Origin: Fibrobacteraceae bacterium
Lineage (GTDB): Bacteria; Fibrobacterota; Fibrobacteria; Fibrobacterales; Fibrobacteraceae
Assembly (NCBI GenBank): GCA_017631885.1
Contig: JAGBSH010000005.1
Coordinates: forward strand, 1 to 64,000
Length of the DNA stretch: 64,000 nucleotides
Reading direction: 5' to 3'
Part shown: one piece after another, positions 1 through 64,000 of the stretch
Layout of the letters: every line of letters starts with the position of its first letter
Numbering within the stretch: position 1 is the stretch's first letter
Translations under genes and position numbers: made by a program
Notes under the pieces: model-generated
The model's input: the letters and a program-made list of their open reading frames with translations, nothing else
Databases searched by the model: none
Told to the model about the DNA's origin: nothing

Positions 1-870
1 GTATCCCAGCGAACTATGGAGCCGTTTCCGGTTGTAGAACAGCTCGATGTACCTGAAAACGGCCTCCCGCACGTCTTCGATGTCCTTGAAGTCCCGCCTG
101 TAGGCCATCTCCTTCTTGAAGCTTGCGAAGAAGCTTTCCATGCAGGCGTTGTCGTAGGGACACCCCGCTGCACTCATTGAGGGCATTATCCCATTCTCCG
201 AGAGCATCGTTCGGTAGCCCATGCTGCTGTACTGCACGCCACGGTCGGAATGGAAGGTCAGTCTGTCGTGATGGCCGCGTTGCATGATGGCATTGGACAA
301 CGCGCGCTTGACAAGTTCGGTATCGATGTTCTTGCTCACGGCGTAGCCCACCGCCTCCTTGTTGCACAGGTCCAACACCAAGGCAAGGTACACCCAGCCT
401 AACGCCGTCTTGACGTAGGTGATGTCGCCGGCCCAGACTGCGTTCAGGCTGTCGGGATCGAACTTCCGCTGCACCAGGTTCTCGCTGTACATGGCGTCGC
501 ATTTGCCCTTGCGGTAGGGTTTCCATTTCTTGAGCGTGACCGGATAGAGGCCATTCTCGCGCATGATGCGGCGCAGTTTCCACACCTTTACCTCGACACC
601 CTTGTCATGGAGTGACGCCTGCATCTTCGGGCAACCGTACACGCGGTGGTTTTCTTCGAAGGTGTCGCGGACCTTCTGGACAAGCCGTTCTTCGCGGGCC
701 TTGCGTTCGGCCCTTGCCGTTTCCTGTTTCGACCACTGGTAGTAGGAACACTGCGGTATTCCCAGGGCTCTGCACATCTTCCTGACTGAGTATTTCTTGC
801 GGTTCACGTGTATCGCCTCGCATTTCAGTCGTGTGGTCGCATAAGAGCGTGCCAAGCGAGTGTCGCAACA
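1..870 (-). CDS. IS3-family transposase OrfB (DDE integrase), truncated by window edge
   Basis: This frame is open from the stop at 871-873 down to position 1. It encodes an N-terminal HTH_21-like region (KKYSVRKMCRALGI, then SYYQW) and an rve/DDE core. The three acidic residues are visible in WAGDITYV, FHSDRGVQYSS and YDNACMESFF, and the C-terminal FYNRKRLHSSLGY motif lies at the very edge, so only a few residues are missing. No good ATG start exists in frame: the options are TTG at 855, GTG at 807, or entry by frameshift from OrfA. Relative to OrfA the frame is +1, not the usual -1. It is either translated independently or mildly damaged at the junction. Confidence 0.85.
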
Positions 871-888
871 TCATGCTCGCATGATGTT
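867..888. repeat. Perfect 10-bp inverted repeat at the OrfA/OrfB junction
   Basis: The arms AACATCATGC (867-876) and GCATGATGTT (879-888) pair perfectly around two bases. The repeat overlaps the OrfA stop codon and contains the stop that closes the OrfB frame upstream. It could be a frameshift-stimulating hairpin or a small palindromic insertion that broke the junction. The function is not known. Confidence 0.6.
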
Positions 889-1312
889 ATGACCGAGCGC
901 AGCCGCGGACGCCGTAGGCGTCAAAGATGTGCAGGGATTTTTTTAGGATCTCTACCGTCTCCTTCTCGTCCGCGAGTTCCTTTTCGCGTTTCTTCAGGAG
1001 CTTCTCCAGTTCCCTGTTCTTGGCTGCGAGTTCCTCGACGGACACCTTGCGGATGCGCCGTTCCTCGCGATAGCTCGGCAGGTTGTGTTCCTTGCGGTAC
1101 TCGTTTACCCACCTGCCGACCGTATTTGGCCCTATTCCGAGTTCCTTGGCTATCTGATTTGCGGACTTTTCGCCTTTCAGGACCAGCTTGATGACTTGTT
1201 CCCTTGTCTCGGAGTTGTAGTTGACTTTTTCAGAAAATCCTACGCCTCGATTATGCCCGACCACAAGCAAGCTTGTGTCGGTCGCAATACTCGGCTTGTT
1301 GATTTTTGCCAT
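887..1312 (-). CDS. IS3-family transposase OrfA (HTH protein)
   Basis: This 141-aa protein has a helix-turn-helix at about residues 36-75 (motifs SANQIAKELGIG and TVGRWVNEY), followed by a charged helix rich in Glu and Lys (about 85-125) of the leucine-zipper type used for OrfA-OrfB dimerisation. OrfA normally binds the terminal inverted repeats and is fused to OrfB by ribosomal frameshifting. The ATG at 1312 is preceded by AAGG at a suitable distance. A run of seven A's near residue 120 (CTA AAA AAA) looks like a slippery site, but the -1 frame there stops after about six codons, so a standard -1 fusion to OrfB is not open. The stop codon sits in a perfect inverted repeat at 867-888. Confidence 0.85.
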   Translation of the reverse strand: MAKINKPSIATDTSLLVVGHNRGVGFSEKVNYNSETREQVIKLVLKGEKSANQIAKELGIGPNTVGRWVNEYRKEHNLPSYREERRIRKVSVEELAAKNRELEKLLKKREKELADEKETVEILKKSLHIFDAYGVRGCARS

Positions 1313-1501
1313 TGTTTTACCTTTTTGGGGTTGCGCAATGAATATAGTAGCTTATGCTACCCTCTTATTAAACTCCTGCATGGTCCATTTTCTATAACTT
1401 CTTTTTACATATTCTTTAATTTTAGTGTTTAAAAATCTTTTTATTTTTTGTCTGGGAATTGTTTGGATTCCTTTCACCTTTTTTACGGAGATTGGATTTT
1501 T

Positions 1502-3583
1502 ATGGGTTCAATATCAAATGTTTTTAAAATAGCTTCTTTAGGAGCTTTTCTGGCCTCTACGGCTTTTGCTCTCCCGAAAGCTTCTGATTTGGTCGCCGAT
1601 ATGGGTATGGGTATCAATATCGGTAATACTATGGAAGTGCCTGCTTCTGCTGGCGGACCTACTGGCTGGGGTAATTTATTCCCAACAGCTGAATATGTTA
1701 AAAGCCTTAAAGATGCGGGTTTTGGTACAGTCCGTATTCCTTGTGCCTGGGATTCTCACGCAAGTAATGGGACAATTAATAGTGGTTGGCTCGATTCTGT
1801 GAAAGCTGTTGTTGATATGGTTATTGATAATGGTATGTATGCCGTTTTGAATAGCCACTGGGATAATGGTTGGTTAGAAGATAAGGTTTTTAGTGGTTCT
1901 CATATCGACAGAGATGGTAAGCAAACTACTACTGATTCGTCTGCTGTCCGTAAACTTCAAGAAGGTTATTGGACTCAAATCGCAAATAAGTTTAAAGATT
2001 ACGATGAAAAATTGATTTTTGCTAGTGCAAACGAACCTGGCGTAAATGACCATAGAGGTGGTAGTGCTGCTGATGGTTATACTGATAATGGTCAGCTTGC
2101 GTTTAACGCCGAGCGTATGGTAATTTTAAAAAGACTTCACGAAGCTTGCTTGAGAGCTGTTCGTAATACTGGCGGTAATAACGCGACAAGAACTGTGATT
2201 GTGCAAATGCCTCGTACTGAAATTGATAAAATGGCTTTGCTCCAGAATGACTACCCTACTGACCCAACAGGTACTGGTTATACAATGGCTGAAGCTCATT
2301 TTTACCCATACCAGCTTACTCTCATGACTCAAGATGAATCTTGGGGAAAAGTGTTCTACTATTGGGAAGATTTGACTCCTGGTAATGATGCGGCTCATAC
2401 TTGTTCTGGTTCTTTGCTTGGTTCTAAAGCTTCTGTTGATGAACAGTTCAATAAGTTGCAAAACGCTTTTGTGAAAAACGGTATTCCTGTTGTTATTGGC
2501 GAAATGGGTTCTATTAAGCGCCTTAGCGATCTTGAAGGGAACAACCTGAAATTGCATTTGCAATCACGTGCCGCTTGGTATGGCTATACTCTTTCTGCTG
2601 CAAAAGCGAGAGGCATTGTTCCTATCGTCTGGGATACTGGTGATGAAGGCAATGGTAATATGACTATTATCCGTCGCCAGACTCATAAATTTGGCGGTAA
2701 AGTTGGTGAAATTACAGACTACGAAACCTTGAATGCAATGCGTGAAGCTTATGGTATGTCTGCTCTTGAAGGGAATTCTATTGACCAATTTGTCGCTGCT
2801 AGCCAAGATACTTCTAATAAATCTGCTGTGATTACTTATACTAGCGCTACTACTGATTCTGTTGAAACTGGTACTGTAAGAATTGATCTTGGTGGTAAAA
2901 ACTGGTCTCAATATACTGCGATTTCTTTCAAAGTAAAAATTGAAGGTGAAGCTAAAGAAATTCCTTCTGACCCGTATGCATGGGCTAGCCTTGATTTCTT
3001 TGCTATGTCTGGCTCTTCTTGGGGTTGGAGCGATTATCATGTGGTTCAAGAAATTCCAAAATCTGGAACTTGGGAAGAATACAAAATTCCTTTTGGTGCT
3101 TCTGGTATTGAATTGACTGACCAGTCTAATGTAATGGCTATTGGTTGGAATGTTTATGGTACTAATTTCAATGGAACTATGGCTATTGATAACGTAGTTC
3201 TTTGGAAGGCTGATGGTACAACAGATACTTTGGAAAACTTTAATAAAAAAGTTCCTAGTGTTGACGGTATTGCTTCTGCTACGCTTAAACCAACAGAAAG
3301 TCTTGGTGGTAACACAAATGCTATTTCAAATGTTCCTACTCTTTCGAATAAAATTCGTTTGAACGTTCAGAATAATGTGATTAACGTTTCTTTTGAAACT
3401 TCTAATGCTGGTAAAGCTAACGTTCTTCTTTTGAATAGCCTTGGACAAGTAGTAAAGAGCGTTTCTCTCAATGCGATTAAAGGCGTTAATAATATTTCTA
3501 TTGAAAGTTCTTACCAAGGTGCCGCTTACCTTTCTGTAAAGCAAGGTGGTAAGCATTTTGTGAAATCTCTCATTTTGAAATAA
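1502..3583 (+). CDS. Secreted GH5 endo-glucanase with C-terminal CBM-like domain and sorting tail
   Basis: This 693-aa protein starts with a signal peptide (residues 1-23, cleavage after AFA) and a GH5 barrel (about 30-415). GINIGNT, NANEP-type ANEPG (acid/base Glu about 178) and VVIGEMG (nucleophile Glu about 334) mark the catalytic fold. Residues of about 430-590 form a beta-rich carbohydrate-binding domain resembling CBM11, and the last 80 residues resemble a type IX secretion sorting domain (VLLLNSLGQVVKS). The expected role is hydrolysis of beta-1,4-glucan or a related glycan outside the cell; the exact substrate cannot be read. I chose ATG 1502 over TTG 1448 because GGAG lies 11 bases upstream and the signal peptide begins there. 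A strong terminator follows. Confidence 0.85.
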   Translation: MGSISNVFKIASLGAFLASTAFALPKASDLVADMGMGINIGNTMEVPASAGGPTGWGNLFPTAEYVKSLKDAGFGTVRIPCAWDSHASNGTINSGWLDSVKAVVDMVIDNGMYAVLNSHWDNGWLEDKVFSGSHIDRDGKQTTTDSSAVRKLQEGYWTQIANKFKDYDEKLIFASANEPGVNDHRGGSAADGYTDNGQLAFNAERMVILKRLHEACLRAVRNTGGNNATRTVIVQMPRTEIDKMALLQNDYPTDPTGTGYTMAEAHFYPYQLTLMTQDESWGKVFYYWEDLTPGNDAAHTCSGSLLGSKASVDEQFNKLQNAFVKNGIPVVIGEMGSIKRLSDLEGNNLKLHLQSRAAWYGYTLSAAKARGIVPIVWDTGDEGNGNMTIIRRQTHKFGGKVGEITDYETLNAMREAYGMSALEGNSIDQFVAASQDTSNKSAVITYTSATTDSVETGTVRIDLGGKNWSQYTAISFKVKIEGEAKEIPSDPYAWASLDFFAMSGSSWGWSDYHVVQEIPKSGTWEEYKIPFGASGIELTDQSNVMAIGWNVYGTNFNGTMAIDNVVLWKADGTTDTLENFNKKVPSVDGIASATLKPTESLGGNTNAISNVPTLSNKIRLNVQNNVINVSFETSNAGKANVLLLNSLGQVVKSVSLNAIKGVNNISIESSYQGAAYLSVKQGGKHFVKSLILK

Positions 3584-3626
3584 TTTGATTCTGCTTTAAA
3601 AGCTTTTGACAAAAATCAAGTTGTTT

Positions 3627-3662
3627 AATCTCCCGAGGCAAATGCCTCGGGAGATTTTTTAT
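3627..3662 (+). terminator. Rho-independent terminator after GH5 gene
   Basis: A 13-bp perfect stem (3627-3639 with 3644-3656) around a four-base loop is followed by a T run. It lies 44 bases after the GH5 stop codon. Confidence 0.9.
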
Positions 3663-3785
3663 AACCTTTTTATTCTTTGTGAAACAAGAAGCAAGAGCTA
3701 GTACAACAGCACTTGTGCAAATGGCCTTGCCGAGCGCCGAGAGTTTCTCTCAAACTCAAGAAAGCAAATGTCGCGGAAAAACAAG

Positions 3786-4353
3786 TTGTCATCACAAACG
3801 TAGTGTAGCAATCACTGACAAGGAGATTGCCGCACCGTGCATTCGGCACGGCTCGCAATGACAAGAACCGTGAGCAAGTGACAAGAACCGTGAGGAAGTC
3901 GTGGACGAGTTTCTTAGCAATGACTAGAGGCGTGTGGCAAGTTTAGAGTTGTCATCGCGAACGTAGTGTGGCGATCACTGACAAGGAGATTGCCGCACCG
4001 TGCATTCGGCACGGCTCGCAATGACAAAAACCGTGAGCAAGTCGTGGACGAGTTTCTTAGCAATGACAAGAGGCGTGTGGCAAGTTTAGAGTTGTCATCG
4101 CGAACGTAGTGTAGCAATCACTGACAAGGAGATTGCTGCACCGTGCATTCGGCACGGTTCGCAATGACAAGAAACGTGAGCAAGTGACAAAAACCGTGAG
4201 CAAGTGACAAGAACCGTGAGGAAGTCGTGGACGAGTTTCTTAGCAATGACTAGAGGCATGTGGCTAGTTTAGAGTTGTCATCGCGAACGTAGTGTGGCGA
4301 TCACTGACAAGGAGATTGCCGCACCGTGCATTCGGCACGGTTCGCAATGACAA
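3786..4353. repeat. Array of four 79-bp palindromic repeats
   Basis: Four near-identical 79-bp units lie at 3786-3864, 3949-4027, 4092-4170 and 4275-4353. Each opens with TTGTCATCGCGAACG (or a variant) and closes with CGCAATGACAA, so the ends are inverted repeats. An inner hairpin CCGTGC-ATTC-GGCACGG lies near the right end. The spacers are also repetitive, with copies of an AAGAACCGTGAGCAAGTGAC-type segment and a GTCGTGGACGAGTTTC-type segment. No coding signal is credible here: the small frames seen are the same repeat translated again and again. The whole 3663-4548 gap holds nothing else that I recognise. Confidence 0.9.
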
Positions 4354-4548
4354 GAACCATCGGCAAGTTCGTTCGCAAGTGACAAGAACTGCGGACAAGA
4401 GACATGCGGCAAGTGCAAAAAGGATTGTCATTACTAGCTCGTTTTTATCGCAAAACCTAAGTTTATTAGATTTTACAAGAAATCTTAAACTTATTTGAAA
4501 ATACCTGTTTATTTTTACAGAGAAGATTTTCAATCCCTAGGAGAAAAA

Positions 4549-5472
4549 ATGGCTCGCCAAATCCTAAACCTTTTTTTCACAGCGTCTTTTTTAACATGCC
4601 TTTTAGCATGCGATGATTCTTCTTCATCTACATCTCCAGAAGTTCCTAGTTCATCAGAAACTGTTGAAACTATTTCTAGCAGTTCCGTTGAAAATAGCGA
4701 CATTCCACTTTCTTCTGAAACCATTGAAACAGAAGAACCATCTTCCTCTGCAAATTCTGATGCAATCGCTTTAACCCCTGATGCCGACGGGTTTTATACT
4801 ATTCAAGATGTCTATAAAAACTTAAAGCCAACCGACAAAGTCGCTTTCGTTTTAAGACATGCCGAACGTATTGATGATTTAGGTCAAGAAGCCACTTTAA
4901 CAGAAAATGGCGAATTGCAAGCAATTCAAGTTGGTGAAAACTTAGCCTTTGGCGATACTAAATTCCACTACGCTTCTTCTGGTTTTGTACGCACCACCGA
5001 AACTTGTAAAAAAATTGCTTTAGGTCGTGGCGAAGGTGATGTCGAAGTTCTTGCCTGGGAAGGTCTCGATGGAAACTGGTTTGTTCTAGACACAGCTCTT
5101 TTCAACAAGTATTCCAAATTAAGGGGTGGTGCTTGGAAGGTAACTGCTAAATGGGCTTACACGGGTTCTACTCCAGACGCATTCTATGATTTAAAAACAA
5201 GAGGTGACCAATACATTTCTGAAGTGATTGTTCCTGACATGGCTTATTGGGATAACCGCGTAGGCATTTTAGTTTCTCACGATATGTTACTTATGCCTCT
5301 TACCGTTTATGCTACAAACGGAGCAATTGATTTTAAATTTCACGAAAATGGGCGTTGGGTTAATTACTTAACAGGCGTTGCCGTCATTTTGAGTGAATCA
5401 GGCGAAGTTTCTCTTTTACCAGTAAAAGCTCTTGATACTGGCATTATGGGAGCTAAAAAAGAATCCACTTAA
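4549..5472 (+). CDS. Histidine-phosphatase-fold lipoprotein
   Basis: This is a 307-aa lipoprotein. The signal ends in LLAC with the lipidated Cys at about 21, followed by a Ser-rich linker (about 22-70) typical of Fibrobacter surface proteins. The mature domain has VLRHAER (about 101-107, catalytic His), a second His in VSHDML (about 245), and an internal TTET motif, which fits the histidine phosphatase superfamily. The substrate is unknown. ATG 4549 was chosen over 4495 because AGGAG lies just upstream and the lipobox follows at the right distance. The gene converges on the esterase gene to its right, and the two stop codons overlap by four bases. It has no obvious pathway partner nearby. 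Confidence 0.8.
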   Translation: MARQILNLFFTASFLTCLLACDDSSSSTSPEVPSSSETVETISSSSVENSDIPLSSETIETEEPSSSANSDAIALTPDADGFYTIQDVYKNLKPTDKVAFVLRHAERIDDLGQEATLTENGELQAIQVGENLAFGDTKFHYASSGFVRTTETCKKIALGRGEGDVEVLAWEGLDGNWFVLDTALFNKYSKLRGGAWKVTAKWAYTGSTPDAFYDLKTRGDQYISEVIVPDMAYWDNRVGILVSHDMLLMPLTVYATNGAIDFKFHENGRWVNYLTGVAVILSESGEVSLLPVKALDTGIMGAKKEST

Positions 5473-7193
5473 TGCTTTTTAAAGTAATGCCCTTTGGGTA
5501 AATCTTTTTGCAAAACATTTCCTTTATTCTGCCCTAACGCATTAAATGTTGGGGCATTTTTATTATAAAAGATTTTTTGCTTTTGCGTATTTACTAAAGA
5601 AGTTTCCCCTTCTACTTTAGCAGGCTCGCAGCCCGTACGGTAAACCCCACGCATATCAAAAGCTATCATATCAATGTTTGGTCCACCATCTGAAGTAGTA
5701 GAAGCTATGGTTACTTTAAAATCAAGGGCATCTACCCAGACATTTTCAATATAAGCCGTATCCCAAGTTGTCCAAGCGCCTGTTGGCGGGAAAGCCACAT
5801 CGTAAGTTCCGTTATCAATTGTGATTTTCATATCCCGATTAGCAGTTCCATCAAACGCATAACGAATCATTACGCGAGCATTTGAAGCCGATTGGTCAGA
5901 AGTAACATTATAAGTTGCAGTACTTGTATTAGCATTCGCTATATTAAAGAATCCTTTTCCAGTAAAACCTTCGTGATTGGAATCAGTTGTCCCATCGCCA
6001 AATTCCGGTTCAGACATATCAATAGGCGAAGGCCATAATGGACTAGCTTCTCCTGAAAAGCATAATGAATTATCGATTGCACTAGAAGAACTTTCTTCCA
6101 TTGAACTAGAAGATTGTGGCAATTCTACATTGTCTTCTTTATCATGAGCTATTTTTTGGCAAGCAGCTCCACCTTTAAACATTGCAGTATATGTAATATT
6201 TCTTGCCGGCGTTTTAAAGCCATAATAAATCATATTTTTAGAAAGTTCATTACAATCATCATCAACCCATTTTTCAAAAATTTCTCCATTAGGTGTTACT
6301 CGTAATGTCATTGGAGATCCAGCCGGGAAATTCTGTGTTTGCGTAATTAAGCCAGAATAATCGTTCAAGTTTGTTTGCACTTTTATCGTATAACGCTTAT
6401 TGATAGAAGATACAAGAGTTGTTAAAGCCGTTTTAGATTCTTGAGATAAATTAGAATTATTAAGGTTTGCTTCTAGTTCTTCACAAATTAATTGAGCATG
6501 GCCCATTGAACCCATTTCTTGAAAATGCGTTGTTCCATCATTTACCCCATCAGGATAATTCGGGTATTCACCCGCTTGCAATGATTTATACAAATAACGC
6601 GTTACATATTCCGGGATATTTTTATAATCTACATTGTATAAGTTATACGCTTTCATATTCAAATCAACAAATGGAATTTTATTATTACTAGCAACAGTCT
6701 GCATCATACCGCGAGCATCATAATTTTTATCCCCTGTTGAAAAGACATTTCGGGAACCATTTAAATTCATTGGTGAAACTAAAATAACATGCATTCCTTT
6801 TTTCTTTCCGGCATCAATGTATTGCTGAATGTAACCAGGAAACTGCGCTGGTTCCACATAACGAGCTGGTTTACTGTAATCGCGATCATTATGGCCAAAT
6901 TGAACAAAAAGGTAATCGCCTGCAGAGGCTGCATTAATAACAGCATCTAAACGGCCTTCTTCTATAAATGTTCTTGAACTACGGCCTCCAATTGCTGCAT
7001 TATTGATTCGAACCCTTGCACCATCAAAAAAATAACCAATAACTTGCCCCCAACCTGTTTGTGGGTAAGCTTTTTCGTTATAATTACAAACCGTTGAATC
7101 GCCGACAATATGAATAGTAAAACTAATTGAATCGCTAACAGCAAGCCCGGCAAAAGCAATACTTATCAAAAAGAACTTTATAAAAGATTTCAT
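5469..7193 (-). CDS. Secreted SGNH/CE12-type esterase with carbohydrate-binding module
   Basis: This 574-aa protein has a signal peptide (1-20) and an SGNH hydrolase domain with GDST (31-34), GG at 69-70, FGHND (99-103) and NDGTTHF (218-224), the blocks expected of rhamnogalacturonan acetylesterases (CE12). The Asp-His spacing in the last block is one residue longer than usual. Residues of about 380-520 form a CBM35/CBM6-like module (TGAWTTWDTAY, GGPNIDMIAF) that closely resembles those of the next two genes. The tail (FNALGQ, LPKGHYFKK) resembles a short sorting motif. It is the last gene of a three-gene operon, 10 bases after its neighbour. The expected role is removal of acetyl groups from rhamnogalacturonan outside the cell. 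Confidence 0.8.
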   Translation of the reverse strand: MKSFIKFFLISIAFAGLAVSDSISFTIHIVGDSTVCNYNEKAYPQTGWGQVIGYFFDGARVRINNAAIGGRSSRTFIEEGRLDAVINAASAGDYLFVQFGHNDRDYSKPARYVEPAQFPGYIQQYIDAGKKKGMHVILVSPMNLNGSRNVFSTGDKNYDARGMMQTVASNNKIPFVDLNMKAYNLYNVDYKNIPEYVTRYLYKSLQAGEYPNYPDGVNDGTTHFQEMGSMGHAQLICEELEANLNNSNLSQESKTALTTLVSSINKRYTIKVQTNLNDYSGLITQTQNFPAGSPMTLRVTPNGEIFEKWVDDDCNELSKNMIYYGFKTPARNITYTAMFKGGAACQKIAHDKEDNVELPQSSSSMEESSSSAIDNSLCFSGEASPLWPSPIDMSEPEFGDGTTDSNHEGFTGKGFFNIANANTSTATYNVTSDQSASNARVMIRYAFDGTANRDMKITIDNGTYDVAFPPTGAWTTWDTAYIENVWVDALDFKVTIASTTSDGGPNIDMIAFDMRGVYRTGCEPAKVEGETSLVNTQKQKIFYNKNAPTFNALGQNKGNVLQKDLPKGHYFKKH

Positions 7194-7203
7194 AAACTAC
7201 CTA

Positions 7204-9018
7204 TTAAAAAGCCTTAACCCAAGTTGTCATAAATTTTTTGCCTGCTGATTTTACCACTAAGCGATAAATGCCATTAGAAGAAACTAGTTTACTCAAATCT
7301 ATTGATTTTGCATTAGATATTGTCTTTGCAATAAGACGACCTTGCATATCAAAAATTTTTATTTGAGAATTTAATTCACTAGAAAGTTCCAAAACATTGC
7401 CATTTAATTTTGCAAAAGTCATTGCTTTAGAAAATGGCAAAACCTGTGGTTCTTCTGGGCAACCTTCAGATACTCGGCAAACACCATCTACGCTAAACCC
7501 AAACATATCAATATTTGGTCCACCATCACTTGTTAATGACATAAAACGTAATTCAGTTTCACCAAGAGGCGCATCCATTACAACATAAGCCGTATCCCAT
7601 GTTGTCCAACTTCCTGTTGGTGGAGCACTAATGTAATAATCGTGGTCTAAATAAGCATTTATCATGCGGTCTGTTGTTCCACCATTTGCATAAATAATGG
7701 CAAGCGTAACATAGCCAGCCCCCGGAAATTTCATTCGATAAGAGCCATAAGAATTTTTCTCATTTGCAAAATTCCAAAAACCTTCACCATGAAAACCAGC
7801 GTTATTACTTTCTGAATAACCAATACCAGAATCAGGTATAAACGCATCAAAAAAATTCTTTATGTTTTTGTCAACTTTAACATCATTTTCACCACTTCCA
7901 CCAATTGGTGTAAAAGGTTCAAATGTGACATCATCAAGACTCTTTGGTGTTCCTGTCGGGAATTCTGTTAAAGCTTTACCATCGCCTGTATATTTTTCTG
8001 CATTACCGCCTTCGTAAACAGCTGTAAATTGCGTACTTGCATTTTTCATCACAAACGTATGAATATTAGGCGAACTAACTGAAGCAACAGAATTTCCAGT
8101 CACTTTATTACCATTACCATCATACCAACCTAAAAATTTCTTGCCATTTTTAGGAATTGTTTTAAGCATAACAGTCATGCCTTCTGGATAATACGCACTA
8201 ATTGATGTGGCGCTATCAGAACCAGCCGGGCTCACTTTTACAGAAACCTGATACATTGGAGCCATATAATCACCTAGTTTTTTAACAATCGGGTCTTTAT
8301 GAACACGCATTTGTTCTGTGATAATCCGACCATACGCATTTGCTCCATTCATCTGCAAATGCACATCGTCAGCCTGATCACTCCCTAAATTGCTGTATTC
8401 AGCTTTTGTTGCATGGTTAAATACAAATTGTGACGTGTACGTATAACCAAGCGAAAGCATATAGTTACGAGCAAGGGTATCCATATCAATCATCGGGACG
8501 TCTAATGACTCAGAAAGTTCTCTTGCAAGCCAAGGGTATTCATGGTAGCTTTCATAAATAGAATCATTATTGAAGAAATAACAACGACGAATCGGACTCA
8601 TGATAATTGGGTACGCCCCTTTTGCACGAGTTTCATTGAACATAGCCGTCATTGAAGAATTATATTTTTCATTGGTACTTTTGTTTCTGTCATTTATACC
8701 AAATTGAATTATAACATAATCCCCTGCTTTAATTTTATCAGCAATACAATTTCCAGCAGAGCACCCTGATTTCCAGAACATGTCATAATAGCCTTCGGCA
8801 GCCATACCACCCTGACCGCGATTTACGACATCAGCAAGGCCTGAATCAAACCAATAATGAAAATCCTGACCTTGCCCTTGTTTAGGGTAATAACCTTCTG
8901 CCCAATCCTGCATGGTAGAATCGCCACACAAGTAAATGGTAACTTTTGCCCATAAAAATGGTGTAAATAACAACGTCGCCACTACTACCGACTGCCAAAT
9001 TTTGCTAAAAATCTTCAT
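7204..9018 (-). CDS. Secreted SGNH/CE12-type esterase, second paralogue, with sorting domain
   Basis: This 604-aa protein has a signal peptide (1-24) and an SGNH domain with CGDSTMQDW (GDS at 32-34), RGQGG (68-71), FGIND (106-110) and DDVH (217-220) as the catalytic blocks. A bacterial-repeat-like stretch (about 250-345) precedes a CBM35/6-like module (about 390-520, with TGSWTTWDTAY and GGPNIDMFGF). The C-terminus (IKIFDMQGRLIAK) fits a type IX secretion sorting domain. It lies between the PL11 lyase and the other esterase in one operon, only four bases after the lyase stop. The two esterases probably act on different acetyl or methyl positions (inference). The family call is firm, the substrate is not. 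Confidence 0.8.
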   Translation of the reverse strand: MKIFSKIWQSVVVATLLFTPFLWAKVTIYLCGDSTMQDWAEGYYPKQGQGQDFHYWFDSGLADVVNRGQGGMAAEGYYDMFWKSGCSAGNCIADKIKAGDYVIIQFGINDRNKSTNEKYNSSMTAMFNETRAKGAYPIIMSPIRRCYFFNNDSIYESYHEYPWLARELSESLDVPMIDMDTLARNYMLSLGYTYTSQFVFNHATKAEYSNLGSDQADDVHLQMNGANAYGRIITEQMRVHKDPIVKKLGDYMAPMYQVSVKVSPAGSDSATSISAYYPEGMTVMLKTIPKNGKKFLGWYDGNGNKVTGNSVASVSSPNIHTFVMKNASTQFTAVYEGGNAEKYTGDGKALTEFPTGTPKSLDDVTFEPFTPIGGSGENDVKVDKNIKNFFDAFIPDSGIGYSESNNAGFHGEGFWNFANEKNSYGSYRMKFPGAGYVTLAIIYANGGTTDRMINAYLDHDYYISAPPTGSWTTWDTAYVVMDAPLGETELRFMSLTSDGGPNIDMFGFSVDGVCRVSEGCPEEPQVLPFSKAMTFAKLNGNVLELSSELNSQIKIFDMQGRLIAKTISNAKSIDLSKLVSSNGIYRLVVKSAGKKFMTTWVKAF

Positions 9019-9022
9019 ATTT

Positions 9023-11941
9023 TTACTTTCTGAAAACGTTACTATACAACAATTTTGAATTTACTTTTACTTTCACAACATACATGCCTTTAGGAAGTAT
9101 TCCATCTTCAAGAGAAACGGAATTTTCTCCAGCAAAGACATTTTTAGAAAGTCCAAAACGCATTACACCATTCATATCGTAGAAATAAATTTCCGCAAGC
9201 CCAGATTTTGGAGTAAATAAAATTCCTGAAACTGGATTATAGAAAATATTATGTTTCACTACTTTTGATGGAACGCTATTTAATTGATCGGCATAAATTT
9301 CAACGCCATCAATATCAAAATAGAACATATCAACATTTGCTCCGCCATCAGCAACAATTGATTTTAAAGTAAGCGTATTCAAACCTTTTTGCAAATCTAT
9401 TTTCAATTCAGTAGTCTGCCATGTTGTCCAATTGGTTGTAGACGGCATTTCTAATTCGCCTATTTCTTTACCATTTACAACAAGAAGCATATTCCTTGCA
9501 GACGTTCCGCCATTTGCATACCGCACTGTAATCGTTGTTGTTGCAGTGTATTTAGAATACAAGTTCCATGTTCCATAACTCGCATCTGTATTTTCAAAGT
9601 TATAGTAGCCATTTTCTAAGAATCCCGTATTTGTATTTTCACTCCAACCAGCGCCAGCAACAGGTGTAGACGCGTCTATTTTAGAAGCTTCTTCTTTGGT
9701 TTCTACATTTTCTTTAGTCGCATCAGGGTTTACAACTGAAATCAAACCATTCATAGACGCCGCTTCGCCATCACCGCCTTCAGTTACAACAGTAAATTGG
9801 AACAAACCAACCTCTGTCGGAGTGCCAGAAATAGTAATCGTCTTTGCACTTTCATCTACTTTTGCAGAAACACCTTTTGGAAGCCCGTTTACTTTTGCAC
9901 TTTCAGCAAACATAAAGTTATAAGTAATTGCGTCAATACTTGTATTCACCAAAACGCTCTGGTTATCAAGACCATTTCCTACTTTATTAAGACTTGGTGG
10001 CGGGTAAACCACATCGCCATTAGCACCGACAGCATAAATATCAGGCTTTTTAAGATTTTTCACCATATCTGGCAAGTAATAACCTAAATGCGGTGGCTGA
10101 TTATAAGCCACATTTTGCCATGCAATTGCTGTACGATAAACGGCATCATGCATAAGCGTGTAAACTCTATAAGGGGAAACAACCGGAGTGCCCACAATAT
10201 AAAGTACAGTTGGGTCTGTTGAAGAGCGGACCACTAATTCTTCTCGCCAATCGCCAAAAACATCAGCCACAAGGCTTGGCGTATTTTTAGTTCCATTACA
10301 ACCTGTTGCGCTTAAAGCTGTAGGTCCATCAAAATAAGTTTCTGATTTCTTTTCTTTTGAATTAAATTTTGTTACAAAAGCTCCGTCCAAAAGTTCATCT
10401 TGCAAATCGCCATCGAAATAAATGCGGAAATTAGTAGAAACAGCAGGCGTTCCGATAAACTCTCCTTTTACCGTGTGCATGCCACCACCTTTACTTGACC
10501 AAGTTTCAAAACCTCGATAAGTTGAATCAATATCAGCAGCCATACCTCGGCCATTATCCACACCAGGATTGGGTTGTAAAGTTCCCCAAATAATAGAACC
10601 ATCATGAGCGCGCAATTCATCTGTATATTGAGCGTCTTTATGTTCATGAACATCCCAATATTCAAGCCCTGGTCTATCTGGGTCCATATCAGAAAGATGG
10701 TGTGCATCTCCATGGCCTAAACGTGTTGAATAACGCAAAGTACCATCGTGATTTAAAGCCGCAGCACCAAAAACGATTTCATCATAGCCATCGCCATCAA
10801 GGTCTCCTATTGCTATTCCATGGTTCCCTTCACCATAAAGACCTTTACCCGGGTCTTCTGACTTATGAAGCCAACGCAATTTCAAATCTTTTCCATCAAA
10901 ATCATAAGCGGCCACATAAGCAGAAGTATAATACCCTCTGACAAAAATAGCGCTCGGGTGTACCCCATCTAAATAAGCGGTTGCAGACAGATAACGTTCA
11001 CAACGGTTTCCATAAGCATCACCCCAAGAACCTTTGGCATCTACTTTTTCATGTTTATTAATATTACGACTTGGTTGGTATTCTACTGTAGTTATTGCAC
11101 TACCATCAATTCCTCTGAAAACGGTTAAATATTCCGGACCATCTAAAATTATTCCCGCATCACTACGATAATCTTTAGATTTATCACCAATTACTTTGCC
11201 TGTACCATCAACAGTTCCGTCAGCTGTTTTTACAATCATTTCAGCTTTGCCATCACCATCATAGTCAAACGCCTGAAATTGGGTATAATGAGCACCAGCG
11301 CGAATATTTTTCCCTAAATCAATACGCCAAAGACGAGAACCATTCAATTTGTAAGCATCTATAAATACAGTCCCGGTATAACCTGTTTGAGAATTATCAT
11401 GAGCATTAGAAGGGTCCCACTTTAAAATCAATTCATATTCACCATCACCATCTAAATCTGCTGTACTCATGTCATTTGGAGTATAAGTACAAGTAGAGCC
11501 ATCTGGCATTGTCTGTGTTGCAGGAACTTCAAGCTTTATCGTTTTATAGGGGAAAGAATTTCCATTAGTGAGAATTGTTTTATCAAGAACAACAGCTACA
11601 TTTTCTGCTTTACTTTCTTTTCCATTCACTATTGCTGTAACCGTGTATTCAGAATCTATTGAGCCACTTTTATCTAAATAATTTGTACCAGCCGTTTTTG
11701 CAATAGAAGCTATTTTTACACCATCGCGATACAAATTGAATTCAGTATCCGGGCTTTCTGTTCCAAGCAAACGCCAAGAAACAAGCATTCCATTTCCGAC
11801 ATTGGAAATGGCTAAGCCTCGAGAAATTTTTTCCATCTGTTTTGTTGCTCCAAACGAAGGCTCAACACCAAAAAGCACAGACGTTGCTAAAAAGGCACAA
11901 AACAGACCTTTTTTTGAGTTCTCTTTTAAGAAGATACCCAT
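9023..11941 (-). CDS. Secreted PL11 rhamnogalacturonan lyase with CBM and sorting domain
   Basis: This 972-aa protein cleaves the rhamnogalacturonan I backbone by beta-elimination, judging by its family. It has a signal peptide, then the PL11 N-terminal block (MEKISRGLAIS, LVSWRLLGTESPDTEFNLY) and an eight-bladed propeller with repeated calcium-type motifs (DLDGDGEYE, DYDGDGKAEM, GDLDGDGYDE). This is followed by an Ig-like putative domain (LPKGVSAKV, about 690-755), a CBM35/6-like module (about 780-900, GGANVDMFYFD) and a sorting tail (IYFYDMNGVMRFG). ATG 11941 is preferred over 11959 because GGAG sits five bases upstream. It is the first gene of the operon with the two esterases, which makes the locus a rhamnogalacturonan-I unit. 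Two overlapping palindromes lie about 65-90 bases upstream. Confidence 0.9.
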   Translation of the reverse strand: MGIFLKENSKKGLFCAFLATSVLFGVEPSFGATKQMEKISRGLAISNVGNGMLVSWRLLGTESPDTEFNLYRDGVKIASIAKTAGTNYLDKSGSIDSEYTVTAIVNGKESKAENVAVVLDKTILTNGNSFPYKTIKLEVPATQTMPDGSTCTYTPNDMSTADLDGDGEYELILKWDPSNAHDNSQTGYTGTVFIDAYKLNGSRLWRIDLGKNIRAGAHYTQFQAFDYDGDGKAEMIVKTADGTVDGTGKVIGDKSKDYRSDAGIILDGPEYLTVFRGIDGSAITTVEYQPSRNINKHEKVDAKGSWGDAYGNRCERYLSATAYLDGVHPSAIFVRGYYTSAYVAAYDFDGKDLKLRWLHKSEDPGKGLYGEGNHGIAIGDLDGDGYDEIVFGAAALNHDGTLRYSTRLGHGDAHHLSDMDPDRPGLEYWDVHEHKDAQYTDELRAHDGSIIWGTLQPNPGVDNGRGMAADIDSTYRGFETWSSKGGGMHTVKGEFIGTPAVSTNFRIYFDGDLQDELLDGAFVTKFNSKEKKSETYFDGPTALSATGCNGTKNTPSLVADVFGDWREELVVRSSTDPTVLYIVGTPVVSPYRVYTLMHDAVYRTAIAWQNVAYNQPPHLGYYLPDMVKNLKKPDIYAVGANGDVVYPPPSLNKVGNGLDNQSVLVNTSIDAITYNFMFAESAKVNGLPKGVSAKVDESAKTITISGTPTEVGLFQFTVVTEGGDGEAASMNGLISVVNPDATKENVETKEEASKIDASTPVAGAGWSENTNTGFLENGYYNFENTDASYGTWNLYSKYTATTTITVRYANGGTSARNMLLVVNGKEIGELEMPSTTNWTTWQTTELKIDLQKGLNTLTLKSIVADGGANVDMFYFDIDGVEIYADQLNSVPSKVVKHNIFYNPVSGILFTPKSGLAEIYFYDMNGVMRFGLSKNVFAGENSVSLEDGILPKGMYVVKVKVNSKLLYSNVFRK

Positions 11942-12006
11942 ATACACTCCACAATTCAAACGTTTAACACAAATCTAAGCCTAAAAACTGCACAAAACGC
12001 ACCGAA

Positions 12007-12033
12007 ACAACATTTTATGTTGTCTCTAGACAA
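12007..12033. promoter_or_regulatory. Two overlapping palindromes upstream of the pectin operon (candidate operator)
   Basis: ACAACAT (12007-12013) and ATGTTGT (12017-12023) form a perfect inverted repeat. It runs into a second one, TTGTCT (12020-12025) and AGACAA (12028-12033). They lie 66-92 bases before the PL11 start, a reasonable place for a regulator of the operon. No regulator gene is next to it, so the role is inferred. Confidence 0.35.
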
Positions 12034-12169
12034 TGATTTATTAAAACTTCCCCTCTCATTCTCCAAACATGTCACAAAATTTAGTTCATTTAAATTTTCT
12101 TTGCTTTTTCCTTCATTATTATTAAAAGGATTTTACAAACATCCATTCATTTTTACAATAAACCATTAC

Positions 12170-12748
12170 TCAAGATAACCTAAAAACCATTCTAGTTATA
12201 CGATTCCATGCCACAATCGGGTCTGCGTAATTCCAAACAGAACCACAAACGCAGGCACCAGAAAAGCCATTTTGTAAAAGTTCTTTAAATTCGTCTTCTG
12301 AAACACCGCCACATGCAAAAACATCAAAAGGAAGTTTCGAAAGTTTTACGCCATCAGAAAAACCCGATTTTATGGCAGGCTCTGTCAAAGAATCAAAAAT
12401 GGGGTACAAAAAAGCACCAGAAATTTCTTTGGGTAATTGTTCTAATTGTGCAATACTTTCACAAAAAGCATAATTTTTCAAATCAGAAACCACATTATTT
12501 TTTTCAAAAAAAGGTGCTTTTTCACAAAAGCCAGCCATAGAAAAAGACTTGGCTATTTCAGGATTTCCATGTAAAATCGCCGATTCTCGCACTTCAGGAG
12601 CAAGGCTTAATAAAAATTTTTCCATTTTTGAATCTGTATAGCCTGGCTTTCTTACTTGAAGCATAAAAGGGAACTTTTCAAACATCTGTTCTATAAATTC
12701 CTGTTCGCCAGCAAAGTCAACAGGACTTGTCATTAAAAAAATTTTCAT
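12170..12748 (-). CDS. ThiE/TenI-like TIM-barrel protein
   Basis: This 192-aa protein resembles the thiamine phosphate synthase/TenI family. The C-terminal half has VFACGGVSEDEFKEL and GACVCGSVW, matching the phosphate-binding end of the barrel (usually GG(I/V)...GAxGVAVxSA-type). The N-terminal half has LQVRKPGYT in place of the usual LQxRxK strand. The pyrophosphate-binding Asp residues of true ThiE are not obvious, so it may be a TenI-like or orphan relative and not an active thiamine phosphate synthase. No other thiamine gene is nearby. The ATG has GGAG seven bases upstream. It is divergent from nifJ, with a shared gap of about 170 bases. Confidence 0.65.
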   Translation of the reverse strand: MKIFLMTSPVDFAGEQEFIEQMFEKFPFMLQVRKPGYTDSKMEKFLLSLAPEVRESAILHGNPEIAKSFSMAGFCEKAPFFEKNNVVSDLKNYAFCESIAQLEQLPKEISGAFLYPIFDSLTEPAIKSGFSDGVKLSKLPFDVFACGGVSEDEFKELLQNGFSGACVCGSVWNYADPIVAWNRITRMVFRLS

Positions 12749-12917
12749 TTAATCTCCAAAAAGCTTGTTTTTTTTAAGAACATGAAAATAAATATGGCTA
12801 TTTTCATAAGATTTATATAAATTTAGCCACGAATCGCCTAAAACGTTGATAAAAAATTAGTGTTTTAGACAACAAACTAATGATTTTTGCAGATTTGAAC
12901 AAAAAAATGGAGACAAA

Positions 12918-15900
12918 ATGGCAAAAAAGATGATTGCGGTAGACGGCAACGAAGCCACCGCCAATGTAGCCCATAAATTGAGCGAAGTTATAGCAATTTA
13001 CCCTATCACCCCATCTAGCCCTATGGCTGAACACTCTGATAACTGGAGTGCTGCTGGCAAGAAAAACCTTTGGGGACAAGTTCCACGCGTTTTTGAAATG
13101 CAATCTGAAGGTGGTGCCGCTGGTACTGTTCACGGGGCTTTACAGGCAGGTGCTTTAACGACAACCTTTACGGCATCTCAAGGCCTTTTGCTCATGATCC
13201 CTAACATGTACAAAATTGCCGGCGAACTTTCTCCTGCAGTTTTCCATGTAACGGCTCGTTCTCTTGCTATGCAAGGTCTTTCCATTTTTGGTGACCATTC
13301 CGACGTTATGGCTTGCCGCCAAACTGGCTTTGCTATGCTTGCTTCTAGCAATGTTCAAGAATGCCAGGATTTAGCTCTTGTAGCTCATGCTTCTACTCTT
13401 GAAAGCCGCGTTCCTATGATGCATTTCTTTGATGGTTTCCGCACAAGCCACGAAGTAATGAAAATCGAAGCTTTTGAAGATAACGTTATTCGCGATGTAA
13501 TTGACGACAAATACGTTAAGGCTTGTCGTGAACGTAGCCTTACTCCAGACCGCCCAACTATGCGCGGTACTGCACAAAACCCAGACGTTTATTTCCAAGG
13601 CCGCGAAACCGTAAACCCATTCTATGCCAAAGTTCCTGAAATCGTTCAGCAATATATGGACAAGGTAGCAGGTTTCACTGGTCGCCAATACCATTTGGTT
13701 GATTATGTAGGCGCTCCTGATGCTGAAAATGTTATTGTTGTAATGGGTTCTGCTTCTAGCACAATTGCAGACACTGTTGAATACCTCAACAAAAAAGGCG
13801 AGAAAGTGGGTATGCTCAATGTTCGCCTTTATCGTCCATTCCCAATGGAACAACTCGTAGCAGCTCTCCCTGCAAGCGTAAAGAAAATTGCTGTTCTTGA
13901 CCGCTGTAAAGAACCAGGCTCTGCTGGCGAACCACTTTTCCAAGACACTTTGACTGCTATTTCTGAAGCCGTTATGGCTGGCAAAATGGCAATGCCAAAA
14001 ATTATTGGCGGTCGCTATGGCCTTTCTTCTAAAGAATTTACCCCAGCAATGGTCAAAGCTATTTACGACGAACTTGCAAAAGACGCTCCTCGTGCAAGAT
14101 TCACAGTAGGTATTATTGACGATGTTTGTGGCACATCTCTCGATGTTGATGCAGACTTCAAATTAGATAAAGATTTCTTCCAGGCTATGTTCTTTGGTCT
14201 TGGCTCCGATGGTACTGTTGGTGCAAACAAGAACTCCATCAAGATTATCGGTAACGAAACTGAAAACTACGCTCAAGGTTATTTCGTTTACGACTCCAAG
14301 AAATCTGGTTCTATGACTACTTCTCACTTACGTTTTGGTAAAGAAGTTATCAATGCTCCTTATCTGATTGGTGAAAACGAAGCTGATTTTGTAGCTTGCC
14401 ACCATACACCGCACCTTGGCCTTATTGATATGCTTAAATATGCAAAGAATGGGGCTACATTCCTTTTGAATACTCCGCATTCTGCAGAAACGGTTTGGAA
14501 TACATTCCCACGCATTGTTCAAGAAGCGATTATTCAAAAAGGCATTAAAGTTTTTGTAATTGACGCTTATGCTGTTGCTGCAAAAACAGGAATGGGTCGT
14601 CGCATTAACACCGTAATGCAAACTTGTTTCTTCTCTAAACTCGGTAACGTTCTTGATTCTGATACCGCTATCAAATACATCAAGAAATACGCCGAAAAAA
14701 CTTATGCAAAAAAAGGCATGGAAGTGGTCCAGAAGAACTGGGACGCTATCGACGCCTCTCTTGCAAACCTCTATGAAGTCGCTATCCCTGCAGAAGTAAC
14801 AAGTTCAAAAGAACTTCGTGCCCCGATTCATGGAAATGCTCCTGCATTTGTAAACGAAGTGACTGCTGAAATTATTAAAGGCAACGGCGACAAACTCCCT
14901 GTTTCTAAAATGCCTGTTGATGGTGTGTTCCCAACTGGAACAACTAAATACGAAAAGCGTGATTTAGCTCTTGCTATTCCATCTTGGGACCCAGACACTT
15001 GTATTCAATGCGGCAAGTGCGCTATGGTTTGCCCACACGCAGCAATTCGCGTAAAAGTGGTTGATAAATCGGCTCTTGCAAATGCTCCTGAAGGCTTCAA
15101 GTTTACAGCAGCTAAAGGCTTCAAAACCGAATTTGCTGAACCAGTGTTTACTTTGGCTGTTTCTTCTTACGACTGTACTGGTTGCGGTGTTTGTACCCAG
15201 GCTTGCCCTTCTAAGAACAAAGCAGAACCAGAAAAGAAAGCTATCAATATGGTTCCACAAGAACCTATTGCTGCTAGCGAAGCTAAAAACTGGGATTTCT
15301 TTGTGGATTTACCAGAATACGACCGCACTCAAATCAATAAGAATCTTGTAAAACAAGCAATGCTCTTAGAACCATTGTTTGAATTCTCCGGTTCTTGTGC
15401 AGGTTGTGGCGAAACCGCTTATGTTCGCCTTGTAAGCCAGCTCTTTGGTGACCGCATGGTTGTTGCAAACGCAACAGGTTGCTCCTCCATTTACGGCGGT
15501 AACCTCCCAACAACACCTTGGGCAAAGAACAAGGAAGGCCGTGGTCCAGCTTGGGCAAATAGCCTCTTTGAAGATAACGCTGAATTTGGTCTTGGTATGC
15601 GTCTTGCTATTACAAAGCATGCAACAGAAGCTATGAGTCTTCTTGACGAATGTGCTGAAAAACTCCCAACAGAATTAGTAGAAGCTCTTAAAACACAAAC
15701 TCAAGACGACGAAGCTGGCATTCAAGCACAACGCGCTAATGTGGCAAAACTCAAAGAAGCTTTAGCAGGTGCTGATTGTGCAAAAGCAATTAGCCTCCGC
15801 GATGAATATGCCGACTATCTCGTCAAAAAATCCGTTTGGATTATGGGTGGCGATGGCTGGGCATACGACATCGGTTATGGTGGCTTAGACCATGTAATGG

Positions 15901-16490
15901 CAACTGGTGAAAACGTAAATATTCTTGTGCTCGACACAGAAGTTTACTCAAACACCGGTGGACAAGCTTCTAAATCTACAAACCGTGGTGCTGTAGCCTT
16001 GTTTGCTGCTGCTGGTAAACGTGCTGGCAAGAAAGACTTAGGTCTTATTGCTATGAGTTACAAAAATGTTTACGTTGGTCGCGTAGCTATGGGTGCTAAC
16101 GATGCTCAAACATTGAAAGTATTCCAGGAAGCAGAAGCTCACAATGGTCCTTCTCTCATTATTGCTTACTGCCCATGTATCAACCACGGCTTTGATTTGA
16201 ATAGCCAGCTTTCTCACCAGAAAATGGCTGTAGATTCAGGTTACTGGCCACTTCTCCGCTACAACCCAGCACTTGCTGCTGAAGGAAAAGCGCCGCTTAT
16301 TCTTGATTCTAAGAAGCCAACTATTCCTGTAGCTGAATACATCTATACAGAAAACCGCTATAAAGCTCTCACCCGCTCTAATCCTGAAGTCGCTAAGGCA
16401 TTGGCCGACGACCTCCAGAAAGAAGTCGATGCTCGCTACGCATTCTACGAAGCAATGAGCAAGGACACTGAAGGGCTGATTAGCTTGTAA
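12918..16490 (+). CDS. nifJ: Pyruvate:ferredoxin (flavodoxin) oxidoreductase
   Basis: This 1190-aa single-chain PFOR converts pyruvate and CoA to acetyl-CoA and CO2 and passes electrons to ferredoxin. The order is normal: pyruvate-binding domain I (YPITPSSPMAEH near the start), domain II, domain III (FFGLGSDGTVGANK), a 2x[4Fe-4S] ferredoxin domain (CIQCGKCAMVCP and CTGCGVCTQACP), then the TPP domain with SCAGCGE holding the proximal cluster and GGDGWAYDIGYGG. The length matches the family. GGAG lies seven bases before the ATG. Codon choice suggests a highly expressed gene. It stands alone between divergent thiE-like and a terminator. The reduced ferredoxin it makes is a likely input to the complex I encoded further right (inference). 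Confidence 0.97.
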   Translation: MAKKMIAVDGNEATANVAHKLSEVIAIYPITPSSPMAEHSDNWSAAGKKNLWGQVPRVFEMQSEGGAAGTVHGALQAGALTTTFTASQGLLLMIPNMYKIAGELSPAVFHVTARSLAMQGLSIFGDHSDVMACRQTGFAMLASSNVQECQDLALVAHASTLESRVPMMHFFDGFRTSHEVMKIEAFEDNVIRDVIDDKYVKACRERSLTPDRPTMRGTAQNPDVYFQGRETVNPFYAKVPEIVQQYMDKVAGFTGRQYHLVDYVGAPDAENVIVVMGSASSTIADTVEYLNKKGEKVGMLNVRLYRPFPMEQLVAALPASVKKIAVLDRCKEPGSAGEPLFQDTLTAISEAVMAGKMAMPKIIGGRYGLSSKEFTPAMVKAIYDELAKDAPRARFTVGIIDDVCGTSLDVDADFKLDKDFFQAMFFGLGSDGTVGANKNSIKIIGNETENYAQGYFVYDSKKSGSMTTSHLRFGKEVINAPYLIGENEADFVACHHTPHLGLIDMLKYAKNGATFLLNTPHSAETVWNTFPRIVQEAIIQKGIKVFVIDAYAVAAKTGMGRRINTVMQTCFFSKLGNVLDSDTAIKYIKKYAEKTYAKKGMEVVQKNWDAIDASLANLYEVAIPAEVTSSKELRAPIHGNAPAFVNEVTAEIIKGNGDKLPVSKMPVDGVFPTGTTKYEKRDLALAIPSWDPDTCIQCGKCAMVCPHAAIRVKVVDKSALANAPEGFKFTAAKGFKTEFAEPVFTLAVSSYDCTGCGVCTQACPSKNKAEPEKKAINMVPQEPIAASEAKNWDFFVDLPEYDRTQINKNLVKQAMLLEPLFEFSGSCAGCGETAYVRLVSQLFGDRMVVANATGCSSIYGGNLPTTPWAKNKEGRGPAWANSLFEDNAEFGLGMRLAITKHATEAMSLLDECAEKLPTELVEALKTQTQDDEAGIQAQRANVAKLKEALAGADCAKAISLRDEYADYLVKKSVWIMGGDGWAYDIGYGGLDHVMATGENVNILVLDTEVYSNTGGQASKSTNRGAVALFAAAGKRAGKKDLGLIAMSYKNVYVGRVAMGANDAQTLKVFQEAEAHNGPSLIIAYCPCINHGFDLNSQLSHQKMAVDSGYWPLLRYNPALAAEGKAPLILDSKKPTIPVAEYIYTENRYKALTRSNPEVAKALADDLQKEVDARYAFYEAMSKDTEGLISL

Positions 16491-16510
16491 TTAACTCTGA
16501 TTGATTCAAA

Positions 16511-16543
16511 AAAGGTTTCATTCGAAAGAATGAAACCTTTTTT
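16511..16543 (+). terminator. Rho-independent terminator after nifJ
   Basis: A 13-bp perfect stem (16511-16523 with 16528-16540) with a GAAA loop and a T run follows the nifJ stop by 20 bases. Confidence 0.9.
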
Positions 16544-16611
16544 AGTATTGTGCATTATGAAAAAAATGTTTTTATTCATAACCGTGTAAATAGAGCTCCG
16601 CCCCCTTTGCA

Positions 16612-17012
16612 TTAATCCCGAATTGGACGCACTGAATAAGCAAAATCCTTATAGTAAGTCTCTAGGCCTAGATTCGCATCTTCGAATTCATCTACACCTA
16701 GGCGATAAGCATAACGGCTAGAAATTTCTGTTGAACTCCAAAAGTATGTCATACAGAAACCTTTATTGAAGAAACCATTGCTTTCTCGCCAATATGATGG
16801 AATGGCACAAAATCCATAAGAATCGATTCCCACATCACCGCTTTCCCATTCCTTTTTGGATTTTACCTTTTTACCTGCATCAATACCCACTGTTTCTATT
16901 AAAATTGCGAATTCTTAGCCGTCCATTCTTGATTGCCTATTTTTACTGTTTTATAGGTTTTTCCATCTCTTGGATCCGTAAATAAACCATATTGAATTTC
17001 TTTTTCTGACAT
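16612..17012 (-). pseudogene. Decayed Fibrobacter major paralogous domain protein (Fib_succ_major)
   Basis: Two pieces of one gene lie in different frames. The N-terminal piece starts at 17012 (GGAG upstream) and reads into DPRDGKTYKTVKIGNQEW, the hallmark opening of this domain family, then stops at a double stop near 16902. The C-terminal piece, open from about 16915 to 16612, carries AGKKVKSKKEWES, YGFCAIPSYW, YFWSSTE and the closing VRPIRD. The middle (the usual MAENLN...RLPT region, roughly 70-100 residues) is missing at the joint, so this is a deletion plus frameshift. The family is a large paralogous set of secreted proteins in Fibrobacter with unknown function. It points to the host lineage. 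Confidence 0.75.
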
Positions 17013-17157
17013 GGGTTACTCCTTGTTTGAATCTTGTTTTATAAATACATACTGTAATTACGTCAATTTTTGTCAATAGATAGATTTTTTAGAGGATTTG
17101 TTTTCCATTGCCTTACCTATCATTGTCAAGAATCTTAATTCTTGAATCCTCCATAAT

Positions 17158-17832
17158 TTAAATTTCGCGATCAAATCTATTCCGGCAACTAGAAAAAAGT
17201 TTTTCAACCTCGGGAAAAATGTTCTCAATTTCTTGAATCAAGGATACAGTTGACTTTTTCAAGCGAACAGAAAGCTTCGGTATATGAATGACGGACGCAT
17301 CTAGATTCTTATCTTTTCTTATAACGTAAATGTCAAAAGGTGAAAACATTTCTTTAGGAAGCGGGACAATTGTATCATTTCCGTTGTAACTGAGGTATGC
17401 GTTTAAAAGTTTATCTGCCTGCACTTTGGTTATTTTTGGGGCAATACAAGTATCTACGAGGAGCCGGTCGCAGAACCACCCGCCATCAGGGCTATAATTG
17501 CAGTTGTCCTTTGCATAACGGAATGTTGTAAAGACCTCGGTTTTGCTCACATTAATAATCAAGTAAGGAGCAAACCCGTCACCATATATAAATTTGTCTG
17601 TAATCGTTATACTGTAATCATAATCTCTGTTTATTGTATAATTTGGACCATTGCTTACCCTAGAATTGATATCATCAATGGCGTAGCTAGAAGCAAACTC
17701 TCTATGCTCGTAACGGGGCGCCGGAGTTCTTAAATACATGTATGTAACATAGGAAAAATAACACACTACAGCGACAAAGCAAAGGACCGCTAAAATAATA
17801 CACCAAACTATTGATTTTTTCAAAATCCGCAT
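17158..17832 (-). CDS. Unknown membrane-anchored protein
   Basis: I do not recognise this 224-aa protein. One hydrophobic segment (about residues 7-32) at the N-terminus should anchor it in the inner membrane with the rest outside the cytoplasm. The remainder is soluble, with a Cys-containing stretch (NCNYSPDGGWFCDRLLVDTC) that could form disulfides, and a C-terminal helix (SLIQEIENIFPEVEKLF). The start is supported by AAGGG six bases upstream. It stands alone, with the decayed Fib_succ_major gene downstream and about 900 bp without genes upstream, which suggests an accessory gene. Confidence 0.6.
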   Translation of the reverse strand: MRILKKSIVWCIILAVLCFVAVVCYFSYVTYMYLRTPAPRYEHREFASSYAIDDINSRVSNGPNYTINRDYDYSITITDKFIYGDGFAPYLIINVSKTEVFTTFRYAKDNCNYSPDGGWFCDRLLVDTCIAPKITKVQADKLLNAYLSYNGNDTIVPLPKEMFSPFDIYVIRKDKNLDASVIHIPKLSVRLKKSTVSLIQEIENIFPEVEKLFSSCRNRFDREI

Positions 17833-18739
17833 ACAGCACCCTTCTCAAAAAAAAAAGTAGCGAAACAAGAAAAAGCCCTTGATGCAATTCATGTAGTTCC
17901 GTGAATTTAACTGTGTCATTTCTATTGTTTTATTTATGGGCAATAAGTTATAATATTTTAAATCTATCGGCAAATTTGATGCATAATTATTGGACTATTA
18001 TGGACCAATTCGCTAAATTTATAAGGGCTTTGTCCGATGTAAACACTCCTTTTTTTTAGTTCCGTTTTTCCTTTTTCTCGTGTTGTTGCTTGATATACGA
18101 GTTTTAAATCAGATTCTTCCTTTGTCTTATTCACAACCCTTTTCTTGCATTATAGTAAGGTTTTAGTAGTTCGTTTTTAGAGCGAGTGTTCGTCTTACTC
18201 TCAGATGACTTAAAAGTGGTAGTTTTAGAGCCAAGAATAAGAGACGAATCTCAAAAAAATAGCTTCTACCGGCGTGTTTTTGCCGATAATGACCAATATT
18301 AAATAGGAATATAGATTATTTCTATTTAAAGAGATAATTTAAATTTTTGTATTTGCATCAAATTAACATGAGATATAACAAAAATTACGCAAAATCAAGA
18401 GGAACTATTTGTTGTTACAAAGTCATAGCTTTGTGTGGTAAACTTTAACTTGTATCTAATATGCACTCTTATATAACTTTCCCTTTCGCGTTAGGGATTG
18501 ATGCCCCATGGGGTTCGGACATTAAAAAATCTTCCCGATTTTCTGATGTAAAAATTTTTCTTTAAATTTTCTTGATTTTTTAATGGCTGAACGGAAAAAC
18601 TTTTGAACCTATTGAGGTGAAAAAGTTTTATAACGCAAAAGCCCGACCCAGCGAGGGTAACCGAGCAGGGAAACGCCCAAAAAAATAATCTCGGATTGCT
18701 TTGTTTGAATTTCCAATTTCTTTTGCTTTTCTTATATTT
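17833..18739. other. Long gene-free AT-rich interval with a structured GC-rich end
   Basis: There is no credible coding frame in about 900 bases. The left two thirds are AT-rich and show nothing I can name. The right end (about 18485-18690) stands out: CGCGTTAGGGATTGATGCCCC followed by ATGGGG gives a tight CCCC-AT-GGGG hairpin, and 18640-18685 holds GCCCGACCC, GAGGGTAACC and GGGAAACGCCC. This pattern resembles a dispersed intergenic repeat that I recall from related phyla, but I cannot confirm it. The position just upstream of metXW also fits a leader RNA. I found no match to the SAM-I core. Confidence 0.4.
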
Positions 18740-20542
18740 ATGCGTATGAGCGAATTTTTGCATAAAGATAGCCTTGGTCCTGTTGTGGAACAGGATATGC
18801 ACAAGGATTTTGGAGAAGATGGTTTTAAATTAGAATGCGGTGAAACTTTACCTGCATTGGATATTCGTTTTGAAACGTATGGAACTTTGAACGAAACCGC
18901 AGATAATGTGGTTTGGATTTGCAGTCCTTTGACTGCAGATGCTCACGTGGCTGGGTTTCATTCTAAAGAAGATAAGCATGTCGGTTGGTGGGACGCTTTG
19001 ATAGGAAAAGGAAAAGCTGTTGATACCGATAAATTTTTTGTGGTTTGTTCTAATATTTTGGGTGGTTGCAAAGGGACTACCGGGCCTGCAAGTATTAACC
19101 CGAAAACAGGCAAGCCCTATGGTTCTAAGTTTCCTAAGATTTCTATTGGCGATATGGTTCGCACACAGAAAGTTCTGGCTGATTATTTAGGGATTAAGCA
19201 TATTTATGCAGTAATTGGCGGTTCTATGGGCGGGTTCCAGGCTATGAAATGGGGCATATTCTACCCTGATTTTATCGAACGTCTTGTGATTATCGCTAGT
19301 TCTCCACGTTTTTCAAGCCAAGCACTTGGGTTTGAAATTGTAGCTCGAGATGTAATTACACAAGACCCGAATTTTAATGGCGGCGATTATTACGAAAGTG
19401 AATTTCCAAGAATTGGCCTTGCCAATGCAAGAAAATTAGCCCATATCACCTATCTTTCTGCCGAAGGAATGGAACAGAAATTCAAGCGCGCTGCTGCTAA
19501 AGAGGCGCATACCAAAGCCACTCAAGCTTATGCAACCCCTTTTGATATGAACATTCCTTTAGAAAGTTATTTAAGGTATCAAGGGGCTAAATTTGTAGAA
19601 CGTTTTGACGCTAATAGTTATTTGCAAATTGCTCATGCGACTGATACGTTTGATTTAGAAAGTGAATATGGCTCACTTGAAAAAGCATTTGAAGGGATTC
19701 ATGCTGATGTTTTGAATATAAATCTCAGTTCAGACTGGCTGTTTCCTCCTGATGAATCAAGAAAAATCACTACCGCTTTTTTAAACACCAAGAAAAACAT
19801 TACAAGCCTTGAATATGATACTGCTTTTGGTCATGATGGTTTTTTAATTGAAGGGAATAAACTTGGGAAATCTATCGGGCGTTTTTTAAATGTTTCTAAT
19901 TCAAAATCCAAGACCAGTAATATTTCTACGATTTTTAGTGATGGCGTCGCGTTAAAACTTTTACAGAATTTTATTAAAGAAAATGATAGAATTCTGGATT
20001 TAGGTTGCGGAGACGGTTCTTTACTTGCCACATTGAAAGCTCAAAAAAATGTGCAAGGTATTGGTATTGAAAAAGACGAAACGTGTATCCTTTCTTGTAT
20101 TCATAAAGACGTTCCTGTTCTGCAAAAAGATTTGGATAAAGGCTTAAATGATATTGCAGAAAATAGTTTTGATTTAGCTATTCTGAATAGAACTTTGCAA
20201 GAAATGAGAGACCCACTCGGCCTTCTTCAGGAAATTCTACGCGTGGCTAAATATGTGGCTATTACATTCCCGAATTTTGGGAACTGGTCCGTGCGTTCCG
20301 CTTTACTTTTCCGCGGGAGAATGCCTAAATCTAAAGAACTCCCCTACGAATGGTATAATACGCCAAACATTCACCTTTTTACTTTGCGGGATTTTACCAG
20401 ACTGTGTGAAAAGCAAGGTTTAAAAATTGAAAAAATGGTTATTGATAATGACGATGCCTTAAGCAAAGGCTTAACAGCTATAGGCCTCAAGAACCTTGGT
20501 GCTGAACGCGTTCTGGCTATTATTTCAAAGAAGGATTTATAA
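18740..20542 (+). CDS. MetX-MetW fusion: homoserine O-acetyltransferase plus MetW methyltransferase-fold domain
   Basis: This 600-aa protein joins two methionine-pathway proteins. Residues of about 1-385 are the alpha/beta-hydrolase MetX, which makes O-acyl-homoserine. It has the nucleophile in GGSMGGFQAMKW (Ser 162), Asp 332 in SSDWLFPP and His 365 in FGHDGF, with GGCKGTTGPASI upstream. Residues of about 400-600 are MetW, with the SAM-binding LDLGCGDGS (419-427) and the PNFGNWSVR and KELPYEWYNTPNIH family motifs. In many Proteobacteria metX and metW are separate neighbours. The start is ATG 18740 or 18746. No Shine-Dalgarno is visible, and TATATT just before it could mean a leaderless transcript. 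yicC follows after one base. Confidence 0.92.
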   Translation: MRMSEFLHKDSLGPVVEQDMHKDFGEDGFKLECGETLPALDIRFETYGTLNETADNVVWICSPLTADAHVAGFHSKEDKHVGWWDALIGKGKAVDTDKFFVVCSNILGGCKGTTGPASINPKTGKPYGSKFPKISIGDMVRTQKVLADYLGIKHIYAVIGGSMGGFQAMKWGIFYPDFIERLVIIASSPRFSSQALGFEIVARDVITQDPNFNGGDYYESEFPRIGLANARKLAHITYLSAEGMEQKFKRAAAKEAHTKATQAYATPFDMNIPLESYLRYQGAKFVERFDANSYLQIAHATDTFDLESEYGSLEKAFEGIHADVLNINLSSDWLFPPDESRKITTAFLNTKKNITSLEYDTAFGHDGFLIEGNKLGKSIGRFLNVSNSKSKTSNISTIFSDGVALKLLQNFIKENDRILDLGCGDGSLLATLKAQKNVQGIGIEKDETCILSCIHKDVPVLQKDLDKGLNDIAENSFDLAILNRTLQEMRDPLGLLQEILRVAKYVAITFPNFGNWSVRSALLFRGRMPKSKELPYEWYNTPNIHLFTLRDFTRLCEKQGLKIEKMVIDNDDALSKGLTAIGLKNLGAERVLAIISKKDL

Positions 20543-20543
20543 T

Positions 20544-21425
20544 ATGTCTCTTTTTTCGATGACTGGCTATGGGAAAAGTGAATCTGATTTTAATGGTATG
20601 CCATGTACTGTTGAAGTCCGTTCTGTAAACAATCGTTTTTTAGATATTGTTTCAAAACTTCCAAAAGAATTGGCTTATTTAGAAACCGAAATCAAAAATC
20701 TTATAAAGTCCAAATTGGCTCGCGGTTCGGTGAATATTTTTATTACTCTTGGTGGAAATGAAACTGCATCTATTCCGTCTTCTTATAATAAAGAATTGGT
20801 TGAAGCTATTGTTAAAATCGCTAACGACATACAGAATACTTATAAAATAAATGGCGAAATTCGTTTAGAACATTTGTTGAATCAACCAGAAATTTTTTCT
20901 TACAAAAACGATTCTTCTAAAGAAGAAGCTCTCTGTAAGCATATTTTGAATGAAACAGAAAAAGCTTTGGACGCTCTTATTAAAATGCGTAAAGTCGAAG
21001 GCGAAAATTTGGAAAAAGATTTGTTGAAACGTTTAAACGTTCTTGATTCTACTTTAGACAAAATCGCCCATTTAGACCCTTTACGAATTGTTTCATGGAA
21101 AGAAAAATTCCAAGAACGCTTGAAAGCTCTTATGGGTGAAACAGAAATTGACCCAGCGAGAATTTTACAAGAAGCTAGTATTACCGCTGATAAACTAGAT
21201 ATTAACGAAGAAATTACTCGTTTTAAAAGCCATAATCTCCTTTTTGCAAACGCTATAAAAGAAGGTTCATCACAAGGTAAAAAGCTTAATTTCATTTTGC
21301 AAGAAATGGGCCGCGAAGCGAATACTCTTGGTACCAAATGCCAAGATGCAGAAATCCAAAGTTTAGCGATTCTTTTAAAAGATGAAATTGAAAGTATGCG
21401 CGAACAAGTGATGAATATTGAATAG
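20544..21425 (+). CDS. yicC: YicC family protein (endoribonuclease/RNase adaptor type)
   Basis: This 293-aa protein matches YicC in length and order: the N-terminal SMTGYGKSE signature, EVRSVNNRFLDI, and the C-terminal DUF1732-like block (ITADKLDINEEITRFKSH, GKKLNFILQEMGREANTLG, KDEIESMREQVMNIE). E. coli YicC has been linked to RNA turnover and stress survival. ATG 20544 (AAGGA upstream) fits the conserved start; the longer frame from 20496 would overlap metXW. The one-base gap suggests cotranscription with metXW. A terminator-like hairpin follows. Confidence 0.93.
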   Translation: MSLFSMTGYGKSESDFNGMPCTVEVRSVNNRFLDIVSKLPKELAYLETEIKNLIKSKLARGSVNIFITLGGNETASIPSSYNKELVEAIVKIANDIQNTYKINGEIRLEHLLNQPEIFSYKNDSSKEEALCKHILNETEKALDALIKMRKVEGENLEKDLLKRLNVLDSTLDKIAHLDPLRIVSWKEKFQERLKALMGETEIDPARILQEASITADKLDINEEITRFKSHNLLFANAIKEGSSQGKKLNFILQEMGREANTLGTKCQDAEIQSLAILLKDEIESMREQVMNIE

Positions 21426-21450
21426 TTTTTTTTAATACGATTTCAAATAG

Positions 21451-21485
21451 AATATGCTTTTTTTTCTAAAAAAAAGCATATTTTT
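21451..21485 (+). terminator. Terminator-like hairpin between yicC and the RelA/SpoT gene
   Basis: Perfect arms ATATGC-T8 and A8-GCATAT (21452-21465 with 21468-21481) are followed by T's. The stem is AT-rich and hence weaker than the others in the window. Confidence 0.6.
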
Positions 21486-21533
21486 CGTTTAAATTATTCC
21501 TAAAAAGCGAGTTTTTTGATAGATTAGGGGTGT

Positions 21534-23669
21534 ATGGAAGTATCGGCATTAAGTAGTCATCAAGAACACATCATTCAGATGTTAATTCGTAAAAATCCTT
21601 CTCTCAATGAAGATTTATTGAGAAAGGCTGTTCTTTTTATTACCGATGCCCATAAAGGTCAATTTCGAAAAAGCGGAATGCCTTATACAGAACACCCTTT
21701 AGAAGTTGCTAAAATCCTTGCTGATTTACAATTAGATACGGCTTCTGTTCTTGCTGGGCTTTTACACGACGTTGTTGAAGACACTCCTCACACGTTAAAA
21801 GAACTTACAGAAATGTTTGGCGAAGAAACTGCATTTATGGTTGATGCAGTTACAAAAATTTCTGCTGTTCAAAAACAAAAGAATAAAGATGCCGAAAAAG
21901 CGGAGACTTATAGAAAATTAGTGAACGCAATGGCTAAAGACCCGCGCGTTTTATTGATTAAAATTGCCGACCGCTTACATAATATGCGCACTATGCGCTA
22001 TATGAAACCAGAAAAGCGCCAAAGTATTGCTCAAGAAACTCTTGATATTTACGTTCCTTTAACCCATCGTTTCGGTTTATACAAATTCAAATCAGAATTA
22101 GAAGATTTGTCTTTTAAATACGTAAACCCAGTGGAATACCAAAAAATTGTTGATGCTTTAATTGAAAAAAAGAATACTCGTGAAGCTTATGTTAAATCAG
22201 TTATCGGGCCGTTACAATTTAAACTTGCTCTAGAAGAACTAGATTGTACTATCCAAGGGCGTACAAAAAACATTTATAGCATTTACTCAAAAATGCAACG
22301 CAGAAATTGTTCTTTTGAAGAAATTTTTGATATTTTTGCCGTTCGAATTATCGTCAATACTATTTCAGATTGCTATCTCGCTCTTGGTTATGTTCACAAT
22401 CTTTGGGCTCCTTTACAAAGTCGTTTTAAAGATTATATCGCAACACCTAAACCCAACCTTTACCAAAGTATTCATACAACCGTTATTGGTCCAGAAAATA
22501 AAATGGTTGAAGTTCAAATCAGAACTCAAGATATGGATATGACTGCCGAAAAAGGTTTTGCGGCTCACTGGGCTTATAAAATGGAAACAGGCCGAAGCGG
22601 CGAAGAACTCGGTTGGCTAGAACAAATGGCAAAACTTCAGGCAGAAATTCCTGATTCAATGGATTTCTTGAATTTCTTGAAAGCCGATTTAAAGCCAAAA
22701 GGAATGCCTGTATTTACACCGAAAGGCGATTCTGTAGAATTACCTCCTGGAGCAACTATTCTTGATTTTGCTTTTGCTGTTCATACTGAACTTGGCTTGC
22801 ATTGTATTGGAGCCAAAATAAACAACAAAGTTTTTAACATTGATTCTGTTGTTCCTAATGGCGCTACAGTACAAATCATTAAATCTCCTTCTCAAGAGCC
22901 AGGGCCAGAATGGCTTGATATTGTAAAAACGGCTAAAGCTAAACAAGAATTACGCCGTTGGATGCGGACTAGTTTTATACAGCAAGCACAGAATTTAGGT
23001 AAAGAAATCTGGGAAAGAGAACTTAGACGTTCTCATATTAAAGCTTCTGATATTCCTAATGAACAAAGTATTTGCAAGCACTTCAATTTAAAAAACATTG
23101 AAACTTTCTATGAAAAATTAGGGCAAGGAGAAATGATTCTCCCAGAACTTCAGAAATTTTTGACTTCTTTTTCTAAGATTAAAGAAAATTACGAGCCTTC
23201 TGTTTTGCTCTATTCAAAAGAAAATAGTGCATTAGACCCATTCCCTTTGCCTATTTCACAAAATTCTTCTTTACTGATTCATTTTGCTAAATGTTGTTCA
23301 CCGATTCCTGGTGAAGAAATTACAGGTGTACTTGTTCCACACCAAGGTATAGAAGTTCATAATACAGGTTGTTCTAAACTAGAAGAAATTCCTCCTGAGC
23401 AATTAATTGCGGTTACTTGGGATGGCGAATCTTCTCGCTCTTTTGAAACACACCTTTCTATTGATACAGATAACCGGAAAGGGATTACAATAGATGTATT
23501 AAACGAACTCAGTAATGCAAATGTTTTCCTTGTTCGTATGAGTGTGGCTTCGGTGAAATATTCTGGTCGCATTCGTCTTACATTTAAAGCTTTTAGAAAA
23601 ACTCAAGTTGAAAAAATTCTTATGAACATTAAACGTATTGAAGGCGTTAGGGAGGTACGTAAACAATGA
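21534..23669 (+). CDS. RelA/SpoT-type (p)ppGpp synthetase/hydrolase
   Basis: This 711-aa Rsh protein controls the stringent response. The N-terminal HD hydrolase is intact by eye: H54 in YTEHPLEV, H78-D79 in LLHDVVEDT, and KIADRLHNMRTM. The synthetase domain follows (about 230-345) with GRTKNIYSIYSKM, YQSIHTTVIGP and VEVQIRTQDMDM...EKGFAAHW. A TGS domain (VFTPKGDSVELPPGATILDFAF, about 395-455) and a C-terminal ACT domain (about 640-711) complete a long bifunctional Rsh. AGGGG lies before the ATG. It overlaps the next gene by four bases. Confidence 0.95.
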   Translation: MEVSALSSHQEHIIQMLIRKNPSLNEDLLRKAVLFITDAHKGQFRKSGMPYTEHPLEVAKILADLQLDTASVLAGLLHDVVEDTPHTLKELTEMFGEETAFMVDAVTKISAVQKQKNKDAEKAETYRKLVNAMAKDPRVLLIKIADRLHNMRTMRYMKPEKRQSIAQETLDIYVPLTHRFGLYKFKSELEDLSFKYVNPVEYQKIVDALIEKKNTREAYVKSVIGPLQFKLALEELDCTIQGRTKNIYSIYSKMQRRNCSFEEIFDIFAVRIIVNTISDCYLALGYVHNLWAPLQSRFKDYIATPKPNLYQSIHTTVIGPENKMVEVQIRTQDMDMTAEKGFAAHWAYKMETGRSGEELGWLEQMAKLQAEIPDSMDFLNFLKADLKPKGMPVFTPKGDSVELPPGATILDFAFAVHTELGLHCIGAKINNKVFNIDSVVPNGATVQIIKSPSQEPGPEWLDIVKTAKAKQELRRWMRTSFIQQAQNLGKEIWERELRRSHIKASDIPNEQSICKHFNLKNIETFYEKLGQGEMILPELQKFLTSFSKIKENYEPSVLLYSKENSALDPFPLPISQNSSLLIHFAKCCSPIPGEEITGVLVPHQGIEVHNTGCSKLEEIPPEQLIAVTWDGESSRSFETHLSIDTDNRKGITIDVLNELSNANVFLVRMSVASVKYSGRIRLTFKAFRKTQVEKILMNIKRIEGVREVRKQ

Positions 23670-24256
23670 AATCGCTACCCCATCTTTTCGATTATACTTT
23701 AAAAAATCGTGCTTTTAATTGCCGTATGCGTAATCGTTATTACGAAGAGGTTTATTACGCTTTCCGTTCTCTTGAACAACGATTAAAAAATTACGAAAAC
23801 GAAGAAGCCGATAATCATGAACGCTTTTATACTATAGATCAAGAAATAAGACGTTACGAACAAATTCTTGAAAAGTGTCTTGAATACGCACAAGCCTCTG
23901 TATTTTTTGGCAAAACAAATAAAATTTCTTTATTTTCAAAAGACAGGCGTTATGGTATTTTACAAGAAGAATTTTTCTTGGTTTATTTTTTACAAGAATT
24001 ATTAGCGACAACTCGTTACATTATTTCTCGTATTGAAACAGATACTCTTTTACGTGAAATGGAACAAAAAGCAAGAAATGGTCAAGCAGAAACGGTTCAT
24101 GTGTCTGGTTTTTGGAGAAACTTGCAAAAGAATCTTGAAATTTTAAGCAGTACAACTATCCGCGAATTTCAAGATTTATGCAAACACATCCAAGAACGTT
24201 TTCAAACCGGAAACTCCGTTTTCGGGACATTGCAAGAGTTGCAGAACTTTTATTAA
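23666..24256 (+). CDS. Unknown helical protein between the RelA/SpoT gene and nuoA
   Basis: I do not recognise this 196-aa protein. It is highly charged and helical, with a likely coiled-coil at about 25-75 (YYAFRSLEQRLKNYENEE, then QEIRRYEQILEKCLEY) and another helix-rich stretch at about 95-140. There is no signal peptide and no membrane segment. Its ATG overlaps the Rsh stop codon (ATGA), and nuoA begins 11 bases after its end, so it sits in one transcription unit with both. That position could reflect only gene packing; it does not show a role in complex I. Confidence 0.75.
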   Translation: MKSLPHLFDYTLKNRAFNCRMRNRYYEEVYYAFRSLEQRLKNYENEEADNHERFYTIDQEIRRYEQILEKCLEYAQASVFFGKTNKISLFSKDRRYGILQEEFFLVYFLQELLATTRYIISRIETDTLLREMEQKARNGQAETVHVSGFWRNLQKNLEILSSTTIREFQDLCKHIQERFQTGNSVFGTLQELQNFY

Positions 24257-24267
24257 AAAGGTAGAAT

Positions 24268-24651
24268 ATGACAGAATATTTACCCCTTCTGTTTATTTTA
24301 TTTCTCGGTTCGATTATTGCGATTGGCGCTATTCTCGTAGGGAAAATTTTGGGTTACCAAAGTAAAAACACAAAAAACAAATTCGCTCCTTATGAATGTG
24401 GTGTGCCTACTTTTGGTTCAGCAAGAATCCAATTTAAAGTAGAATACTACATATTCGCTCTTCTCTTTTTGATTTTTGATATTGAAGCTCTTTTCTTGTT
24501 TCCAATCGCTGTTAACTTAAAAGAAATTTTTGCTGGTGAACCAATGGTTATTACGCCAGCTATTGTAATTGCTGATCTCATTATTTTTGTTTCTATTCTA
24601 TTTTCTGGTTTGGTATATGCTTGGAAAAAAGGATTTTTAAAATGGGAATAA
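24268..24651 (+). CDS. nuoA: NADH-quinone oxidoreductase subunit A
   Basis: This 127-aa membrane subunit has three predicted helices (about 4-28, 62-85, 95-118) and the family loop with APYECGVP (the conserved Cys, at the quinone-site loop) and [28 protein letters not shown] is present before the ATG. It is the first gene of an 11-subunit complex I operon with the order A, BC, D, H, I, J, K, L, M, N. Its 3' end overlaps the start of nuoBC. Confidence 0.95.
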
Positions 24652-25859
24652 TGCCTTTCATTCCAAAAATTTTAGACCCAGTTCCTGGTGGAAAAACCAT
24701 TGTCAATATGGTTGACTATGTAGTAAATTGGGCTCGTGCTAATTCTCTATGGCCATTAACTTATGGCACAAGTTGTTGTGCTATTGAAATGATGTCTAGT
24801 TCTATGGCTCGTTATGACATTGCTCGATTTGGCTCTGAAGTTTTTAGAGATTCTCCAAGACAAGCAGACTTATTTATTATTGCCGGAACAATTACCGAAA
24901 GAATGGCGCCTGCAGTTCAAATGCTTTGGGAACAAATTCCTGGGCCAAAATATTCTATCGCTATGGGAGCGTGCACCATATCCGGAGGACCTTTCCGCTA
25001 TGACAATTATGCAGTCGTTCGTGGTGCAGAGCAAGTTATTCCGGTAGATGTTTTTATTCCAGGTTGCCCTCCAAGACCAGAAGCTTTATTTCATGGTTTA
25101 TTAAAATTACGTGAAAAAATCATGAAAGAATCTAGTCGTAATGTTTGGAAAGAAGGTGCTTTAAGCGAATCTGAAGAACGAAATCGCTACAAAGAAGCAG
25201 CTCTTGCCTGGGCAGAACTTGAAAAAATTAAAGACGAAGAAATGGCACTTGCACGCGAACAATTTAAAACAAACCCACCAGAAAATTACGTCCCTTATAA
25301 AGCCGTCCGTGTTCAAAAAGAAACCTTCCCAGAAATTGAAAGAGTTAATATCCAAACTCAAGGAAAATCGGTAGAAGAATTATTCAAAATTGCAGAAACA
25401 TACGAGAGTGATATAAAAATTTTTGATGAATCTAGCGATATTTTAGATATTGTCGTTTCTAAAGAGAAATATTTCCATTTAGCTAATTCGCTGAAAAATG
25501 ATGAAAATATAAAACTAGACTATCTGATTGATATTACGGCTGTTGACTGGAATGATCACTTTGATGTTATCGCACAACTAATGAGTACAAAATTCGGGCA
25601 TAAAGTCTTTTTACGCGTTGCACTTTCTAAAAAAGAAATTTCTGACGAAACAAAAGCAACTTCCATTCTTGCTTCTTTAGAGTCTTTAACGCCGCTCTAC
25701 CCTGCTGCCGATTTTAAAGAACGCGAAGTTTACGATATGTTCGGGATTTATTTTGAAAATCATCCAGATATGCGCCGTTTATTCCTAGATGAAAATTTCA
25801 AAGGATATCCTCTTCGAAAAGATTTTACCCACCCGCATATTATTCCAAAGCCGGTATAG
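24642..25859 (+). CDS. nuoBC: Fused NuoB-NuoC subunit of complex I
   Basis: This 405-aa protein joins two peripheral-arm subunits. Residues 1-160 are NuoB, which carries the terminal N2 [4Fe-4S] cluster; all four ligands are present (C45-C46 in [10 protein letters not shown]111 in GACTISGG, C142 in [11 protein letters not shown]). A charged linker (about 165-240) leads into NuoC (about 243-405) with [11 protein letters not shown] and the hallmark [14 protein letters not shown] and [11 protein letters not shown]. The start is ATG 24642 (overlapping nuoA by ten bases); ATG 24651 is a close alternative. Fused NuoCD is common, while NuoB fused to NuoC with separate NuoD is unusual to my knowledge. 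The frame is open throughout, with no stop between the parts. Confidence 0.93.
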
Positions 25860-25861
25860 TT

Positions 25862-27004
25862 ATGAGTAAGAATATTTTACTTCCCGGATTCAGAGAACCT
25901 CCTGTTGATGAAGATTTTGAAGAATTTTACATCAATATGGGCCCACAACACCCCAGTACACACGGGGCATTGCGCTTGGTAGTCAGACTTGATGGTGAAA
26001 AAATTATTGAAGTAGTTCCACACCTTGGATACATTCACCGTGGCATGGAAAAACAAGCCGAAAAGCTAAATTACATCCAATACATTATGATGTCAGACAG
26101 ACAAGATTATTTAACAGCCATCCAAAATAATCTAGGCGTTTGTCTTGCTTTAGAAAAAGGTGCTGGAATTGGTGTTCCTGAACGCGCAGAATATATTCGG
26201 GTGATTCTTGCAGAACTTTCTCGAATTGCTTCTCACTTAGTTTTTTATGCTTGCTTTGGTGGCGATCTTGGTGGTCAGACAGTTCTACTTTATGGATTTA
26301 AAGAACGTGAAATGATTCACGATATTTTTGAAGAAGTCACGGGTTCGCGCTTGACAACTAACTTTTTCAGACCAGGTGGTTCTAACAAAGATATTCCAGA
26401 TACTTTTGTTCCAAGAGTTAAAGCGTTATTAAAACATTTAGAAGGCGCTCTTTCTGATTACGACCGCTTGCTTACCAAAAATATTGCCGCCATGGATAGG
26501 TCTGTTGGCGTAGGCGTTCTTTCTAAAGAAGATGCTATTGCTTATGGCTGTTCTGGCCCTGTATTACGCGCTTCGGGCGTTTCTTATGACGTGCGTAAAA
26601 ACGACCCTTACAGTATTTACTCTTCTTTAGATTTTAATGTGCCTGTTTTTTACAATGGTGATTGTTATGACCGCTATTTGATTCGTTTCCAAGAAATGTA
26701 CGAATCCATAAAAATCATTAAACAATGTATTGACAAAATTCCAAACGGGCCTTATCGTAGTAAAGAAAAGCCGATATTCAAATTACCGAATGGCAGTTTT
26801 TATGCTGCTACAGAAACTGCTAAAGGACTTTATGGAACTTATGTAGTTTCTACTGGCGGAAATTCTCCTTATCGTATTCACACGCGAAGTCCGAGTTTTG
26901 GAAATTTAGCTGCTTTAAATACAATGGCAAAAGGCCAAAGACTTTCTGACCTCGTAACTATTCTTGCCACCATTGACCCTGTTATTCCAGAAATTGATCG
27001 CTAA
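25862..27004 (+). CDS. nuoD: NADH-quinone oxidoreductase subunit D (49 kDa)
   Basis: This 380-aa subunit forms most of the quinone pocket with NuoB. Family signatures are MGPQHPSTHGALRL near residue 23, HLGYIHRGMEK, and GGSNKDIPD. The NiFe-hydrogenase-derived fold is complete, and the end (LATIDPVIPEIDR) is the usual NuoD terminus. It begins two bases after nuoBC. It stands apart from NuoC, unlike the E. coli NuoCD fusion. Confidence 0.96.
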   Translation: MSKNILLPGFREPPVDEDFEEFYINMGPQHPSTHGALRLVVRLDGEKIIEVVPHLGYIHRGMEKQAEKLNYIQYIMMSDRQDYLTAIQNNLGVCLALEKGAGIGVPERAEYIRVILAELSRIASHLVFYACFGGDLGGQTVLLYGFKEREMIHDIFEEVTGSRLTTNFFRPGGSNKDIPDTFVPRVKALLKHLEGALSDYDRLLTKNIAAMDRSVGVGVLSKEDAIAYGCSGPVLRASGVSYDVRKNDPYSIYSSLDFNVPVFYNGDCYDRYLIRFQEMYESIKIIKQCIDKIPNGPYRSKEKPIFKLPNGSFYAATETAKGLYGTYVVSTGGNSPYRIHTRSPSFGNLAALNTMAKGQRLSDLVTILATIDPVIPEIDR

Positions 27005-27013
27005 AGGTTTATT

Positions 27014-28141
27014 ATGCTCCCTTCTGTAACTCACCCCATTGGCGATTTTGTCAGAGAAAATGTCCCGAATGTTTTGGGATATTTGCCCGATTTTATACAG
27101 CCATATATTCCTTCTGCAGAAATTGCAACTTTAATAAACATCATTATTTGTATGGTGGCTATTGCAGTTGTCGGTATTGCGCCTGTTCCTGTTTTAATTT
27201 ATATGGAAAGAAAAGTTTGTGCGCATATCCAATGCCGATTAGGCCCTATGCGACTTGGCCCACATGGTGTTTTACAACTTGTTGCTGACATAGCCAAATT
27301 ACTTTTCAAAGAAGTTTATGCTCCAAAAGGAGCCGACAAATTTCTGTTTTACTTAGCTCCAATTTTTGTTTTAACAGCCCCATTTTTAAATCTTTGCGTT
27401 ATCCCGTTTGATAAAAATTTGCAAGTTGCCGATTTAAGCGTAGCTATTCCATTTATACTTGCCATGAATGGCTTTGGAATTTTAAGTACGCTTCTTGGTG
27501 GTTGGGCTTCTAACAACAAATATTCTCTTATCAGTTCTTTAAGAAGCGGCGCTCAAATTATTAGTTATGAAATTTCGTTTGCGATGATTCTTCTGCTTGT
27601 TGTAATGCTTGCCGGTTCAGCAAGTTTAGGAGAAATCACTGCTAGCCAAAGCGGACACTTTTGGGATTGGTGGATTTTCAAAGCTCCTGTTCTTGGTTTA
27701 CTTGCTTTTATTATGTTTTTAGTTTCTTCAACCGCTGAACTAAACCGCGCACCCTTTGATATTGCAGAAGCCGAACAAGAACTCACTGGAGGGTTCCATA
27801 CAGAATACAATGGTATGGCATTTGCTATGTTCTATCTTGCTGAATACATTAACTTATTTACAACTTCTTGCATTGCTACGGTTTGCTTTTTAGGTGGCTA
27901 TCACGCGCCCACCATTGGAATTTTAGCCATTGATAATATTTTGAATTTCGTACCAGGAATTGTCTGGTTTTTAGGCAAAACTTTCTTTGTGGTGTGGATT
28001 TATATGATGTTCCGTTGGACATTTGTCCGCCCGCGAGTTGATCAGTTAATGGCTCTTGAATGGAAATTTTTGCTCCCAGTAAACTTGTTGCTTTTAATTT
28101 TTGGCGTTGTATTTTTAGCCTTTGGATGGATTTTGCCCTAA
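27014..28141 (+). CDS. nuoH: NADH-quinone oxidoreductase subunit H
   Basis: This 375-aa polytopic membrane subunit links the quinone site to the proton channels. Its signatures are ERKVCAHIQCRLGPMRLGPHGVLQ and AEAEQELTGGFHTEYNGMAFAMFYLAEY. About eight to nine membrane helices can be seen. The gene follows nuoD directly, where nuoE, nuoF and nuoG would sit in a 14-subunit operon, so the NADH-input module is absent here. The stop codon overlaps the start of nuoI (TAATG). Confidence 0.95.
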   Translation: MLPSVTHPIGDFVRENVPNVLGYLPDFIQPYIPSAEIATLINIIICMVAIAVVGIAPVPVLIYMERKVCAHIQCRLGPMRLGPHGVLQLVADIAKLLFKEVYAPKGADKFLFYLAPIFVLTAPFLNLCVIPFDKNLQVADLSVAIPFILAMNGFGILSTLLGGWASNNKYSLISSLRSGAQIISYEISFAMILLLVVMLAGSASLGEITASQSGHFWDWWIFKAPVLGLLAFIMFLVSSTAELNRAPFDIAEAEQELTGGFHTEYNGMAFAMFYLAEYINLFTTSCIATVCFLGGYHAPTIGILAIDNILNFVPGIVWFLGKTFFVVWIYMMFRWTFVRPRVDQLMALEWKFLLPVNLLLLIFGVVFLAFGWILP

Positions 28142-28617
28142 TGAGTACAGAAAAAATTAAAACAAAAGAATATATCAAACGCTATTTAAAACGTTGCGTT
28201 TCGGGCCCTTATAGTCTTTTATGCGGGCTTTCTGTCACTTTGCGATATTTCTTTAACCCCAAAAGAATCGTCACAGAGCAATACCCAGAAAACAAAAAAA
28301 CTCTAAAAATGCACAACCGTTTCCGTGGCCATGTTGTTATGGTTGAAGACGAAAATGGTGAAAATCTTTGTACAGCCTGTGGCATGTGTGAAAGAGCTTG
28401 CCCCAACGCTTCAATAAATGTTCTTGCCACAAAAAATATTGCTGGTAAAAAAGTCCTTGGAAAATACCTCTATCATTTTGGAAGTTGCACGCAATGCGGC
28501 CTTTGTGTAGAAGCCTGTCCATTCGGAGCCATTGAAATGGGACAAGGTTTTGAATTTGCTGATTTTTCTCCAGAAGCTTTTGAAAAAGTCCTGAATAAAA
28601 AGGAGGGACGCGGATGA
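28141..28617 (+). CDS. nuoI: NADH-quinone oxidoreductase subunit I (2x[4Fe-4S])
   Basis: This 158-aa ferredoxin-like subunit carries clusters N6a and N6b, with CTACGMCERACP and CTQCGLCVEACP as the two four-Cys motifs. The upstream RFRGHV motif is conserved in the family. I use ATG 28141, coupled to the nuoH stop; a longer upstream frame from 28060 would run inside nuoH and has no support. The C-terminus overlaps nuoJ by four bases. Confidence 0.95.
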   Translation: MSTEKIKTKEYIKRYLKRCVSGPYSLLCGLSVTLRYFFNPKRIVTEQYPENKKTLKMHNRFRGHVVMVEDENGENLCTACGMCERACPNASINVLATKNIAGKKVLGKYLYHFGSCTQCGLCVEACPFGAIEMGQGFEFADFSPEAFEKVLNKKEGRG

Positions 28618-29153
28618 TTTTGAATATTCCTTTTTCAGATATTGTTTTTTATTTCGTCGCTGTATTCATGGTTTTACTTTCTATTGCAGCGGTTTCTTCG
28701 AAAAACGTTTTACGAAGTGCCATCTTTTTGATTGCCTCATTCTTAGGAACAGCTATTCTTTACCTTTTGTTAAAAGCCGAATTTATGGCAATGGCGCAAA
28801 TTATGCTTTATGTCGGCGGCGTTGTTGTTTTTATAATTTTTGCCATTCTCTTAACAAGTCATTTAGGCGAAAATAAATTATCCACTCCAATTTCACAAAA
28901 ATTTTTAGCTGTATTTCTTGCATTAACTCTTCTTGGAGTAATGGCAAAATTCCTTTTCAACACAAAAGAACTTTCTGAAAGCATTACTCAAAAATCACCA
29001 GAAGCTTCCTCACTCATTGCTTATGGTGAACGATTACTTTCGTATGCCCCAAATGGTTTTGTGCTGCCTTTTGAAATCATAAGTATTTTACTTTTTATGA
29101 CATTAGTTGTAGCTATCACTATTGCCAAAAAAGATAACAAGGAGGAAAAATGA
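28614..29153 (+). CDS. nuoJ: NADH-quinone oxidoreductase subunit J
   Basis: This 179-aa subunit has five predicted membrane helices. The family motif lies around helix 3 (FMAMAQIMLYVGGVVVFIIFAI), which carries the pi-bulge segment between the quinone and proton modules. It starts in the ATGA overlap with nuoI, with AGGAGGG-like sequence just upstream, and overlaps nuoK the same way. Confidence 0.93.
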   Translation: MILNIPFSDIVFYFVAVFMVLLSIAAVSSKNVLRSAIFLIASFLGTAILYLLLKAEFMAMAQIMLYVGGVVVFIIFAILLTSHLGENKLSTPISQKFLAVFLALTLLGVMAKFLFNTKELSESITQKSPEASSLIAYGERLLSYAPNGFVLPFEIISILLFMTLVVAITIAKKDNKEEK

Positions 29154-29455
29154 CTTTACTTCATTGTTTAATCCTTGCTTTTATTTTATTTACCATAGGT
29201 ATCTTTGGTGTTTTAACCAATAGACACTTGATTGGTATGCTAATTTCTATTGAAATCATGTTAAACGCAGCCAACATCAATTTTGTTGCTTTCGCTTATT
29301 TCAAAGCACAAGACCCGACTGCAGGCACTTTGTTTAGCATTTTTTCTATTGCTATTACCGCTTGTGAAATGGCTGTGGCACTAGCCATATTAATTGCAAT
29401 GTATAGAAAACATCATTCTTTAGACGTCAATACTCAGGAGATAAATCATGAATAA
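29150..29455 (+). CDS. nuoK: NADH-quinone oxidoreductase subunit K
   Basis: This 101-aa subunit has three membrane helices and the conserved glutamates of the E-channel, in ISIEIMLNAANINFVAF (helix 2) and AITACEMAVALAILI (helix 3). The length is normal. AAGGAGG lies directly before its start, and it overlaps nuoJ and nuoL by a few bases. Confidence 0.95.
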   Translation: MTLLHCLILAFILFTIGIFGVLTNRHLIGMLISIEIMLNAANINFVAFAYFKAQDPTAGTLFSIFSIAITACEMAVALAILIAMYRKHHSLDVNTQEINHE

Positions 29456-31400
29456 TTTGATTTCACACTCCTACTTAATTTTACTATTTCCGCTTTTATC
29501 TTTTGTCATAAACGGTCTTTTCCTTTGTTTTAAACACAGAAAAGCGGCGGCTATTTTATCAACAAGTCTATCAGGACTTGGCGCTATATTCGCCATATTT
29601 CTCGTTGTTCAATTTTTTATTTCAGGCGCAAAACCATTAACCGCCTGGGAATTTGAATTTCTTTCTTTTTCTGGAAATTTAATTGCCACTATCGGTTGCC
29701 TTTTAGATTCTCTTTCGGCAATGATGGTTTTAACCGTAAGCCTTATTGCTTTTGTTGTACACATTTATAGCATAGGCTATATGCAAGACGATTTATCTTC
29801 CGGCAGATTTTTCGCATTACTTTCTTTATTTGTTTTTTCAATGCTTGGTTTAGTAATTGCCACAAATATTTTCCAAACGTTTATTTTCTGGGAATTAGTT
29901 GGCGTTTCAAGTTATTTGTTAATTGGTTTTTGGTACAATAAACCAAGTGCCGTGGCGGCATCTAAACAAGCCTTTATTCTCACTCGTTTTGCTGATAGTT
30001 TTTTCTTATTAGGTATTATTTTACTTTCTTATATTGCAAAATCATTTGTCTTTTCTGACATCAATTCTCTTCGTCTCGAAAATTTTGCGGGGCAAATGAT
30101 TTCTCTTGGAATAATTGAAATTCCAACAAATGATGCTTTGGTACTTTCAACTCTTTTAATTTTTATTGGTGGCTGGGGAAAAAGCGCTATGTTTCCGCTT
30201 CATATTTGGCTTCCAAATGCTATGGAAGGTCCAACACCAGTTTCTTCAATCATTCACAGTGCTACAATGGTCGTTGCCGGCGTTTATCTTGTAGCTCGAC
30301 TTTTCCCGCTCTTTGCTATTTCAGGAAACGTTCTTGAAATCGTTATGATTGTTGGAACCATTACAATGCTTTTTGCAGCCATTATTGCATGCACTCAAAA
30401 AGATATCAAACGAATCCTCGCCTATTCAACACTTTCACAACTTGGCTATATGATGCTTGCTCTTGGCTCTGCTAGATTAACAGACGGCTCTGTTCACACA
30501 CTCGGTTACACCGCTGCAACATTTCATATATTCACACATGCATTCTTTAAGTGTATGCTCTTTTTAATTGCAGGTGCTTTAATCCATCAAGTTCACACAA
30601 ATGACCTTGAGGCCATGGGTGGTTTACGCAAAAAAATGCCATGGACTTATGCCGCCTCTTTAATCGCATGTCTTGCCATTGCAGGAATTCCGCCATTCTC
30701 TGGTTTCTATTCCAAAGACGAAATTCTCATTACTGCTTACCAAGCAGGGCACCCCATTATTTTTGCATGCGCTCTCTTCACCAGTTTCTTAACCGCATTT
30801 TACATGTTCCGTTTATTCTTCTTGGCATTTCACGGAAAAATGCGTTCTGCCCCAAAACACCCAGTGCATGAATCTTTACTAATGACTTTACCCATCCTGT
30901 TACTTGTTATTCCAACCATCTTTGCAGGATTTTCATTCAAAAACATTTTCCATCATTTCTTTACGCCAGAAAATATTACGGCTATTTCACACAACATCCC
31001 TGATGTAAGCTTTATTCCACCACTTGCTATTTGTTGTGCTGTTCTTGGGATTATTTTTTCATACATTCTTTACGCAAGTCCAAAAGCAAACCTCGCTAAA
31101 GCCTTAGATTCTGATAACCGCAACACTTTTTACAAAACCATTTACAACAAATTTTATTTCGATGAAATTTATTACACCTTTGTTCGCCAATTTATCTTAG
31201 GAGGGCTTGCTAGTTTTGCCCGTTTCTTAGAAGAAAAAATCATAGGTTCTTTGGTTAACTTTTTTAGCACCATCATTCACAAAGCAGGTTCTCTTGTTCG
31301 TAGCGCACATTGTGGCTACATTCCATTTTACATTGGCGTTATGATTTTAGGTGTTTTATTCTGGTATTTTGCAAGCAACCTTCCGCTTCAGGGAGCTTAA
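29448..31400 (+). CDS. nuoL: NADH-quinone oxidoreductase subunit L
   Basis: This 650-aa antiporter-like proton-pumping subunit is the distal end of the membrane arm and has the long lateral helix. It shows YMQDD (N-terminal block), FFALLSLFVFSMLGLV, FWELVGVSSYLLIGFWY with the key Glu, WGKSAMFPLHIWLPNAMEGPTPVSSIIHSATMV with conserved Lys and His residues, and DIKRILAYSTLSQLGYMM. About 14-16 helices are predicted. The C-terminal YNKFYFDEIY is the usual lead into the amphipathic helix. SD is AGGAG. Confidence 0.96.
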   Translation: MNNLISHSYLILLFPLLSFVINGLFLCFKHRKAAAILSTSLSGLGAIFAIFLVVQFFISGAKPLTAWEFEFLSFSGNLIATIGCLLDSLSAMMVLTVSLIAFVVHIYSIGYMQDDLSSGRFFALLSLFVFSMLGLVIATNIFQTFIFWELVGVSSYLLIGFWYNKPSAVAASKQAFILTRFADSFFLLGIILLSYIAKSFVFSDINSLRLENFAGQMISLGIIEIPTNDALVLSTLLIFIGGWGKSAMFPLHIWLPNAMEGPTPVSSIIHSATMVVAGVYLVARLFPLFAISGNVLEIVMIVGTITMLFAAIIACTQKDIKRILAYSTLSQLGYMMLALGSARLTDGSVHTLGYTAATFHIFTHAFFKCMLFLIAGALIHQVHTNDLEAMGGLRKKMPWTYAASLIACLAIAGIPPFSGFYSKDEILITAYQAGHPIIFACALFTSFLTAFYMFRLFFLAFHGKMRSAPKHPVHESLLMTLPILLLVIPTIFAGFSFKNIFHHFFTPENITAISHNIPDVSFIPPLAICCAVLGIIFSYILYASPKANLAKALDSDNRNTFYKTIYNKFYFDEIYYTFVRQFILGGLASFARFLEEKIIGSLVNFFSTIIHKAGSLVRSAHCGYIPFYIGVMILGVLFWYFASNLPLQGA

Positions 31401-31401
31401 C

Positions 31402-32892
31402 ATGTTTGAAAAAGTTTTATTAAATCTTTTGTGGATTCTGCCATTTCTAACGGTACTTTTTAGTATTCCAATCAAAGAAAATTCACCTCGTTTAAAACGC
31501 TTTCATCTCGCTTCTGCGGGGATCGTTTTATTATCTTCTATTTACCTTTTAGTCCGAGTTTTTCAAAATACCGTTTCAAACACATCTTCTCAATTTCAAC
31601 TTTTATTTGAAACCAAGTTTAACTGGTTAAATGCTATTTCTGCAAATTATTTTATTGGTATAGACGCTTTAAGTTCTATGATGTTGGTTTTAGCGGCTAT
31701 TATCATTTTCACAGGAATTTTAGCCACCTGGCGACTTGAAAAAAATCAAAAAATATTCTTTGGCTTTTTTCAAATTTTAGCTGCAAGCGTTTATGGCGTT
31801 TTCATTAGTTTTGATTTAGTTTTGTTTTTTGTTTTCTATGAAATGGAAGCCTTGTGTATGTATTTACTCATTGCTGGCTTTGGTTCAGGAAACAAAGATT
31901 ACGGAGCCAAAAAACTCACTTTAACACTAGCAATCGGCTCTTCTATGATTCTTGCTGTTTTCCTTGGAATTTATGCAGAAACAGGAACTTGGAATCTTTT
32001 AAAACTTTCAGATATTGTGCTCCCTGAAAATTTCCAATTCTGGGCATTCCCGATTCTCTTTTTAGGATTTGCAGTTTCAAGTTCTTTATTTCCATTCCAT
32101 TTCTGGTCACCGGCCGGCCATTCAGCAGCACCAACAGCCGTTTCAATGTTTGCCGCTGGCGTAATGATGAAAATGGGTGCTTACGGTTGCCTTCGCATAG
32201 CCATTTACCTTATGCCAGAAGGAGCTAAAATCTGGTTACCTTATTTACTCTTACTTATTGCATTCAATGTAATCGTCGGTCCATTTATCGCCATGCGACA
32301 CAAAGATTTGAAATTCATCACCGCTTATAGTTCCATTTCTCACTTAGGTTTAATATTCCTGGGGCTTGCAGCAATGACGCCTATAGCTTTCCGTGGAGCC
32401 GCTCTCCAAATGGTTAGTCATGGTTTTTTAACAGGGCTTTTCTTTGCAACCATCGGCATGATTTATTCAAGAACCCACACAAGAGATATTACTCAAATGA
32501 GCGGTTTAATGAAAGCCATTCCTTTTATTGGTGTAGGCTTTGTAATTGCTGGTTTTGCAGGCCTTGGTTTACCAGGGCTTTCAGGATTTGTCGCTGAAGC
32601 CACTATTTTCGTTGGAAGTTTTGAAAATCCTTCACCTTTATGCCGAGTGATTACTATTCTTGCAATTCTCTCCATTACAGCCACAGCAATCTATATTTTA
32701 AGATGTGCCAATAAAATGTTACATGGACCACTCAACATACCAAAAGAATCTTTACCACAAGCCTATTTTGAAGAAAAATGTATTATCGTTTTTTATATTG
32801 TTTGTCTCTTGATTCTAGGCATATTCCCGGCTCCTTTCGCTGAATTTTTAGACACATCAATATTTCCAATTTACTCCAATCTAATGCGGTAA
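31402..32892 (+). CDS. nuoM: NADH-quinone oxidoreductase subunit M
   Basis: This 496-aa antiporter-like subunit has the conserved Glu in VFYEMEALCMYLLI, SSLFPFHFWSPAGHSAAPTAVSMFAAGVMMKMGAYG and DLKFITAYSSISHLGLIFLG. ATG 31402 has GGGAG upstream and is preferred to an earlier in-frame start inside nuoL. It is two bases from nuoL and five from nuoN. Confidence 0.95.
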   Translation: MFEKVLLNLLWILPFLTVLFSIPIKENSPRLKRFHLASAGIVLLSSIYLLVRVFQNTVSNTSSQFQLLFETKFNWLNAISANYFIGIDALSSMMLVLAAIIIFTGILATWRLEKNQKIFFGFFQILAASVYGVFISFDLVLFFVFYEMEALCMYLLIAGFGSGNKDYGAKKLTLTLAIGSSMILAVFLGIYAETGTWNLLKLSDIVLPENFQFWAFPILFLGFAVSSSLFPFHFWSPAGHSAAPTAVSMFAAGVMMKMGAYGCLRIAIYLMPEGAKIWLPYLLLLIAFNVIVGPFIAMRHKDLKFITAYSSISHLGLIFLGLAAMTPIAFRGAALQMVSHGFLTGLFFATIGMIYSRTHTRDITQMSGLMKAIPFIGVGFVIAGFAGLGLPGLSGFVAEATIFVGSFENPSPLCRVITILAILSITATAIYILRCANKMLHGPLNIPKESLPQAYFEEKCIIVFYIVCLLILGIFPAPFAEFLDTSIFPIYSNLMR

Positions 32893-32896
32893 TTTT

Positions 32897-34312
32897 ATGA
32901 TAGCCATAATCCCAGATATTCTACTTTTACTTTTTCCTTTTTTAATGCTTGCCTTCAAGCTATTTTTAACGCAAGCCCAAACTGCTCATAAAAATTTTGC
33001 ATTTGCTTATCTCTTTATTCTTCTGATTTGTCAAAACTTCGTTCTTATTGGAGATACGCAAGTCTATTTTTCAAATTGGCAAATAGATACTTTTGGCATT
33101 TTCATGCGAGAAATATTCACCCTATCAGCTCTTTTAGCTCTTTTACTTTCTGAAAATTACTTCAAACACTCCATGTCTGAAAAACCCAAACTTTTCCATT
33201 TTTCAGAATTCGCCGCATCAATTGGTTTTGCCACTTTTGGAGGAGTTGTCGTTGTTTCTGCAAATGATTTATTAACTCTTTTTCTCGGTTTAGAACTAGC
33301 CACCATCCCGATGTATGCACTTGTCGCCTGGAACAAACGCGATTCTGAAGGCACAGAAGCCGCTATTAAATACATTTTAATGGGTTCAGTCGCAACAGCC
33401 TTTGAATTATTCGGGTTCAGTTATCTCTATGGTTTTGCAGGACACTTAACCTTCCCAGAAATTGCACAAGCCTTACAAACCAATCAAGCTTCTCCACTCA
33501 TTTGGATTTCTGTTCTATTCATCATTTCCGGAATCGGCTTTAAAATGACTTTATTCCCATTCCATTTATGGGCACCAGATGTTTATGAAGGCGCCCCAAC
33601 ACCAGTAACCGCCATTCTCTCAGTCACCTCAAAATCCATTGCCATAGCCTTCTTAACCGTTCTCGTTTTTGGCCCGCTCAACGCCATTCACCAAGAAATC
33701 GTTCCCTTCTTAGCCTTACTTGCAGGCATCACACTTTTAGCAGGAAACTTAGGCGCACTATCTCAAAGCAAATTACGTCGATTCATGGCATTCAGTTCCA
33801 TTTCACAAGCAGGCTACATATTAATAGCACTCCTAGGAAACTCCCCCGAAGGAAAATACGCCATCATCTATTACCTATTCTTATACACATTTTCAAATTA
33901 TCTTGCATTCTTCATATTCTCAACCATCAGCAAAGACCAATCTGAAACATTTATTTCTCTCAACGGACTCTCAGAAAAAAGCAAATTCCTAGCAATCGCT
34001 CTTTTAATCGCTCTCATGAGCCTTGCAGGAATCCCACCACTTGCCGGATTCTTCGGCAAACTCCAAATATTCACAGCCGCCGCAGAAAACAAGCACTATT
34101 TCTTAATTCTATTTGCCGTCTTAAACAACGTCCTAGCCCTTTACTATTACATACAAGTTTTAAAAAGCGCCTGGATTGACAAACCGGCAAAAGAAATCGC
34201 TTTGTCTGTATCCACAAAACAAAAAACCATTATCCTTATCCTCACATTAAGCGTTCTCCTGTTAGGCTTTTTACCCTTCTTAAGCAACAACTTATCAATA
34301 GCTCTTTTATAA
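32897..34312 (+). CDS. nuoN: NADH-quinone oxidoreductase subunit N
   Basis: This 471-aa antiporter-like subunit closes the operon. Signatures are LFLGLELATIPMYALVAW (key Glu), AIKYILMGSVATAFELFG, KMTLFPFHLWAPDVYEGAPTPVTAIL and LRRFMAFSSISQAGYILIAL. About 13-14 helices are predicted. No nuoE, nuoF or nuoG follows. Weak hairpins lie after the stop. Confidence 0.95.
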   Translation: MIAIIPDILLLLFPFLMLAFKLFLTQAQTAHKNFAFAYLFILLICQNFVLIGDTQVYFSNWQIDTFGIFMREIFTLSALLALLLSENYFKHSMSEKPKLFHFSEFAASIGFATFGGVVVVSANDLLTLFLGLELATIPMYALVAWNKRDSEGTEAAIKYILMGSVATAFELFGFSYLYGFAGHLTFPEIAQALQTNQASPLIWISVLFIISGIGFKMTLFPFHLWAPDVYEGAPTPVTAILSVTSKSIAIAFLTVLVFGPLNAIHQEIVPFLALLAGITLLAGNLGALSQSKLRRFMAFSSISQAGYILIALLGNSPEGKYAIIYYLFLYTFSNYLAFFIFSTISKDQSETFISLNGLSEKSKFLAIALLIALMSLAGIPPLAGFFGKLQIFTAAAENKHYFLILFAVLNNVLALYYYIQVLKSAWIDKPAKEIALSVSTKQKTIILILTLSVLLLGFLPFLSNNLSIALL

Positions 34313-34339
34313 AGGGAGAAGTCTCTCCCTCGCTTCAAC

Positions 34340-34370
34340 TGGCTTTGTTCATACTTCACAAAGCCATTTT
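34340..34370 (+). terminator. Possible terminator after the nuo operon
   Basis: TGGCTTTGT (34340-34348) and ACAAAGCCA (34358-34366) pair and are followed by four T's. A 7-bp hairpin (34313-34330) lies just upstream without a T run. Both are weak, but the place fits the end of the operon. Confidence 0.45.
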
Positions 34371-34482
34371 CCGCTACCCACTCGGGTACTCAGGCTCACA
34401 CCGCATTTTTTCGAATCTTTACACTTGCACACGCTTTTTGTTACTTGTGCGCGAACTTGCCCGCGGTTCTTGCCTGAGAACC

Positions 34483-34726
34483 TTGTCATTACGAGCCCCA
34501 ACGGGGTGAAGCAATCTCCTTGCAAGCAACATTTGTTTTTTTTGGATTACTTCGCTACGCTCGTAATGACAAAAGCCAAGATGGCCGCGAGGCGCAAGGC
34601 CTCTCGCCATGACAACCCTGAATTTGCCGCAAGCCCCTTGTCATTGCGATGGAACGTAGTGACAGAAGCAATCTCCTTGCAAGCAACATTTGTTTTTGGA
34701 TTACTTCGCTACGCTCGTAATGACAA
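34483..34726. repeat. Two palindromic repeats related to the 3.8-4.4 kb array
   Basis: Units at 34483-34572 and 34638-34726 open with TTGTCATTACGAGC (or TTGTCATTGCGA) and close with GCTCGTAATGACAA; the first unit has perfect 14-bp inverted ends. Their right halves are nearly identical to each other. A partial copy sits between them (about 34573-34615). The ends match the ends of the 79-bp units at 3786-4353, but the interior differs. The remaining part of the 34313-34901 gap, including a second weak pair of hairpins, holds no gene that I can support. Confidence 0.85.
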
Positions 34727-34901
34727 AAGCCAAGATTGCCACACTATGTTCGCAATGACAAATCACACTATGTTTGCCATAACTAACTAAAAATATCACT
34801 GCCAATCCTTAAAAAGGCAGGCAAAGCTACTTTAATTTTTTTTTGCATATTATTTCTTTAATATTTTTTATATTATACAATCATTAAAAAAAGGATTTTT
34901 T

Positions 34902-35639
34902 ATGAAACCATTATCTTTACTGCTCCCTGCAGTCCTTATGATTTCTTTTACCGCTTGCAATCAAGCATCTGCCCAAAACGGCTCTAACCAGGCTTTAGCC
35001 GCAAAACTTGATAGCGTTTCTACAGAACTCGCTAAAATTAAAGAAGAATTTGAAATCGTTAAATATGGTCTTGATAAAAGAGGCATTTCTTTAGAACAAA
35101 TGAAAAAAGAAATGGAAATGGATAACAAAGTTTGGGACATTCCAGACGATGGCTCTCCAGTTTTTGGCAATACAAAAAATCCAAAATTGACCATTGTTGA
35201 ATTTACAGAATTCCAATGCCCATATTGTTCACGTATTGCTCCAGAAATCAAAAAATTAATGGACAAATACCCAGACAAAATCAAATTTGTTTACAAACAT
35301 TTCCCACTTAGTTTCCACACTAACGCAAAACCTGCCGCAGCAGCAAGTATTGCGGCTCAAAAACAAGGTAAATTCTGGGAATTCCGCTACGCACTTGCTC
35401 CACACTTCAAAGAACTTTCCGAAGAAACATTCGTAAAAGTGGCAAAAGAAGTGGGCTTGAATGTAGAACAGTTCAAAAAAGACATGGTTCTTGATTCCAC
35501 TATGGAAGCAACCATCAACAAAGATTTTGAACTTGGTATGAAAGTTGGCGTACAAGGAACTCCAAACTTCTACATAAACGGCAAACGCCAAGATCGTTTT
35601 TCACCACAACTTGTGGAAAAAATGTTAAACGAAAAATAA
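34902..35639 (+). CDS. DsbA-family thioredoxin-fold lipoprotein
   Basis: This 245-aa protein has a lipoprotein signal ending in FTAC (Cys 19), a short coiled-coil (about 35-75), then a thioredoxin-fold domain with EFQCPYCS (CPYC at 106-109) and the cis-Pro loop VQGTPNFYING. This is the DsbA/DsbG-like (Thioredoxin_4) family, which makes or shuffles disulfides in exported proteins. The lipid anchor and helical spacer should hold it at a membrane. AAGGA precedes the ATG. It stands alone before a terminator. The partner that would reoxidise or reduce it is not in the window. Confidence 0.88.
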   Translation: MKPLSLLLPAVLMISFTACNQASAQNGSNQALAAKLDSVSTELAKIKEEFEIVKYGLDKRGISLEQMKKEMEMDNKVWDIPDDGSPVFGNTKNPKLTIVEFTEFQCPYCSRIAPEIKKLMDKYPDKIKFVYKHFPLSFHTNAKPAAAASIAAQKQGKFWEFRYALAPHFKELSEETFVKVAKEVGLNVEQFKKDMVLDSTMEATINKDFELGMKVGVQGTPNFYINGKRQDRFSPQLVEKMLNEK

Positions 35640-35681
35640 TTTTTACATGACTTTTACTAAAAACATGTAACTTAATGAAAA

Positions 35682-35714
35682 GACGTTCCTTTAGACTCAA
35701 GGAACGCCTTTTTA
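35682..35714 (+). terminator. Terminator after the DsbA-like gene
   Basis: CGTTCCTT (35684-35691) pairs with AAGGAACG (35699-35706) and the stem is followed by CC and a T run, 45 bases past the stop codon. Confidence 0.75.
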
Positions 35715-35801
35715 TGTAAACAGAATTTGCTTTTTTTTGAACGCTTTTCCCAAAAAAATCTTAAATTCTAACAAACTCAACATAAACAAGAGGTAACGTA
35801 A

Positions 35802-38800
35802 ATGAAGCAAACCTTGAAAGCAGCGTCCTTGTTCCTTTTAGGAATGACGGCGACCGCCTCCATGGCTCAGCAAAAACCACCACGTCTTGTAGTTTATAAA
35901 TTCTTTGATGACCAATATCGTCAAGGTGGTTTTGACTACGCTTATGGTGGAAAATCAAAAGGCATCGAAAAGACTAAAGATGGTGGTTATAAATCCAAAT
36001 CAGCACTTAAAATTAGTCTTGACCCAACTGATTATTCTGGGGCATCCGTTTGTCTTTACAATGAATTCTTTGATTTGAACAAGTATATGCTTGATTCAAG
36101 AATTGAATTTATGATTAAGGGCGCTAAGGGTGGCGAACAATTAAAAATCGGTCTCTTGGACGATGAAACCGGCGACGGCAAGAAAACTCAAGTCGTTCTC
36201 CCTATGAACAAATACATCCAAGGTGGCGCAGTTACCACAGAATGGAAAAAGGTAACTATCCCTTTGGTTGATTTCCCTGACCGTGGTCTTTATTGGGATA
36301 ACACCCGTAAAGCAGAATTCCCTTCTCGTATTGACTGGGATAAAATTGCTGAAATTCGTTTCTCTATCGATAAAGGAACTAACCCAGCATTTGAAATCTT
36401 TGTAGATAACATCGAAATCGTTAAGGGTAACAAAAAGGCTAAACCTAAAGCAAAAATTGTTTACTGGGATGAAAACAACGATGTCATTGATGGCCCTAAG
36501 GCTCCAGAAAAGTTGGACGGCAAGGCTAAGACACTCGCTACATTCTATGACAATGTGCTTGCAAACGGAAAGTTCAGCTACGTTTATGGTGGTTTAACTG
36601 CTCAACGTGAAGCTCAATCCAAGACAGCCGGCAACTCCAATGTACTCGCTATGTACATTGATAACAACGACTGGTCTGGTGTCACCTACTCTCTTGGTGA
36701 AGGCAAGTATGTAGACCTCTCTAAAGTTCGCAATAAAGGCGGTCTCTACTTCTGGATCAAGGGTAAACTTGGTGGCGAAAAAGTCTATGTCGGTCTCTTG
36801 GATAACCAAGGTAACGATATCAAGAGCCAGACTAAGATTAGCTTGAACGACTGGATCGAAGGTTCTAAAGTCGGCAAAGATTGGAAACTTGTCAAGATTC
36901 CTTTGAAGAAGTTCGTAGACAAAGGTAAAGCTTGGGATGCTACCAAGCAGGCTGAAGTGGCTAAGGACATTCAATGGAATAAAATCCAAGAAATCCGCTT
37001 CTCTGTTGGCAAAGGTGAAAACCAGGGCGAACCAGGTAAACCAGCTCCTGTAACTATCTTTGTTGACCAAATCACCTTCACTGAAAATATTGACTGGGTT
37101 GACCCAGACATCAAGTGGGATAACTGGAAATCCAAAGCTCCAGATATGGTGATTACAGACTTCGAAAGCAAGTATTCAAAGGATATTTGGGAACCATCTA
37201 AAGGTCCTAAGTCCAAAGTTGAAGTTGAAGTTCCGTTCAAGACTTCTAAGCTCGACGGCAATTCTCTCAACGTAAAGCATTTCGAAATGTCTGACTGGGT
37301 TGACGTTGTATTTGATATGGCTAAGAACAATCGTCCTGCTAAGGACCGCGATTGGACTAATCACTGGGGTATCATGTTCGACGTTTACTCTGAACGCGCA
37401 TGGCAGTCCATTACAGTTCAAATCGGTGACGCTGGAAACGAACTCTTCGTTTCTAACACAGGTGTTCCACGTGGCCGTAACACTGTAATCGTTCCATTCC
37501 GTAACTTCGCAAAATTCCCTTACTATCAACCTCCTGGAGCAAAGGAAAACGGCGTATTTGACTTGAAGGGCGTTGTTTCTCTCGACTTCAAACCAGGTGG
37601 AGAAGGTTCTAACGGTAGCTTCGAAGTTGATAACATCAAGCTCACCAACCTCCGCGAAGTAAAACAAGCTGCTCGCCCAGCTGTTGTAAAAGTGAATGTT
37701 AAAGGCACAAGCGAAGTCTTGAACCCAGAAATTTCTGGTGGTCTCTTCGGCATTAACGCAGCCCTCTGGGATGGCGATATGCTTGACAACAAGAAATTCA
37801 AAGTTCAAACTTCTGAATATGTAAAACGCATCAATCACGGCATTGTTCGTTACCCAGGCGGTCTCCGCGCTGATGACGACCACTGGAAAGAAATCCTTGA
37901 CAATAAGGATTGGATGGTTGATACTGATGAATTCTTAGAATGGTTGAAAAAGACTGGCTCTAACGCTATGTTCACAGTAAACTTCGGTTCTGGTACAGAA
38001 CAAGAAGCTGCTGCTTGGGTAAAACATACCAACATAGATAAGAAAGCTGGCATCAAGTACTGGGAAATCGGTAACGAAGTTTATGGTAACTGGCACCCAT
38101 ACTATGAAAAGTATGGTAAAGATGGCGGTACCATTTATGGTAAACGCGCTCGCAAGTTCATCGAAGCTATGAAGAAAGTTGACCCAACTATTAAGGTTGC
38201 TGTTCTTGGCGTGCTTGATGGTGAATGGAACGATAACGTTCTCCGTGAAACAGGTGACATTGCCGATGGTATTATTGTTCACCACTACCCACAACACTTC
38301 GGTGAAGAAAACGACTTTGCTCTCCTTTCTGCACCACAAGACTTGGTACCTATCTACAGCCGTCTCCATAAGCTCGTAGACAAGTGGACCAAACACTTCA
38401 ATAAAGAAAAGAAGTTTGAATTGTGGCTCACCGAATGGAACTCTGTTGACTTTAACCCAGGCCCACAAACCATCGCTCTTGAAAACGGTTTGTTCGTTGC
38501 TGATTACCTCGCTATGCTTGCAACAGAAAATGTTGACAACGCACAGTACTGGGATATCCACAACGATATTACTCCAGAAGGCGGTGACTATGGTTACTTA
38601 ACTCGTTCTGCTGAAGAATGCATGAACTGCCCACGTCCAAGCTACTGGGCATTCCAAATGGCTTCTGACGCTCTTCGCGGTAAACTCTTGAAGACAGAAA
38701 TTACTGGCGACAATGAATCTTTAATTACCACTTACTACACAGAAAATGGTAAGAAGAAATCCTTGCTCGTTGTAAACAAGAGCCCTTACAGCGATTACGA

Positions 38801-38981
38801 ATTGAAACTCGACATTCCTGGCTTCAAGGGTAAAGCAACTGTCCAGACTTTGGACCGCAGCTCTGAAAAGCTCAAAGAAGGTTGGGCAAACGATCCTTCT
38901 AAGAAAGCTAAGAAGGGTGTAGATGTTTCTAAACCTATCAAGGTTGGTAAACGTACACTTACTCTCATTACAATTGAATAA
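35802..38981 (+). CDS. cel51A: GH51 endoglucanase with three N-terminal CBM11/30-like domains (Cel51A/EGF type)
   Basis: This 1059-aa secreted protein has a signal peptide (1-22) and three beta-sandwich binding domains (about 25-220, 245-440, 450-620) with the repeated pattern 'VDNIEI / VDQITF / VDNIKL' at their ends. A GH51-type barrel follows (about 630-970): IVRYPGG, the acid/base Glu 759 in WEIGNEVYG, and the nucleophile Glu 878 in WLTEWNS. Size and order match endoglucanase F (Cel51A) of Fibrobacter succinogenes, a cellulose-binding enzyme. GH51 also contains arabinofuranosidases, so activity is inferred from this layout. There is no sorting tail like the other secreted enzymes here. Codon use (AAG for Lys, CTC for Leu) differs from its neighbours and points to high expression. 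Confidence 0.87.
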   Translation: MKQTLKAASLFLLGMTATASMAQQKPPRLVVYKFFDDQYRQGGFDYAYGGKSKGIEKTKDGGYKSKSALKISLDPTDYSGASVCLYNEFFDLNKYMLDSRIEFMIKGAKGGEQLKIGLLDDETGDGKKTQVVLPMNKYIQGGAVTTEWKKVTIPLVDFPDRGLYWDNTRKAEFPSRIDWDKIAEIRFSIDKGTNPAFEIFVDNIEIVKGNKKAKPKAKIVYWDENNDVIDGPKAPEKLDGKAKTLATFYDNVLANGKFSYVYGGLTAQREAQSKTAGNSNVLAMYIDNNDWSGVTYSLGEGKYVDLSKVRNKGGLYFWIKGKLGGEKVYVGLLDNQGNDIKSQTKISLNDWIEGSKVGKDWKLVKIPLKKFVDKGKAWDATKQAEVAKDIQWNKIQEIRFSVGKGENQGEPGKPAPVTIFVDQITFTENIDWVDPDIKWDNWKSKAPDMVITDFESKYSKDIWEPSKGPKSKVEVEVPFKTSKLDGNSLNVKHFEMSDWVDVVFDMAKNNRPAKDRDWTNHWGIMFDVYSERAWQSITVQIGDAGNELFVSNTGVPRGRNTVIVPFRNFAKFPYYQPPGAKENGVFDLKGVVSLDFKPGGEGSNGSFEVDNIKLTNLREVKQAARPAVVKVNVKGTSEVLNPEISGGLFGINAALWDGDMLDNKKFKVQTSEYVKRINHGIVRYPGGLRADDDHWKEILDNKDWMVDTDEFLEWLKKTGSNAMFTVNFGSGTEQEAAAWVKHTNIDKKAGIKYWEIGNEVYGNWHPYYEKYGKDGGTIYGKRARKFIEAMKKVDPTIKVAVLGVLDGEWNDNVLRETGDIADGIIVHHYPQHFGEENDFALLSAPQDLVPIYSRLHKLVDKWTKHFNKEKKFELWLTEWNSVDFNPGPQTIALENGLFVADYLAMLATENVDNAQYWDIHNDITPEGGDYGYLTRSAEECMNCPRPSYWAFQMASDALRGKLLKTEITGDNESLITTYYTENGKKKSLLVVNKSPYSDYELKLDIPGFKGKATVQTLDRSSEKLKEGWANDPSKKAKKGVDVSKPIKVGKRTLTLITIE

Positions 38982-39002
38982 TCTGTAAGCTTTCTGATAA
39001 AG

Positions 39003-39033
39003 CCCCCGCCTTGTAAACAAGGCGGGGGTTTTT
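39003..39033 (+). terminator. Strong terminator after cel51A
   Basis: A 12-bp perfect GC-rich stem (39003-39014 with 39017-39028) and five T's follow the stop codon by 21 bases. Confidence 0.95.
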
Positions 39034-39040
39034 ATATCAA

Positions 39041-39074
39041 AAAAAATCACTAATTCGTTAAGAATTAGTGATTT
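39041..39074 (-). terminator. Terminator of the small unknown gene
   Basis: A 13-bp stem (39044-39056 with 39062-39074) reads into a T run on the minus strand, 21 bases after the stop of the gene at 39096-39377. Confidence 0.8.
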
Positions 39075-39095
39075 AAGTTTATTTTTTCAATTTAA

Positions 39096-39377
39096 TTAAC
39101 CATACATTTTATGGATTCTACTGCTAGGCGGGTAGAATTTATAATTCCAGGCATGTCCGCCACTTGTTGCTGTATATGTTTTATGATTTTCCAAAATAGC
39201 AACAGCACAACGATCGTCGTCATCTAAATCTAAAGCAATTATTGACGAACTGAATGTCTTTGCTCTCTGCCATGTCGTTCCGCCTTGGTACAATTTAGAA
39301 GCCCATTGAATTTCTCTATCATCGTCTGGATTAATTCTTAAATACACCCTATTTTTTTCATCATAAACTACTTGCAT
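39096..39377 (-). CDS. Small unknown protein
   Basis: I do not recognise this 93-aa soluble protein. It is acidic in the middle (LDLDDDDRCAV) and rich in Tyr and aromatics at the end (GGHAWNYKFYPPSSR). I set the start at ATG 39377, with GAGGG five bases upstream; the frame stays open upstream to 39434. It has its own terminator and lies between cel51A and dut, transcribed in the same direction as dut. Confidence 0.6.
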   Translation of the reverse strand: MQVVYDEKNRVYLRINPDDDREIQWASKLYQGGTTWQRAKTFSSSIIALDLDDDDRCAVAILENHKTYTATSGGHAWNYKFYPPSSRIHKMYG

Positions 39378-39497
39378 AAAAACCCTCATAACCTCGCACA
39401 ATTTACGACAGAATAGGTGTACGAGAAAGCCCAATCTACCAAAGCTATCTTTATGAAAACTTCCTAATGAATATATCTTTTTTTATTCAAAAAAACT

Positions 39498-39935
39498 TTA
39501 AAAAGTTCCTGTACTTCCAAATCCGCCACGATTTTTATTTTCTAATACAGTTTCTTCAAATTGAATTTTAGGCTGGTTTTCCATAATCCGGAATTGAGCG
39601 ATACGACTCCCTTTTTCAATAGTCACATCGCGAGTCGCATAAACAGGCATTTTCCACCAATCATTTGCACCACAATAACTAGAATCTACCACACCAACAG
39701 AATTAGTTTGTAAAATTCCAAAATTCTTGAAAGTCGAACTGCGAGGCGCAAGGTGCGCTTCAAAACCTTCCGGAAGTTTCATAGCCACACCCAAATGAAT
39801 AAGCTTAAACTCCCCTGCTTTCAAAACAACTGTTTCCGCTGCCGCAAGGTCAATCCAATCCGATTTGCCATCTACATAGCAAAGCTTTGGAATAGAATCA
39901 TCAAGGTACTGAATTTTTATTGTCTGTGAACTCAT
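39498..39935 (-). CDS. dut: dUTP diphosphatase
   Basis: This 145-aa trimeric-type dUTPase hydrolyses dUTP to dUMP and keeps uracil out of DNA. The conserved motifs appear in order: DLAAAE, APRSSTFKNFGI, GVVDSSYCG (the catalytic Asp region), GSRIAQFRI and the C-terminal NRGGFGSTG arm that closes over the site. The nearby sequence TATATTT lies only a few bases before the ATG. Confidence 0.93.
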   Translation of the reverse strand: MSSQTIKIQYLDDSIPKLCYVDGKSDWIDLAAAETVVLKAGEFKLIHLGVAMKLPEGFEAHLAPRSSTFKNFGILQTNSVGVVDSSYCGANDWWKMPVYATRDVTIEKGSRIAQFRIMENQPKIQFEETVLENKNRGGFGSTGTF

Positions 39936-40123
39936 AGTGGTAAATATAAAATAGTTGGAATATTAAAGATGCTTTTCAACACTCTAGAAAGAACAATCTG
40001 AGTGATAAAGTCTATAAAGACACCACCCCTTCCATCCACAGAGCAACAATAAGGAGGAACGCGTGGGAGCAATGAACTAGACCCTTTTTCTACAATTGCG
40101 AGATATTAGCTCCGCTTTCTGCA

Positions 40124-40309
40124 TCAAAGAATAAATACTTGGAGCTTTTGTGTTACATGTAATTTCTGCGTGGCCCCGTCTAAATCATCTACAAATTCAA
40201 AATCACTGTAAAATTTACAGAATTTACCTATTTTATAAAACTTTGAATATTTTAGTAAACATCCTTTAAACGCTCTAATTACAAACAGTTTAAATTCTTT
40301 TTCAGCCAT
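40124..40309 (-). CDS. Possible small ORF at the end of the restriction locus
   Basis: A 61-aa basic frame starts five bases after the STAS/HATPase gene, with AAAGGAT about 11 bases before its ATG. It has no recognisable domain and many Lys and Phe residues. It may be a small partner gene, the remains of a longer one, or chance. Position in the operon is the only support. Confidence 0.3.
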   Translation of the reverse strand: MAEKEFKLFVIRAFKGCLLKYSKFYKIGKFCKFYSDFEFVDDLDGATQKLHVTQKLQVFIL

Positions 40310-40314
40310 ACTTT

Positions 40315-41298
40315 TTAAATATCCTTTGTACTGGTAGATGCTTTTCCGTAAATCCCTAATTGTTGAGAAAGGCGTTCCCCCTCGTTAATAATATCTTGTA
40401 TTTGCGTTCGATTTCTTAGCAAGCTACTATATCTAAAATTTATGCCAACAAATGTTCCTGGATAGCAACCTTCGTAAACTTTAACACCCTGGTGATTTAT
40501 CTTCAGCATTTTGCTACAACTTCCAATCCACATATACCCAAAACGTTCTGCAATTTTTGATAGCACATACAAACCAAAGCCACTATTATCATATTTACCA
40601 CTATTTTTTACCGATTCACTTGTAATACCTGGAAGAATCGCATTTTTCAAAGCCCATTCATCATCTATTTGTTCACCATACTTTTCTGATAGTGAATTAC
40701 GAATTCCTCTTCCTGAATCAGCAATACAAATTTCCACTTCATCGCGCTTTGGATAAATCTGTCCAAATACCGAACAATATAAACAACCTGTATGCTCAAA
40801 AACATTTCGAATAATTTCTCGGAAACAATATGAAAATACAGGCTCCACCTTATCGAACATCCATTGAGAATAATTATCCGAGCACATTTCAATGGCGTCT
40901 TGAAGCAGATAATCTTTACGACCATTTAACTTTTCATCATATACAAGACTAAGCAAATTACTTTTCTCTAAAATTCCCATGGGTACATAGGTCTTATTCG
41001 TTGGCACCTGCACAGCCTGCGGAGGATTTTCCCCCAAAAACTTGAAAAAGCCTACATACTCCAAATAGGAAATTGGATTCGTGTGAGTATCGGAACTTAT
41101 AAATTTTAAAATTCTCGCTCTAGAATCCTTATTGTATTTCAAATATTGCGCAAACACCAATGATCCAATGGGATACGCAATTCTTAAATCAGAAAAATCA
41201 ACTGTTATTTCAGAATCACATCCATCATATGATTCAATTTGAAGAATCAATTTGCCAATAGTATACTCGCTCAAACCAGACGGAACTTTTATATACAT
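40315..41298 (-). CDS. STAS-like and GHKL ATPase protein
   Basis: This 327-aa soluble protein has an N-terminal STAS-like half (about 1-125; VDFSDLRIAYPIGSLVFAQYL resembles a STAS core) and a GHKL-type ATP-binding half (about 150-300). The ATPase boxes are all present: REIIRNVFEHTG (N box, Asn 165), IADSGRGIRNSL (G1, Asp 194) and SGFGLYVLSKI (G2). There is no HTH, receiver or membrane segment. It sits 24 bases after hsdS in the same direction, so it is probably cotranscribed with the restriction genes. Its role could be regulatory or a separate defence function; the fold is the only firm statement. Confidence 0.75.
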   Translation of the reverse strand: MYIKVPSGLSEYTIGKLILQIESYDGCDSEITVDFSDLRIAYPIGSLVFAQYLKYNKDSRARILKFISSDTHTNPISYLEYVGFFKFLGENPPQAVQVPTNKTYVPMGILEKSNLLSLVYDEKLNGRKDYLLQDAIEMCSDNYSQWMFDKVEPVFSYCFREIIRNVFEHTGCLYCSVFGQIYPKRDEVEICIADSGRGIRNSLSEKYGEQIDDEWALKNAILPGITSESVKNSGKYDNSGFGLYVLSKIAERFGYMWIGSCSKMLKINHQGVKVYEGCYPGTFVGINFRYSSLLRNRTQIQDIINEGERLSQQLGIYGKASTSTKDI

Positions 41299-41322
41299 TT
41301 TTTCTCCAACCCCTTTTCCATC

Positions 41323-42588
41323 CTACACTTCTATTTGGCCGGTCATGAGGAGCGGGAGGAGGGTGTTGCGTTGAGTTGTTAAGGCTTCGATTTGCTTTGC
41401 GTTAAAAAGTTGTTTTTTTATAAGGGGTGCTACTTGAGCATTAAATTTTTCAACAGTCTTTAGATTAGGGAAAAACCACATTGTATCAACAAACTGATCT
41501 AACTGAAAATTTTTTATCCCACTAGTTTTACCTTCAAAATTGAAAAATATTCCATTATCATAAAACATTTTCCACATAAAAGAAATATAATACGCATACT
41601 GAGGATTTTTCATCGTAATTGCTTGGCAAAAGTTCGAACATATTAGTTTATTATCGAACATTTCCAACAATTCCTTCGTCATAAGCCTGGAACGGCCAGT
41701 GGATTGCGTAGGGCTTCCACCAGAAATTTCAACAACTAAATCAAATTCTTGAAGAAGTCTTGATGAATTCTTTGCCAGAATATAGCGAATAGGCAAATCA
41801 GTCATTTTATCAATATCTGCACCCCTAATACAAGAAACCCGAAGATTATAATTCTTTTCAGGATTTTCTTTGCCCCAGTCGCCCCCCTTATTTTCCTTTA
41901 TATAATTGCCAATTGTACAAACTTCCCAACCTACAGGAATGTTGCGGTTGAGGGTTTTGTTGTAGGTGGTTTGGTGGCCGGCGCATTGGAGGAAGGTGTA
42001 GTCGTAGATTGTCTTGGCGGTTTGTTCCAACACGCGATTCTGGGCACGGAGATTTTCTATACGTTGGTCAAAATCAGAAAGCACGTCGCCTATTTTCTTT
42101 TGAACATTCAAACTAGGCAACATGATTGGCATATCTTCCATCGTCGATACTGCAAGAGTGAATCGCATTCCGCTTCCGGTTGCATTCAGCTCAAAATACT
42201 TTTTAATGTAATCGGAACTCATAAATGCGTTCAAATACTTGCCGTAAACAATTTTCTCATTTGGCTTTGCCAAAGCACAATGGTAGCCAAGAACAACATC
42301 ATCAAAATCATCGGCGATGTAAGTCGAAATCCCTATATCATCACGAGTTTCGCTATCTTTAGTAAATGCAACAAAACCCTTCTTTAAAGAAAGTTTATTT
42401 ATGTTGCTATCGCTTGCAGACGCAACCATAAACGAATCATAATCCGACTGTTTAATTGCCCAATTGTGGTAAACATCGGTAAAATTACAAAGCCTTACAA
42501 TCTTTTCGCCCGGCTTTGTTTTCTTATCAACACTACTGATTACAATTTCAGCAATATCACCCAGCTTATATTTCTTCATTTCGACCAT
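41323..42588 (-). CDS. hsdS: Type I restriction specificity subunit HsdS
   Basis: This 421-aa protein carries two target-recognition domains: TRD1 (about 5-165) starting at KKYKLGDIAEIV and TRD2 (about 215-370) starting at PVGWEVCTIGNYI. Each is followed by a helix that spaces the half sites, in QKKIGDVLSDFDQRIENLRAQN and PLIKKQLFNAKQIEALTTQRNTLLPLLMTGQIEV. The DNA target cannot be predicted from sequence. ATG 42588 with AAGGGG upstream is preferred to the start at 42645. It is separated from hsdM by the AlbA_2 gene, which is not the classic order. Confidence 0.9.
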   Translation of the reverse strand: MVEMKKYKLGDIAEIVISSVDKKTKPGEKIVRLCNFTDVYHNWAIKQSDYDSFMVASASDSNINKLSLKKGFVAFTKDSETRDDIGISTYIADDFDDVVLGYHCALAKPNEKIVYGKYLNAFMSSDYIKKYFELNATGSGMRFTLAVSTMEDMPIMLPSLNVQKKIGDVLSDFDQRIENLRAQNRVLEQTAKTIYDYTFLQCAGHQTTYNKTLNRNIPVGWEVCTIGNYIKENKGGDWGKENPEKNYNLRVSCIRGADIDKMTDLPIRYILAKNSSRLLQEFDLVVEISGGSPTQSTGRSRLMTKELLEMFDNKLICSNFCQAITMKNPQYAYYISFMWKMFYDNGIFFNFEGKTSGIKNFQLDQFVDTMWFFPNLKTVEKFNAQVAPLIKKQLFNAKQIEALTTQRNTLLPLLMTGQIEV

Positions 42589-42693
42589 CAACCACCCCTT
42601 ATTTTGCGACGCTCTGGATGACATGGTAGGAGAATGACAACGCAACGAATGCTCTTGTATAATGCGACGGTTTCTTGTCTAATTTCACATTTT

Positions 42694-44025
42694 TCATTCG
42701 TTCACCTCCCAATGGCCACTATAGCCGCTTCCCTTATATTTTATATGACTCAACTTTGCGATATGGCGTTTAATCGTAATGACACTTTTCCCACTCTTTT
42801 TAGCTAGTTCTTCTGTTGTAATTTTAGGATTTTTCTTTATCTGTTCTTCAATCCAATCATCAAAAGCTTTTTCTTGAGTATCAGCTTGAGTATCAGCTTG
42901 GGTATCATCTTGAGTATCATTTTGGGAGTTTTCTAGTTCAAACTCAAAAGGAATTGTAACACGCAAAAAGAAGTCCAAAAACTCAAAAACCGTTTTCCCG
43001 TAGCGTCTGGTTACAAGCGGTATGCCGTAGCCAGTCTGCTCCATCAAATCCAAGCGAATGAAAAGCTTAGCTAGTTCCTCATTCACTGGTTTTGAAACGC
43101 CACGAAAAAAATCCTCTTTTGAAAGATTTGCAGGAAGTCCACCCGTAGAAATAATTTCTATCCTATCTGTATAGGCATAGATTGCGGGTGGAGTTCCATC
43201 TGCCCAGTTGTTGTGCAAACATGCGTTAAACCAGACTTCTCGAAACGCATCGCAGTCAAAAAGTTTTTTGTCTTTGCGAACGCCCTTTGTGAAGCTTGTG
43301 TGAGTTTCGTTTATAACATCAATGCAATAATCGAAAGCCTGCTTCATGGCTATCACAAGACACTTTTCACCATATTCATTTCTGAGCGCGATTCCGTCTG
43401 CTTTTTCTTTGCCTTTAAAACGCACAACTTTTATTGAAGTTTCATTTTTGTCGGCAAGCAATTCTGCCATTTTGTTGTAGTCACCGTCTTTTGTGAGCAA
43501 ATGAAAATTTTCTGCAAAGGTTGTTTCATTTATGGAAAATCCTTTTTCTGTAAGCAAAAGTTTTAGATATTGAAACGTCAGATTTTTTGCCCGAATTGGA
43601 ATTTCTGTGATTTTTACTTTTGAATCTAGATATTTATTATAAACAATATTGATTTGTTCTTCGGTCATTGAACGACAGGTTGTGCCGATACGAACAAAAC
43701 AACCCTGTGCGCTTCTGCCGTATTTCTTTATGTAATAAAGGCTTTTGCCTTTTCTAACCTTTATTTCAATGATATGCTTGTTTTCAATGAACTTTGTGCC
43801 GAGTTCAATAAAATGTGATGAATTAGGCAGAATTTGGCTTTCTATCATATCCGCAATTTTTTTGAGGGATTCGTCAAGATTTTTTACGCCAGAGACAGAG
43901 CCTCCATCATCAACACCGATATATATCGTTCCTCCGTCCGTGTTCAAAAAGGCAACAATTTCTTTTGGAAGAGCATCTGTGAGTTTTTGTTTTAATTCTA
44001 TCTTCTCAGTTTCTGCAAAAGTCAT
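42694..44025 (-). CDS. AlbA_2/Schlafen-type putative DNA-binding protein inside the hsd operon
   Basis: This 443-aa protein begins with an AlbA_2 (Schlafen AAA-type) domain: IELKQKL, EIVAFLNTDGGTIYIGVDD and the RIGTTCRSMTEE block. The middle (about 240-350) has the C-terminal regulator-type core seen in predicted transcriptional regulators (FREVWFNACLHN, YAYTDRIEIISTGGLP, EQTGYGIPLVTRRYG). A repeated Asp-Thr-Gln-Ala segment (369-384) leads into a winged helix (about 400-443). It reads as a DNA-binding regulator, and such genes often sit in restriction loci. ATG 44025 with GGAG upstream is preferred to TTG 44046. Confidence 0.8.
   Translation of the reverse strand: MTFAETEKIELKQKLTDALPKEIVAFLNTDGGTIYIGVDDGGSVSGVKNLDESLKKIADMIESQILPNSSHFIELGTKFIENKHIIEIKVRKGKSLYYIKKYGRSAQGCFVRIGTTCRSMTEEQINIVYNKYLDSKVKITEIPIRAKNLTFQYLKLLLTEKGFSINETTFAENFHLLTKDGDYNKMAELLADKNETSIKVVRFKGKEKADGIALRNEYGEKCLVIAMKQAFDYCIDVINETHTSFTKGVRKDKKLFDCDAFREVWFNACLHNNWADGTPPAIYAYTDRIEIISTGGLPANLSKEDFFRGVSKPVNEELAKLFIRLDLMEQTGYGIPLVTRRYGKTVFEFLDFFLRVTIPFEFELENSQNDTQDDTQADTQADTQEKAFDDWIEEQIKKNPKITTEELAKKSGKSVITIKRHIAKLSHIKYKGSGYSGHWEVNE
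42873..42920 (-). repeat. Four in-frame 12-bp repeats coding Asp-Thr-Gln-X
   Basis: Units at 42873-42884, 42885-42896, 42897-42908 and 42909-42920 differ by one or two bases (forward strand CTTGAGTATCAG and variants). The length is a multiple of three, so unit gain or loss would change the linker length and leave the frame intact. Confidence 0.9.
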
Positions 44026-44104
44026 CTTTCCGTTCTCCGTTTTCAATTTTCATCAAGTCTATTACCTTCGCGATATTCCGAAAGAACCTCTTTTTCAAAA
44101 TCCT

Positions 44105-45757
44105 TCATATCCTCATTCCCTTGAGGTTCTTCATAATTTGGGCGTCAAGTTTGGCACCTTCGGCAGAAAGGTTTTCCAGTTCCTTGGCAAAGCCCTTTAT
44201 CTTGGCCTTGAATTCCTCGGGGGTGATTTCCACATATTCGACCTTAATGTCAAAATATTGGCCGGCGCTCAGGCTGTAGCCCTTTTCCCTGATATCCTTG
44301 TAAGTCACAGCAACAGAAAAATCTTCAACCGTCTTCTTTTTACGGAAGGTGGTCACAATCTTCTCGATTTCTTCGGGGCGTAAGCGACGCTTTTGGTTGT
44401 TACCTTCCTTGTATTCTTCGCCAAGCTTACTGGCATCAATCAAAATAACCTTGTCGGAATCTTTCTTGGGCGATTTGTCGAAGAACAGCACCGAAACGTT
44501 TGTTCCTGTATTCGCAAACACGTTACTCGGCATACTGACCACACCGCTAATGATATGCTTATCGGTAATGTATTCCAGAATTTTCTTTTCAACACCGGAC
44601 TTGCTTGTAATAAAGCCGGTCGGAATAACGATTGCGCCCCTGCCTTCAGCCTTTATGGAATTAATCACATGCTGAATAAAGCAAGTGTAAATAGCCATCT
44701 TGGGCTTATTAGGGTCAATTTTCTTTACCTTGTTGGGAATACCAGCCCAAAAGCGGACACTGTCTGCCGCCAAGGTATCGGAATACTCAGGGAAGTCAAG
44801 CTTGAACGGAGGATTACTTACCACAAAGTCAAACTTCTTGAGGCTTCCATCCTTTTCTACATGGCTGGGTTCCAAAAGGGTGTTCCCTTGCACCACATTA
44901 GGCAAGCTGCCCACCAGATTGTTCAAAATCAAGTTCAAGCGCAGCATTTCGCTGGACTTGTCTGAAATATCCTGGCTGTAAATAGAACAGCGGTCTTCTC
45001 CTACTTGGTGAGCTAGTGCCATAAGTAGCGTACCGGTACCAGCACTAGGGTCGTAGCAGGTTGCACCCTTATATTCCGTTTCTGGATTCACCAAAAGTTG
45101 AGCCATTACTTGGGCAATGGCACGGGGAGTAAAGTATTCGGCATACTTACCGCCACCGGCATTGTTGTAATCCTTAATCAGATATTCAAAAATGCCGCTG
45201 AAAAAGTCATACTTTTCGTTGAAAACTTCTTCAAAGTTAAATTCCGCGATGTTCTTCACCAAAGCCTTGGCAAATGCATCGCGTTTACCAATATCTGTAA
45301 TATAGGGCGTAACGGCAGCAAAAATATTCACCTTCGCCTTGCCCGAAGTCACCACCGAGAACTGGTCCTGGTTATAGGTTGCGATATCCACCAAAGTAGA
45401 ATCCAATAAAGCAGAAAAATCGCCCTGAGTTGAAGCATTGTACAAATGGCTCAAAGTCTGGTGCGGCTTGATTAAAGGGATACCTCCGCCCATATAAGAG
45501 AACAAATCCTCGACTTCTTCATCGGTAAAGGAATCGTATTCAACATCCCACTTTTCCGCTTTGCTCAAACGCTTTTTGTAAGGAGTCTTTTGATTCTTGG
45601 CTTCAAAGGCAAACTTGTCATTAAAGAACTTGTAAAGGAATATCTCGGTAATAATCTTGTATTCGTTACCACCATTTGCAAGGCCATACGCACCAGTCGT
45701 ACTTTTAAGGGAATCAATAAGGGCTATGGTTTTGGCTTTGAGTTCTTCGGTGTTCAT
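44105..45757 (-). CDS. hsdM: Type I restriction modification subunit HsdM (N6-adenine methyltransferase)
   Basis: This 550-aa methyltransferase has an HsdM N-terminal helical domain and the SAM motif DPSAGTGTLLMAL (about 233-245), then the catalytic NPPF (about 312-315). It methylates the HsdS target. The stop of hsdR and its ATG abut with no gap, so the two are coupled. Its C-terminal coiled region (LENLSAEGAKLDAQIMKNL) joins HsdS. GC content and codon use look somewhat higher than in the nuo genes, as might be expected of an acquired island (impression, not computed). Confidence 0.95.
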   Translation of the reverse strand: MNTEELKAKTIALIDSLKSTTGAYGLANGGNEYKIITEIFLYKFFNDKFAFEAKNQKTPYKKRLSKAEKWDVEYDSFTDEEVEDLFSYMGGGIPLIKPHQTLSHLYNASTQGDFSALLDSTLVDIATYNQDQFSVVTSGKAKVNIFAAVTPYITDIGKRDAFAKALVKNIAEFNFEEVFNEKYDFFSGIFEYLIKDYNNAGGGKYAEYFTPRAIAQVMAQLLVNPETEYKGATCYDPSAGTGTLLMALAHQVGEDRCSIYSQDISDKSSEMLRLNLILNNLVGSLPNVVQGNTLLEPSHVEKDGSLKKFDFVVSNPPFKLDFPEYSDTLAADSVRFWAGIPNKVKKIDPNKPKMAIYTCFIQHVINSIKAEGRGAIVIPTGFITSKSGVEKKILEYITDKHIISGVVSMPSNVFANTGTNVSVLFFDKSPKKDSDKVILIDASKLGEEYKEGNNQKRRLRPEEIEKIVTTFRKKKTVEDFSVAVTYKDIREKGYSLSAGQYFDIKVEYVEITPEEFKAKIKGFAKELENLSAEGAKLDAQIMKNLKGMRI

Positions 45758-48700
45758 TTACACTCCATAACTATTATACTGGTTGATGTATTCATTAGAA
45801 ATCAGATTGCTAATGAATTTACGGTCATCAAGACTTGCGGTCAAATCAAGGTCCATGAACTTGTGGCTTACACAACCCAAAATATCCTTACGGAGTTTGT
45901 CTTCGTTTTCCACAATTCCCGGATTCTTTTCAAACAGGTCATCGGCAGAGTCCTTGATTTCGATAAGGCTTTTCTGGATTTCGAATTCTTCTTTAGAAAG
46001 CAAGGGTCTTTCCTTCTTTTCGCCAAATGTGCGCTTTGCGTTTTCTTCTACAATTCGCTTGTGGATGCGGACAAAGCGCTCATCGTTCTTGTAATGAGAC
46101 TTTAGCACACGGTTCCTGCGGTTGATTTCCTTGATTTTGGACATCACGTCTTTCAAGTAAAAAATGCTGTCTTCGGCTTCGGATTTATCTTTAGGAATAT
46201 AACCATGTTCCCTAAAATACTTTCGGAATTCTTCAATAAGGTTGACAAACTTGTCTTCTTTCTTATCGAAGTTGGCATCAAATTCGGCACGAACCTTTTC
46301 GGCTTCTTCCCTAAGGCTATTGATGATAATCTTGAGTTCTTCTGAAATACCCTTACGGAATTCAAAATCAAGACTATCAAGAATGGCGTTAATCATGCCA
46401 GAGACATCTTCGCTGTGGTCTTTGCCTTCCTTGAAGTTTATGGTTGCAATGCGGCGTTCCACTTCACGCAACAAAACGGGAATACCGCCAGGCAACATGT
46501 TCTTATACTTATCCTGCAACTCTTCATTGCCACTAGAACGAATTCTGTTACCCAGACCCTTTGCATTTTCAAGAATTTTACGAAGGCGGTACAGAGGTTC
46601 CTTGTCTTCAATTTCATCAATAACTTCGCGGAATTCCTCATAATTCTCGGTAGGAAAATTCCACAAGAAATCCGTCAATTCATTAATCTGCTGTTTGACT
46701 TCTTCGGGATTTTCAATAATTACCTGACCCGGGTTTGTCAAACGGTCTTGATCGGTATTTTCCGTGGTCTTATTCAGTTCCCGCAGATAACGGTCATTGG
46801 TGGCATCAAAGTTTTCCTTAATGTCAACAAAGTCCACCACATAGCCGTACTTAAAATCCTTATACGGTCGATTAACACGAGTCAGCGCCTGTAGCAAATC
46901 GTGACCATCGAGTTTGCGGCCAAGATACAACTTTTTCAAACGGTTTGCATCAAAACCCGTAAGCAGCATTTTGTTGACAATCAAAAAGTCTGTAACCATG
47001 TTCTTTTTGTAATCATCAATATAATTATCGCGTTCCTTCTTATCGCCTTCATCATGAAGAATTAGGGACGCCTTCAATGGCTTTTCAAAGAAAGAAGCGT
47101 TATAATGCATCAGGTTATCAGCCGCCATTGTCGCAAATTCTTTTTTCTTCTTTTCAATAATACTTGTTGCGAAATTGTAGCGTTCGTTCCACAACTCAAA
47201 AAGCTTACGAGCCTGGTTGTTGGTCTTGCAAACAATCATAGCACCGATTGAATTGTCTTTAAATCCATTGCGAAACGAAGTAAAATCATCGATAATATAA
47301 TCTAACAGGGCGTTCAAATACCTAGGATGCTCAATGATAGTATCCTTATCAATGTCGCTCTTTTTGACTCGAATCTGGTTTGCCGAATTGTTTTCAAGTT
47401 CATCAAGTATCCCTTGCAATTTTTCTTTATAGTGCGTTTCAATCGGTTCACGCATCAACTTGAGCGTATAGCCATCGGCAATCGACTTATCGTAATAGTA
47501 AGTGTGAATGTAATCGCCAAATACGCGCCAAGATTCACGTTCTTCTCGGAGCAACGGAGTTCCAGTAAGAGCTAATTTCACTGCATGCTTGTCTGCACTT
47601 AAAAGGTTTGCGAGGAAAGCGCCTTCAGGGTTGTAGCCACGATGTGCTTCGTCAATAAAGAACACCCGTTGCAAGTTTGTGTTGTAGCCAGCAGAAATAT
47701 CCACGGGAGCCTTATCTTCAGCAAACTTCTGAATGTTCACCACGGTGATTTCCAACCTTCCATCGGCACTCTTTACTAGTTGTGTATTCTTGATATCTGC
47801 CATGAGCTGAACACGATCTTCAACGGTATGCACAACAAGGCCACGAGCCACAAATTCATCGCGAGCCTGCTTCATCAAATCAATTCGGTCAACAATGAAA
47901 TAGAACTTGGCGGGAATGGACTTTTTCGCAAAATAATCAGTAAGACTCTTGACTGAGTAATACGCCAAAGCCGTCTTGCCCGAACCCTGCGTATGCCAAA
48001 TAATTCCACTATTTATGCCCTCATCTAGTTTTTTACGAATTGCAAAAGAGGCAAAAAGTTGCTGGTAACGCATTACATGTTTTTCAAGTGTCTTAATCTT
48101 TTCGCCATTCTCTTTTTCAACAGTCTTTTCCACATAGGCAAAGCCATAACGGAGCAAGAACAAAAAACGTTCCTTGCTCAGCAGCGAGGTCAGAATGCGG
48201 TTCGTGGGAGTATTCACTTTGCAATTCGTGGCATACTCCGGATGACACTTAAGCGAAACACAATTTCTGTGCTTAAGAATCAGTTTTTCTGTATCTTCTG
48301 AAACATTCTGATACGGATACTTTTGGCCGAACTTTTCATCTTCTTCGCGGAATACATTGAAAAATGCTTCTTCCTTACCGATGCAGGCGTAGAACGCCCC
48401 CTGGACAGGAACTCGATTTGCATTGTCGTATTCCTGATTGTTGCTGAAAATCATCAGTTGAGTGATGTTCAGAAAGCGCCTAAAACTTTTGTTAGGTAAA
48501 CGGTTCTGGTTAGTACGGCTCTGCTCGGCAACAATGCCTTCTGCATTATTCGGCTTTTTCACTTCGATAAAAGCCAATGGTAAACCATTCACAAAGCACG
48601 TAATGTCTGGGCGGAAGTTATCGCCTGTTTCTTGATTTTCACAAGGGAGTTCCGTCGTCACAAGCCAGCTATTGTTCTCAGGATTTTCAAAATCAATCAG

Positions 48701-48988
48701 CTTGATTCCTGAATTCGAAGAAAGAACTTGATAAAATTCACGGCCAAGATCGTCACTGCTAAGTTTGCTCAGCACAAACTTCGCAAAAATTTCAAGATCA
48801 TGAAATTTTTGTTCAGGATTCAAACGAACGAGGGCTTTAAAGAATTCATCGGTAAGGACGTTGTTGTGCTTATTGAGCCTACCTACCGGAGTTCCTTCGC
48901 CATATTCAGCAAAATAGGCGTAGCCCAAGCGACACAGATGAAGCGCCGCCGGGACCTGAACTCTAGTACATTCGTTAAATCCAGCCAT
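45758..48988 (-). CDS. hsdR: Type I restriction endonuclease subunit HsdR
   Basis: This 1076-aa motor-nuclease has a PD-(D/E)xK-type nuclease domain at the N-terminus (PDITCFVNGLPLAFIEVKK), Walker A HTQGSGKTALAYY (about 330-342), DEAH in FFIDEAHRGYNPEG (about 440-455), TGTPL and the helicase motif LLTGFDANRLKKLYL. The C-terminal helical part joins HsdM. It is the first gene of the island, and all the hsd genes read the same way. No sign of truncation or frameshift was seen. Confidence 0.95.
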   Translation of the reverse strand: MAGFNECTRVQVPAALHLCRLGYAYFAEYGEGTPVGRLNKHNNVLTDEFFKALVRLNPEQKFHDLEIFAKFVLSKLSSDDLGREFYQVLSSNSGIKLIDFENPENNSWLVTTELPCENQETGDNFRPDITCFVNGLPLAFIEVKKPNNAEGIVAEQSRTNQNRLPNKSFRRFLNITQLMIFSNNQEYDNANRVPVQGAFYACIGKEEAFFNVFREEDEKFGQKYPYQNVSEDTEKLILKHRNCVSLKCHPEYATNCKVNTPTNRILTSLLSKERFLFLLRYGFAYVEKTVEKENGEKIKTLEKHVMRYQQLFASFAIRKKLDEGINSGIIWHTQGSGKTALAYYSVKSLTDYFAKKSIPAKFYFIVDRIDLMKQARDEFVARGLVVHTVEDRVQLMADIKNTQLVKSADGRLEITVVNIQKFAEDKAPVDISAGYNTNLQRVFFIDEAHRGYNPEGAFLANLLSADKHAVKLALTGTPLLREERESWRVFGDYIHTYYYDKSIADGYTLKLMREPIETHYKEKLQGILDELENNSANQIRVKKSDIDKDTIIEHPRYLNALLDYIIDDFTSFRNGFKDNSIGAMIVCKTNNQARKLFELWNERYNFATSIIEKKKKEFATMAADNLMHYNASFFEKPLKASLILHDEGDKKERDNYIDDYKKNMVTDFLIVNKMLLTGFDANRLKKLYLGRKLDGHDLLQALTRVNRPYKDFKYGYVVDFVDIKENFDATNDRYLRELNKTTENTDQDRLTNPGQVIIENPEEVKQQINELTDFLWNFPTENYEEFREVIDEIEDKEPLYRLRKILENAKGLGNRIRSSGNEELQDKYKNMLPGGIPVLLREVERRIATINFKEGKDHSEDVSGMINAILDSLDFEFRKGISEELKIIINSLREEAEKVRAEFDANFDKKEDKFVNLIEEFRKYFREHGYIPKDKSEAEDSIFYLKDVMSKIKEINRRNRVLKSHYKNDERFVRIHKRIVEENAKRTFGEKKERPLLSKEEFEIQKSLIEIKDSADDLFEKNPGIVENEDKLRKDILGCVSHKFMDLDLTASLDDRKFISNLISNEYINQYNSYGV

Positions 48989-49204
48989 ATTTTCTTATCA
49001 ATAAAACAAGGTCGCCCAAGTGAGCAAACCTCATATGAATAATATATTTTAATATGATAGAAAGCAAATTCATTTTCTTTTAAATTCGTTTTTTTGGACC
49101 AACCTTTTCAGCTATTCTGGGATTGTTGAAACAGGTTCTTGGGGGATACCTCATCACCTAAAGACTTGATTTCAGCAGAACGAAGAACGAGAGCAAACGC
49201 CCCC

Positions 49205-49236
49205 AAAAAAGCCGCCCTTTCGAGCGGCTTTTTTTT
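49205..49236 (-). terminator. Bidirectional terminator downstream of purL
   Basis: An 11-bp stem (49205-49215 with 49224-49234) has A's on one side and T's on the other, so it works on the minus strand for purL, whose stop codon is 16 bases away, and possibly on the plus strand. Confidence 0.85.
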
Positions 49237-49251
49237 AGAATAAGCGGCGAC

Positions 49252-52200
49252 TTACCCCACAAAAATTCGGCCATTGCGGAATAGTTGCATCCATGGGCCA
49301 AATTCGTTTGTCCATTCTGCTGGGTGCCAAGAATATTGGCAAGTACGGAACACACGTTCTGGGTGTGGCATCATAATCATTGCACGGCCATCTTCTGAAC
49401 AAAGACCAGTCATGCCATAAACAGAACCATTCGGGTTCAATGGATAACGTTCGGTATAGTTGTGATTTCCATCTACATAGCGTAAAGAAACCAAACCAGA
49501 TTCTAAACATTTTTTTGCCATATCTGCATTTGCAAATTCTACACGGCCTTCACCATGAGCAACTGCTATTGGCAATACAGAACCAGCCATTCCTTTTAAA
49601 AGAACTGCAGGCGTATCTTCTACTTTCAAGCTACAGAAACGTGCTTCAAAGCGTTCAGAAAGGTTCTGCACAAAGCGAGGCCAATGAGAAGCTCCTGGAA
49701 TGAGTTCTTTTAAATTAGAAACCATCTGGCAACCATTGCAAACGCCTAGCGTGAAAGTGTCTTTACGGTGGAAGAAGTTTTCAAATTCTGTTCTTGCTGA
49801 AGCATTAAAGAGAATGCTCTTTGCCCAGCCTTCGCCAGCACCTAAAACGTCACCATAGCTAAAGCCACCGCAAGCGACAAGGCCTTGGAAATCCTTCAAA
49901 GAAACTCGACCAGATAAAATATCTGTCATGTGAACATCAATGGATTCAAAACCGGCTTTATTGAAAGCGGCTGCCATTTCTACTTCACCATTTACACCTT
50001 GTTCACGAAGAATTGCCATTTTCGGACGACTTTCGTAATCGTGCTTTACAGAAATATCAAAGGTTACCTTTGGAGTAATTCCTGGGTCAGATTCTTCAAG
50101 TTTTAATGTGTATTCACTTTCAGCACATTCCGGATTGTCACGAAGTGCTGAAATACGGCGAGTGGTATCACTCCAAATAGCACGCAAATCAGAAAGATTT
50201 TCAGCGTAATTTCCGATACGGAATTCATAAGTATCGTTTAATGTTCCAATATCAGAAACACATTCTTTTAAGCCGACATTTTCAAATGCCGAAAGAACTG
50301 CACTTACATTTTCTGTAGCTACTTGTAAAACAGCACCAAGTTCTTCGTTAAAGAGAATTTCTAATTCAGAGCCAGCGAGTTTTGAAATATCAAGAGTTAC
50401 ACCAACATGACCTGCAAAAGCCATTTCTAAGGCTGTGGTATAAAGACCGCCATCAGATTTATCGTGGTATGCAAGGATTTTTCCTTCTGCATTTAATTTC
50501 TGAATGGTTTCAAAGAAAGAACGCAATTCTTTAGCGCTTTCTACATCTGGAGCTTCGGCACCCATTTTGCAGAATACCTGAGCTGCAATTGAAGCACCAA
50601 GACGATTTTTTCCATGGCCTAAATCAACAAGCAACAAACGAGAATCTTTCTTTTGTAATTGCGGAGTCAAAGTTTTCCGAACATCTGCGCAAGGAGCAAA
50701 AGCACTAATTACAAGAGAAATCGGAGCGGTTACACGGTGTTCGCCTGATTCATCGTTCCAAACGGTACTCATGCTCATAGAATCTTTACCAACAGGAATG
50801 GTAATTCCAAGTTCTGGGCAAAGTTCCATACCAATGGCTTCAACGGCTTTATACAAATCTACGCCATCGCCTTCGTAATTTGGTGTTGCCATCCAGTTTG
50901 CTGAAAGGTTCACACGCCCCATTTCTGGAACATAAGCAGCAGCCAAGTTCGTTAAAGATTCGGCTACTGCCATTCTTGCACTTGCTGCCGGGGAAAGAAC
51001 GGCTATCGGAGCGCGTTCCCCCATACTCATGGCTTCACCTTCAAAAGTATCAAGCGTTGCAGAAGTTACAGCGCAATCAGCTACAGGAACTTGCCATGGG
51101 CCAACCATTTGGTCTCTACAAATCATACCGGTAACCGAACGGTCACCAATAGAAATCAAGAATGTCTTGTCGGCAACAGATGGGTTTGCAAGAACTCGCT
51201 TTGCTACCATTGAAATGTCTGTTCCTTCTGGGAAAATTTCATTTTCAACTGGACGAGTACGGCTTACTTCGTTACGAATCATGCGAGGAGGTTTTCCAAG
51301 CAAGACATCTAACGGCATATCAATTGGCTTGTTTCCAAAATGAGAATCGGTAAGCGTTAAATGTTTTTCTGGAATAGCTTCGCCAACAACTGCATAAGGG
51401 CAACGTTCACGTTTACAAAGAGCGTCAAAAACATCGAGTTTGTCTTTTGCGACTGCTATCACGTAACGTTCTTGAGATTCGTTACTCCAAATTTCAAGAG
51501 GGCTCATGCCTGGTTCATCACAAGGAACTTTGCGGAGTTCAAAATTACCGCCAAGGCCACCATCGTGAACAAGTTCTGGCAATGCGTTTGAAAGGCCACC
51601 AGCACCGACGTCATGAATAAATGAAATTGGGTTTTCGTCATCCATAGCCCAGCAGCGGTCAATCACTTCTTGGCAACGACGTTCCATTTCTGCATTATCA
51701 CGCTGAACACTTGCAAAATCAAGGTCTTCGTTTCCAGAACCACTTGCTACAGAACTTGCAGCCCCACCACCAAGACCAATAAGCATAGCAGGGCCACCAA
51801 GAACAACTAAGTGATCTCCTGGCTCAATATGACCTTTTGCAATATGGTCTTCTTTAATGTTTCCAAGGCCACCTGCAAGCATAATCGGTTTGTGGTAACC
51901 ACGAATTTCTTTGCCACCTTCTTTAGCAACTTCCATTTCAAATGTGCGGAAATAACCTAAAATGTTTGGGCGTCCAAATTCGTTATTGAAAGCAGCACCA
52001 CCAAGCGGACCTTCGATCATAATATCTAAAGGACTAGCAATTCGAGATGGTTTTCCAAAATCTTTTTCCCAAGGTTGAACGGCTCCCGGCAATTTTAAAT
52101 TCGAAACACTAAAGCCAGTTAAGCCAGCCTTTGGTTTAGAACCACGGCCAGTAGCACCTTCATCGCGGATTTCACCACCTGAACCAGTCGCAGCACCTGG

Positions 52201-53115
52201 GAATGGAGAAATAGCTGTTGGGTGGTTATGAGTTTCCACTTTCATTAAAATGTGAACCGGTTCTTCGTGGAAATCATAAGTATTGGTGCGAGGATCTGCA
52301 TAAAAACGTTTAGCGTTTGCTCCACGCATTACCGCAGCATTATCTTTATAAGCAGAGAAAATGTCTGTAGAATGCATTTCATAAGTATTCTTAATCATCT
52401 GGAACAAAGATTTATCCATTTTCTTGCCATCAATGGTCCATTCAGCACCAAAAACTTTATGGCGGCAATGTTCTGAATTGGCTTGAGCAAACATGTAAAG
52501 TTCTACATCGCTTGGGTTACGATTCAAAGCAGTAAAACTCTTAACTAAATAATCAATTTCATCTGGAGCAAGAGCAAGTCCAAGTTCTTTATCAGCTTTT
52601 ACAAGCGCTTCACGACCTTCTGTTAGAACAGGAATTTCATTTAATTTACGCGGTTCTTCTTTACTAAATAAAACAGATAAATCTTCTAACGATTCAAAAA
52701 CACCTTGTGTCATGCGGTCATGGATTTTAGAAGCAACTGCTGTTTTAAATTCTTGTGTTACTTCTTGTTCAAAATGAACATGATAAACAATAACACGTTC
52801 AATACGGCGCACTTTAGAAAGTCCACAAATATGAGCGATATCTGTTGCTTTTGAACTCCATGGGCTAATGGTTCCTGGGCGAGGCGAAACAATAAACATT
52901 GTACCAGAGACTTCTTTTGCTTCACGCTTTGGACCATATTCCAAGAGACGTTTCAAAACTTTTTCTTCGCTTTCTGTAAAACTTTCTGATTCGTCTACAA
53001 TATGATAAAAATCGGCAGAAACTGAAGATACAGGAAGCTTTAACTCTTTTAAATCAGCAAGCATTTTTTGCAACCGAGATTCAGAAAGAGCTGGAGAACC
53101 AGATAAAATAATCAT
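49252..53115 (-). CDS. purL: Phosphoribosylformylglycinamidine synthase, large single-chain form
   Basis: This 1287-aa enzyme makes FGAM from FGAR, glutamine and ATP in purine synthesis. It is the long form with the N-terminal PurS-like region, the synthetase domains ([50 protein letters not shown]-type block) and a C-terminal class I glutaminase with the catalytic Cys in [12 protein letters not shown] and HGEGR, PHPER for the rest of the triad. ATG 53115 is preferred to TTG 53121. The PPTase gene is 102 bases upstream on the same strand, so cotranscription is possible. Confidence 0.97.
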
Positions 53116-53217
53116 AAACAAGACCTATCTAAAGGAATGAATTTTCAAGCGAAAATTTAGAAAATTTCACGAATTTTAAAATATTTTTAACCAATCAAAT
53201 CGCATAAATTTTAAGCT

Positions 53218-53778
53218 TTATTTAACAGCGATTGCTAAAGCAAATGATTCGTTATCTACTTTACCTGAAAAATCAAAAAAAGTGACTTCATGGTAAGTGT
53301 TTTTTAGCATATTTTGTTTTAAAGAACCTTCAAAAAAAGAGCCCCCAATACATTTGAAATACGCTTCTTTGCGGCACCAAAGTCTAAAAAATTCCTGAAT
53401 AGCTTTTTCTGGATTTTTTTGTTCTAATTCTTTTAAATAAATGGATTCTTCTTTACTATAAAAACGTTCTGCAAGTCGTAAAGATTTAGGTTTTAAAAAT
53501 TCAATATCGATTCCAACTTTTGCACTTTCAGAATAAGCTAAAACGCAACAATTTTTTGAATGACTCCAATTGGCATCAAAGGGAGAATTAGAAAATACAG
53601 GACGTTCATTTTCTTTTGTTTGAAGAATTTCTCCCACATCAAAACCTGCTTTTTCTGAAAGAATTGAATGTATTGTATGGCGATGATTTTCTTTTGGAAA
53701 CAAAAACAAGAATACACGGCCACAAGGCGTATCCAAAAAATCAGGGAGTTGCGGAAACATTTTTAACGCTTTTAACAT
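53218..53778 (-). CDS. 4'-phosphopantetheinyl transferase (Sfp type)
   Basis: This protein of about 186 aa transfers phosphopantetheine from CoA to acyl or peptidyl carrier proteins. Motifs are NWSHSKN, VGIDIEFLKPKS (metal-binding Asp-Glu) and FFRLWCRKEAYFKCIGG (WxxKEA type, with W-C-R-K-E-A), in the order of the Sfp/AcpT family. It is shorter than Bacillus Sfp. ATG 53778 is my choice; the GTG at 53820 falls inside the ilvC terminator, so it is not a believable start. Which carrier protein it serves cannot be told from here. Confidence 0.78.
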   Translation of the reverse strand: MLKALKMFPQLPDFLDTPCGRVFLFLFPKENHRHTIHSILSEKAGFDVGEILQTKENERPVFSNSPFDANWSHSKNCCVLAYSESAKVGIDIEFLKPKSLRLAERFYSKEESIYLKELEQKNPEKAIQEFFRLWCRKEAYFKCIGGSFFEGSLKQNMLKNTYHEVTFFDFSGKVDNESFALAIAVK

Positions 53779-53791
53779 TTCGGCTTTAAAA

Positions 53792-53828
53792 ATAAAAAAA
53801 TCGGTCGCTTTACAAGCCACCGATTTTT
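53792..53828 (-). terminator. Terminator of ilvC
   Basis: On the minus strand AAAAATCGGT pairs with ACCGATTTTT, with an inner GCTT-GTA-AAGC stem, followed by a T run. It lies 22 bases after the ilvC stop codon. Confidence 0.85.
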
Positions 53829-53850
53829 CAAAGTAATTCCTAAAAAAGAA

Positions 53851-55329
53851 TTAAACAATCTTAGCCATGCCAGTCATACGAGCACGGAGCCAAGCGCCAA
53901 TTTCTTCAACAGGATGATTACGGATAGAAGCGTTTACAGCAATAAGTTCTGCGTTATCCACTTCGTTTGTTTTACCTTCACCGTAAACAAATCCGATATC
54001 TTCTTTGTTCACTTCTGTAGCCATGAAATCTTTCAAGAGAGGCACACAAGCGTTAGCAAAGAGATAGCAACCATATTCAGCAGTATCGCTGATAACACGG
54101 TTCATTTCATAGAGCTTTTTACGAGCAATGAGGTTAGCAATAAGCGGAGTTTCGTGCAAGGATTCATAGTAAGCACTCATTGGCTTGATACCAACAGAAA
54201 CCATGGTTTCAAAAGCAAGTTCAACACCAGCTTTAATCATAGCTACCATCAAAACGCCACGGTCAAAGTATTCTTGTCCAGAAATAACTTTGTCTGTTGC
54301 AGCGGTTTGTTCAAATTCTGTTTTACCAGTTTCTTCACGCCAAGTGAGAAGGTCTTTATCGCCATTTTCCCAGTCTTCCATCATGGTAGAAGAGAACTTG
54401 CCAGAAATGATGTCATCTTGGTGTTTGCGATAAAGTGGGCGCATAATGTCTTTCATTTTTGCAGCAAGTTCGTTTGCACGAATCTTAGCTGGGTTAGAAA
54501 GTCTGTCCATCATGTTAGTGATGCCGCCATGTTTCAAAGCTTCAGAAATGGTTTCCCAACCATATTGGATAAGCTTGACTGCATAGCCTGGTTCTACACC
54601 AAATTCCTTAACCATTTTGTCATAGCAAAGGATTGTGCCTGTCTGGAGCATACCACAAAGGATTGTTTGTTCGCCCATAAGGTCAGATTTAACTTCTGCA
54701 ATAAAAGCACTTTCCAAAACACCTGGACGGTCTGCGTGTAAACCAGCTGCATAAGCCTTAGCGTAATCCCAGCCTTTGCCTTCTGGGTCTCTTTCTGGGT
54801 GAACAGCAATAAGGCATGGCATACCAAAGCCACGAACGTATTCTGAACGAACTTCAGAACCTGGCCCCTTTGGAGCAACCATGATTACAGTAATGTCTTC
54901 ACGGATTTCTTGGCCTTCTTCAACAATGTTGAAACCATGGCTATAAGAAAGAGCAGCGCCTTTTTTCATCAAAGGCATAATTTGAGGAATTACGTTATGG
55001 TGTTGTTTGTCTGGAGTTAAGTTACAAACGAGGTCTGCATCTGGAATCATTTCTTCGTATGTGCCAACCTTAAAGCCATTTTCTGTTGCGTTTTTCCAAG
55101 ATGCACGTTTTTCTTGGATTGCTTCTGGGCGAAGTGTGTAAGATACATCTAAGCCACTGTCACGCAAATTCAAGCCCTGATGAAGACCTTGAGCACCGCA
55201 ACCAACAAAAACAATTTTTTTGCCTTTAAGAGCTTCTACACCACGAGAAAATTCAGAAGCGTCCATAAAACGGCAATGTCCAAGTTCTTCAAGTTGAAGA
55301 CGTAAAGGAAGACTATTGAAATAATTCAT
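53851..55329 (-). CDS. ilvC: Ketol-acid reductoisomerase, class II (long form)
   Basis: This 492-aa enzyme of branched-chain amino acid synthesis converts acetolactate to dihydroxyisovalerate with NADPH. It is the long class II form (about 490 aa) with a duplicated C-terminal domain. The Rossmann motif is [37 protein letters not shown] (Mg site Glu) and [15 protein letters not shown] mark the catalytic core. The lack of other ilv or leu genes alongside is notable. A perfect palindrome lies about 150-170 bases upstream. Confidence 0.97.
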
Positions 55330-55476
55330 AAAAATGAACCTCTATTGAATAAAAATGTTCCGAGCGGAAAAATAGTAAATTTTCAGCTATTTTAAAAATG
55401 TTTGAGCCAAAGATTCGACTTTTGATTCATAGATTAAAAGAAATGCCTTTGACTGCTAGAAAAAAGGTTTGTCGAC

Positions 55477-55502
55477 GATTTTCAAAACTGGTTTTGAAAA
55501 TC
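55477..55502. repeat. Perfect 12-bp palindrome at the 3' end of the SUMF1-fold gene
   Basis: GATTTTCAAAAC (55477-55488) and GTTTTGAAAATC (55491-55502) are perfect inverted arms around TG, touching the stop codon of the gene at 55501-57738. It could be a terminator, but no T run follows on the minus strand. It could also be an operator for ilvC. Confidence 0.5.
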
Positions 55503-57738
55503 ACCTTACCGGGAAAACACAACGGAATCCGACTTCTTCACTCCAATAACGAGGGTCTTCGTCGTCGCGAGATGTGGCATTGAGTTTTTTAATGCCGTCG
55601 TCAAAAGAGCCGCCCTTGATGATTTTTGTATAACCCATCCAAGAACCTGTTGGGTCAACATCATCTGGAGCAAAATTCCAAGTTGAATAGTTGTCTAAAG
55701 TCCATTCGGCTACGTTTCCAGCCATGTCATAGATTCCCCAGGCATTTGGCCATTTGGAGCCTACATTTTGTGGGCCATAAGCCGAATCTTTTGAAGATAA
55801 ATCACCTGAGTTCTTTTCGTAAATGGCATAGTTTTCTGGTTTACCTTTTTCAAGAGATTCCCAGACAAAGCCGTCGTTTCCGCCAGCACGAGCGGCGTAT
55901 TCCCATTGAGATTCTGTTGGTAAATTACCGCCTAAAGCTTTACAATAAGCTTGAGCATCTAGCCAAGTGATGTTTTGAACCGGTTTATTTTCGCCTTTAA
56001 ATTTAGAGCGATCTTTCATTTTTACATCTAATTTTTTGGCAAGAATCATGCGAGCAAAATCGCCTTGAGTGACTTCTCGAGTCTGAATGGCAAAACCTGA
56101 AATGCCTACAATTTTTCCGCGGAAACGGAAACTTGATGAATCAAGCACCAAATATTCCCGGCGAAGAGAATCCATTTTTAATGGCGATTCTTCTTGTTTG
56201 AGAGAATCTTTTAATGCTACAGGTGTTTCTTCTTTCTTGGGTTCTTCGGCTTTTTTAGGGTTTAGCCATTCTTCAACTTCAGTTTCTTTTTTCAAAGTTT
56301 CTGAAAGTACAAAATGTCCCTTTCCTGCTAAAGCCACTGCACCGATTACGAATTCTATTTTTACAAAACGATAATGTTGTCTTGATTTCACTACATTGCT
56401 GTCAATAATCCAAGCCGGATTGTTTTTATCTAAAGAAACCCGAATTTGAACTTCGCCTACTTTTAATTTTTCAACCATCCCATCTAAATCACCTTTTTCT
56501 AAAGAACCGACCCAATCCACAGAAATGCGACCATTATCGCCTTCAAGATGTAATGCTATTGAATCCATCGGTGGGAGAAGTGGTTTTGAAGGTTCTGCTT
56601 TTGCAAGTGTATCTTTTACTGTTGTATCTTTTACTGCTTGGGCTATAGAATCTTTTTTCGCTGTGGTGTCAACTGCTGGAGCTGATTTTGAACGGAAAAT
56701 TTTCAAGGAGGTTGGTTGAACCATAAAAGAAACTGGCTTTGATTCAAATTCTTCTAACTTTTTAAAGAGGAGTGTGCGCATAGAGTCAACCGGAGCCATT
56801 CTAGCTTTTAACCATAATGCAAGCGCTTTTTCTTTGGTTTGCTTATAAGCCTTTGCATACGCACGATATTTTTCACTTGTTGTGTCTTTTAAAATTCGAA
56901 TGCTTGGGTAAACTTGTTCAAACCATTTTGTAGAAAGCGTGTCTGCCACACTTAAAGACTCTTTGCGGAACAAATCATAAAGGCATTCTACTTTTTCTAT
57001 GGAATCGGCTTCTGAAATTTGGTTTTCATAAACATCTGGATAAAAAGAAACTTCTGAAACTTTAGCTTCCATTAAATTGATTCTAAGGGTGTTTTGTTTA
57101 TTCGGCTGGACATCTATTGCTTCTGTCAATGGCAAATAACCTTCGGCAGAAAAATCAGCGTAGAAGATTCCTGATTCTATAGGAAAATAGCGTTTAGGTA
57201 AAGAAACGTCTTTTTCGGTTTCTGTTGTTAAAAGGACTTTCTTTTCATCTGATACAACATTTAAAATACCTGGAGCAACTACTGATTCAAGACGTTGCCA
57301 TTCTTCATTACGCATAAAATAGAGTACTGGCAAGCGTGGTGAAAATATGTATTTGTCTGTAAAATAAATTTCTGTTTCATCGCGGTATGGTTTGGTGCGA
57401 CGCTTGGCGTAGAACTTCATTTTTAAAGCTTCGTCGCGAGTTATTTTATTTTTTTCTAAATCAAATGCATAAAAAGTTTTAAATGGACTTGGGTTTAATA
57501 GGCCAGAGTAAAAAGCATAATTAGTGCCATCAATTTTACGGCGCATATAAAGTTCTGCTTTTTTTGAAAAATCCGGCTTGCCTGAAAGAATTTTTTGCCC
57601 CGGTTCACCAATTGCCATTAAAGCATTTAAACGCAATTCTTCGCCCAAACGAAATTCATCTGAACGAATAGCATATTTTGAATCTGAAGCAAAAGCCAGA
57701 GCTACAAAACAAAAAATCAAAAGAAAAGACGCTCTCAT
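55501..57738 (-). CDS. Exported SUMF1/FGE-fold protein without catalytic cysteines
   Basis: This 745-aa protein has a signal peptide (1-17), a long unassigned N-terminal region (about 18-330), a Lys/Glu-rich linker (about 335-560, with APAVDTT and PKKAEEPKKEE) and a C-terminal formylglycine-generating-enzyme-like domain (about 570-745). That domain has TREVTQGDFARM, PVQNITWLDAQAYCKALGG, LPTESQWEYAARAGG and GIYDMAGNVAEWTLDNYS, KGGSF and GFRCVFPVR. The two Cys residues that form the active site in true FGE, in the stretch after GGSF, are absent, so it is probably a structural or binding version. It starts nine bases after uvrA and is likely cotranscribed. Confidence 0.82.
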   Translation of the reverse strand: MRASFLLIFCFVALAFASDSKYAIRSDEFRLGEELRLNALMAIGEPGQKILSGKPDFSKKAELYMRRKIDGTNYAFYSGLLNPSPFKTFYAFDLEKNKITRDEALKMKFYAKRRTKPYRDETEIYFTDKYIFSPRLPVLYFMRNEEWQRLESVVAPGILNVVSDEKKVLLTTETEKDVSLPKRYFPIESGIFYADFSAEGYLPLTEAIDVQPNKQNTLRINLMEAKVSEVSFYPDVYENQISEADSIEKVECLYDLFRKESLSVADTLSTKWFEQVYPSIRILKDTTSEKYRAYAKAYKQTKEKALALWLKARMAPVDSMRTLLFKKLEEFESKPVSFMVQPTSLKIFRSKSAPAVDTTAKKDSIAQAVKDTTVKDTLAKAEPSKPLLPPMDSIALHLEGDNGRISVDWVGSLEKGDLDGMVEKLKVGEVQIRVSLDKNNPAWIIDSNVVKSRQHYRFVKIEFVIGAVALAGKGHFVLSETLKKETEVEEWLNPKKAEEPKKEETPVALKDSLKQEESPLKMDSLRREYLVLDSSSFRFRGKIVGISGFAIQTREVTQGDFARMILAKKLDVKMKDRSKFKGENKPVQNITWLDAQAYCKALGGNLPTESQWEYAARAGGNDGFVWESLEKGKPENYAIYEKNSGDLSSKDSAYGPQNVGSKWPNAWGIYDMAGNVAEWTLDNYSTWNFAPDDVDPTGSWMGYTKIIKGGSFDDGIKKLNATSRDDEDPRYWSEEVGFRCVFPVR

Positions 57739-57747
57739 AATAATTCT

Positions 57748-60700
57748 CTATTCTTTAAATGTTTTTTTAAAATTACTTTCTTTTTTAGGTCCGCGTTCAG
57801 AAAAAATCCCTTCGTACATCAAAAAACCACCTTTTTCACCACCACAAGGCCCTAATTCAATAATCCAATCCGATAATCGAATAATATCCGGGTGATGTTC
57901 TACGATAATTATTGTTGCCCCTTTATCTGATAATTTGCGAAGGAGATTCCAAAGGACCTGTATATCCTTTAAGTGCAAGCCCGATGTGGGTTCATCTAGA
58001 AGGTAAACGGTATTTTCGCCAATTTTTGCTGAAAGTTCTGCAGCTAGCTTCATCCTTTGGGCTTCGCCACCTGAAAAAGTCGTTACTGATTGTCCAAGTC
58101 GTAAATAGCCTAACCCCACATCTTTTAAAATTTCAAGAGGCTTTTTAATTTTTGGAAAATCAGCAAAAAATTCACACGCTTCGTGTATTCGCATGTCTAA
58201 AACTTCGGCAATGTTTTTGTTTTTAAAAGTCACTTCCAGAGTTTCTTTGTTGTAACGCTTTCCATTGCATTCTTCGCAAATTTCCCAGACATCTGAAAGA
58301 AAGTGCATTTCTACAGAAATGGCTCCACGACCTTCACAAACAGGGCAACGACCTGCTGCTATATTATAACTAAAACGACCGACATTGTAGCCTTTCATTT
58401 TAGAGCGTTCTGTTTGAGCAAAAAGTTTGCGAATGGAATCAAGAACTCCTGTATAACTTGCAGGTGTTGAACGTGGTGTTCCAGATAGTGGCGACTGGTC
58501 TACAAGCAAAACATTTCCTTTTGTTGCTTTCTTGGATTTTGTCGCAAACATTTTTTGTAATCTGTCATAAATACCTTCTAACACAAGAGAACTTTTTCCA
58601 GAACCAGATACGCCACAGACTGTTGTAATACGGCCTTTTGGAACTTGAACCGAAATATTTTTCAAGTTATGAACGTTCATTTTTTCAAATTTGAAAAATT
58701 CATCTTGTAACGAAACCGGTGTAATTTCTGGCGGATTTTCTATTGGGTTTGAACCAACAAGGTAAGGAACGGTTTTACTCTCTGGGTATTTTTTTAGTGC
58801 GTTTTTCTGAGACAATTCTTTTGGTGAACCAAACGCCACGACTTCGCCACCAAATTCTCCAGCACCAGGCCCTAAATCCAAAATGTGGTCGGCGGCACGA
58901 ATCATGTCTAAATCGTGCTCTACAACGACAAGCGTGTTCCCTAAATCGCGTAAACGGTAAAGCGTTGAAAGTAATTTTTCTGTATCGCTCTGGTGAAGCC
59001 CAACTGTTGGTTCATCAAGAACATAAAGCACGCCTTCAAGCCCGCTTCCAATTTGCCCAGAAAGGCGAATACGCTGGGCTTCGCCTCCAGAAAGTGTATC
59101 CCCTGTTCGGGAAAGACCGAGATAACCTAAACCAACGCCTATTAAAAAATCAAGACGCCCGATAATTTCTCGCAAAAGAGGTTTTACGACTTGTTCTTTC
59201 TCACTTGAAATTTTGAGAGAAGCAAACCAGTCTCTAGCATCTGCAATACTCATGCTAGAAACTTCTATTATGTTTTTGCCTGCTATTTCAACTAATCGGT
59301 ATTCTTTCTTTAAACGTTCTCCATGACACTCTGGGCAAATTTTCCCATAACGGTCATCTACTCCTAGACCAAAACAACGTGGGCAAGCTCCCCAATGCGT
59401 ATTAAAACTGAAATTTTTAGGGTCTAATTGCATGGGTAAAAACCAACCGCAAGAAGGGCAACCAGGTAATTCTGAAAACGCAGCCATTTCGCCATTTTCA
59501 TTTCGCAAATAAAGGATACCTTCGCCATCGCGATAAGCCCGTTCTAAAGCTTCGGCAAGGCGTGCTGCGGTTTTATCTTTTACTTCTAAATGGTCAACCA
59601 ATGCATAAAACGGCCCTGTAGAAAGCGCTAATTCTGTTGGCGTTATCCAAGTGTTTCTCGCTAAAATTTTTCTATAACCTTTTTCTAACAAAACCTTTTC
59701 TAGCGTAGCTGCTTTTTTAGCACTAATAGGAGCAAGAATATCTATCTCTTTTCCTTTTTCATTTATAAAAGCATGCGCTACAATTGCTGCCACACTATGA
59801 AACGAAACGGGCTTTTTACATTTTACGCAATGAACCGTTCCGGCTCTTGCCCATAAAATTCTGAAATAATCATAAATTTCTGTTAAAGTCGCCACTGTAC
59901 TTCGCGGGCTCTTTGAAGCACTCCCTTGGTCAATGGCTATAGCAGGAGCAAGCCCATCAATAGAATCAATACTTCCTCTATCTAGTCGCCCAAGAAATCG
60001 ACGAGCATAAGTGCTTAAAGTTTCTACAAATCGGCGTTGACCTTCGGCAAAAAGTGTATGGAAAGCAAGACTTGATTTTCCAGAACCAGAAACGCCTGTA
60101 ACGACTGTCATTTTATGTCGCGGAATTGAAACCGAAAAATTTTTCAAATTATGTTTTCTTGCCCCACGCACTTGAATATCCAATGAATATTCTGGAGAAT
60201 TTTCACGACAAGAAAGCTTTTGATTTTCTACTTTTTTCCCAAATAAAACAGGCGCCAAATATTTTCCAGTAATAGAACGAGAAGATTTCGCCACTTTTTC
60301 TGGAGTCCCGCAAGTCACAAGACGGCCGCCGCCATCGCCCGCTTCTGGGCCAAGATCAATAATCCAATCAGCACATTTAATAACATCTAAATTATGTTCA
60401 ATAACAACAATTGAATTCCCTAGTTCTCGTAATCTATTTAAGCATTCCAGCAAGCGCCGGATATCTTCAAAATGTAAACCTGTTGTCGGTTCATCTAAAA
60501 GATAAAGCGTTTTTCCTGTACCTGGCCTGCGAAGTTCCGAACTAATTTTTACGCGTTGTGCTTCGCCACCTGAAAGTGTTGTTGAAGGTTGACCTAGTTT
60601 TAAATAGCCTAACCCCACATCTTTTAAAATATTCAAAGGCTTTGCAATTTTTGGAATATCTGCAAAAAACTCACACGCTTCACGAATGCTTAAATCTAAA

Positions 60701-63015
60701 ACATCTTTAATATTTTTACCACGATAAAAAACTTCTAGCGTAGCGTCATTAAAACGTTTACCATCACAGACATCACAAACTACCTGAACGCTTGGTAAAA
60801 TTTGCATATCAATAAGTTGGACACCAGCGCCCTGACAAGATTCACACCGCCCACCAACGACATTAAAACTAAAACGACTCTTTGTATAACCGCGAGCTTT
60901 ACTCAATGGCAAAGAGGCAAATAATTCACGAATATCATCAAAAATTTTCGTATAAGTTGCAGGGTTTGAACGCGGCGTGCGCCCAATTGGCGTTTGGTCA
61001 ATTTCAATTACCTTATCAATATTTTCAATGCCTTCTATGCAATCAAAATCAGCTTTGGGTTCTTCAGAAGAATAAAAATGCCTGGAAAGTTCTCGCCTTA
61101 AAATGTGATTAACAAGCGTACTTTTTCCAGAACCAGAAACGCCTGTAACGACTGTAAAAGTCCCATCCAGAGGGATTTCAACCGTTAAATTTTTAAGATT
61201 ATGTTCTCGTGCGCCAACTACTTTTAATTTTGGCGTATTAGCAGTAATTTGCTTTCGAACTTTTGGCGTTTCTATTTTTTCTTTACCACTTAAAAAAGCT
61301 CCCGTTAATGATTCTTTTGATTTTTCTAATTCAGAAACCGGGCCTACAGCAACAATTTTTCCGCCTTCTATCCCTGCACCTGGGCCAACATCAACCACAC
61401 AATCTGCATGTCGCATGGTTTCTTCATCATGCTCTACAACAAGCAAACTATTCCCTTGAGAACGCAATTTTTCAAGCATAGAAAGCATACGTTCATTGTC
61501 GCGAGCATGTAAGCCAATACTTGGTTCGTCTAAAACATAGAGAACGCCTTGTAAACCAGCCCCCACCGCAGCAGCAAGGCGAATCCGCTGCGCCTCGCCA
61601 CCTGAAAGTGTAGCCGCACCTCTTGAAAGGGTTAAATACCCCAACCCGACAGATTCTAAAAAAGAAAGTCTTCCACGAATTTCTTTAAAAATTTCTCGAC
61701 CAATACGCTGTTCTTTTTCAGTCAATTTCAAATTGTTAAAAAACTCTGCAGAACGTTCTACAGACCAAGCACTCATTTCATGTATTCCATGAGAATGAAA
61801 CCGGACTGCATCTGCAATCGGATTTAATCGCGAACCATTACATTTGGGGCAAACTCCTATTTGCATAAATTTTCTGAAATGAACAATATGCCAAGCATCC
61901 CAAAGTTCTTGCATAACTGGAATCACGCCAGAAACACTTTTTGACGGCGTGCCGTACAAAACAGCGTGTTTTGCTTTTTCTGAAAGATCTTTCCAAGGAG
62001 TTGAAAGTGAAAATTTCATTTCATAAGCAATTTCTCGCAATTCTTTTAAGCCATAATCAGAAAAAATAATTGTCCCTGTATCTTTTTTCTGGCATTTCAG
62101 AGCCCCATTTTGAATAGACAAATTTATATCTGGAACAATCAAATCAGGGTCAAAAACAAAACTTTCTCCAAGCCCTTTACAAGCCTCACACTGGCCTTGC
62201 GCATCGTTAAATGAAAAGAATCGCGGTTCAAGTTCTGGAATTGAAATACCACAACGCACACAAGCTCGTTCAGTCCCTTGGATAGAATACTTACCATTAT
62301 CAAAAAGAAACGCTACTACTTTTCCATCTGTTAATTTAAGCGCACTTTCTAAAGCTTCTCGGACTCTTGAAATATTTTTCTTTTCAAGAGAAAGTCTATC
62401 TACCACCACTTCAATCGTATGCTTTTCATAGCGCACAAGTAAAGGCACTTCATTAGTTCGATAAATTGTTCCATCTACTCGAACACGCATAAAACCTTTA
62501 GCTTGCAAATCTTCTAATTCTTTGCGGTATTCCCCCTTACGTTCTTGAACAATCGGGGCTAAAACAATAAGATTTTCGTTTTCATTTTCTGCATACAAAT
62601 TATCTACAATCTGGTCCACAGACTGGGCTTCAATTTTCTTTTTACACTTAGGGCAACGCACTTCTCCAAGACGCGCAAACAAAAGCCTGTAATGGTCCAT
62701 AATTTCAACAACCGTTCCAACAGTAGAACGCGGGTTCCTGTTCACCGTTTTCTGGTCAATTGAAATCGTTGGCGAAATCCCTCGGACCGATTCTACATTC
62801 GGGCGTTTCATGCTGCCGATAAACTGACGCGCATAAGCCGAAAGCGAATCAATAAAACGACGCTGCCCTTCTTGAAAAACCGTATCAAACGCAAGGCTTG
62901 ATTTGCCAGACCCAGAAACTCCTGTAACCACAACAATAGAATCTCTCGGGATTGTCAAATCCACATGTTGCAAATTATTTTCATAAGCATCGCGAATTTC
63001 AACAGAACGCGTCAT
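57748..63015 (-). CDS. uvrA: Double-length UvrA (two UvrA units in one chain)
   Basis: UvrA recognises DNA damage in nucleotide excision repair. The usual protein is about 940 aa; this one is 1755 aa and holds two complete UvrA units in tandem (about 1-925 and 940-1755). There are four Walker A motifs [10 protein letters not shown] at about 32, 625, 973 and 1468, and four ABC signatures, three LSGGEAQR and one FSGGEAQR. Zinc-type Cys motifs appear in both copies (CPKCKKK and [15 protein letters not shown] and [16 protein letters not shown] and CEECNGKR). The N-terminal UvrB-binding region of copy 1 looks standard, while that of copy 2 is different, so copy 2 may be specialised. Similar long UvrA proteins are known in Chlamydiae. 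Confidence 0.95.
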
Positions 63016-63212
63016 AAAAACCTACAAGGATATAATAAACCAATTTACGCAAAAAACTTTGCCAATTCCACCCCTACAATTTAGAAAAATTTTTCACAAT
63101 ACTGCACAAAGAAGCAGTAAATTTATTAGCTCTGCTAGGTCAAACTGTATTTTTTCTCGAAAATTACGGTTCCGCTGCATTCCAACTGCGTTCTCGCTGC
63201 AAAAATAGCCTC

Positions 63213-63380
63213 GGCTCTGTCAAGTTATGCCGTACAGCTGCGAACCTGCTGCGATAACCAAAATGGCCAAAACAGACTAAAAATGGCGATTTTGAAGCGA
63301 AAATACAGTTTTCGATGGGCTGACAAAACCCAATTTTCTTGCTATGCCAAATTATGCGTATGATTTGACTTAACAGAGCC
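63213..63380. repeat. MITE-like element with 15-bp inverted ends
   Basis: GGCTCTGTCAAGTTA (63213-63227) and TGACTTAACAGAGCC (63366-63380) are inverted copies (13 of 15 match) 168 bp end to end, with no gene inside. A third weaker match (GCTCTGCTAGGTCAAACTG) lies near 63129. No clear target duplication is visible. The whole 63016-63428 gap holds no gene that I can support. Confidence 0.45.
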
Positions 63381-63428
63381 AATAAAAACGATTCGTCAAG
63401 GGATTCCGCAAAAAAATGTCACCGTTTT

Positions 63429-63901
63429 TTAGCGTAGGTCGTCAATGGCTTTTTGCAAGTTCGCGAGGAACTTCCCGCCGTGTGCCCCGTCCATTTGCGT
63501 GTGGTGAAACTGGAACGAAACCGACAACTCATAGTGGAAAAGCTTTCGTCTGAAACACCCCCAGATCATAAACGGGTTGTTGAAAATGCCAGAGTTCATG
63601 CCGACGTGCCGATGACCATGCTGTTCTCGGACAAGTCCCAATCTTGACAACTTTCCGCGACGATTTTTGTGTACTTGAGATAATCGCGGTTGAATGTCGC
63701 CAAGTCCTCGGAAAACGGAATGTCGCAAGAACTGACTTCGCCTTTGCTGTTCTTGACGATTGTATTGACCGCAATGGAATCGTATTGCATCAACTTGCCG
63801 TTTACCAGAAGCATATAAAACTCCTTAACGCTCGCAGCCGCCTTGCCGTGCAGTTCCATCAGTTCGGGAACATCATCGATTGTTGCGACTTCGATTTTCA
63901 T
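63429..63901 (-). pseudogene. Remnant of a chloramphenicol-acetyltransferase-like gene
   Basis: The left part (63596-63901, in one frame) has the CAT-like pattern LLVNGKLMQYDSI, CDIPFSEDLATFNRDYLKY. The end of the gene continues in a different frame (63429-63590) with NPFMIWGCF and VSFQFHHTQMDGAHGGKFLANLQKAI, including the catalytic-type HHxxxDG. So a frameshift near 63595 splits one gene. Residues 1-25 do not look like a CAT N-terminus; the ATIDDVPELMEL stretch resembles a GNAT-like opening, so the N-terminal part may have been replaced. It is non-functional in this state. Confidence 0.7.
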
Positions 63902-64000
63902 TTACAAACCCAGAAGTTTTCATTTCCAAACATAAAAAAAATTAAAAATGGGAAGCAGTCAACATCATACTAAAATTTCTATATTATACATATATGCGCA

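Follow-up and report, generated by a model that had tools for sequence, protein, structure and literature searches.

A partnerless, tail-bearing STAS-GHKL protein related to CapK and VapK, encoded after hsdS in a Fibrobacteraceae type I restriction operon

The window (the whole stretch of 64,000 nucleotides that was analyzed) carries a type I restriction-modification (R-M) operon in which hsdS is followed by a gene for a 327-aa STAS-GHKL protein. Judged from its sequence, this protein is related to the CapK and VapK kinases but distinct from them, as it is partnerless and bears a conserved C-terminal tail, which may do the job of the partner protein. CapK and VapK, described in June 2026 (Chambers et al., EMBO J 2026, PMC13373217), are immune kinases activated by ssDNA; they respond to DNA damage and regulate immune operons or toxins, and capKS pairs immediately downstream of R-M systems were counted in 88/443 cases (PMC13373217). 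Our preferred reading, to which we assign a probability of roughly 0.45, is that the gene encodes a partnerless kinase of the CapK/VapK superfamily, carried as exchangeable cargo after hsdS, which would act as an infection- or DNA-damage-responsive Ser/Thr switch by phosphorylating its own tail.

Organization of the locus

The features of the locus are as follows.

49252..53121, minus strand: purL (FGAM synthase; Pfam), one flank of the island
45758..48988, minus strand: hsdR, type I restriction subunit, 1076 aa (HSDR_N 1.5e-27, SWI2_SNF2 7e-39, TIGR00348 8e-82)
44105..45757, minus strand: hsdM, type I methyltransferase, 550 aa (N6_Mtase 4.5e-67, PADLOC MTase_I 7.8e-223)
42694..44046, minus strand: Schlafen AlbA_2 accessory, 450 aa (PF04326 1.7e-21, PF13749 2.2e-13, PF13412 1.1e-5)
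41323..42645, minus strand: hsdS, specificity subunit (Methylase_S 1.7e-13, PADLOC Specificity_I 2.3e-53)
40315..41298, minus strand: STAS-GHKL gene, 327 aa (HATPase_c 3.6e-5, AF2 model, Foldseek, 93-member alignment)
40327..40338, minus strand: codons S321-T322-S323-T324 of that gene, the SxxS/T tail motif (93-homolog alignment)
40124..40309, minus strand: 61-aa ORF of doubtful reality (weak PF18732, HEPN_AbiA_CTD, E=0.0057)
39498..39935, minus strand: dut (dUTPase; PF00692 2.4e-13), the opposite flank

The order hsdR-hsdM-AlbA_2-hsdS-STAS/HATPase given in the preliminary description is borne out by the ORFs, strands and domains, all five genes lying on the minus strand with successive gaps of 0, 58, 48 and 24 bp. 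The genes hsdR, hsdM and hsdS are intact and adjacent, which identifies a type I R-M system. The true start of hsdS is probably the internal ATG near 42588, which is preceded by the ribosome-site-like GGGGTGG. No terminator-like site was found on the minus strand between 48.9 kb and 39.07 kb, which has to be read as mere absence, since such sites are no commoner than in shuffled sequences.

Downstream of the STAS-GHKL gene follow the 61-aa ORF, dut and a 112-aa ORF without a family match. Inclusion of the small ORF as an operon gene is not supported: it lies before position 40,315, where the described region starts, and a search of 168 genomes of the phylum gave no relative. Its single family match is the weak one to HEPN_AbiA_CTD, and a role as HEPN antitoxin or partner was rejected, with zero homologs in the phylum and no blastx support beyond dut.

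The AlbA_2 gene, initially presented as an unusual extra, is a known, common accessory. It encodes SLFN_AlbA_2, HATPase_c_4 (RecG C-terminal-like/GHKL) and wHTH domains, and its distant homologs also adjoin hsdM at six other loci (L192, L196, L199, L200, L201, L217).

Domains and conserved tail of the STAS-GHKL protein

The protein consists of a STAS domain (residues ~1–105), a GHKL domain (~130–290), a C-terminal helix (298–313) and the tail motif A320-S321-T-S-T324. Of the label STAS/HATPase, the second half has a real HATPase_c match (E=3.6e-5), slightly under the Pfam cut-off, while the first rests on structure and homologs, a Pfam search having given no STAS match. The AF2 model (pLDDT 90.4, pTM 0.90) matched SpoIIAB, MutL, RsbV and STAS structures in Foldseek, one half being SpoIIAB-like (1til_E and 1th8_A, prob 0.99 and 0.96) and the other RsbV-like.

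In the alignment of 93 homologs, E161, R164, N165, E168, H169, D194, G196, G198, N238, G240 and G242 are invariant, and the GHKL domain has the N-box Glu and Asn and the G1, G2 and G3 motifs of the SpoIIAB/RsbW-type fold; the ATP site is intact. The STAS domain is degenerate, with Pro at the usual phospho-Ser site, and the protein begins at this domain, lacking the N-terminal HTH of the CapK type. At the ssDNA-contact aromatic of CapK/VapK (W68/F54), the best-aligned residue is L9, in a part where the alignment is uncertain.

The tail motif, [AP]-S-x-x-S/T, is conserved on par with the ATP-site residues: S321 is found in 91/93 and S/T324 in 92/93 homologs, and among 23 representatives with less than 40% mutual identity the counts are 21/23 and 22/23, respectively, the background of the motif being 5%. 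The patterns used to retrieve homologs were the N-box and the G2 box and did not include the tail motif. When genome contigs were searched, a single-sequence query gave no matches and an alignment query retrieved the homologs.

Absence of a partner gene

Neither the STAS-GHKL gene of the window nor those of 97 relatives have a STAS partner gene next to them. Among these partnerless members, the tail is present in 94/97 and a DUF4325 neighbor in 0/97; among VapK-like homologs, 41/47 have an adjacent DUF4325 gene, and only one of those 41 matches the tail motif, by chance. In other relatives, DUF4325 is instead fused to the C-terminus (Nostoc L114, L206; weakly, E=0.0024, L198/L199). Weak matches in the phylum were rejected as orthologs, those inspected being other STAS-GHKL forms (L206, L198 with C-terminal STAS).

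A partner acting in trans is conceivable, since the DUF4325 profile (PF14213) does not detect every CapS-type STAS, Vibrio CapS being one that it missed; against it, PF14213 is absent from the organism's own genome and from 32/39 genomes carrying the family. The phylogeny groups all 93 partnerless members with a support of 0.34, and because this is low we do not claim their monophyly. Members with and without a partner may represent two separate clades, in which case the split between tail and partner could reflect a single ancestral difference.

The slot after hsdS and the neighborhoods of homologs

Eight other genomes of the family have hsdM copies 94–97% identical to that of the window, and in these near-identical hsdRM operons the same slot holds other cargo (DRT, GmrSD, AbiH-like and others), so that the STAS-GHKL gene was rejected as a fixed type I partner. 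A congener (G152) carries a decayed copy of the hsd island with a different cargo remnant, dut (93% identity) at the same site and purL (91% identity) beside it; a copy of the STAS-GHKL gene was sought there and not found. The site after hsdS is a cargo slot with turnover of putative virus-defence genes: one restriction operon can serve as a vehicle that swaps unrelated putative defence genes among close relatives.

Most homologs are stand-alone genes outside recognized defence loci, on plasmids, in prophages or next to housekeeping genes (RNR in L043, FadJ in L064, ribBA in L062). Together with the many unrelated cargos of the slot and the congener without a copy, this would fit a self-sufficient mobile accessory with a role in defence or stress, functionally unconnected to this R-M system, that reached its place after hsdS fortuitously or through insertion at a hotspot. 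We consider this unlikely, though less so than the other alternatives, as a density test found five C5 methylases within ~2 kb of homologs against 0.10–0.17 expected, DISARM drmA-drmB lie beside three homologs (L019, L025, L089), and R-M genes of types I–III beside four (L017, L051, L077, L092). The PADLOC DrmA model PDLC02567 also appears to include an N-terminal STAS-GHKL. In the preliminary description, random association would have meant homologs mostly outside defence loci; this holds in part, yet the enrichment beside methylase-based systems is strong. Two BrxL matches occur in set A7 as a whole.

The best Foldseek E-value belongs to the MutL NTD (9n2k, prob 1.0), and paraMORC-type GHKL ATPases are known neighbors of R-M systems (PMC2292703, PMC8011034), as would suit an ATP-driven effector or DNA clamp, a MutL/MORC-like switch acting on DNA with the neighboring methylase-based system rather than a protein kinase. 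In the AF2 model, however, nothing but the helix and the short tail comes after the GHKL domain, too little to accommodate an S5 domain, the defining feature of MORC/MutL modules; the N-terminal STAS gives the CapK/VapK architecture and SpoIIAB is matched too, which makes a clamp quite improbable. Least probable is a dedicated regulator that modifies HsdR, HsdM or HsdS or their expression, restraining or releasing restriction: the gene shares the operon, 24 bp past hsdS, and capKS follows R-M in the 88/443 cases cited above (PMC13373217), but the eight near-identical operons without it indicate that the hsd enzyme does not need the protein, and none of the genes next to it encodes a DNA-binding partner.

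Proposed function

A sensor, a regulator of restriction and an added defence had been suggested as roles. These point to the right area, as the closest known proteins, CapK and VapK, regulate immune operons or toxins, yet the gene is no constant component of type I systems. In the partnerless-kinase reading, infection or DNA damage would activate a predicted Ser/Thr kinase, in which the GHKL domain would bind ATP and the degenerate STAS domain would be regulatory; the output would be phosphorylation of its own SxxS/T tail, either in cis or inside an oligomer, the tail thereby replacing a separate CapS/VapS as substrate. Precedents are CapK/VapK (PMC13373217) and PrrC in a type I operon (PMC3874165); we count against it the lack of an aromatic at the best-aligned L9, dut rather than an immune operon as the next gene, and the location of most homologs away from recognized defence genes.

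A broader claim, which we regard as doubtful, is that such proteins are a widespread, so far undescribed class of immune kinases encoded by a single STAS-GHKL gene, with the tail having replaced the STAS substrate and with sensor, kinase and switch united in one protein, serving as plug-in cargo beside type I–III R-M, DISARM and possibly BREX. CapK/VapK are defined by a partner substrate, and a large related group without a partner and with a sharply conserved C-terminal motif raises the testable question of whether the tail is the substrate; it also suggests a route by which such kinases could become self-contained.

Comparison with known systems

With VapK of the VapKSC system (PMC13373217; exemplar, the Deinococcus vapK-vapS-vapC locus L118), the protein shares the STAS-GHKL architecture of ~300 aa and the N-box, G1 and G2 motifs, whereas its locus lacks a VapS (STAS/DUF4325) gene and its operon a gene for a VapC (PIN) toxin, and it has an extra C-terminal helix with the SxxS/T tail, the N-box E-x-x-R-N-x-x-E-H and the G2 box N-S-G-x-G-L-Y. 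CapK of CapK-CapS (PMC13373217) is likewise a STAS-GHKL kinase often placed immediately downstream of R-M, but here the HTH is missing, no capS is next and dut follows instead of an immune operon.

The SpoIIAB/RsbW anti-sigma kinases share the GHKL fold and the N-box Glu/Asn, but the protein is fused to its own STAS domain and a sigma-factor context is absent. The GHKL proteins of the paraMORC/HEF_HK kind (PMC2292703, PMC8011034) also occur beside R-M genes, often C5 methylases; unlike them, the protein has an N-terminal STAS, no S5 domain and no HEF_HK Pfam match. The AlbA_2 gene matches the BREX accessories with Schlafen, minimal histidine kinase and wHTH domains (PMC12839542) and differs in its setting within a type I operon. 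Finally, prrC and rlo genes (PMC3874165, PMC2928727) are likewise accessories embedded in type I operons, but the STAS-GHKL gene belongs to another protein family and occupies a slot behind hsdS whose content changes from one close relative to the next.

The hsd operon and its flanks

The genes hsdR, hsdM, Schlafen-AlbA_2, hsdS and the gene of the HATPase protein (hereafter STAS-GHKL) all lie on the minus strand, with intergenic gaps of 0, 58, 48 and 24 bp. ORF calls and family matches bore out the ORFs and domains given for this island in a preliminary description, and the island is real and biologically sensible. A search with the 61-aa ORF after the STAS-GHKL gene yielded no homologue.

49252-53121, purL, one flank of the hsd region
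40315-41298, minus strand, STAS-GHKL gene (327 aa), directly after hsdS
39498-39935, dut, the other flank
39096-39434, 112-aa ORF after dut, without family match
39074-39044, strong terminator-like hairpin beyond the 112-aa ORF

The AlbA_2 gene between hsdM and hsdS is an ordinary accessory. Its product has the Pfam domains Schlafen AlbA_2, HATPase_c_4 and wHTH; six further genomes of the family carry a distant homologue next to hsdM (L192, L196, L199, L200, L201, L217). Fusions of a Schlafen RNase with a minimal histidine kinase and a wHTH have been reported from at least 1017 taxa, in BREX and BREX-related systems (PMC12839542).

Alternative genes follow hsdS

The preliminary description proposed a comparison of hsd loci for conserved neighbours. 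In eight genomes of the same family hsdM is 94-97% identical to the window copy, and in all eight operons the co-directional genes that begin 1-204 bp after hsdS are not the STAS-GHKL gene.

Table. Cargo genes after hsdS in related operons
L187: DRT UG5-nitrilase (PADLOC, E=1e-185)
L191: gene of the same size as that in L187
L188: AbiH-like protein and 1502-aa protein
L189: DUF2806, Mrr-like and GmrSD
L194: GmrSD
L193: AAA ATPase
L192: NOV_C giant protein
L202 (more distant hsdM): Avs2 and PDC-M62A
L198, L199 (more distant hsdM): STAS-GHKL-STAS, AAA and HNH-type set

At the same purL-dut site the congener genome G152 carries a decayed island (L186 = G152:C24:6000-20000, 8050-9150), in which hsdR and hsdM are gone, the SLFN C-terminus is kept at 97% DNA identity, and hsdS, with another target domain, is followed by the first part of a DUF2806-type cargo gene; the STAS-GHKL gene was not found in this island. 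Thus, the STAS-GHKL gene is one of many alternative, exchangeable cargos. The gene does not count as a new part of the type I restriction system; extra genes inside type I operons have older precedents in prrC and the rlo genes (PMC3874165, PMC2928727).

In L198 (5948-7324) and L199 the gene directly after hsdS encodes a STAS-GHKL protein of 459 aa that bears a DUF4325-like STAS at its C-terminus; an AAA ATPase gene and an HNH-type gene come next. Homologous giant proteins (~1500 aa) are encoded after hsdS in L192 (10434-14942, NOV_C-like) and after the STAS-GHKL gene in L065 (9108-13685).

Fold and family of the STAS-GHKL protein

The HATPase match fell just short of the Pfam cut-off (E=3.6e-5), and Pfam gave no match for the STAS half. 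An AlphaFold model was built from 59 aligned sequences (mean pLDDT 90.4, pTM 0.90). In the structure search with it, SpoIIAB and MutL matched the C-terminal half, and anti-sigma-factor antagonists, RsbV and SulP STAS domains matched the N-terminal half, so the STAS plus GHKL architecture proposed from the sequence is right.

The alignment query retrieved 80 genome loci and 19 viral-contig loci of a partnerless family, that is, without an adjacent STAS substrate gene; with plasmid and phage matches added, there were 93 distinct full-length homologues from Proteobacteria, Firmicutes, Verrucomicrobia, Chlorobi and others. Their median pairwise identity is 33%, and all 14 invariant residues are in or near the ATP site. 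The usual STAS phosphorylation site is proline (Pro43) in 96% of them.

Genomic neighbours

The neighbourhood comparison found no fixed partner gene beside the partnerless genes. HsdR adjoins the STAS-GHKL gene in L017 and L051, a C5 methylase in L033, L043 and L052, an N6/N4 methylase in L077 and L092, and DISARM drmA-drmB in L019 (PADLOC, E=4e-199 and 9e-73), L025 and L089 (protein clustering); other genes take this position in further genomes, and two BrxL proteins were among the scanned neighbours. A methylase, R-M or DISARM gene lies within ~3 kb in at least 15 of 74 dereplicated loci, and a C5 methylase within ~2 kb in 5 of 39 versus 0.10-0.17 expected from the same genomes. The remaining loci are stand-alone, several of them in prophages or plasmids or next to housekeeping genes. 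Hence the suggested association with other defence genes is real but not obligatory, most members being stand-alone.

In the three DISARM-like loci the gene is directly 3' of drmB, and an N-terminal STAS-GHKL seems to be part of PDLC02567, the PADLOC model for DrmA. Overlapping AAA ATPase, STAS-GHKL and DUF6638 genes form an operon in Rhodobacterales (L073, L081, L082, ~6035-10435).

A conserved tail and the partner gene

The C-terminal SxxS/T tail is the feature of the protein most deserving a test. Of the 93 homologues, retrieved with patterns that did not include the tail, 98% have S321 and 99% have S/T324; among 23 representatives with <40% mutual identity the counts are 21 and 22, respectively. 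The chance level is 5-6% of neighbouring proteins (last 45-60 residues).

When VapK-like proteins served as a second query, 62 viral loci were retrieved. A DUF4325 (PF14213) gene is directly 3' of 41 of 47 distinct VapK-like kinases, mostly with overlaps of 7-16 bp. Only one of these 41 kinases matches the tail motif, by chance, and most end in a short acidic tail, whereas the motif is present in 94 of 97 partnerless members, none of which has a DUF4325 neighbour. PF14213 was not found in the window protein's own genome or in 32 of 39 other host genomes of the partnerless family. Some relatives have a C-terminally fused DUF4325/STAS domain (clear in L114 and L206; E=0.0024 in L198/L199), and therefore the tail position is elsewhere held by a substrate-type domain. 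These sequence comparisons suggest, but do not prove, that the tail of the partnerless members is the substrate. Since the partnered and partnerless groups may be two clades, the contrast does not represent many independent events.

Comparison with CapK and VapK

Close architectural relatives, the immune kinases CapK and VapK, were described in one paper (PMC13373217). CapK (HTH-STAS-GHKL) is activated by ssDNA and phosphorylates CapS; VapK (STAS-GHKL) was proposed to phosphorylate VapS, with release of the VapC toxin; 88 of 443 capKS are directly downstream of R-M systems (PMC13373217). Our exemplars were named from architecture and gene order, not from accession matches to that paper: capK-capS (L116, Vibrio plasmid), capK-capS-ThiF (L115, Cytobacillus), vapK-vapS-vapC (L118, Deinococcus) and VapK+DUF4325 pairs (Hymenobacter and streptococcal phage). 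In the Vibrio plasmid (L116:5608-12519) a methyltransferase is upstream of capK-capS, and HsdR is close by. The exemplars have a partner gene, whereas the window protein has none, and the ATP-site motifs are common to both; judged by its sequence, the STAS-GHKL gene appears to be a partnerless variant of the CapK/VapK kind of kinase.
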